DNA from: a virus
DNA length: 35,642 nt
IMG/VR virus record: IMGVR_UViG_3300020437_000025
Coordinates: 1 to 35,642 of that record
Direction: 5' to 3' (one strand)
How positions within the stretch are numbered: position 1 is the first letter of the stretch; each line of letters opens with the position of its first letter. The notes below the pieces were generated by a model. That model did no database searches, was not told the DNA's origin, and saw only the letters and a list, made by a program, of their open reading frames with translations. Below are positions 1 to 35,642 of this stretch, in pieces. The position numbers were made by a program, and so were the translations under genes.

Positions 1-823
1 TGTCCAAGAGCCATGCTGATGAATTTGCGCCGGCCATATACATATCCATGATGTGTGTTTCGGCTGTTCCTTGTTCAAAATAATCCTTTATTTGTTCAAT
101 AGATACTCTGGGAAACAGAAATGGCATGTTTTCCATCAATTTATAACCATCAGTATCTATATCCATTTTCCAATAGGTTAGCGCTGGATTATTAAGCTCG
201 GGTAATTCAGATCTCAACACAAGCAAAGAATATTCAAGCAGCTCGTGTCCAGATGGCTGGTTAAGTTGTATCGAGTTTGGTTCTGGTAAACGACTATCAC
301 CTGCTGGTCTAACTGTTATGCTTTCGTATTCCCCATTAAAATTCCAAAAATTTAATAAACACAACCTAAACCTGTCAATTTCATCTATCACTGGGTCTTC
401 TGAGTTTTTCTGCCTTAACCAGACTGACGAATGGTTCATCCTGGCCTCCTCAATGCGGGTGCGCGCATCTTCGCTTAAGACATAAAAATTCTCTTCATTA
501 ATCGTGGTCAAATCACGAGTTGCCGAGACATAAGGTATTTCCGTAATAGCTCCTTCTTCTATTAATTCATCTATATTTTCAGGAGGCGGAGCCTCTGGTG
601 GACTTGGCGGCGGAGGCGGTTGACCAGCATCTATCGCCACTTCTCTTGCAAAGGGATCCTGAACCGGAGGAAGAACAGTTGTTGGAATAATATTGGTCTG
701 TGGGCGGATCATCCACGAGGGTATACACCTGCCGTTGCTGGATAAGACTTGGCCAGGAGGGCACTGTATTGGTTGAATCTCAGGTTCTTGTCTTTGTTCG
801 TCACACGGATTTCTTATGGCCAT
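1..823 (-). CDS. Proline-rich putative virion protein, 3' end cut off by window edge
   Basis: An open frame runs from an ATG at 823 to the left window edge (274 codons, no stop), so the C-terminus lies outside. The start is preceded by an AGGTAGG-like ribosome site in the 19-nt gap after the 1093-aa gene. The N-terminus has three Cys (residue 7, then CPPGQ near residue 21 and GRC near 33). Around residues 69-86 is a proline-rich stretch (five consecutive Pro, then SPPEAPPPE). After it comes a mixed, acidic, probably globular part with many Trp/Tyr. I do not recognise the family. It is the last visible gene of the co-directional baseplate operon, so a tail or baseplate role is an inference from position. 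The Pro-rich segment probably separates a short N-terminal anchor from the C-terminal domain. Confidence 0.8.
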   Translation of the reverse strand, partial: MAIRNPCDEQRQEPEIQPIQCPPGQVLSSNGRCIPSWMIRPQTNIIPTTVLPPVQDPFAREVAIDAGQPPPPPSPPEAPPPENIDELIEEGAITEIPYVSATRDLTTINEENFYVLSEDARTRIEEARMNHSSVWLRQKNSEDPVIDEIDRFRLCLLNFWNFNGEYESITVRPAGDSRLPEPNSIQLNQPSGHELLEYSLLVLRSELPELNNPALTYWKMDIDTDGYKLMENMPFLFPRVSIEQIKDYFEQGTAETHIMDMYMAGANSSAWLLD

Positions 824-842
824 AAATTATACCTACCTAATA

Positions 843-3800
843 TTAATAACTAGTCCCGCTTGGTGTACTTTGATTACGATTTGTTATTGAGCTATTAGAA
901 CTAGCGACTCCAGAAGATAATGTACTTTGATTACGGTTTGATATTGGAACGTTAGAACTAGCAGTTCGATAATCTTGCCTATTGTCATCTCTTACTGTTG
1001 TTTGCTGTGATTGTAAAAGTATAACATTGTCTGTCAAAACCGCGTTACCCAAGGCGCTTGACTGGTTTTTATATATTACAATTGTTGGCTCTACAACTTC
1101 TGTCGCTGGGACAAGGCCATTTGGACTAATCGCCATCGGGATAAAAGATTTTTCTGTTAAAGCTTTTTTATTTTTTTGATTTTCTTTTTCCTTCTCTGCT
1201 TTTAAGGCGATACCACTCTTACCTTGTTGGACCTTTTCCTTAAAAGTCGCAGCGTTTTTAGCCCTCTTAATAGAACTATTTACAGCTAGTGTAGTCTTGA
1301 TTGTATTATAGACCTCTTTGAGCGCCTCTCTGTTTGCAAAAGTCTCTTTGTATTTTTCTTCCATTTCTTTTTCAAATGACTCAGAATTATCAGAAAGCAC
1401 TACTGAACTAACTATGGAAGATTGTAGATCTTTTGTCATAAACTTATCTTTTTCTATCCCTTTGTTTAGAATCTCTGACTCAGATGTTGCAGTAGCCTTA
1501 GTGATCATAGACTCCAAAGATGCGCCCCCGTACTGTGTTAAAAGGTTGTCAACTTCGTCTAATTCATCTAAGACAGACATTGTATTTTCAGTTTTCGTCA
1601 CCGGTGCAAAATTACTTTTTTGTATCGCCGCTTGAACTCTTGAATTTGCCTGCTCAAATTGTTCATCGGTAGTTAACTGGTTGGTACTCACTATTGTTTC
1701 TCTTCTGAAAGTTCTTTCAGTGTCTAGTGAGAAGGCACCTTCATCCGTATTTCCTCGAGGTATCACTACCGCCTCTGTTAGACCATAAAACAGAGAAGGT
1801 GCTACAGGAGCTAATGGTAAAGTAGGCAAGCCACTTACTGTGATTTCTTCCTGTGTCGGTATTCTAGGTAATGCCGCGCGAAGGAACACAGAATTGTTTG
1901 GAAACGTTTTTGCTATTATGTTTGCACGTCCCGAAACTTTTATTAGTTTATTTGGAAACCTTACTGTATTTGAAATATTTTTCTTCTTATTACCCAAGTC
2001 AAGAATACTTGGTTGTATCACCCTGTATGGCTCTAGAAGATAATTTAATTTTAACTCTAGTTTCTGTGCTATATCTAAGAAATATTCTAATGTTTCTATC
2101 GTAGTGTTCTTAGCTAGCAACGATCTTTTGACTTGTTTTAGTTCGTCAGAGTTAAACTGCTCTTTTGCAGTTAAAACATATAACAATTCAGCATATAAAT
2201 CAACTATATTATCGCTTCTATATTTAAGTTGTTGTGATCTTTCCTTAAAAAATTCTGAAAAGTCACCTATTGAATAGTTATAATTTCCAACTGCATTAGC
2301 TTGTTCTCTGTTTTGTTGATCTTGTAAGCCATTTTCAAACTGACTGCCATTATAATAATTTGATTGTCTATAGTCTAGATAGGGCCTCGAAGCCTCATTG
2401 ACATATTCAGAATACTGTTTAAGGGCCAGGCTATACTCTTCTTTTTTTGCTTCTAAGTAGCACAGTATACCATCTTCTAAAGTTATTTCAAGATTGTATT
2501 CGTACTTTGCTTTATTTGTATGGCGGAATAAATCATAATCTTTTATAATAATAGTCTTTGTTTTGTTTGTAACTTTTGGCTGAAGTTCAAAAATACTCGA
2601 ATCTGTATTTGTGGCCGCGGTAATAATAGATTGTGTTGATCCGGCTCTGGGCGCACTGGTTCTGATAAGATGTTTTTCTATTTGATTTTTATCGTAGTCC
2701 TCATAATCTGGTGATGAAACAGAATTATTGCCTTGTGGGTGTGCAGTTAATCTAACTCGCGAAACTGAAAAATTTTCTACCTTGGAAAGTCGCATTATTT
2801 CTGTTAAAATATTCCTACTAGTGTTCGAATCGCTATTGTTGTGCAAATTGTAGATATACCCTAGTGCAGAATTAGATGTAATTATATCATCCATTTTTAA
2901 TAAAATTATGCCGCCATGATATATTCTTTCCTCATCTGTCGACACCCACGCTAGATCTTCTGGATCTATTGATGTATCTGTTAAGTTGATGTTACCTCTT
3001 CTTAAGGATGTTATAGTTAGATCCCTTAGAGTGTCGGCATACTGACTGACCCTGTCCCTGCTAATAGACGATAAATGCCCAAGCTGTACATTTAAAGCCT
3101 GCAAGATTTGATCCCCAAAAGATAACAAATCTGGATCAAATATGTCTGATGACTCATTTCCATTGTAGCCGTTGTACACCCTATCTTGCGAGAGGTTCAT
3201 ACCCTCTAGTGAAAGTGCTCTTTGTACAAAAATTCTTGATACAACTTTTGTGTTTTCTATTTCTCTTACAGAAAGTTTTTCCCTTTCTTGCATCTCACCT
3301 TGGGCAGGGCCAGCCATCCAGCCAACATAGCCAGATGGGGCCGGGCTATCTTCTGAATGATAATGAGCTGGTCCCGTGTAGGCTTCCCCATTTTCCATAA
3401 AAAACACTCTTCTTGTTTCTGGGACAACCATGTAGCCGTTAGTGCGAAACCCCTGCCTTGACCTAACTAGGCAATTTTCATATATTAATTCTGATCCTAC
3501 TTGCGACAAAGGGCGCATAGCTCTAAGACCGAAATCCTCTTTTAGTCTAAGTAAATCCATTTGTGCAAATGCCATAATGTTTAGCTCTTCTTCTTGTTCG
3601 CCAAGTGGGTTATTTAATAAATCAATTGTAACTTCAAAAGAAGTATTATAGCCTTCTGGGTCGTCTAAAAGTCCTTGGTTTATTGGCACTTGATCTTCTG
3701 CTGCGATAAGCGGGTCTTTTAAAAAGTATTGACCCTGCAATATTTCCTCTAATGTAACTGCTGTGTATCCTTTTAGGTTAAAAGGGTTTGGTCTATTGTT

Positions 3801-4124
3801 ATCAACTTCTGTTTGGTTTCTTGGTCCAAGCACAGTTTCCCAAAGTGCTAGGTTTCTACCTCCGGAAATAGAGTATAAACCTTCGACTCTTAAAGATGGG
3901 TAATAAAAACGTGATAATTCTAATTCGCTTAATTTAGGGACGGCAATAAAATAATATTTTACGTATGGATTAAATTCGCTTGAACCTAGCCAATTATCAT
4001 AATTTATGTCTCTAGGTCTCATAAGTGCGCAAAGTATCGTAGCTTTTTCATTAGACACAATTATCTTTCTAATAGCAAACTCAGGTATTATCTCTGACGA
4101 CACTAAAGGGGTATGGCTAGGCAT
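843..4124 (-). CDS. Large structural protein (1093 aa), probable virion component
   Basis: ATG start at 4124, TAA stop at 843; only 2 nt separate it from the preceding 274-aa gene, so translation is probably coupled. The N-terminal half is beta-rich and soluble. Around residues 220-280 there is a distinctive motif, NGYMVVPETRRVFF, then AYTGPAHYH and GYVGWMAGP. I associate it with uncharacterised structural proteins of large marine phages (from memory, not searched). The middle is Asn/Tyr-rich. Residues about 900-1020 are highly charged and Lys/Glu-rich, probably helical or coiled-coil. The C-terminal tail contains two copies of an NRNQST element encoded by a 57-bp tandem DNA repeat. There is no signal peptide or membrane segment. 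Position after the two LamG/wedge genes suggests a tail or baseplate-periphery role; the exact function is unknown. Confidence 0.82.
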   Translation of the reverse strand: MPSHTPLVSSEIIPEFAIRKIIVSNEKATILCALMRPRDINYDNWLGSSEFNPYVKYYFIAVPKLSELELSRFYYPSLRVEGLYSISGGRNLALWETVLGPRNQTEVDNNRPNPFNLKGYTAVTLEEILQGQYFLKDPLIAAEDQVPINQGLLDDPEGYNTSFEVTIDLLNNPLGEQEEELNIMAFAQMDLLRLKEDFGLRAMRPLSQVGSELIYENCLVRSRQGFRTNGYMVVPETRRVFFMENGEAYTGPAHYHSEDSPAPSGYVGWMAGPAQGEMQEREKLSVREIENTKVVSRIFVQRALSLEGMNLSQDRVYNGYNGNESSDIFDPDLLSFGDQILQALNVQLGHLSSISRDRVSQYADTLRDLTITSLRRGNINLTDTSIDPEDLAWVSTDEERIYHGGIILLKMDDIITSNSALGYIYNLHNNSDSNTSRNILTEIMRLSKVENFSVSRVRLTAHPQGNNSVSSPDYEDYDKNQIEKHLIRTSAPRAGSTQSIITAATNTDSSIFELQPKVTNKTKTIIIKDYDLFRHTNKAKYEYNLEITLEDGILCYLEAKKEEYSLALKQYSEYVNEASRPYLDYRQSNYYNGSQFENGLQDQQNREQANAVGNYNYSIGDFSEFFKERSQQLKYRSDNIVDLYAELLYVLTAKEQFNSDELKQVKRSLLAKNTTIETLEYFLDIAQKLELKLNYLLEPYRVIQPSILDLGNKKKNISNTVRFPNKLIKVSGRANIIAKTFPNNSVFLRAALPRIPTQEEITVSGLPTLPLAPVAPSLFYGLTEAVVIPRGNTDEGAFSLDTERTFRRETIVSTNQLTTDEQFEQANSRVQAAIQKSNFAPVTKTENTMSVLDELDEVDNLLTQYGGASLESMITKATATSESEILNKGIEKDKFMTKDLQSSIVSSVVLSDNSESFEKEMEEKYKETFANREALKEVYNTIKTTLAVNSSIKRAKNAATFKEKVQQGKSGIALKAEKEKENQKNKKALTEKSFIPMAISPNGLVPATEVVEPTIVIYKNQSSALGNAVLTDNVILLQSQQTTVRDDNRQDYRTASSNVPISNRNQSTLSSGVASSNSSITNRNQSTPSGTSY
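864..965. repeat. Imperfect tandem repeat, 57-bp period
   Basis: Two copies of an imperfect unit begin at 864 and 921, both starting TGTACTTTGATTACG and ending near TTAGAACTAGC. They lie in frame (57 = 3 x 19) at the 3' end of the 1093-aa gene and encode two Ser/Asn-rich units sharing NRNQST. This looks like a recent in-frame duplication in a disordered C-terminal tail. Confidence 0.8.
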
Positions 4125-4126
4125 TT

Positions 4127-4951
4127 TTATTTGTCATCCCTGTAAAAGCGGCCATGTCTTGGTGTGATAGTAGAGTCTTTGATCACTTCATCGTCTACTT
4201 CAATTGTGAAATATTTTTTAAACTCTTCCTCTGATTCAATTTTTACTATATCGTTGTTTTCATCTATTTCAAAAATTTCTATTTCAAAGTTTTCTCTTAG
4301 TTGGTTTATGTCAGTTTCTTCTATATCTATAATGATATTTTTCTCCGTAACTCTCAACTCACTATTATCTACAAAGCCTATATTGTTAGATAGCAGATCT
4401 ATGTAAACTTGATAATCTAAGATACCAGGATCAATATCGTGCTGTCTTGTTCTGTCTTCTATCAACTCAAATGATGAAGAAATGTTTAACTGTGGCACAG
4501 GAAGTGAAATACCTTCAACATTTATTGTGTCAGAAGAGCTGCTAATTTCTGAGTCTAAAATATTTACCCTAAAAGATGGTGCAGTTTGTGAATTTATTTT
4601 TGTATTCGACAGTGGGTATTTCAAAATCTTATCTGCTATTAAGGGGTCTTGTCTTCTCTTTATTTCCATGAAAGTCTTCATGGAACCAGAATTTATAAGA
4701 TTTTGGTTTTCATCGAATCTTGTTTCTACGCCAACAACTAGGTGTTGGGTATCTAGCCTCTGAGATTCTTTTATTCTTTCCTCCGACCTTTTCTGTGGCT
4801 CGCTAAAACCAGCAGCCTCCGAATTATATAATATTCCGTCGTCGAAAAATCTGTAGAAAACTGGTTTGAAGGCTCCGCGAGCTAAAAGATTCTTTCCAAA
4901 TTGAGTAAGTTTTATATCTAAAACATCTTGTTTTTTATCAAAAAAAGCCAT
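4127..4951 (-). CDS. Conserved phage structural protein (274 aa)
   Basis: ATG at 4951 is preceded by an AGGTGA ribosome site about 10 nt upstream, in a 22-nt gap after the 3393-aa gene. The N-terminus carries a compact motif: DVLDIKLTQFGKNLLARG, then FKPVFYRFFDDGILY (residues about 10-45). I associate this LT-x-x-G-x-x-LA-x-G / FFDD-x-I-Y signature with a small conserved structural protein found beside tail-fibre and baseplate genes in large marine myoviruses; this is recall, not a search. The rest is acidic and beta-rich, with a C-terminal region rich in Glu, Asp and Ile. There is no membrane segment. It sits between the giant LamG protein and the 1093-aa protein, so it may be an adaptor or chaperone-like piece of the same complex. 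Function unproven. Confidence 0.82.
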   Translation of the reverse strand: MAFFDKKQDVLDIKLTQFGKNLLARGAFKPVFYRFFDDGILYNSEAAGFSEPQKRSEERIKESQRLDTQHLVVGVETRFDENQNLINSGSMKTFMEIKRRQDPLIADKILKYPLSNTKINSQTAPSFRVNILDSEISSSSDTINVEGISLPVPQLNISSSFELIEDRTRQHDIDPGILDYQVYIDLLSNNIGFVDNSELRVTEKNIIIDIEETDINQLRENFEIEIFEIDENNDIVKIESEEEFKKYFTIEVDDEVIKDSTITPRHGRFYRDDK

Positions 4952-4973
4952 TTATAAAATATCACCTATTTTA

Positions 4974-7900
4974 TTATTCGTCATTATTCAGATAGTTGAA
5001 ACTATCGATTTTAGCATCTAGCTTAATTAGTTCCACAAACGAAAAGTAATCGTATGGCCAGTTAAACTGCAAGTCCATTGTACCGTCTTCTCTTCTGCCT
5101 GGTAAGTTCTTCGGTAAAGTTAACCCAGTTTCTGAACTTTTTGCAGCAGCTAAATATTGCAAGCTTTCTATATTTTCTTCTCTTGGGTCAATAGATCTTC
5201 TTCTTATTTTTTCAAGACTATTGACGCCACGCTGCTTAACTTTAAAAACCATCCACCTTGTTTTATTATCACCAGATGGCGAGAATAAGGATCTGGGATT
5301 GTCAGCTGGGCACAGAGGAGATCCATTAAGCTCTACTGTTTCCAAGTAGTGGCTAACATACGATATATCATTATGTGGTCTCAGTCTTCCCAATAGTTGC
5401 TCATTGGTATATGAATATCGTGGACTGGCTGTACTCTCAGGCGATTTTGGATAAAGATTTTGCCAGATATTCGACAGATCTTCCCTATCAAAAGAAGCAT
5501 GAAATTGAAAGAAATACATCATAAATGGGGTTGGTATATCCCGGGCTGCAGCATTTCTTGGAACTCTAGTGAAATCAAACTGTGGTGGTAAGATATATTC
5601 ATCCATCATAAACAGTTGATATTCAATTGCATCAATAGGCGCATCTGAAGTTGGGACTTTTGTCCTAATGTCCATTTCTGCTTTATAGCTGTTATAACTT
5701 TCAATCGTTAATATTCTGTCAGTTAAAGGGGTCGTTTTCATTTGGTTCCTGACCTCTTCGACGTTTTGTTTGGCGATTTGATAGTATTGGTCATTAAGTT
5801 TCACAAACTCTATTATGTTCTCAAGATCTTCTCTTACAGTATACGGTATAGCTACAATAGCCTCTTTCACTATTTTTCTGTCTTCTACTAAGCCAATCCT
5901 GCTTCTGTAATTTTTAGCTCTCTTGAGGCCGCCCACTGAGGGTTCATTTTCATTATTAAATCCAAGCTTTTCAGCTAAGCCACCAGAACCATCTGCTTGG
6001 GCGACATCTTTGATAGATAAAAAGTAACCCTTGGCATCTTTTTCATTTAAAATAGTGCCTTTTTGGTGCCACATACCTGTAGAGCCAGTCAGAAAAGTTC
6101 CCGTTGTAGAGCCTGCTTTTGGTAAACCACGCTCATAGTAGGTGTCCCAATATCTAGTTTTCCAAGGTGAGCCACTGACCTGAGTAATTGCATCTGTCTG
6201 CAAGTTGTATGCAGACGCCTTAACATCAGAAAAATCCATAACTGGGGTTTCCCACTTGGTTTGTATAACCCACCTTTGTAATAAATTATTAGGATCAACT
6301 TGCTGAAGGTTGAAACCATTTGCTGCATCTGGTTGGTGACCCTCTATTTGCTCTAAGTTATCAGTCCTCAATGTCACACACATGCCTAAATTTAAAGACG
6401 CTGAAAGTGACATAGATTGCTTGTAATTTGTATTAAAATTAGCATTTGATGGTGCTGTATGAAAATTATAATACTCGTATGTAGACTTCTCTATTATTTC
6501 TGGTGCGCCGTAAACTCTTGACTCCGTTGGAGTAAAAGTAATCTCAACATAAGGTGTAGCATTTGGATCTAAAAACGGTGGAACAAATGGCGCAAAGCCA
6601 TGTTCAGTTTTAGATGTTACTGTGCTTGTGGTGAAAGAGGCTGGCTGGCCTGGTTCACCGTCAGTAATAATGCTGATAAAGCCACTGTGAGTCTGCGTGT
6701 AAACTTTACCCTCGAGTTTAGCCTTTGCGCCAGTTGTGCCATCTTGGTAGCTACCTTCAGAGGGAAGACCAGAAGAATTAAAAACTGGAAAAGTAAGCAT
6801 GCTTCCGACAAAAGATTGTAAATGCGGCGCTGATGAATCGAACGGCTCGCCATCGCCCTTTTGACTCTCAGCATAACTAAAATTGTTTCTTGGGCCAAAT
6901 ACATTAGATGTTACAGTTAAGTTATTGCTGCTTTTATTTATTGTAACATCTAGCCCAAGGTCAGCATTTGTTAAAGCTGTCTCAAAACTAGTGGCTACAG
7001 CTGTACCAAGGGCGTTCTTTACGTTTATCAAAGCAACATGGTCATCTTGACCAAAGGCCCAGTGATTGCCTGCACCATTGGAGGTGAATATTGATTTGAC
7101 GCCGGCGTTTGCTGATGATGTCAAATAAATCTTTACTGCTCCAGATTCAGACGAAGGGTTGCTTGGAGCAGTGAAGTGGTCTTCATTATATAAAAACACA
7201 TGCAAAGATTTGTTATTTTCATCTGTAAATACCAGCTGTGGCATAAAATGCGAAGCTGTTGCAGCATTAACGTTATACTGCACAGAGCCACCAGATCCGT
7301 GATGGTCGTTAAAAGTGAGCGTAAAACTAGGCTTTGTCGCGGTCGAGCCCACTTGCGTATACTGGGTCAAGTTCACCCCTTGAGCAGAATCATCAACTGG
7401 AGGACCAAAAGCAGAGTGTCTATCATACATAACAGTGTTAATGTTATTTAAATGTACTCTCATTTTGTAAGTGCCAGCTTCAAAACGTTCTCTGATTGGC
7501 TTTGATATAGCTGTTGTTAGGTGGCCGTCTTCAAGAAAAAAGTTTACTGTTTCAGCAGCGAAGTTTTGAGACGCCATAGTGTAAGGACTTATCTGCCTTG
7601 AAAAAGCTCTTCTGGTGTTTGCAAAGGTTATCCCCAACCTCTCCTGAGCATCATCTTCATCAAAACGGCCAAATAGTCCGGGGCGTTCAATAATTTTATG
7701 AAAATGTTGGTCGCCATATATCAAACTAGCACTAGGGTGTGGCTCATTATCGTACATTGATTTACCAAATATATTAGTCGGACTCAGTAAGTCTTCGAAC
7801 TGAATTCTCTCAACAACACTCCCTGTCAATCTAGGTATCCCTAGGTTAGAAGCTCCAAGACTATTATTAATCAATGAGCCCGTAAATAAGTTGGTAGACG

Positions 7901-10900
7901 GCATACTGATTGTACTAAAGTCAGTCATTATTGTTAATTCTGGTAAATTGTTGTAAACACTATCAAAAGAGCCTGAAAATATCGGATAGTCGACTGCTAT
8001 TCCAGATTTTATAGAGTTTAACAGCAGACCTGGCCCAAAGAGTGGCTTTGATGCCTGATATCTCGATGCATTTGCTCTTAGTTTCGCATACCTTCTAGCT
8101 TGGGTAGTAGTTAATGAGCCGGCTGCTGGTACCTTTACTCTGGCTGCGTCTATAAGATCATCTGACAGGTAATTATCATTGAACAGTTTTGCTAATTCTA
8201 CAGCTCTTTCAGCAGGATAAAATCCCTTATAAGGCAAAAATTTCATGGCTGCTTTACATTTCAGATTTATTCTGGCATGCTTGAGTGGCAATTCTGGATC
8301 ATTGGGGGCGCCAATTGTATTTTCATCATACAAAGAAAAATACTTTAAAAAATCGCTGTTTGAATAAGTCTTAAAAAAGTTGCCCCCAACATTAACATCG
8401 CCTGAAGAGTTTTGGTATATTGCGCCCGTAAGAGTTAAAAAGTCATTTCCAATATTTGGATAATCTCTATCTCCCCTTATTGCGTCTTCAACTATTTCAC
8501 TCATTCTAAACTCTGGGACAATTGAGTGATCTGGAGCGACGTTAATTATCTCCTCCGAATAGTCAGAGTAAGAATCATAAAACGGACCCCTAGTAGTGTC
8601 TGCTGCTTCCCACTTCGCTTCTCCGGATAAGTAAACAGCTGTACTGTGAGGCTGTGGTATCCTTCTGTTGTACACTAGTGATATTGGCGGTGTTCCATAA
8701 AGGTTGTTCATGCCCAAAGGAAATGTACTAAAATCATTTTGTAGTAAACCTTCTCCAAGTTTACCCTGTGTAGTGGTGTCTCCTACTAAAAACGCATTGC
8801 CATCATTTAAAAAAGATTTTGTAATATCGACAGGCTTTGTTGTAAAGTCTTTTCTTGAGTCAAGAACCCAAGTAGAAGATGTTATATAATATGGTATGAC
8901 TTTGGAATCATCTGTAGAACTAGCTCGACCAAGCCTCAGTATATCAAACTTACCAAAAATAGAGTTTTTATAGTCATCCGTATTGTTAGAAACAAACTCA
9001 CTAAAAGCATAAAATCCATTATTGCCTGTTAAGAATAGCAAAGTATTATTTACATTATTTGATATATTACCTGTTAACGCTTGGTTTCTCAGATCTCGCG
9101 ATGAATTAAAAGGGAAGTAATCAAAATTGACCCTTTCTCTTGCGTTTTCGGTATAAGCATTGGCTTCTCGAGGGTAAATTGTCTCAAGATAGCTGACCTC
9201 CAAAGGAAGCGCCTCCTTTGTACTGTCAATAGTGATATTCGAAATCATATCGAATGACTTGTGGTAATCTTTTTCTTTTAGTCTTATATCTTTTATTAGC
9301 TCTTCATTTGAAAATGTTGTCAAATCGTTTTGAAGCGTCTCTTTGTAAGTAGAGACTTTTGAAGCTGGAATGTTTAGCTCTTCATAGTATACGCCGTCCA
9401 TAACCCACAATGATTCTCTAAGACGCTGTGTCATCCTAGGTTGTTCTTCTCTTTTAGCTGTAAAGTATTGTGGCAAAGACGGATTTGCACCGTCTGTATA
9501 TTGTACCTGCTGTCCATTTGGCACTCTTACAGATTGGCCACCGTGAATAGTGATCCTAATTGGTTTTGACTTTGTTGACGCAATTGGCTCAATATAATTC
9601 TTAACCATCCTGCTCTTGTTAAAACTAGGCTTATCATCCAAGAACCTCGCCCTAACATACGCGTCAGATGAAATATTACGATGAGTTTGAGCGGCGATGT
9701 TCATAGAAGGTGTTTCTTCTGCTTGGATAATTGAGCTTACACCAACTGTTGGGTCGCCTAAGAAAACTCGTGAAAATGTATTTGTCTTTCTATGTGCTCG
9801 GATAATTGGATGGTTTCCGCCTCTAAGTTGCTTCCACGTTGGCCAACCGTAAGGTCCTTGACGATTAAGTATAATTGAATTTAAAATGGTCGCGACACCA
9901 TAACCATAGGAATTCCCGAAAACAGCAACTGCGGCGGTTAGGTCGATGTCACCGTCTTCACTGCTAGTCTCTGTCGCTTCGGTAAGCGTAACATTGCCAC
10001 TAGAGCGAATTGAAAGTCGTTGGCCAGAAAAACTTTGATTAATATAATTTGCGTTCACGAGAGCACTTGACCCCTCTGTCCACTCTTCATCAAATGACAA
10101 AACTATAGATTGCCCTATTGTGTTTGTGTCTGTGTTAGTTTCGTCGACAATATGGGTGTTTAAGCCAGCTAGATCTACTGGGATAAAACCCAAAAAATCT
10201 ATTTGAACGCCGGAAGAATTATATGAAAGATCAGAATCTTCAACATCTATACCAAATATGCGTCTTGTAACAATGCCATCGCCAACTTCGGTGCGATTTA
10301 CATAGCTACCAAAAAGACTAGCACTTAGAAATTGTATTGCTTTTGCACTACCAGTGTCAAACATATGTTGGTGCCCAAAACCATCGTTTGCTTCCACAAA
10401 ATCAAACTTACTATTGAGAGCACTGGCTGTTATCCAAGAATAACCAAAATCATTCTGCGGTATTGCATGTTGTACAAATTGATTGTCTGGTCTAATTTGC
10501 TTGCCGTAAACATCACCGTCGGACCCTGAAATCACTGAATAAAAGTGATTCCTGTTTGTCATGTGCATCGATGCATTTACAGTAGAACCTAATCTAAATC
10601 CAAATTGCTCTGACTTTTCCGCAGATAACTTATTAAGTGGTTGCCGAATTGAAAGATTTCTGTAATTTAATGTATTGTATACAGAGTACTCACCTGACTC
10701 TTTGTCTCTGCCATACACGCCTTGTGTCTCAGGTCCACCGGGGGAGCTAAATTGATTAACAATTATATGTTCAGCTCTGCCTCTAACTGGGGAAGTAAAG
10801 TCCGGTAGACCTGCTACATAACCTTCTGACACAGGGGTTATGATTATACTACCACTTTCTATTAAGTAAGAATTATTAACGTTGCGACCGCTAGTCATGA

Positions 10901-13900
10901 CAATATCGTAATCAAAAGTGTAGTTACCAAGACTCGATGATGAATAAATGCTACTAGCGTTTGCTTTAATGTTTCTTATACTATAGTTTGTAGCTATCCC
11001 CAATCCTCTAGGAGTATAAGATTTAGGCCCCTGAGTCTGCTTTAGAGTCAACGTAGTAGCTGTTGCTACAAGATTGTACGCTTCAGGTCTATTTTTACCG
11101 GGAGTGGCGAATTTAACTCTTCTATGTGGCATGCCACCAACGATTGAGCGCATGTGAGGACTTTGAATTACGCCAGTATCGTCATCATGGTTGTTCGTAA
11201 TTTTCAAATTAGATTTAAAATTTGAAAAATCTGTTCCAGCTGAGGAACTGTATAGGCTAAATGGAAGGACCATATCTGCATCTGCATCAAGATATCCTTC
11301 TGTTCCAGTTGTGTCGGTTTTTGCAGTGTAAATCTTTTCCTCTTGTGGATCAATTACATCGTTACATTGCTTGAATTCATATATATCTGAGCTTTCTATT
11401 TTTATTTCTTTACCTGTTGCAATAATTGGCTTGTACAGGGACTTGTTTTTATTTGCTTTTCTGTTCGAACCAATGTTAAGAACATGAGAATTTTCTCCAG
11501 CAAACTTGTATGGTTTTGATAACTTTCGTAAAACATATGTTGAGCCACTTACATCAGTGTTCTTTCTTTGTCTTAGTTCTTCCCTATCTTTATTTGCAGA
11601 ATCACTACTAGATGTTATAAATTTATTTAAAATTCGACTCGCTCTATCGTTCCACCACAGACAATTATCAGATTGGCTATTACTTAGTGGTGCATGACCA
11701 TGCTGCCAATCATATAAAAGCTCGTTAACACCAAGAATCTGTCCTACAAGCTTCGGGTCTTTATATTCAAACTGTGGCGCTTGATGCTTATACTTACTTC
11801 TTTCTAAAGCGTGACTTTCAACAACGTCTTGGAGACCTAAGTTCATATCTGTAGTGGCAGGCTGAAGTTGCTGCAGCAGTTTAGCTAAAGAACCGTCGAT
11901 CCATTTATAGTATTCTATAAACCTCTCTAGATCTATGTCATTTTCAACTTTTGAGAAAAACCTTTCTCTGAGTTTTTCTAGTGACTTATATTCTTGCCTA
12001 TATTTGTATACCGGGTCTCCGATGAGATTGTTATATGATTCTATACCCGATAACATATTCAACATCTCTTTTGATATAACCTGGTACATACTCTTTTCAT
12101 AAGAGTGTAAATATGTAACGGGTCTGCTATCTAATTCAAAGATATCAACTTCTCGAGCTTTTATTTCGATTTTTGATTCAGATGCTAAGTTATCGACTGT
12201 AAAATTTCTCACACTTGACAGAAACTCTTGCTGAACTGCTCCCCTTTGATGCTGCAAATTGTATGTAACTGCTGGATATTTGTAACCCACAATAGGTCCG
12301 TAATCTCTTATATTTTTAGAAGAGCCACTTGCAAAGTCATATATGTAGCTTGTACTTGTGTTCAGCTCTTGGGTATCATCAAACTGCCAATTTAAGATTA
12401 ACGTATCTGCCTGCAGTCGCGACGGTCCTTGGTTTCCAGTCTTTCTATCTAGCGGATGTTCTCTTCCTATATTGTTCAAGCTTTTTGCGTGATATTGCAT
12501 ATCTTCTAAGCTTAGATTGTCATCCCAGACACTAAATGTTAAGGCCTTAGAATCAGCGATGTTAGATAAAGATCCTATTATGTTTTGCCTGTCTGCTCCC
12601 AAGAAAAAACTTTTGTTACCCGCCATCAAACTTTGATAATTTGCTTCAGTTATCGAGGAAGTTAAGTGAAACTGTAAAGTCTTTACTCCGATATCATACC
12701 TATAGCCAACAAATTCTACCTTATATTTTTGTGTAGATCTATTATCAGAGTTTAAAAGAGGACTACTTGTATCTTCAGTGTATTTAACTGCTAGGTACCA
12801 AGGAACATTTGCATAAACTTCGCTAAAATAATCAGTTGTTAACGTGTCAAAAATTGCTGCGGAGCTGGTTAACCTAAAATAGCACCCATTGTTTAAGGTG
12901 CTTGACTTTATTGTTTGAACCCTGAATCCTGAATTGTTTTGTGCAGTTACTGATAAGTTTGATCCTTCAACCTCATTTAAACCAAAAACAGAAGCTGTAA
13001 TGGCTGTCTTGTTATCGTCTATAACATAAGGGAAAAGTATATTTGCCTCGGCTGTTAGTGATGATGGTGAAGATTTACCCTCAATATAATTTCTTTCATT
13101 TGCCGCAGAAGCTGTTTGAAGTAATACTGTACCATTATTTGATCCGGTAAAGGCCATAGATTTAATTCTAAGTGCTTCATAGTTTGTGCTATTAGTCAAT
13201 ATTTTTTCAACATTTTGACCATACACATTTAAAGATATTAAACTTTCATCTACACCAAAACATCTAATAAGATTACGAAATGACTCATGGGTACCCTTAG
13301 TTTTATATATGTTCGGTAAATTTGCGTGTATTGCGTTTAAAATTTTGTTTTTTGTATTTTCTACTTTTGACTGTATAAATGCTTCTGATAAAGATGTTTT
13401 TGAATCTGCTATTCCAAATTTTAAATTATAAAAATATTCATTAAGATCTGCGCGGCTGGCGATGGGTGCGTCCTCTATTCTAAAGCCTTTTCCTAGAAGA
13501 TTTTGAACCGAAAAATTTTCTTCACCAAACATTTGCCTATAGGATATATTAAAGTCCTTTTCGCAACCAAGAACAGCATAAAAGTTTTCATTATGGTTTA
13601 CTGTGCCTTTTGCATAAATATAATCCCTATATTGACTAAAGCCAATCTTTGGTAAACCATCTATAAGCATCTTTATAGCGTCAAATTTTTGACCTATTGC
13701 TTGCAATAAAATAGAAAAATCACTATCTAAATTATTTGAGCCAGCTCGCGAATCGTATGCCCATTGCGGCACACTTTTAAATAGTGATGCATGATTTTGC
13801 TCATCCCAAGCTTGGCCAATCTTAACTAATGTGTCCAAACTTGTTTTGACATTTGCAGCCGATGAATTTATACTAGGGTCACCTGTTTCTATTTGGGTAG

Positions 13901-15155
13901 ATGTACTAGAGATAGTTATAGCTGATTTATTTGACCTAAACCCTGAAACATATCCAACAATTTCGCCATTATTTAAGCGTCCCGAATAATCAAGTACAAT
14001 CTTATCGTCTTCAATTTTGTTAGTGATACCCTCATTAAACTTAAAATATACACCCAAATCACTATTTATTCTTTCTTCGTCAGTAGCGCCATTAACTGGA
14101 AAATCAAAATAATTGCCTATCTCTTCGGCTGTTCTTTTTACTTTCCAAAACCTAAACTCGTCAATTGACCCACTTAATTTGCCATAACCTAAACCGCCAT
14201 TATTGTCTTTTTTTGCACGTAAAGCACCGAGAGAGGCATTAAAATAGCCATCGACTGATCCCATACTTGCCGCGTTGACTGAAATCTTGTGGTTAAAAGC
14301 TCCATCGACGTAAAGTTCTAACTGTAATTTAGAACCAGTGTGGTATGCGGTCAAAGCATAGTGGTGAAAACTTCCATCTGCTATTGATGCAGTTGTCAAA
14401 TTTTGACCAATTTGCTGACGATTTGCGCCGGCGGTACCAGACATATAAGTAACATACACTGGGGAACCACTACTAGCTGAAAGCTCTAGTAAAAAGCGAC
14501 CATAAGCACTAGTTCCCTCAGCTGAATCGACAGTGTGTGAATCAAACACAATTTCACTTTCTGTCTTCGATGAATCTATAAAAGAATTTTTTCGCAACCA
14601 AAATTCAACGGTGTTACCAATAGAAGGATCAATTTTTAAACTACTTTCTCTTTTTGTTGCACTATCCAAAACAGTCCCAACATAAGGGCCGCCGGAAAAC
14701 TTAATATATTGTGGGTTGTCTGATAAGCCGTATCTTCCACTTTTAGATCCATCAAGATCTCCCCAGCTTGAAGTTGAAAACCCAACATGGCCAACTTCAA
14801 GCGGATATTCATGTTGTAACACTGCGAGATCTATTGTACTAGCACTGAGTGACCAATTAATTTTCTCTAAAGCAGAACCATCATATGGATATGAATTGTG
14901 TATGTATTCAAAGGAATTTTTATAATACTTTTCCGCGCTGCCGTATGTAGCCCAAGTTGATGGTTCTCTGATATCTATCGCAGGTAGAACTCTTTCTACT
15001 AATTTTTTATAAGCAGACGCATATTCAGGAGATTCTACGACATCATTGTATCGCTCATTTTCTTCAGAAGATATTGGTGAGAAGCGGTCCCCGATAAATA
15101 CCTGACTTTTTCTTTCTTCTGATATTGGGTCAAGAAATTTGTTGTCTTTTTTCAT
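4974..15155 (-). CDS. Giant LamG-domain tail/baseplate protein (3393 aa)
   Basis: One uninterrupted frame from ATG 15155; its first bases overlap the preceding stop as ATGA. Residues about 120-375 read as a LamG/concanavalin-A-like jelly roll: NTVEFWLRK, then DGSFHHYALT, LELYVDG and SIDEFRFWKVKRTAEEI. A second LamG-like stretch spans about 670-920 (NVPWYLAVKY, FSVWDDNLSLEDM). Between them, near 618, is KGTHESFRNLIRCFGVDES, resembling a helical motif of phage tail-fibre or baseplate proteins. Residues about 1000-1150 are helical and charged. Near 1570 is NDFGYSWITAS, and near 1775 is GPYGWPTWKQLRGG, which I associate with giant structural proteins of marine phages. The C-terminus has NWPYDYFSFVEL. 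LamG folds usually bind glycans, so a receptor-contacting or fibre role is likely (inference). Neighbouring gp6/gp25-like genes place it at the baseplate. Confidence 0.88.
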   Translation of the reverse strand: MKKDNKFLDPISEERKSQVFIGDRFSPISSEENERYNDVVESPEYASAYKKLVERVLPAIDIREPSTWATYGSAEKYYKNSFEYIHNSYPYDGSALEKINWSLSASTIDLAVLQHEYPLEVGHVGFSTSSWGDLDGSKSGRYGLSDNPQYIKFSGGPYVGTVLDSATKRESSLKIDPSIGNTVEFWLRKNSFIDSSKTESEIVFDSHTVDSAEGTSAYGRFLLELSASSGSPVYVTYMSGTAGANRQQIGQNLTTASIADGSFHHYALTAYHTGSKLQLELYVDGAFNHKISVNAASMGSVDGYFNASLGALRAKKDNNGGLGYGKLSGSIDEFRFWKVKRTAEEIGNYFDFPVNGATDEERINSDLGVYFKFNEGITNKIEDDKIVLDYSGRLNNGEIVGYVSGFRSNKSAITISSTSTQIETGDPSINSSAANVKTSLDTLVKIGQAWDEQNHASLFKSVPQWAYDSRAGSNNLDSDFSILLQAIGQKFDAIKMLIDGLPKIGFSQYRDYIYAKGTVNHNENFYAVLGCEKDFNISYRQMFGEENFSVQNLLGKGFRIEDAPIASRADLNEYFYNLKFGIADSKTSLSEAFIQSKVENTKNKILNAIHANLPNIYKTKGTHESFRNLIRCFGVDESLISLNVYGQNVEKILTNSTNYEALRIKSMAFTGSNNGTVLLQTASAANERNYIEGKSSPSSLTAEANILFPYVIDDNKTAITASVFGLNEVEGSNLSVTAQNNSGFRVQTIKSSTLNNGCYFRLTSSAAIFDTLTTDYFSEVYANVPWYLAVKYTEDTSSPLLNSDNRSTQKYKVEFVGYRYDIGVKTLQFHLTSSITEANYQSLMAGNKSFFLGADRQNIIGSLSNIADSKALTFSVWDDNLSLEDMQYHAKSLNNIGREHPLDRKTGNQGPSRLQADTLILNWQFDDTQELNTSTSYIYDFASGSSKNIRDYGPIVGYKYPAVTYNLQHQRGAVQQEFLSSVRNFTVDNLASESKIEIKAREVDIFELDSRPVTYLHSYEKSMYQVISKEMLNMLSGIESYNNLIGDPVYKYRQEYKSLEKLRERFFSKVENDIDLERFIEYYKWIDGSLAKLLQQLQPATTDMNLGLQDVVESHALERSKYKHQAPQFEYKDPKLVGQILGVNELLYDWQHGHAPLSNSQSDNCLWWNDRASRILNKFITSSSDSANKDREELRQRKNTDVSGSTYVLRKLSKPYKFAGENSHVLNIGSNRKANKNKSLYKPIIATGKEIKIESSDIYEFKQCNDVIDPQEEKIYTAKTDTTGTEGYLDADADMVLPFSLYSSSAGTDFSNFKSNLKITNNHDDDTGVIQSPHMRSIVGGMPHRRVKFATPGKNRPEAYNLVATATTLTLKQTQGPKSYTPRGLGIATNYSIRNIKANASSIYSSSSLGNYTFDYDIVMTSGRNVNNSYLIESGSIIITPVSEGYVAGLPDFTSPVRGRAEHIIVNQFSSPGGPETQGVYGRDKESGEYSVYNTLNYRNLSIRQPLNKLSAEKSEQFGFRLGSTVNASMHMTNRNHFYSVISGSDGDVYGKQIRPDNQFVQHAIPQNDFGYSWITASALNSKFDFVEANDGFGHQHMFDTGSAKAIQFLSASLFGSYVNRTEVGDGIVTRRIFGIDVEDSDLSYNSSGVQIDFLGFIPVDLAGLNTHIVDETNTDTNTIGQSIVLSFDEEWTEGSSALVNANYINQSFSGQRLSIRSSGNVTLTEATETSSEDGDIDLTAAVAVFGNSYGYGVATILNSIILNRQGPYGWPTWKQLRGGNHPIIRAHRKTNTFSRVFLGDPTVGVSSIIQAEETPSMNIAAQTHRNISSDAYVRARFLDDKPSFNKSRMVKNYIEPIASTKSKPIRITIHGGQSVRVPNGQQVQYTDGANPSLPQYFTAKREEQPRMTQRLRESLWVMDGVYYEELNIPASKVSTYKETLQNDLTTFSNEELIKDIRLKEKDYHKSFDMISNITIDSTKEALPLEVSYLETIYPREANAYTENARERVNFDYFPFNSSRDLRNQALTGNISNNVNNTLLFLTGNNGFYAFSEFVSNNTDDYKNSIFGKFDILRLGRASSTDDSKVIPYYITSSTWVLDSRKDFTTKPVDITKSFLNDGNAFLVGDTTTQGKLGEGLLQNDFSTFPLGMNNLYGTPPISLVYNRRIPQPHSTAVYLSGEAKWEAADTTRGPFYDSYSDYSEEIINVAPDHSIVPEFRMSEIVEDAIRGDRDYPNIGNDFLTLTGAIYQNSSGDVNVGGNFFKTYSNSDFLKYFSLYDENTIGAPNDPELPLKHARINLKCKAAMKFLPYKGFYPAERAVELAKLFNDNYLSDDLIDAARVKVPAAGSLTTTQARRYAKLRANASRYQASKPLFGPGLLLNSIKSGIAVDYPIFSGSFDSVYNNLPELTIMTDFSTISMPSTNLFTGSLINNSLGASNLGIPRLTGSVVERIQFEDLLSPTNIFGKSMYDNEPHPSASLIYGDQHFHKIIERPGLFGRFDEDDAQERLGITFANTRRAFSRQISPYTMASQNFAAETVNFFLEDGHLTTAISKPIRERFEAGTYKMRVHLNNINTVMYDRHSAFGPPVDDSAQGVNLTQYTQVGSTATKPSFTLTFNDHHGSGGSVQYNVNAATASHFMPQLVFTDENNKSLHVFLYNEDHFTAPSNPSSESGAVKIYLTSSANAGVKSIFTSNGAGNHWAFGQDDHVALINVKNALGTAVATSFETALTNADLGLDVTINKSSNNLTVTSNVFGPRNNFSYAESQKGDGEPFDSSAPHLQSFVGSMLTFPVFNSSGLPSEGSYQDGTTGAKAKLEGKVYTQTHSGFISIITDGEPGQPASFTTSTVTSKTEHGFAPFVPPFLDPNATPYVEITFTPTESRVYGAPEIIEKSTYEYYNFHTAPSNANFNTNYKQSMSLSASLNLGMCVTLRTDNLEQIEGHQPDAANGFNLQQVDPNNLLQRWVIQTKWETPVMDFSDVKASAYNLQTDAITQVSGSPWKTRYWDTYYERGLPKAGSTTGTFLTGSTGMWHQKGTILNEKDAKGYFLSIKDVAQADGSGGLAEKLGFNNENEPSVGGLKRAKNYRSRIGLVEDRKIVKEAIVAIPYTVREDLENIIEFVKLNDQYYQIAKQNVEEVRNQMKTTPLTDRILTIESYNSYKAEMDIRTKVPTSDAPIDAIEYQLFMMDEYILPPQFDFTRVPRNAAARDIPTPFMMYFFQFHASFDREDLSNIWQNLYPKSPESTASPRYSYTNEQLLGRLRPHNDISYVSHYLETVELNGSPLCPADNPRSLFSPSGDNKTRWMVFKVKQRGVNSLEKIRRRSIDPREENIESLQYLAAAKSSETGLTLPKNLPGRREDGTMDLQFNWPYDYFSFVELIKLDAKIDSFNYLNNDE

Positions 15156-16990
15156 GAATCAACTCTAAATCTAAACTTTTCCTGTTGCTCTATGTAATTA
15201 GATCCATCTTTAAAAACAAATGAAATTTCATAAGCGTTATTTTTCTCAAGTAAAGACATATCTAAATCAAAGAAGGAGCCACTTACATCATATGACAAAG
15301 ATGAATAACTAGGCGTACTTCCTGTAGAATATGATATTACATCATAATTGTCAGAAACTTTAGTTATTTTATAATATAAGTCTCTTATTGTGTTAACCGG
15401 AGCTGTATTCTTAGCAACAGTGTAGATATTAGGTTGCCAATTTTTATTTCTTGTGTACACTCTCAATGTTGTTTTTTCAGTTTGTAGATAAGAGTCCTTT
15501 AGATTTGTTATAGAAACTTTATAATTTGGCACTACATATGAATTGTCTGATGTCTGTGTCTTTACACTAAAAGACCCTGTTACTCCAAGTGGGGTCAGAG
15601 ATGCGCCTGTTCCATCTGATTTGTACCACATGTCGTATAATTCTGTCTGGGCGCCGGCGTACTCGAATTGTGCTTTATAAACCCCTGTACTAACTTTGCT
15701 AGCAGTTATAAAAGTTAGTGCTCCTGCAGATACACCTCCAGCTTGAACAAGTGTTTGAGCTGTACCACCAGTAGAAGAAGTCATCAATTGTGCCAAGACA
15801 TAGTTTGAAGGTGCTGGAATGTCTATAAAGCTCCCGTTTTGGCGATTGTACAAGTAGATGCTATTAAGGTTATTGGCTGCTGGAACAAGAGGGCTGGATT
15901 TTACTATGCTGTTGCGGTCATCCCTTATCGAATCATTCCATTGTGCTTCTATTTGAGGCTTTAAGAAAAACTCATGAGAACTTCTAGAATAAAACTTTTT
16001 AGTGTAATAAGATCTATCTTTAGAGCCATTCTCAAAATCATCCCGTAATTTTAATACAATCCCATAGTTTGGAAGACCATGGCCGCCTGCAAACTGAGCT
16101 ATGGTTGCTTCAGAATTCTCCATTGTAGTACTGATAATCGTGTTTCCATGAAACCCTGGAACAGATTGAGTAAGTGTCAGAATAGCTCCGCCGCGGTTTG
16201 TTGTTATTTTGCTATCAAAATCTGAACTAAGTCTACGGTGAATATCCTTTGTAATGTCTGCTGCGGAAGCACTCATCTTTAGAAAAACATTGTTGCCAAC
16301 CGTATACGTTGATTCATTGATAAAAGTGTATACAACTTTTTTACCTTCATGAGAAAATATAGTAAGAGAATCGTTGACAGTTGGCACCCCCAGAAGCTCC
16401 ACTGATGCGGAGGCTGCTTGGCCAGTGTTGTTTTGGTTCTTTAGCCACTCTTCTGTCCAAGGTGTTATATCTATCTCTATGTTTTCTGTACCAGATTCTA
16501 GTGACTGAGTATATTCTAAAGGTATATTTACTTTTGAAGCATAACTGGAACTTAAGTAATCTGAACCAGTAGTGTGCCAGGGTACTCCGGAACTAGCTGA
16601 AGCCCAATTGCTCGCGCCCAAGTTTAAGTAACTTTCCATGTCTAAGCCATCACCCTCTGTCCAGTCTCTAACAATTGGATGCACTATGACAGTATAATTT
16701 TCAGGAGTTGTTTGCCCATGAGGCGTGTTCGAAAGCTTTAATTTAAACTTTGCTGAACCGGAAGCTGGTATTTTTCCAGAAGTCCTATCTGATGCAATTG
16801 TATTCACTGGGAACTCTAGAAGTATTCTAGTTTGCTCGACAGAACTTGAACTGGCCTGGCCATATATAGAAAACAACTCTAATATATCTGATGCGCCCAT
16901 ATTGGCCTTCGTAGACCTAGCAGTCAAATTTTCTCTTAAAGCATTAGCAATTGTATTGTCTTTAGTTGAATTATATCTTTTAATACTCAT
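15152..16990 (-). CDS. Baseplate/tail appendage protein (612 aa), DNRLRE-like N-terminal region
   Basis: ATG at 16990 overlaps the stop of the gp6-like gene by one base (TAATG), and its own TGA overlaps the next start as ATGA. Both arrangements point to tight translational coupling. Residues about 20-190 resemble a DNRLRE-type beta-sandwich: a Ser-rich start, RILLEFPV, AKFKLKLSN, VHPIVRDWTEGDG and a later WTEEWLKN. In that family the hydrophobic strands and the WTE segment are characteristic; the match is by eye and tentative. The C-terminal half is Ser/Thr/Tyr-rich and beta-predicted, ending in SFVFKDGSNYIEQQEKFRF. It has no transmembrane segment. Position directly between the wedge protein and the giant LamG protein suggests it links the wedge to the fibre. 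Other possibilities include a separate fibre subunit. Confidence 0.83.
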   Translation of the reverse strand: MSIKRYNSTKDNTIANALRENLTARSTKANMGASDILELFSIYGQASSSSVEQTRILLEFPVNTIASDRTSGKIPASGSAKFKLKLSNTPHGQTTPENYTVIVHPIVRDWTEGDGLDMESYLNLGASNWASASSGVPWHTTGSDYLSSSYASKVNIPLEYTQSLESGTENIEIDITPWTEEWLKNQNNTGQAASASVELLGVPTVNDSLTIFSHEGKKVVYTFINESTYTVGNNVFLKMSASAADITKDIHRRLSSDFDSKITTNRGGAILTLTQSVPGFHGNTIISTTMENSEATIAQFAGGHGLPNYGIVLKLRDDFENGSKDRSYYTKKFYSRSSHEFFLKPQIEAQWNDSIRDDRNSIVKSSPLVPAANNLNSIYLYNRQNGSFIDIPAPSNYVLAQLMTSSTGGTAQTLVQAGGVSAGALTFITASKVSTGVYKAQFEYAGAQTELYDMWYKSDGTGASLTPLGVTGSFSVKTQTSDNSYVVPNYKVSITNLKDSYLQTEKTTLRVYTRNKNWQPNIYTVAKNTAPVNTIRDLYYKITKVSDNYDVISYSTGSTPSYSSLSYDVSGSFFDLDMSLLEKNNAYEISFVFKDGSNYIEQQEKFRFRVDS

Positions 16991-18810
16991 TATCCTACTA
17001 TGGTCCCCTTAATATCGTCGATAAATTTAATTTCCCAAATACTATTCTCTGGGATGAAAATATAACTGTCATCTGGTGATGTGTTGGTTTCAACATCGTA
17101 ATAGTAATCTGTATAGCTTGACCCAACAATTGAACTGACCTTTACGCCGTCCAAGATAGGAACGCTTGCGACCTCTGGTATGGATTGTATAATTCTCATA
17201 ATCTCTGTTTTGTACAGAGGTTCACCAATTTCTGGTGGTATTGACGACAATTCCTCAAACAGCCTTAATTTAATTGCAGATATTGCTGTCTGTTGATTTA
17301 CATTTCTCTTTAAAACTACTTTGAAATCAATTCCAAAATTTATGATATTTGCGTCATAAATGTCAACGCTGTCAGAGATCATTCTGACTGAATCTATCCA
17401 AGTTTTTACATTCTGTTTTAATAGATTAGTGGGCGCCTGAAGTTTTCCATTCGCACCTTCTGCCACCAGGAACATGTTCAAGTTTCTTCTCAGGTCGTTT
17501 GTGTCTCTAATAATTGATGCTCTTTTAATCGCGCCATAGATTTCGGGCATTGAGTAAACCATCGAAACATAGTCTTGTTTTGTTACCGCCCTTCCTTGAG
17601 CCCCATAGGTTCCTAGATATCTTCTTTTTAATTCTTCCGTATTTGGGATTGAGATGTTCCCGTTTATTGGCTCCTCATTATATATTTCTATGTTGTTTTT
17701 TATAAAAGAAACTTTTGATGGATCTAATAACTGCTCGTTTTCAAAAAACAATATCGGCTCTACAACTTGAGTCACTGTACCGACTGCTGCATTTGTATTT
17801 TCTACCGTATTGCTGCGATATGTTACGGTGATCGTAGTGTTTTGAGGCGCAACACCCAAGGTATCTGAAGAGGCCAGGTTTGTTGGGTCTGATTTTGGAG
17901 ATGCCACATATTCTTTACCTGAAAGCTTGAGAGTCACTTTCGAAGGTTCTGCGATTGCATTAGTTTTTAAGTCTTGACTTGAACCGTGACCAAAGACTAA
18001 GAATGTGCGGTCTATTGATTTTTCGACTATGTGACGACGAGGAACAGGAACCGGCTTTAATATTGCCTTAACTAAAGAGTCTTGGTTCGCCGGATCTACT
18101 ATAGGCTTATAGATCGTGTTTTGACTTAAATGGTCAACTTGAAAAAAGTCGTTTTTGTTGGAGTCTTGAACTTTTAATATTTCCGTAATCGATGGATCTG
18201 GTATTTCCACCTTTAAAAATCTTTGATAGTTACCTACATCAACCGTGTATGTTTTTTCTTCTCCTGATACAACTGGAACTGTTGACTTTAATACATAGTA
18301 ATTTATCCTAGAGCCGTCAGCCACTGTGTTGTATCCAACAATTTGAGAATTATCAGCCGTTAATCTTTTGTCTGCCATTTGAGTAAAAATCGAGCCGGCA
18401 GCTGATCTATATTTTGAGCCGGCTCGAACTGTAACAATATAATTAGTATCGATACCTGTCCCAGTTGAGTTGGCTGGACACAGGACGTGAACAGCTAATT
18501 CACCTACTCCTACTGGATTCAGTGCCGGGCTCACACCATAAGATTGTATTATTCTTACTGCTACCTCTGGATCTCTTGTGTATGATAAGATTGACTCATT
18601 TGCGTTATGATCCAAATAATAATGCAACTGGTCTCCAACATATGAAACCAAATCAAACATCATTGAGCCAAAAGACGATTTTTTGAAATCTTTATATGTA
18701 TCCGGGTAGTTTCTTTTAATATACTGAACCAAGTCTTCTTTTATTTCAGAAAAACTTGTTCTGGTGTAATCAACTTCTTGTACTTCTCTGGTTCTATTTG
18801 TAGTCATCAT
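16990..18810 (-). CDS. Baseplate wedge protein, T4 gp6-like / Baseplate_J family
   Basis: About 606 aa, close to T4 gp6 length. The frame also has a TTG at 18813; ATGs at 18810 and 18807 follow an AAGAGAG ribosome site (18815-18821), and 18807 has the more usual spacing. Family hallmarks are an N-terminal helical block SSFGSMMFDLVSYVGDQL (about 45-65), then NESILSYTRDPEVA and IIQSYGVSP. In the second half is a Baseplate_J-like core: GAQGRAVTKQDYVSMVYSMP followed by IYGAIKRASIIRD, then INFGIDFKVVLKRNV and AIKLRLFEEL. In T4, gp6 dimers form the inner wedge ring that encloses the hub and triggers sheath contraction. The gp25-like gene directly upstream in the transcript reproduces the usual gp25-gp6 pairing of contractile tails. 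Confidence in the family is high; identity as gp6 itself is by analogy. Confidence 0.93.
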   Translation of the reverse strand: MMTTNRTREVQEVDYTRTSFSEIKEDLVQYIKRNYPDTYKDFKKSSFGSMMFDLVSYVGDQLHYYLDHNANESILSYTRDPEVAVRIIQSYGVSPALNPVGVGELAVHVLCPANSTGTGIDTNYIVTVRAGSKYRSAAGSIFTQMADKRLTADNSQIVGYNTVADGSRINYYVLKSTVPVVSGEEKTYTVDVGNYQRFLKVEIPDPSITEILKVQDSNKNDFFQVDHLSQNTIYKPIVDPANQDSLVKAILKPVPVPRRHIVEKSIDRTFLVFGHGSSQDLKTNAIAEPSKVTLKLSGKEYVASPKSDPTNLASSDTLGVAPQNTTITVTYRSNTVENTNAAVGTVTQVVEPILFFENEQLLDPSKVSFIKNNIEIYNEEPINGNISIPNTEELKRRYLGTYGAQGRAVTKQDYVSMVYSMPEIYGAIKRASIIRDTNDLRRNLNMFLVAEGANGKLQAPTNLLKQNVKTWIDSVRMISDSVDIYDANIINFGIDFKVVLKRNVNQQTAISAIKLRLFEELSSIPPEIGEPLYKTEIMRIIQSIPEVASVPILDGVKVSSIVGSSYTDYYYDVETNTSPDDSYIFIPENSIWEIKFIDDIKGTIVG

Positions 18811-18814
18811 CAAT

Positions 18815-18821
18815 CTCTCTT
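18815..18821 (-). promoter_or_regulatory. Ribosome-binding site of gp6-like gene
   Basis: The minus strand reads AAGAGAG, 4 nt before the ATG at 18810 and 7 nt before the ATG at 18807. It excludes the TTG at 18813 as the likely start and slightly favours 18807. Confidence 0.55.
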
Positions 18822-18839
18822 AAAATTATAAGTCCCAAT

Positions 18840-19337
18840 TCAAACAAACTGCCCTAAATTTAAACCTCTTGCTACCATTGGGCGGTTAACCGCGTCGATG
18901 GCACCCATGACATCCTGAAGAAAAACTTCTTTAGTTATAAAATCTAAACCAAATACTATTTCATCTGATAATCCTAGGTCAGTTATTGCATATGTTATTG
19001 TCAATGTTGAAACACCCTCATCTAGTTGGTCACTTGTTGAATTGAAACCTGCGTTTATCAGTGTTATATTTGGGAGATATTTTGCTAATTGTTTTTGTAT
19101 CTTTGTTTTAATATCTAGAAACTCTAGTGATTCTGGACTTTCAAATAAATAATTTGCTAGACCAATACCAAGATCAGGATTCATTGGCCATTCGCCTGGT
19201 ATTGTTTGCAACAAAAACAAAAAATCTTGCTTCAACGAAGCCGCGGCATTATTGACAGAAGCATAAGGACCAACCGTCTCGTCGATGCGCAGCGGCCATT
19301 TTGGTTGAATTTGGTTTTTTGTTTGTAAAATAGCCAT
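18840..19337 (-). CDS. Baseplate wedge protein, T4 gp25-like (GPW_gp25 family)
   Basis: 165 aa, ATG at 19337 with GAGGT (19344-19348) 6 nt upstream. Residues 26-70 carry the family signature: repeated Ala/Ser helix, then FLLQTIPGEW, PMNPDLGIGL and ANYLFE (residues 41-66). This matches the conserved gp25 pattern of a Trp/Pro-Glu-Phe-Gly-like turn and helix. Residues 78-99 (IQKQLAKYLPNITLINAGF) and 111-122 (TLTITYAITDLG) fit the conserved C-terminal beta strand and helix. In contractile tails gp25 sits at the inner baseplate, where it nucleates sheath polymerisation and contacts gp6. The C-terminal extension after residue 125 is longer than T4 gp25 (132 aa). It lies immediately upstream of the gp6-like gene in the same transcript. 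Confidence 0.93.
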   Translation of the reverse strand: MAILQTKNQIQPKWPLRIDETVGPYASVNNAAASLKQDFLFLLQTIPGEWPMNPDLGIGLANYLFESPESLEFLDIKTKIQKQLAKYLPNITLINAGFNSTSDQLDEGVSTLTITYAITDLGLSDEIVFGLDFITKEVFLQDVMGAIDAVNRPMVARGLNLGQFV

Positions 19338-19355
19338 AAATAAACCTCAGTATTA

Positions 19356-19388
19356 AATAGTAGTGTTAACAATAAATGTTTTACTATT
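19356..19388. other. Weak inverted repeat in the 50-nt gap between the giant gene and gp25
   Basis: Arms AATAGTA (19356-19362) and TACTATT (19382-19388) are perfect reverse complements flanking about 19 nt. This is the longest non-coding gap in the window. In the minus-strand transcript the hairpin would start at the stop codon of the 3844-aa gene and precede the gp25 ribosome site. Arms are all but two bases A/T and there is no following T-run, so a terminator is unlikely; an mRNA-processing or attenuation element is possible. Confidence 0.3.
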
Positions 19389-22300
19389 CACTCTTCGTCT
19401 ATTTCAGTGGTATTGCCGAATGGTGGTAGCTCAATATCACTATTTGGACATAACTTCTCTTCCATCCTCTCTGGATCATAAGGATCGTCTCTGCAAGTTC
19501 TAAGCCTCTTATCACCCGGAAGTTCAGGAAGAGACAAAGCAATTGCAGTTATTGGGCTTATTGGGTGACCATACCTATCTCTGTTCCAGGATGGCAATGG
19601 TTCTCCTGGCCATTGACCTGCCTCGTCTAAACAAGGAATGGAAAAAGAAAAAGCTTGGTCTATAATTGCAGTTGGGCCTTTTATAATATAACCAGAAAGC
19701 CTAGTAACCGCTCTTCGTAATGGAGTCCAGTTTCCATAGATAGCCTTGCTGAAACCAACTGGTAAGTCGACAAGCGGAGAAGTTAGTACTGATGCATATT
19801 TTTTATCTCTATTACCTCCACCGGATTCACCGACCAGACCAGCATGCATTGTTCTAGTTCCAACAGTTGATTTCCACTGATATCCACTCCAGGTTAATTT
19901 ATCAATATCACAATTATCCCAATGGTTTTTCATTTCTTGATATGCTGGGTCTATTGCATTGGCAATTCCTCTAAAAAATATCGAGGGAAATGTTTTAAAT
20001 AGCTGCTCTAATAGCTCTAAAAATTGATCTAAAAAGTCTTCTGGGAATGGAAAGCCAAAGCAACTTAGTTCTTTTGGATCTGAAACAGCACTGTCGGTCA
20101 TTTGTTTGTAAAATTCTGCTTGTGATATTGATTGTATCACGTTACTCTCTTCAGTTCTCTTTATTCCTGCAAGGCCTAATAAAGCGGCTAAACTAGCTTT
20201 GGGCGTTTGCATAATACTAGGCATTGTGCTATAGCCAGCCAATACAGAGGTAGAAAAAGCTGTTGCGATCGATTGAAACCTTTTGACTGGGTAGATATAT
20301 TCAAAAATTTGCTTTGCTTCTTGCGTCTCGATTAATTGTTCTGTCATCCAAGGTTGTAATAAAATATAACCTTCTCTGAATCTAGACAAATCATAGCAGT
20401 CATCTAGTGCCTCACCAAATGGACTAATTGGCTTCTTGTATTCAGCCATTGGTACAGAAAATATTTTTTGATTTCTATTTCCAAACATATAAAAGCTTCT
20501 AAATTCTTCTGATATTTCTTGTATTGGGCCGTTTGGATTTTGTACAAATTCGTTAAATGCCAACTGGTCTCCACGAACAAAGTCCCTTTCTTTGATAAAA
20601 GTGTTTGCAACTAGTCTTGATACTTGGTTTATCTCTGATGACTGCAGTAACCCTTCAAACACTTGACCATTTATAAGTGCCCTATTTAAGACTGCTTCTC
20701 CAAGCACTCTAGGAGTTATGCCTGTATTTAATTGATAAGCGTAGTTCCATCTACTCGCTATAGTCTCAACATTGCTAAAGTGACTTTCTATTGTAAAATT
20801 TTGTATTTTATTTCTTGCAGACCTATAGTAGTCACTATTATAAACTAAAAGTGGCGCAACTTGTTGGTAGAAATCTCCAAACAAGGTGCGGTCGGTGTTG
20901 TTTTGCGGTTGGGCAAGAGATATGCCAGTTTGTTCACGTATGTAATTTTCAATATACTGAACATTCTGATTAAGAACGAAAGGACCAGAGTCTTTTCCCA
21001 AAATCTGCTGAAAAGTTCTGTAATCTAATTTACATAAAAAGTTCTCTATTTTGTTTTTACTTTGAAGTGCCCGGGCGAGACTTTCATTAAACCCAATCGT
21101 TTGCAATAACCTTGGTGCTGAAACATTTAGTTGCGCGTTAGAACCAAAAGCCGCTATGTTTGCTAGAGATATCGCAGTTGAATAAAAGGTACCAAATTCT
21201 TCTACTGTTGATGAGTACATCCAATCTGGATCTAAAATTTTATTTAAAATGCGCGTGTTGTGCACATATTCATTACCAGTGGCATTATCTTGTAGTATAT
21301 CAATACGAATGGGCCATTCTTCTCGTTGCACTAAATCATAATACAAAGCATTAGTTCTTTTTATTATCTGCTTTACTGTTATTTCAGCATTCCTTACGAG
21401 GTTTTTGGTTCTTTCCCATTTTACACTAGCAGGATCATTGCGATTGCCGCCAATATCTGCACCGGGGGGACCTAGGTCCCTAACCCAACTTCTGTTCGCG
21501 TTTATAAAATACCTGCGGCCGCGACGGCTTTCTGAATATGTGTCAACTAAGTCTGTATAATTGTCTACAATGTAGTCATCACCCTCGTCAGAGCGCTGAT
21601 GAGCTTTAGCTACATAGTGTATGCATGCCGCGGCCCAGGGAATTAGTGCTTCGTCGTCTTGTACATCATCAAAATTCTGAGCTTGTTGTGCTTCTCCGTT
21701 TAATGTTCTCCCGGCTGCTTCTTCTTTGATTCTAACAATAGTTGCTGGTAGATCATATATACTTGCAACTGCAACTAAAAATATCTTTTCAAGCGAAGTG
21801 TAGTTTCCGTCTTTTGCTTTTCTTAAAATTCTTTCTAGTATAGCTAGCCTATATGGCGCCTCTAGTATATCTGAATTATATTTTGTAACTTCTGATTTTA
21901 CAGAAAACGCTGCCTGGCTGGATGTTAAGTCAAATAACCTAGTGATTATGTGACTTGCCGCTATAATCATCGAGTTAACTAGCTCATCATCTAAATTTAT
22001 AGCAGATGGTGAGAAATCAGGAGATAGATTAAACAATTGTCCGGGAAACTGAAATGGTGCTCGCTCTTGTACTTCTCCGTCTTCTACAACAAAAGTACTT
22101 GATTCAACTAGCAAAGACATAACTTGAACATTTGCACTATCGTTGATAGAGAAAAAAGAATCTATATCAAATAAAGACGTAACGTCGTCTCGTGCGGGCG
22201 GCGTAAGATTAGAGCGATATGATCTGAAAACGACATCGTATACTAAACTTTTAAGAAAATCGCTAATATCCATTTGACTAATAATGCCCTCTGAATAAAA

Positions 22301-25300
22301 AAGAGAAGTTCCAGTATTCTTAACTGGGCAGTGTTCTATGCTATTATAGTTGATTAGATTGCGCCCCTCGCCATCAGAAACCAAGCCGGCTATCGAAGCA
22401 CGGTCGCCGCGGTCAAGATGAGCAAGAAGTTCACCCTCTCCATAAAAGTTCCAGCTTGTGTAATCTTGCTTGTTTATTCTTCGAAGCCCATCTGAATCTC
22501 CGGACAGACCTTCTTCTAATATTGAGTCAACATCATCGTCACCTGGGTACAAAGTAACAAGACCTGGCTGGTCTTCTAGATCCAAGTAACCGCGGTCGGC
22601 GCGTGCACCGTCTAACTCTTCATCAAAATCTCCGACGTAATTATCCCATCTTTTCCTTGGTAGTACAGTCGAGGCCCAACTAATCCGGTCGGTATTGCGC
22701 GCGCCGAACTGGGCATCACGGCGGGCGCGGGCGCCTCGTTGGGCTAGACCAAAACTATGTGCCAATGGGATTAACTGTTGTCTTCCTGTTTCTTTGTTGT
22801 TGCCCTTATTCGTTAAGAGCCCCCATAAGGTGTTTGTTCTTCTAGTTCTTAAGTACCACTGAAAAATGTTCCTTAAAGAAAAAACAGTCCTATGAAAGGC
22901 ATTTTTGTTCGATAATAGATTTTCATCTTTAGAAATAAAATACATATAATTACAAGATTCTTGGCGGTGATGCCAATCTCTAATAAGATTTTGTTTGAAT
23001 TGTTCTTGATCAAGATCTACAGTATTTAGAGGAATCGTTGCAGCGCGATTAATCATTAAACTACCGCGGTCCTGGAATAGCAAATCTAAATCATCTGATG
23101 TATTAAATTCCGGAGCGGTGACTTCGTCTTGAAACACCCTTGAATATATTCTCTCTATAGAGCAATATTGTGGTAATGATTGCCTATCTATATTTGATTC
23201 ATTTCTAGCCCTAGTGTGTCTTCTGCTAAAATCTGTAGTAAATTCAGGAACTTCTTCCTGTACCTCGAATCTATCGTGGTTATTAACATACTGAACATAT
23301 TCATCTACAATGTTCTGTAAAGCTACGTTTAACTTATCTATATTTTCCTGAAGAAGAGAATCATCATGTATACTTCTAATGTACTTGGGAGGAACAACTT
23401 TGCAAAATACTTCTCTAGCAAAATCACTATTTGAATCATAGACTTGTGTTATTAGAACTCTTATAGGTATTTTATAAAAATTAGGAGGTAACAAATTCTC
23501 TGCGCGCGGTGACAAACCCTGCCTGATTCGCTCTGGGTCATGATCGATGACTAGCTTCAACGAGTCGCGACGATCGCGCTGTTCTCTATTAGCGAGAAAA
23601 CTGAAATCTAATAATTCAGCCGGCTGAACTCGCCGGATCTCTTCAATTGAAGGAATTAACCAATCAGTAGTCATCTCTACATTTGTAAACCTGTCAATAC
23701 CCATAGGTCTCGCGAGATATACATCACTACTTGCAAGTCCCTCTGCCTCTCTTAAAAATATCGTTCTTCCATATTGAGTTAATTTTTTATCTCTTGTATC
23801 TCTGACGAATGCGTTGTCATAACCCCTTTCTGGTCGACCAGCAATAGTCGAAAGTCGATCTATTACTGGTCTTAAACGATCTTCAAAGGCGCGTTTTGTA
23901 TTTCTTGTAGGCTCGAATTTACTAACAGCATTATCAAATGTTTCCCCTATTGTAAAAGAGCCATGTAAACCAGCTATCACAGATGCAGTATCAGTAAAAT
24001 TAAACACTGTCTCTACCCAAGTTTCTTCATGGGGGTTTTCATATCCAGATTTTATACTGTTAAAAGACTCCAATTCTGATTGATTCTGGTTAGGCAACAC
24101 TGTGCCTAGAGGATTATCAAATATCTTTTCGCTTACTAAAGGGTTGAAGCTTCTGTCAACTGATAATATATTATATGGCGACTGGTCTCCTTCGATGTTT
24201 TCTATCTCCAAATCTTTTTTAAGGCCGCGGCCGAAGTTGGGAAATAAACCGCGGCCGGTGTCATACCTAATTGCTCCAATTGTGGTATACGGCAGGTCAT
24301 CAGCGTCGCGGCCTGCGTCTCGAAAAACGTGATCTACATAGTCGCCATGGCTGTTATCGACAGCCATCCCATTACTAGAAGCATTATACAGCCTAAACCT
24401 GTTATCCTCAGTTATATCTATACTTTCGCCAGAAGCCTGAAGTGCTAAGAGCTCTTCTCCGTTTGATGGAACTATGTGATATTTGACAATTTCATCTGAA
24501 ATACTAACTAAGTCACCAAACTGATCAAACTTCTGTGTTGAATATTCATCTTCCCCCAAGAAAGTTGGGTTATTAAACAGCCTGGTTATATAAGCTGCAG
24601 CCTCACCGGAAGAAATTGCGGGATTGCGACTTGTCAAAAAGTCTTGACTAAAGTGCACTATTCTTCGTTTTCTAGTTATAAATCTTGTTGGTGTACGCCT
24701 TATTACTTCAGGTCTTGCATTTGCAGCTGGTACTGTAGTGTTTCTGTCGCGGCCACCAGGAGGGTCCGGGCTTTCATCATAATGCATTAAGCCCCTATAG
24801 TGCAAAAATATCTTTTCTACATTGTCAGAATTCATAACACTGTTAAGGCCGTCAATAAAATCATCTATATGATATATCTCATGCTCTTCGTTTAGATCAC
24901 CTTGACCTTCAGCCGATGAGCCCCTGGCGCCTTCGGGCAACTCCGGGGTGTTTCTAAAGTCATAGTTATCAATATTTATTGCGGGTAAATTAGTTCTAAG
25001 ATAAGCATCCGCAATATTTAATCTTTCTGGGCTTCTTCGGGAAAGGTTGAGAATTGGCATAACTATCGTTGTCAAATCATTATCTTCAGGGTCTGATGCG
25101 TCAGCATTTATTATTGAATTAATTACTTGCCGCCCGGGCAATATTAAAGATTCAAGTCTCGCCAAAGGACCAGTAACCTCTAGGAGGTGTTCTATATGAA
25201 AGAAAGGATTATTTCCAGATAGTAAATCAGATGCTCTTTTTATAACATCTATTGTTCCAGATGATTCATCTTGTATAAGATTTCTTTCATTTAGCAAAGG

Positions 25301-28300
25301 ATGTTGCCAGTAAAATTTATCTGGTATCTCTGCATCTATCCTTACTTGCCCCTCTATTTGACCTTCGTCTCCCAAAGAAAGTGCATCGACTCCGCGTATT
25401 AAAGCTACATCGTCCCTATTAGCTATGTCTCTAGAGACCTCTACTTGTGGTACAAAATAACGTATAAACCAGTTAAAGTAATCTATATTATCACCATTTT
25501 GAAATACTTTTTTAGATGCCCCTTGGACTCGAATCATTTGCTTTTGGACTAAGTCCTTAAGTGCAAAAGTCGATTGATCAATACCTGTCATTCGAGTGAT
25601 AACCTTTTCCCACTTTCCCTGAAGAGATGGGTGCCTATCTATTTCCTCTCGTACAAAACGGTACACGAAATCTTTCATAAAAGGCTCGTCAGCAACACCC
25701 TCAACATCCCAAACAGAGTAAGCTAAAGAACCTTTTAGCATCAATTCTACAATACACACCCTAACAAACCCCAGCAAGCAAACATTTTGTATTGCTTTTT
25801 GTACAGGCCCCAAATCATCAAAATCCAGAACATAAGGGTCGTTTTCTGGTTTATTTATCTCTTTTGCTATTTCGTTTGCTAACTCATCTGTTACCATCTT
25901 TTCAAATGATAATATACCAAATTGAGAGACATTGTATCGATTTTTATAACAATCATCGTTTTCTGAAAAATATGCTTCCCCTGATACTCTCCTTTTTAGT
26001 TCTTCATAATAATTTTGCTCATCATAAATTCTTGAGTCTCTCAACGAAAAAAAGATTTGTTCAAATACACCTTCTGTAAAGTTTGGCGCCTCTCTATCAT
26101 AAACATGTTGCCTCAAAAAGTTATTTAAGTAATTTTGAAGAGTTGCAACTTGTCTATCAGCATTTTCATCCGGGCGTTCACGTCGATAAATAAAATTTAC
26201 TTTTCGCTTTACATTTTCCCAAAAGCTTCTTGCAAAAAGCTCTTTTCTCGTATACAGACCAGGTGGTATATCCGCAATCGCTTGCTCAAACATATCTCTG
26301 TTTTCTGCTTGTTCTTGCGTTAGTGTTTCCTCATTTAGTCCTGGTCCTGGTATTTTGTCACAGTACTCAAATGTTTGTGGACCGGAGAACAATGGACTAT
26401 TATTAATAATAATCGTATAAGGATCAAATCGATTTGTGTTTTCGGTACTAGCAAATTCATTTAATTCAATATTTGAAACTATTGGCCCAAGATTTAAATT
26501 TAAAGAAAGCCTTTGTCTTGCTGTTCCTCGATCGTTGCCGTCTTGGCGTCCAGGCTCTACATTAATAAGCTCAGGATTGTTTGTGGAACGTAATCTTTCT
26601 CTGGAATTTTCATAAGAAAAGTCAAGAGCTGTTTTAATTATTTTAAGATAATCTTCTTCATTTATGGGATTAGATATATTTTGCAGATGTACTTGTAAAG
26701 TGTTTTGCAAAAAAGTTAATCTATTTTGAATTCTTTCTAGCAAAAATTGAAGCCTGCCTTCCTCTGGTGTGACTGTTTCATCGTCTTCTGCTTTCTCTAC
26801 TATTTTATAAGAACCTATAAAGCTAAAATCTATAAGTAACGAATCTTCACCTACTGGGAGCCCAAACATACCGAACGACTCCTTCGAGGAGAGAGGTAGT
26901 CTCATTTGCCTACGCGTTGCATTAATGACACGTACAGATCGATTGTTGATCTTTAGGCTGTTGTCCATACTGACTATGTTTTCATTTTCATCTACGTCAT
27001 AAAAAGAATTTTGTCTAAAACCAACAGGATTCAAAAACAGTTTTTCAAAATCCACTTCACTTTGCAATTCTATATCAGTTAGCCTAGGGTAACTTCTTAC
27101 TGCATCTTGTGGTACCTGTATAGTTTGCCCATCTGGTTGCATATAGTATGCTGGTACCATAACTCCTGAAACAGGATCTCTTGATAATTCATAAATTTGA
27201 TAAAGAACATGAAGCTGCTCAGTTGCCGATTCAATGTTTGGAGAATTTCTTTCATTTCCAATTGCACCATACAACTTTAAATTTTCCAATATTGTCTGAA
27301 CAATTATTGTAGATTCTTCGTTATATTCCGGGTCAGATGGTTTTGGAAGTCGGCTAGACTGCAAAAAGAGCGAAGGACCAAAGTTTGACAAAGATCCTAC
27401 ATAACCTATATGTGCCGAATTAAATAAACTTTTTGCTGTATTGTTTATTTGCTGTGAAAGTGCATCTGGTAACTTATTAATCAGTGCATCAGGATTACCA
27501 AATTCAAGTATTTTTGGAACTATCGCGTTCAATCCTTTTTCACCTAGCGCTTCTATGGCTTTCGCTTGATCTAAAAGGTTTTTATTTGCTAGATCAACTG
27601 CGTTTTTTATATCCTCATCGCTTGCGCCACTGGTTAACATTTGTCTTCTTATTTGATCTAGCAATGAAGAAGTTTCAGCACAAGTAGCAGAACCTATAAC
27701 GGTTGAAGATTCTCTTAAGTTATCGCAAAAGTTTGGCGGAAGAAAGACCGCTATTGTTTCAAATAACTCTCTTAAGTTTTGCTCAAGTCCAACTTCATCG
27801 ATTCCTAGGTTCTCAGCAAGAGTTAAGATCATGTGCATTGTTGCTGCATCCACTTCACCTCCCTCTAAGACCCTACATAATTCTTCTCCAGTTAGAAATA
27901 AAGCCATCTCATCTATTAGTTGTTTTGTTTTTTCTATATTTTCAGGACTGATTGAAAGATCAGTTAATCCATCTATCAACGCTCTTTTGATGTCTCCTGT
28001 CGACCCGGCTCCGGAGCCATAAAGTTGGTCTCTTAATTGCTCTTGGCAGAGCGGAGCATTAAGAATATCTAATAGGGCCTTAACAAAAACACACAAAAAT
28101 TGAGTAAGTATCTCTTCCCATTGTTTTAAAAGGTTCTTTATAAGATCCCGATACCATCCCCATATAGCCAAATCTATATTAAAATTTAAATTAAAATCAG
28201 GAATTTTTACATCAAAAGCTGGTAACTTTAAGCATTGTATCAGTTTACATAGAATTGCACCCGGGGATATAATATTAGCTACGCCTTGCAATAACTCCTT

Positions 28301-30922
28301 TAGGGAGCTGCACTGATCGGCAAAAACTGACAATATGTCGTCTTCACCAAACTTAATCTTTAACTTTGCCGATAAGTCATTCTTCTTTTTAAACTGTTCC
28401 CAACGTTTTCTAGGGTCTTCTATATTGTTTTTTGCCCATTGATTTATAGGGTTAAATTCGTTGTCACTTTCACCTGATATTCCAACTGTGTGCTTTATTA
28501 TAAACGAAAGGCCAAGTTTTCCTATTCCTATTTTTTCACACTCTAGAGACCTAAATCCCAAGAACCCAATAGTATCACCCATAACTCTTGACTGGGCAAG
28601 ATAAGAAACAGTTCTTGGGCTCCTTAGAGCAGGAACACTTGTGGTAAGCTCATCAACGCTTAATGATTTGCCTCCTGCGCTTAAACTACTAACCACTAGG
28701 CCAGTGCCCGCGGGAGATGGTGCAAATTGAAAATCTAATGTTGATTCTGTTCCTGCGAAACCGCTAAGTTTCATATTGCCTTTTGAATTTGCACCAAAAT
28801 CAAATTTTTTATTTTTCTTCTTAACAAAATTCTTTAATTGTGCAGGGATTGTTTTTAACTTAGACGATTCTGTATTAGCGTTAAATGTTAGTGGCTGAAT
28901 GGATACACCCTCTGTTTCGCAATTTTCTTGTGCTTTTTTTAAATTGTCCGCGGAGTTTGTAATTAATTCTTCTAAATCTGCAAAAGTTACCTGCAGTTTT
29001 TTAAAGTCGGATAACTTTGGGCTCGTTACGCCAGCTGTTGTACCAGCTGAGGTCACTAGTCCAGAGGCTGCGTTTAAAACAGTGTTTGTATATTCATAAC
29101 TGTTCTGTCCTAAGTCGATGTTAGTGTTACCAAAGACCCCTAGATTTATACTGGCTCTGTCTAATGATTGATTATTATTATAATTTTCTAGTGTCTTTTC
29201 TCGAATTGTGCGAGCTATTTCCTGTTTTCTTTTTTTGGCTAAAGCTTTGTATTCCTGATATCTTCTTTCCTGTTCTCCTTTGCTGACTGGCTGCTGCTCG
29301 CAAGATTCAGCTATTTCAATTTCTTCACTAGCCCAGGCTTCAGGAAGTGGTGCTATCTCTTGATCTGCTTCGTCTTCAAATTCAACACCGTCTGTTATAT
29401 ATTCTAGTTTTTTTCTATTTATTTCGAACTTTGCTCGGTATTTGTCTCCAGGTCTCAGCGAGGGAGTTCTGAATTCTATAAATTTTATCAAGGGTGATTC
29501 AATATCATCCCCTTCAATTGTTGACCAATTTTCAGCTCTTGCTATTAAGTCATACTCTTCTATACTTACATTAGTGGACAATACAAAATCGCTTTGTGAG
29601 CGATATGTTCCATCATGATTTGGTGTTATCTCCATATCATACCCATAGAGAGCTTGGAACCGACCGTCTAATGGGTTGTGAAACCAAGCTTGTGGCTTGT
29701 TGTAAAACTCTAACACTTTTGTTAAAGCCTGATCTTCAAGAAGCAATATTGCTTCTTGATAGCTCTGTAGGTCTTGTGGGGATGGATTTTCCCTTAAAAA
29801 CGGCGGTAGATTAGAGAGAGTGTATTCGGTTTTATCAAAAAAGCCTATTCTGCTAGAGTCTATTATAAAAGGATCTGGATCGATTAATGGATCTGGCTCA
29901 AATGCTCGAAACAAAGTTTCTGAAAAATCACTGTCCGACATCAAAGAAACTTCTCTTGGTCTTGGATACTCATTTGAAATTTCAATAAAAGCATCGTAAA
30001 GAGGGCTATTATTATCAGGTGACACTATTCTGTATCTAAGCCCACCAAAGTAAGAAGATTTAATGACATACTCTGAAGAGTCTGTATTAAAATTTAACCT
30101 TTCGCTTTCAGCTACTTGTGATTTATAGTTTTCCAAAAACACCAAACCTTGCGGCTTATTACCCAAATAAGATTGAAAGTTTTGTCTAGGCTCTAATAAA
30201 TCTGGTGTATTCTCAACTTTCTGTGTTAGAAATCCTTGAGTAAAAGAATCATAAAGACCCAAAAGAGCCAAGTCGTAAGCGCCTGATTCATCTGCAAAAA
30301 CCACAGGATCATGATGATATGTGTTATTTCCAACTCTTGTTCTTGGGCGCCACCCGTGTAAAACAGCCAATGTAGCTTCACCTAGTTTGCCAAATTCATC
30401 TTGAAACATTCTGTTTATTAATTCTATTTGAGTAGCAGCATAATTACTTTGCATATATTCGCTAATTTCTGTTGTGTTAAAGCCAGATGGTCTTCTATGA
30501 AGTGGACTTCTATTTAGTCTTGTCTCAAGATCTGGGCTCCCTGCAAACGGCCGTTGATCTACGCTATTTAGGTCTTCGAAACTTTGATTTATGCCAAACT
30601 TTGTAAACAAATAGCAGAGAATATAAAATTGATTATCTAACTGAAATTTTGTTAGATATGTTTGCATGTTGCTGTCAAAGGTCGCAGCCTCTATATTAGA
30701 CACCTTCATACCTGATGAGCAATCAAACCAACCTTGTGGATCTTCTAATGATGGGTTATCATCATCGGCCTCTAGAAGCGAGGCATACGTAACAATTGTA
30801 CCTAAAGCACGTTTAACGATAAGTATGTCCCTGCCAACATCTCCAAGTCGACGCTGACCGAAATCAACTTTCTCATCTGTCTCTGGGTTTCTAAGTTCTA
30901 ATTTATATATTCTTGAAGCCAT
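19388..30922 (-). CDS. Giant virion/baseplate protein (3844 aa) of unknown family
   Basis: Single uninterrupted frame, ATG at 30922, TGA at 19388. Residues about 30-190 have a pattern like a split peptidoglycan-binding (PG_binding_1-type) fold: DILIVKRAL at 32-40, TFDSNMQTYLTKFQLDNQ at 81-98 and EFGKLGEATLAVL at 176-188 (tentative). Residues about 540-610 are Glu/Lys-rich and probably coiled-coil. Around 870-960 there is a hydrophobic, Trp/Leu/Ile-rich helical block (AIWGWYRDLI) without a clean membrane helix, with scattered Cys. Most of the rest is acidic, Asn/Asp/Arg-rich, with R/G-rich loops (residues about 2200-3150). The last about 200 residues have HWDNCDIDKLTWSGYQW and LSGYIIKGPTAIIDQAF. 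It sits between gp25 and a spike-like gene, where T4 has hub genes, so a hub, tape-measure-like or injected role is conceivable. I do not assign a function. Confidence 0.85.
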   Translation of the reverse strand: MASRIYKLELRNPETDEKVDFGQRRLGDVGRDILIVKRALGTIVTYASLLEADDDNPSLEDPQGWFDCSSGMKVSNIEAATFDSNMQTYLTKFQLDNQFYILCYLFTKFGINQSFEDLNSVDQRPFAGSPDLETRLNRSPLHRRPSGFNTTEISEYMQSNYAATQIELINRMFQDEFGKLGEATLAVLHGWRPRTRVGNNTYHHDPVVFADESGAYDLALLGLYDSFTQGFLTQKVENTPDLLEPRQNFQSYLGNKPQGLVFLENYKSQVAESERLNFNTDSSEYVIKSSYFGGLRYRIVSPDNNSPLYDAFIEISNEYPRPREVSLMSDSDFSETLFRAFEPDPLIDPDPFIIDSSRIGFFDKTEYTLSNLPPFLRENPSPQDLQSYQEAILLLEDQALTKVLEFYNKPQAWFHNPLDGRFQALYGYDMEITPNHDGTYRSQSDFVLSTNVSIEEYDLIARAENWSTIEGDDIESPLIKFIEFRTPSLRPGDKYRAKFEINRKKLEYITDGVEFEDEADQEIAPLPEAWASEEIEIAESCEQQPVSKGEQERRYQEYKALAKKRKQEIARTIREKTLENYNNNQSLDRASINLGVFGNTNIDLGQNSYEYTNTVLNAASGLVTSAGTTAGVTSPKLSDFKKLQVTFADLEELITNSADNLKKAQENCETEGVSIQPLTFNANTESSKLKTIPAQLKNFVKKKNKKFDFGANSKGNMKLSGFAGTESTLDFQFAPSPAGTGLVVSSLSAGGKSLSVDELTTSVPALRSPRTVSYLAQSRVMGDTIGFLGFRSLECEKIGIGKLGLSFIIKHTVGISGESDNEFNPINQWAKNNIEDPRKRWEQFKKKNDLSAKLKIKFGEDDILSVFADQCSSLKELLQGVANIISPGAILCKLIQCLKLPAFDVKIPDFNLNFNIDLAIWGWYRDLIKNLLKQWEEILTQFLCVFVKALLDILNAPLCQEQLRDQLYGSGAGSTGDIKRALIDGLTDLSISPENIEKTKQLIDEMALFLTGEELCRVLEGGEVDAATMHMILTLAENLGIDEVGLEQNLRELFETIAVFLPPNFCDNLRESSTVIGSATCAETSSLLDQIRRQMLTSGASDEDIKNAVDLANKNLLDQAKAIEALGEKGLNAIVPKILEFGNPDALINKLPDALSQQINNTAKSLFNSAHIGYVGSLSNFGPSLFLQSSRLPKPSDPEYNEESTIIVQTILENLKLYGAIGNERNSPNIESATEQLHVLYQIYELSRDPVSGVMVPAYYMQPDGQTIQVPQDAVRSYPRLTDIELQSEVDFEKLFLNPVGFRQNSFYDVDENENIVSMDNSLKINNRSVRVINATRRQMRLPLSSKESFGMFGLPVGEDSLLIDFSFIGSYKIVEKAEDDETVTPEEGRLQFLLERIQNRLTFLQNTLQVHLQNISNPINEEDYLKIIKTALDFSYENSRERLRSTNNPELINVEPGRQDGNDRGTARQRLSLNLNLGPIVSNIELNEFASTENTNRFDPYTIIINNSPLFSGPQTFEYCDKIPGPGLNEETLTQEQAENRDMFEQAIADIPPGLYTRKELFARSFWENVKRKVNFIYRRERPDENADRQVATLQNYLNNFLRQHVYDREAPNFTEGVFEQIFFSLRDSRIYDEQNYYEELKRRVSGEAYFSENDDCYKNRYNVSQFGILSFEKMVTDELANEIAKEINKPENDPYVLDFDDLGPVQKAIQNVCLLGFVRVCIVELMLKGSLAYSVWDVEGVADEPFMKDFVYRFVREEIDRHPSLQGKWEKVITRMTGIDQSTFALKDLVQKQMIRVQGASKKVFQNGDNIDYFNWFIRYFVPQVEVSRDIANRDDVALIRGVDALSLGDEGQIEGQVRIDAEIPDKFYWQHPLLNERNLIQDESSGTIDVIKRASDLLSGNNPFFHIEHLLEVTGPLARLESLILPGRQVINSIINADASDPEDNDLTTIVMPILNLSRRSPERLNIADAYLRTNLPAINIDNYDFRNTPELPEGARGSSAEGQGDLNEEHEIYHIDDFIDGLNSVMNSDNVEKIFLHYRGLMHYDESPDPPGGRDRNTTVPAANARPEVIRRTPTRFITRKRRIVHFSQDFLTSRNPAISSGEAAAYITRLFNNPTFLGEDEYSTQKFDQFGDLVSISDEIVKYHIVPSNGEELLALQASGESIDITEDNRFRLYNASSNGMAVDNSHGDYVDHVFRDAGRDADDLPYTTIGAIRYDTGRGLFPNFGRGLKKDLEIENIEGDQSPYNILSVDRSFNPLVSEKIFDNPLGTVLPNQNQSELESFNSIKSGYENPHEETWVETVFNFTDTASVIAGLHGSFTIGETFDNAVSKFEPTRNTKRAFEDRLRPVIDRLSTIAGRPERGYDNAFVRDTRDKKLTQYGRTIFLREAEGLASSDVYLARPMGIDRFTNVEMTTDWLIPSIEEIRRVQPAELLDFSFLANREQRDRRDSLKLVIDHDPERIRQGLSPRAENLLPPNFYKIPIRVLITQVYDSNSDFAREVFCKVVPPKYIRSIHDDSLLQENIDKLNVALQNIVDEYVQYVNNHDRFEVQEEVPEFTTDFSRRHTRARNESNIDRQSLPQYCSIERIYSRVFQDEVTAPEFNTSDDLDLLFQDRGSLMINRAATIPLNTVDLDQEQFKQNLIRDWHHRQESCNYMYFISKDENLLSNKNAFHRTVFSLRNIFQWYLRTRRTNTLWGLLTNKGNNKETGRQQLIPLAHSFGLAQRGARARRDAQFGARNTDRISWASTVLPRKRWDNYVGDFDEELDGARADRGYLDLEDQPGLVTLYPGDDDVDSILEEGLSGDSDGLRRINKQDYTSWNFYGEGELLAHLDRGDRASIAGLVSDGEGRNLINYNSIEHCPVKNTGTSLFYSEGIISQMDISDFLKSLVYDVVFRSYRSNLTPPARDDVTSLFDIDSFFSINDSANVQVMSLLVESSTFVVEDGEVQERAPFQFPGQLFNLSPDFSPSAINLDDELVNSMIIAASHIITRLFDLTSSQAAFSVKSEVTKYNSDILEAPYRLAILERILRKAKDGNYTSLEKIFLVAVASIYDLPATIVRIKEEAAGRTLNGEAQQAQNFDDVQDDEALIPWAAACIHYVAKAHQRSDEGDDYIVDNYTDLVDTYSESRRGRRYFINANRSWVRDLGPPGADIGGNRNDPASVKWERTKNLVRNAEITVKQIIKRTNALYYDLVQREEWPIRIDILQDNATGNEYVHNTRILNKILDPDWMYSSTVEEFGTFYSTAISLANIAAFGSNAQLNVSAPRLLQTIGFNESLARALQSKNKIENFLCKLDYRTFQQILGKDSGPFVLNQNVQYIENYIREQTGISLAQPQNNTDRTLFGDFYQQVAPLLVYNSDYYRSARNKIQNFTIESHFSNVETIASRWNYAYQLNTGITPRVLGEAVLNRALINGQVFEGLLQSSEINQVSRLVANTFIKERDFVRGDQLAFNEFVQNPNGPIQEISEEFRSFYMFGNRNQKIFSVPMAEYKKPISPFGEALDDCYDLSRFREGYILLQPWMTEQLIETQEAKQIFEYIYPVKRFQSIATAFSTSVLAGYSTMPSIMQTPKASLAALLGLAGIKRTEESNVIQSISQAEFYKQMTDSAVSDPKELSCFGFPFPEDFLDQFLELLEQLFKTFPSIFFRGIANAIDPAYQEMKNHWDNCDIDKLTWSGYQWKSTVGTRTMHAGLVGESGGGNRDKKYASVLTSPLVDLPVGFSKAIYGNWTPLRRAVTRLSGYIIKGPTAIIDQAFSFSIPCLDEAGQWPGEPLPSWNRDRYGHPISPITAIALSLPELPGDKRLRTCRDDPYDPERMEEKLCPNSDIELPPFGNTTEIDEE

Positions 30923-30927
30923 TTCAC

Positions 30928-32328
30928 TTAATTCACAGTATTGAATCTGCTCAGTATTGATGTTTCTTTGTTTGTATCTGTTAGATAATTAGTAATTCTG
31001 TTAAAATTGTTTACATCTATCTTAAACCCATCAATACGATTTTCAATGCCTTTTATGGTTGTAACTAAAGTCTCCCACTGTGTTTTGGGATCTCTTACGG
31101 ATAAGCCCGAAGGAACCGGCAACATATCGAACCCTGTACCAATTTGTATGTTAAACTTATTTTGCTGTGCAACAAAAGTGTCAACCCGATCATTTAATTG
31201 CTTAATAAGCTGCAAAATAGAATTTATACAGTCTACTAGATTATTCCCTAGAACCATTGGTTGTTGTGGCACTACAGTACCATCCCTATCCTCTCCGTTT
31301 TCAGCGATTAAGTGTATTCCGTTGTTTCTAGTGATTGTATTACCTTGAGAATTTACATACTCATAGGGTCCGCCGGTAACAATCTTAATATCTTGCCTTG
31401 AATGTAATCGAACTTTATCTGCCTTAAGCATAATTCCACTAGTTGGTGCTGCAGTATCTGCAACGCCGCCGGCGTTTCGTATGTCTTCTTTTATGTTAAA
31501 GTTCTTATCTATTATTGTCATCTGACTGATATAAATACGAGCAGCGTCCATCACCATACCTGGGTGCTTACCATACTCTAAATCGTAATCTTGAAGCTCT
31601 GGGGGGCGGAACGTGTTGAAAGACGGAGCAAAAACAAGAGACTGCCCCGCAATAGATTCTAAAGCGAATGGAGCCATACGCCCAGCGACGATATCTATAG
31701 CACCTGCCCCCATGTGGTCTGAGAACCCTGAGTTGTACTCCCTATCAAACAAGCTTCTAGAATATTTCATTTTAGAGTTTCTAGGTGAATGGTCTCTACC
31801 TAATATTATAGCTGAGTTGTTTTTACTTTGTATTTTTTCATCACCAGGGCGTAAAAACAATTCTGGTACAGGCTCCTTGAGTTCTATATCCCCAACGCCA
31901 TCTAAATCAATTCTGTCTTTGTATCTTTGCCACTTTACATGGTTTTTCTTCCTGCCTTTTACAAATATATTTTTAGGCTTATCCTTTTGCGGATTAGTAG
32001 AATTTTGAGATTGAGAAATAGTTTTTTCTTCTTGTTGTTCTGGTCGCTTACTTTGTTTTCTTTGTAAGACTTCATCTGGTCGAGACTTTGTTGGGGTACC
32101 CAACACAGCATCAACATCGCGATTATTTCGTCTAAAAACCTCTCCATGTTTTGAATTTAAAAGAGATTTACTAACCCTTTGCTTTAGAGTGTTAAAAGCA
32201 TCAGATTCTGAACTGCCAATAACAAAAGTTCTATATTCTTCACCGTCTATCTCTACTGTATAGGTCGCGGCCGTATTACCATCTGGTCTTTTTTCAAATG
32301 CATATATTGGTTTTTTTGTAACTTTCAT
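30928..32328 (-). CDS. Spike/hub-associated structural protein (466 aa), probable
   Basis: ATG at 32328 has AAGGT (32336-32340) 7 nt upstream; the 3' end is 5 nt from the giant 3844-aa gene. Residues 1-70 form a small beta/alpha domain. Residues about 70-130 are basic and low-complexity (KQSKRPEQQEEK), probably disordered. The central region carries SGFSDHMGAGAIDIVAGRMA and FAPSFNTFRPPEL, then IMLKADKVRLHSRQDIKIVTG, with short alternating beta strands as in phage spike or hub-associated proteins. The C-terminal about 130 residues are helical, probably coiled-coil. The ADKVRLHSRQDIKIV block resembles beta-prism/needle regions of spike proteins by pattern only. Position next to gp25 and the giant protein supports a hub or tail-tip role, but I see no lysozyme active-site pattern, so calling it gp5 would be unjustified. 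Confidence 0.72.
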   Translation of the reverse strand: MKVTKKPIYAFEKRPDGNTAATYTVEIDGEEYRTFVIGSSESDAFNTLKQRVSKSLLNSKHGEVFRRNNRDVDAVLGTPTKSRPDEVLQRKQSKRPEQQEEKTISQSQNSTNPQKDKPKNIFVKGRKKNHVKWQRYKDRIDLDGVGDIELKEPVPELFLRPGDEKIQSKNNSAIILGRDHSPRNSKMKYSRSLFDREYNSGFSDHMGAGAIDIVAGRMAPFALESIAGQSLVFAPSFNTFRPPELQDYDLEYGKHPGMVMDAARIYISQMTIIDKNFNIKEDIRNAGGVADTAAPTSGIMLKADKVRLHSRQDIKIVTGGPYEYVNSQGNTITRNNGIHLIAENGEDRDGTVVPQQPMVLGNNLVDCINSILQLIKQLNDRVDTFVAQQNKFNIQIGTGFDMLPVPSGLSVRDPKTQWETLVTTIKGIENRIDGFKIDVNNFNRITNYLTDTNKETSILSRFNTVN

Positions 32329-32333
32329 GGTGT

Positions 32334-32936
32334 TTACCTTGGTGAAGTGCCCGTTATAACCCCGTATGAGAAATCAAAATTGTATGGAAACTGCACATCT
32401 ACTATAGTTTGCATCTTAACTTCTTCTGAGTCGTTTTTCAAAACCATGTAAGCTCTAGGGTATCTTTCTATCTGCTTTAGATCCTTTACGCTTAAGCCAG
32501 GCAACCTATCTTCCTCTCTCAACTTTTTTGTTTCTTCCCCTTTTTTCGGTTTCTTATTTTTCTTAATCATGACTTCAAAGTACTTATCTGTGTCACTTGG
32601 CTGCGGTAGACAAGCACAGAGTTCTTGTATATAAACAATACATTCCATTATTCGTAAATCAGATATTTTTCCATCACTCTTAACATTTGGAGAAGCTTTC
32701 GTACAATATTCTACAAACGCACTGTCGTACTTCTTTTTTAGCTCTTCAAGGCTAATGGTCGCAGCGTATATCACAAGGCCTCTAAACTTTACATTTACAT
32801 GAGGTTTGTTACCTTCTCCTTTTATTTGTTCATAAAGAACATAATTTAAAACATCAGCCTTTTTACCAGTCCCTGGGTGGTTTGCTTTCGGCCTATTTTC
32901 TCCTATCTTTGGAGATACTATGCTATCAAAAGACAC
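32334..32936 (-). CDS. Uncharacterised baseplate-region protein (200 aa, GTG start)
   Basis: The start at 32936 is GTG; no in-frame ATG lies nearby, and an AAAGAGG ribosome site (32945-32951) stands 8 nt upstream, at the end of the preceding gene. Stop TAA at 32334, 5 nt from the spike-associated gene. The protein is mixed alpha/beta, with a helix at EELKKKYDSAFVEYC (about 60-75), two Cys near 108-110 (IQELCACLP) and a Lys-rich stretch near 124-140. The C-terminus is beta-rich (VQFPYNFDFSYGVITGTSP). I do not recognise the family. Position between the late-sigma cassette and the spike/hub genes suggests a baseplate assembly or hub factor. No catalytic motif is visible. Confidence 0.75.
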   Translation of the reverse strand: MSFDSIVSPKIGENRPKANHPGTGKKADVLNYVLYEQIKGEGNKPHVNVKFRGLVIYAATISLEELKKKYDSAFVEYCTKASPNVKSDGKISDLRIMECIVYIQELCACLPQPSDTDKYFEVMIKKNKKPKKGEETKKLREEDRLPGLSVKDLKQIERYPRAYMVLKNDSEEVKMQTIVDVQFPYNFDFSYGVITGTSPR

Positions 32937-32939
32937 TTG

Positions 32940-33239
32940 CTAATCCTCTTTATTGTTTGCTTCATTTATTAAATCAAACAATTCCTTTTTGTCTTCATCA
33001 GTTATGTTTTGATTTGCTGATGTCTTTTTTTGAACCAAAGAAGCTAATTTAACTAATTGCTCGTTTGATCTCTGCAATGTTTCCAGATACTTTGCCGCAA
33101 CAAGACCTACCTCTCGATGTCTATCATCACTGGATTGCATATATTTCATCAAGTTCATCAACAACGTTTTTGTTGCGGCACGATCTTCTGTGATGTTGTT
33201 TTTTGCTTGTTCTATAAAATTTTCTACTTCTTTTGACAT
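32940..33239 (-). CDS. Small helical protein of unknown function (99 aa)
   Basis: Helical, charged and soluble: NFIEQAKNNITEDRAATKTLL, then HREVGLVAAKYLETLQRSNE, with a Lys/Asp-rich C-terminus. I do not recognise a family. The frame could begin at an ATG at 33239 or at a TTG at 33260. The TTG has an AAAGAG stretch (from the end of the sigma gene) about 9 nt upstream, whereas the ATG has no clear ribosome site. I chose the ATG because TTG starts are rare and the extra seven residues add nothing recognisable; the alternative is real. It lies 27 nt after the sigma-factor gene and 3 nt before the 200-aa gene, so it belongs to the same operon. It could be an assembly or scaffolding cofactor. Confidence 0.7.
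   Translation of the reverse strand: MSKEVENFIEQAKNNITEDRAATKTLLMNLMKYMQSSDDRHREVGLVAAKYLETLQRSNEQLVKLASLVQKKTSANQNITDEDKKELFDLINEANNKED
32945..32951 (-). promoter_or_regulatory. Ribosome-binding site deciding the GTG start at 32936
   Basis: Minus strand AAAGAGG, ending 8 nt before the GTG. It overlaps the last codons of the upstream gene, so translation is probably coupled. Confidence 0.65.
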
Positions 33240-33266
33240 ATTATAAATATTTTTAAGCAAAAAATA

Positions 33267-33986
33267 TTACTCTTTATCCCACTTATTCTTAAAGTTTCTA
33301 TATTTTTCTCTTAACTTATTAAGATTGTTGACAACCTGCTTGGTATTAAGACCTGTAAGTTCTCTTAAATATAGATAAATTGCTTTTTTATTAAAAATCT
33401 CAATGTCTTCAATATTGTGAAGTAGAACTTTTACTGCCTCTAAAACTAATTTTTCATTATGCTTTATATTCGCACTATCCCATTTTTCTATCTGCTCTAA
33501 TAAGTTATTCCAATATTCAATTTCAATTCTTTGTTCTAGATAAGACTCTCCTGGGTCTGTTGTACCCAAAACATCAGAACCTCCATTTTCCACTAAATTT
33601 TCAAAAGAAACTTCTTTTTTTATTTTTTTTGAATTTTGCTTTACTTTGTGAATAAACCAATTCTTAGTAACCACGGAAAAGTAAGAGAACGCCTTAGAAC
33701 CTTTATCTGGATCGTATTTGTTTAAAATCGTAGTTAGCCAAACCTTGCAATCATCCCTAAGCTGGTCTATGTTTGGAAGGATATTAAATTTATATGTGAA
33801 TATTATCTTGTTAACCATTTCACTGAATGCAGGCTGAATCAGGTCTTCATACAACTTGGACCTTTCTCTGTAAGAACTTGATCTACAATATTCAATTATT
33901 GCATCTTCATGAACCTTCGTAAAATAAAGGTTTTTTGTTCTTTTGCGGCGGCGGCGCCTAGGTGGGGCTTTAACTTCTTCACTCAT
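33267..33986 (-). CDS. Late-transcription sigma factor, T4 gp55-like (239 aa)
   Basis: ATG at 33986; the frame has a TTG at 33989, but a GAGGAA ribosome site upstream supports the ATG. The start overlaps the end of the one-TM gene by 8 nt. Residues 9-19 are a basic run (PRRRRRKRTK). The sigma region-2-like core is at about 83-117: LTTILNKYDPDKGSKAFSYF followed by SVVTKNWFIHKVKQ, matching the F/YD-x-x-x-G-x-x-x-F-x-YF / FI pattern of gp55 proteins. Residues about 198-235 (YLYLRELTGLNTKQVV, then NNLNKLREKYRNF) look like a C-terminal helix-turn-helix. Length exceeds T4 gp55 (185 aa). gp55 directs host RNA polymerase to late promoters, with gp33 and the gp45 clamp as partners. I see no T4-type TATAAATA site correctly oriented for these genes, so its promoter is outside the window or diverged. 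Confidence 0.88.
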   Translation of the reverse strand: MSEEVKAPPRRRRRKRTKNLYFTKVHEDAIIEYCRSSSYRERSKLYEDLIQPAFSEMVNKIIFTYKFNILPNIDQLRDDCKVWLTTILNKYDPDKGSKAFSYFSVVTKNWFIHKVKQNSKKIKKEVSFENLVENGGSDVLGTTDPGESYLEQRIEIEYWNNLLEQIEKWDSANIKHNEKLVLEAVKVLLHNIEDIEIFNKKAIYLYLRELTGLNTKQVVNNLNKLREKYRNFKNKWDKE

Positions 33987-34272
33987 CAACTATTTCCTCT
34001 TCTTCCTCCCTTTCGTAAAGAATGTAATCAAAGTCCTCAATCCTATTCACCAACTCTTTCCCATGGGCCAACAAAGCCTGTAATGTTGGGTCGCCATAGA
34101 ACATTTCCATTTCATGGACGGACTTAACGTGACCAACATATTCTGCTAGTATCTCTGATGTATTGTTGTTCTCTTCTTCTTTTGTTTTTATTATCTTGAT
34201 TAGCCAACGTGCATAAAAAACCAATCCAACATTTATAATAAAACTAAAAATCAATAGAATAATCTCTAACAT
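33979..34272 (-). CDS. Small membrane protein with one N-terminal TM helix (97 aa)
   Basis: ATG at 34272 shares one base with the stop of the FmdB-like gene (TAATG); GGAGGAG (34278-34284) lies 5 nt upstream. Residues 2-27 are a clear hydrophobic helix (LEIILLIFSFIINVGLVFYA) followed by RWLIKIIK, so the C-terminal about 70 residues should be cytosolic by the positive-inside rule. The soluble part has EMEMFYGDPTLQALLAHGKE and an acidic C-terminus (EREEEEEIVDE). The FYGDPTLQ-x-L-x-H-x-K block is similar to small proteins I recall from T4-like marine phages (not searched). It ends 8 nt into the sigma gene, so the two are probably co-translated. Function unknown; it could anchor a regulatory or lysis-timing factor. 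Confidence 0.75.
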   Translation of the reverse strand: MLEIILLIFSFIINVGLVFYARWLIKIIKTKEEENNNTSEILAEYVGHVKSVHEMEMFYGDPTLQALLAHGKELVNRIEDFDYILYEREEEEEIVDE

Positions 34273-34523
34273 TAAAACTCCTCCGACTTAAGATCTTTTT
34301 TTTGCTTCTTAAGTTCTTTTTTAGCATCTTCAATAAACTCATCTACAACTTTGCCAACACGAGAAGGAGCCTCAGATAGTTGTTTTTTTATTCTAAAGCT
34401 AGGTTTCTTAGTTATAGTGCCTAACCTTTTGCAAAGGATGCACTCTCTTTGTTCGTGAAACATACCGTGCGATATCTCAAACTCCCCATTACATGCTTCA
34501 CATTCGTATATATATCTTGGCAT
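34272..34523 (-). CDS. FmdB-like zinc-ribbon protein (83 aa)
   Basis: Residues 1-12 are MPRYIYECEACN, the FmdB-family opening. Cys 8 and 11 (CEAC) and Cys 28 and 31 (CILC) make a C-x2-C ... C-x2-C zinc ribbon spaced by 16 residues. The rest is basic and helical (RVGKVVDEFIEDAKKELKKQ). I chose the ATG at 34523 because the frame's earlier ATG (34571) would add a basic stretch inside the upstream gene, before the conserved opening. The start is 1 nt after the stop of the 68-aa gene. FmdB ribbons are small regulatory or RNA/DNA-interacting proteins; in phages they often lie near late-transcription or structural genes. A role in late gene expression fits the context but is an inference. Confidence 0.85.
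   Translation of the reverse strand: MPRYIYECEACNGEFEISHGMFHEQRECILCKRLGTITKKPSFRIKKQLSEAPSRVGKVVDEFIEDAKKELKKQKKDLKSEEF
34278..34284 (-). promoter_or_regulatory. Ribosome-binding site of the one-TM protein gene
   Basis: Minus strand GGAGGAG, 5 nt before the ATG at 34272 and inside the end of the FmdB-like gene. Strong Shine-Dalgarno match, confirming this small gene is translated. Confidence 0.7.
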
Positions 34524-34524
34524 T

Positions 34525-34731
34525 TTAATCTGAGCCGGTAGTCTTTTCAACCTCTGGTGCGAAAATATCATTGTCTATTTTAAACTTTGGTGGATTTGTC
34601 ACCAATAAACACTCATCTTCACCACACTTAAACTCAAATGATTTGAGTGTTGGAACGATGTCTGTTTGTTCTAGGAGGCTTTTCTGTAAAGCCATCATGA
34701 TGGCCCCCATTGCTTGATCTGATAATTTCAT
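34525..34731 (-). CDS. Small conserved phage protein (68 aa), possible late-transcription accessory
   Basis: ATG at 34731 with AAGGAG (34739-34744) 7 nt upstream; 1-nt gap before the FmdB-like start and 1 nt after the HAD gene. The first 24 residues are an amphipathic helix (MKLSDQAMGAIMMALQKSLL), followed by DIVPTLKSF, a Cys pair near 36-41 and a conserved-looking LLVTNPPKFKI. I recall near-identical N-termini in small proteins of T4-like cyanophages, which supports a real gene but not a function. With the sigma factor three genes downstream, a gp33-like co-activator is an attractive idea but rests only on size and neighbourhood; T4 gp33 itself is longer (112 aa). Confidence 0.75.
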   Translation of the reverse strand: MKLSDQAMGAIMMALQKSLLEQTDIVPTLKSFEFKCGEDECLLVTNPPKFKIDNDIFAPEVEKTTGSD

Positions 34732-34732
34732 G

Positions 34733-35035
34733 TTAATTCTCCTTAAAAAATCTTTCAGAATTTATATTTTTATCGTCTATAAAAAGGTCATAGTTTGGCT
34801 TTCCAAAGTGTAACTCGTGATACTTTACTCCCCACCGAGCAAATTGCTCTTCTGTAACTTCTCGCCAACTAATACCAGTTGTTGTTCCTCTTGCAGTCCA
34901 ATAGACTATTTTATCTCCATTATCGTACATTTCATTAATTTTTTTAATATTTTTTTCTATTGGAGTCGCTTTGGAATAGTCTCTATTTTCTAAATTTATG
35001 CATATTGTCTCGTCTATATCAACATAAACAATCAT
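34733..35035 (-). CDS. HAD-superfamily phosphatase (100 aa)
   Basis: All four HAD motifs are visible in a minimal cap-less protein: DIDET with D6/D8 (motif I nucleophile and acid), WTARG with T48 (motif II), K79 in HFGKP (motif III), and FIDD with D87/D88 (motif IV, Mg2+). Size and order match small phosphatases annotated as capsule or polysaccharide biosynthesis phosphatases. ATG at 35035 has AAAGGAGAGG (35041-35050) 5 nt upstream. It lies between a glycosyltransferase-like gene and the 68-aa gene. The likely reaction is dephosphorylation of a small sugar- or nucleotide-phosphate; the substrate is not readable from the sequence. Pairing with the glycosyltransferase-like gene suggests a glycan-modification pathway. 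Confidence 0.87.
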   Translation of the reverse strand: MIVYVDIDETICINLENRDYSKATPIEKNIKKINEMYDNGDKIVYWTARGTTTGISWREVTEEQFARWGVKYHELHFGKPNYDLFIDDKNINSERFFKEN

Positions 35036-35040
35036 AACGG

Positions 35041-35050
35041 CCTCTCCTTT
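35041..35050 (-). promoter_or_regulatory. Ribosome-binding site of the HAD phosphatase gene
   Basis: Minus strand AAAGGAGAGG, 5 nt before the ATG at 35035; the strongest Shine-Dalgarno match among those I checked in the window. Confidence 0.7.
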
Positions 35051-35056
35051 ATTGTT

Positions 35057-35642
35057 TTATTTAAAAAATTTTCCTAGTATATTTTTGCTTACATTATGTT
35101 CATATAAATCTCCGTAGTTAACAAACATAACATTTGGGTATCTTTTTTTGATATATTCCCAAAATAGCAGATATTCTCTTCTTTGTGAGCCAAAAGACTG
35201 CCCACTGGGTATAGTTTTCCAACCTAATTCAAAAGAAGAGAACGACTCTCCTTTCTCAAAGTGCTCTTTTGAGTGGCCATCCATTCCAGCAAATGATATT
35301 TTTTTTGCTCCGAGTGCGCATGCTAGATTTATCAAACGTGGCATCGTACCCACTGTAGTGAACAACCTACTACTATACAAGATCAATCTATCTTTAAATG
35401 ATTCTCTATATTTTTTTATAGTGTTAACATTTCTATTAGCGTTAATATCAAAGAAAGTTATAAGATTGTTTTCTTTGTTCATTCTATTAAAGGATTCTTG
35501 CTTTTCTTGTACGGCTGAAGACATGTAAAATATGTCCGCTTTTATATTTTTATGTTTTTCATTTTTATAAAAATCATTACAGACCCACAACTGGTCGTGT
35601 TCTTCTTTGCAGAAATCTATGTTTTTGGACGAGGGGCCGGCG
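35057..35642 (-). CDS. GT42/DUF115-like glycosyltransferase-related protein, 5' end cut off by window edge
   Basis: The frame is open to the right window edge (194 codons visible); a TTG at 35590 is an internal Leu, not the start. The visible N-terminal residues read GPSSKNIDF, then LWVCNDFYKN and ADIFYMSS. This is the nucleotide-sugar-binding GPS-like loop and following strands of GT42 sialyltransferases and of the DUF115/MAF-type group. A second shared block is MPRLINLACALGAKKISFAG followed by MDGHS. Near the end, PSGQSFGSQRREYLLFWEYI aligns with the GT42 segment carrying the catalytic His, and a Gln sits in its place. The role is probably in sugar transfer or a related nucleotide-sugar reaction acting on phage or host glycans; the specificity cannot be told. 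It is followed 21 nt later by the HAD phosphatase gene. Confidence 0.75.
   Translation of the reverse strand, partial: AGPSSKNIDFCKEEHDQLWVCNDFYKNEKHKNIKADIFYMSSAVQEKQESFNRMNKENNLITFFDINANRNVNTIKKYRESFKDRLILYSSRLFTTVGTMPRLINLACALGAKKISFAGMDGHSKEHFEKGESFSSFELGWKTIPSGQSFGSQRREYLLFWEYIKKRYPNVMFVNYGDLYEHNVSKNILGKFFK

Follow-up and report, generated by a model that had tools for sequence, protein, structure and literature searches.

The baseplate of phage T4 serves as the reference for contractile injection machines. Giant genes are found after gp6 in Synechococcus phage Syn19 (Syn19_088, about 6483 aa by coordinates), in Agrobacterium phage Atu_ph07 (gp180, about 4449 aa, a 'virion structural protein') and in Xanthomonas phage XacN1 (ORF325, 3313 aa). 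In cyanophages and pelagimyophages, VrlC is said to substitute for gp7 of T4 (PMC7029224). Here we describe a baseplate locus from an uncultured virus in which a giant gene stands before gp25 and gp6. The nearest isolates by gp6, Microcystis phage Mel-JY01 and Flavobacterium phage immuto, have no such giant; just before gp25 and gp6 they carry genes about ten times smaller, encoding a 343-aa putative chitinase and a 176-aa protein in Mel-JY01 and proteins of 371 and 139 aa in immuto. An uncultured genome (LR756508) with a full-length gp6 relative likewise has small genes and no giant in this place. Because small genes fill this position in the nearest gp6-relative isolates, the general baseplate type works without the giant.

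An intact giant gene between a 466-aa gene and gp25

The analysed stretch (35,642 nucleotides, positions 1 to 35,642 of IMG/VR record IMGVR_UViG_3300020437_000025; hereafter the window) is a virus contig and probably a fragment. Its giant gene (19388..30922, minus strand, as for all window coordinates below) is a single ATG-to-stop frame of 3844 aa, or about 0.42 MDa, and takes up 32% of the record. A sequence-only reading of this DNA had described an intact 11.5-kb frame filling about a third of the window, and both the ORF listing and the uninterrupted frames of relatives confirm this. Full-length relatives measure 3980, 3992, 3903, 4693, 4403 and 2659 aa without interruption, so that the giant is explained neither by chance nor by a fusion through misassembly. 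Its start codon is backed by the proteins of relatives, which begin in register (MAxRxYKLE...).

In order of transcription, the locus starts with a gp55-like late sigma factor (33267..33989, database profile match), a 106-aa gene, a 200-aa gene (32334..32936, profile-conserved across loci) and a 466-aa gene (30928..32328), after which comes the giant. It is followed by the baseplate wedge protein gp25 (18840..19337; PF04965 above cut-off, phrog_261 at 1e-13, phrog_43), a gp6/Baseplate_J-like wedge protein (16990..18813; phrog_10646 at 1e-9, and a full-length tblastn match to Mel-JY01 at 7e-59), and genes of 612 aa, 3393 aa (with a LamG domain), 274 aa and 1093 aa. The earlier placement of the giant in a T4-type baseplate cluster is thereby borne out by PF04965, PHROGs and tblastn. 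The label 'spike-like' given to the 466-aa neighbour stands as far as its motif (RPGDxxIxGxNNxxIxLGRD) and position go; PHROG, Pfam and PDB searches gave it no match, and when its profile was compared with that of the positionally equivalent gene of Mel-JY01 and immuto, the probability was 1%.

Two genes downstream of gp6 deserve mention in their own right. The 612-aa protein (15152-16990, start MSIKRYNSTKDNTIANALREN...) has no PHROG or Pfam match; in the relatives read through, proteins with a similar start (365-887 aa) follow gp6. The 3393-aa protein (4974-15155) is a second giant, in which aa 180-346 match a LamG/ConA-like domain (PF13385, 2.9e-9); a 3430-aa version occurs in contig L031, and it is the positional counterpart of the post-gp6 giants of Syn19, Atu_ph07 and XacN1.

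Relatives of the giant hold the same place in a clade of uncultured T4-type phages

The family was found by using gp25 as bait in IMG/VR, a search by gene order that the sequence-only reading had proposed. It yielded eight contigs, and in every one of them the gene directly before gp25 is a relative of the giant, mostly 32-45% identical (tblastn) and, where complete, 3903-4693 aa long. Alignment scans with the whole protein and with its conserved parts widened the set to about thirty loci on contigs of up to 190.7 kb, with lengths going down to 2614 aa and identities to about 19%. Twenty viral contigs, including the window, carry a family member of 2,614-4,693 aa. With profiles for the 200-aa, 466-aa, gp25 and gp6 genes, the order giant, gp25, gp6 was recovered in all 20 of these loci, and a gene of the 466-aa type directly precedes the giant in 19 of them; the remaining contig (L057) ends at the start of the giant. 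The bait contigs were selected for their gp25 neighbour, but the later contigs, found via the giant itself, also have gp25. A weak match of the C-terminal profile was seen to a 102-aa ORF in L015 that does not adjoin gp25 (E 8e-5 in a small set).

The gp23 capsid gene was present in four of five family contigs searched and the late sigma factor in eight of eight, and family contigs also carry sheath, tube, portal and terminase genes. These contigs thus have the gp23, gp25, sheath/tube and gp55-type sigma genes of a T4-type genome, with capsid, sheath and tube coming from the relatives only, as the window is a fragment. The giants form a previously unlabelled family, which keeps the same baseplate place throughout these uncultured T4-type phages. 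The word 'inserted' in the sequence-only reading is too strong: the cluster of this clade always includes the giant, and in Mel-JY01 and immuto the position is occupied by small genes, which match no frame segment of the giant (hhalign probability 1.2% or less). Among bacterial and archaeal genome contigs a scan found no relatives of the giant, no isolate with the family was found in the phage collection, and the papers searched gave no account of it. Moraphages (PMC12619734), possibly a related lineage, have gp25, gp6 and a sigma factor in common with the family contigs; the excerpted text of that account mentions no such protein.

Other features of these contigs were seen in passing. Upstream of the sigma gene, L020 and L021 have a dense cluster of sugar genes beside the structural cluster, with putative nonulosonic-acid (sialic-acid-type) synthesis and CMP-sugar activation as judged by motifs. 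Small genes near the capsid gene (L029:18489-19283, L034:10736-11155) have an 'SSWGRTRxPKNL'-like motif in common, and L029 has two such genes side by side that are possibly paralogous.

A conserved frame with two alternative insertion sites

Alignment of the 20 family members revealed a conserved frame formed by aa 1-1250, 1380-1860 and 3430-3844, with 148 near-invariant residues in the window giant. The N-terminal part (aa 1-1250, 27173..30922) was delimited from conservation, AlphaFold2 (AF2) modelling and its cysteines; aa 10-520 and 640-780 are predicted to be folded, and aa 860-1250 are helical, cysteine-rich and conserved. Insertion site A (aa 1250-1380, 26783..27175), which is short in the window by length comparison, separates it from a second part (aa 1380-1860, 25343..26785; alignment and AF2 of the L028 member) with a conservation peak at 1620-1800. 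Insert B follows (aa 1861-3430, 20633..25342, ~1,570 residues; alignment and length comparison), and then the C-terminal part (aa 3431-3844, 19391..20632; alignment and AF2 of L028) with the motifs FPSxxFRGxAxxxDPAYKEMxxHxxNC and RYGHPxxPxTxxAL. Profile comparison among the frame segments gave no real match. Conservation drops markedly over the N-terminal ~560 residues of L065, the most divergent member.

Both sites vary strongly in length. At site B, eleven members, among them the window giant, have 1014-2233 aa; L053, L063 and L065 have 378-571 aa, and another six have only 92-173 aa (L028, L050, L054, L059, L060, L062). Five of the latter (L050, L054, L059, L060, L062) have 600-954 aa at site A, and no member of the alignment has both large inserts. 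The first half of insert B can be aligned in the 11 members and is homologous across distant groups (hhalign E 1.5e-37); the second half is fast-evolving, and in close relatives conservation is lowest in the last third of the insert (about 16-24%, against about 60% in some stretches of the frame). Insert A does not resemble insert B (hhalign E 0.7-0.85). On a tree of the frame, B occurs in the clade of the window and in earlier-branching lineages. One clade (support 100/100) lacks it, and most sampled members of that clade carry insert A. The simplest history is that B was lost once, A was gained, and A was reduced again in L053, with the root and the number of events being uncertain.

The frame also stands out for its cysteines. 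Of the 29 cysteines of the window giant, 19 (66%) are unchanged in 18 or more of the 20 members, the next residue being tryptophan at 14%, and 23 of the 29 are located in the frame. Such near-invariance points to disulfides or bound metal, and a conserved cysteine set is not usual in proteins synthesised in the reducing environment of the cytoplasm. The helical segments at aa 880-960 and 3620-3680 are hydrophobic and rich in proline and cysteine. The best 19-residue hydropathy of the window giant is 1.86, and values stay below 2.1 in all members save L065 (L065:3062-10906), which, unlike the other giants, has one strongly hydrophobic segment at residues about 754-775 (hydropathy 2.8).

Database and structure searches

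Searches with the window giant in Pfam, PHROGs and PDB sequences found no match, and neither did tblastn against 50,697 phage records. An alignment of five giants brought no convincing hit in the same three databases, and tblastn with two further divergent members against the phage records was without meaningful match. The earlier statement that the giant has no recognised full-length family thus holds for all of these collections. Pfam scans recognised no domain in the window giant, its relatives or the inserts, and no hydrolase in the giant. A polyvalent phage protein, the class described in PMC5512222 in which several recognisable domains are joined in one giant, was set aside as none was recognised. 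A peptidoglycan-binding-like pattern spotted by eye at aa 20-190 was dropped as well: PF01471 (PG_binding_1) is found in no giant at E<=10, although it is present elsewhere in four contigs; a very divergent version would escape such a scan.

Structures were predicted for two regions. The AF2 model of window aa 1-1195, made from a 20-row alignment, had a pLDDT of 63, with good regions at about aa 10-110, 150-280, 290-520 and 640-780. That of L028 aa 1400-2560, a region in which the frame parts come near each other, reached a pLDDT of 68 and a pTM of 0.60, and its helical core exceeds 90. These multi-domain, middling-confidence models had no PDB match below E 0.001 (VIA-align Z <=4.4); a known fold, including that of gp27 or gp5, may nevertheless be present. 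The L028 model did match two unnamed viral proteins, present as fragments in BFVD and only about 12% identical to L028, namely A0A516MAR9 (766 columns, Foldseek probability 1.00, E 8e-9) and A0A1B1IUR6 (724 columns, probability 1.00, E 3e-4). As judged from these modelled structures, the giant family may reach further than its sequence reveals.

The two large relatives G009 and G011 allowed the other tail genes to be surveyed. In both, a tail tube gene is followed, one gene further on, by a protein of tape-measure size (537/590 aa), and next come proteins of 218/212 aa, a 117-aa gp53-like protein (phrog_7145, phrog_232) and a protein of 923/749 aa. The tape-measure and hub labels are putative here, given by position and sequence character and not by family matches: the hub candidate of G011 has a C-terminus (LGFGGYYTVESVSTSFAGG...) that looks hub-like by eye, and a PDB search gave the hub candidate no confirmation. 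The giant itself lies far from the tube and sheath genes. Since tube, sheath, gp53-like, tape-measure and hub candidates are all separate in these relatives, the giant is probably an additional component, and not a fusion of such proteins.

Proposed role of the giant

We lean, with moderate confidence, towards the giant being a structural protein of the contractile-tail baseplate, with its frame at the junction of hub and wedge and its insert facing the host. The invariable place between the spike-like gene and gp25-gp6 is what suggests a baseplate protein of the virion, and the conservation of the frame beside a central region that is indel-rich or missing was also counted in favour. The frame (N-terminal ~1860 and C-terminal ~415 residues) would sit where the central spike or hub meets the gp25-gp6 wedge, its 19 near-invariant cysteines forming disulfides or binding metal. 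The central module (insert B, or the unrelated insert A in the sister group) would loop out from this frame and point most likely to the host surface, or carry fibres. Host-facing parts are often poorly conserved, and the low conservation of the last third of B together with the exchange of modules suggests such an orientation. It is a more doubtful proposition that a cysteine-linked frame of 0.3-0.5 MDa docks modules that can be exchanged and reach two thousand residues, at two alternative sites, which would be a baseplate architecture not described before.

Other readings account for part of these observations. If the giant travelled in the virion and were released into the cell envelope during infection, the hydrophobic helical segments at aa 880-960 and 3620-3680 might touch the membrane; the conserved, cysteine-rich character of these segments, their amphipathic/proline pattern and the adjoining spike-like gene would all suit such a fate. 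We nevertheless regard it as unlikely, given that no strong transmembrane segment is present in the window giant and that the gene is placed among those of the baseplate wedge. Large injected phage proteins are usually head-borne or tape measures. The fast-evolving, exchangeable inserts could instead mean that the giant primarily binds receptors or carries fibres, with the frame as a mere anchor, but Pfam scans found no carbohydrate-binding or fibre domain in giants or inserts, and the LamG-containing 3393-aa neighbour is the likelier adhesin, which makes this quite improbable.

A fused or replaced tape measure or hub (gp29, gp27, gp5), as the sequence-only reading had considered, would fit the size of the giant and its nearness to the spike-like gene. 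It is, however, very improbable in view of the separate 537/590-aa, 749/923-aa and gp53-like candidates elsewhere in G009 and G011, the lack of similarity to the gp27, gp5 and gp29 hub and tape-measure families in PHROGs, Pfam and PDB, and a span of 2614-4693 aa that consists mostly of insert swaps, unlike a length ruler. The lysozyme function proposed alongside it is likewise unsupported, as the giant matched neither a hydrolase nor a peptidoglycan-binding family. We give least credence to an assembly factor that is produced late in infection and stays out of the virion: the giant is known here from genes alone, but its gene is located among those of the wedge, and a catalytic or chaperone protein of 0.42 MDa that every member retains and that has variable modules would be unusual. 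Of the earlier interpretation, the intact, familyless giant in a baseplate cluster has stood and the replacement of tape measure, hub or lysozyme has not; a baseplate-scaffolding giant, in strict synteny with gp25-gp6, stays the best reading.

A baseplate protein of this kind would imply a differently built baseplate core, in phages found here only in metagenomes, from that of the nearest isolates, which build theirs without a giant. If the frame does dock modules, one baseplate type would be able to exchange entire units that face the host or penetrate the envelope. For structural biologists, the family with its boundaries and two insertion sites offers definite constructs and a phage clade to work on.

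Comparison with known systems

Like the giants of Syn19, Atu_ph07 and XacN1, the window giant is encoded by a single gene beside gp25 and gp6 in a baseplate cluster. Those giants, however, lie downstream of gp6, where the counterpart in the window is the 3393-aa LamG protein. The family profile showed no similarity to the three (best other E 0.04), while the same profile recovers the divergent L065 at 1.6e-73. VrlC and, if its predicted role is right, the giant are alike as extra baseplate proteins of marine T4-type phages, but are set apart by position: in all 20 loci the giant comes before gp25, whereas VrlC is said to stand in for gp7, the gene for which follows gp6 in the T4-type phage S13. 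Giant virion proteins of T4-type phages are already known in kind, and what is new is the giant family that precedes gp25.
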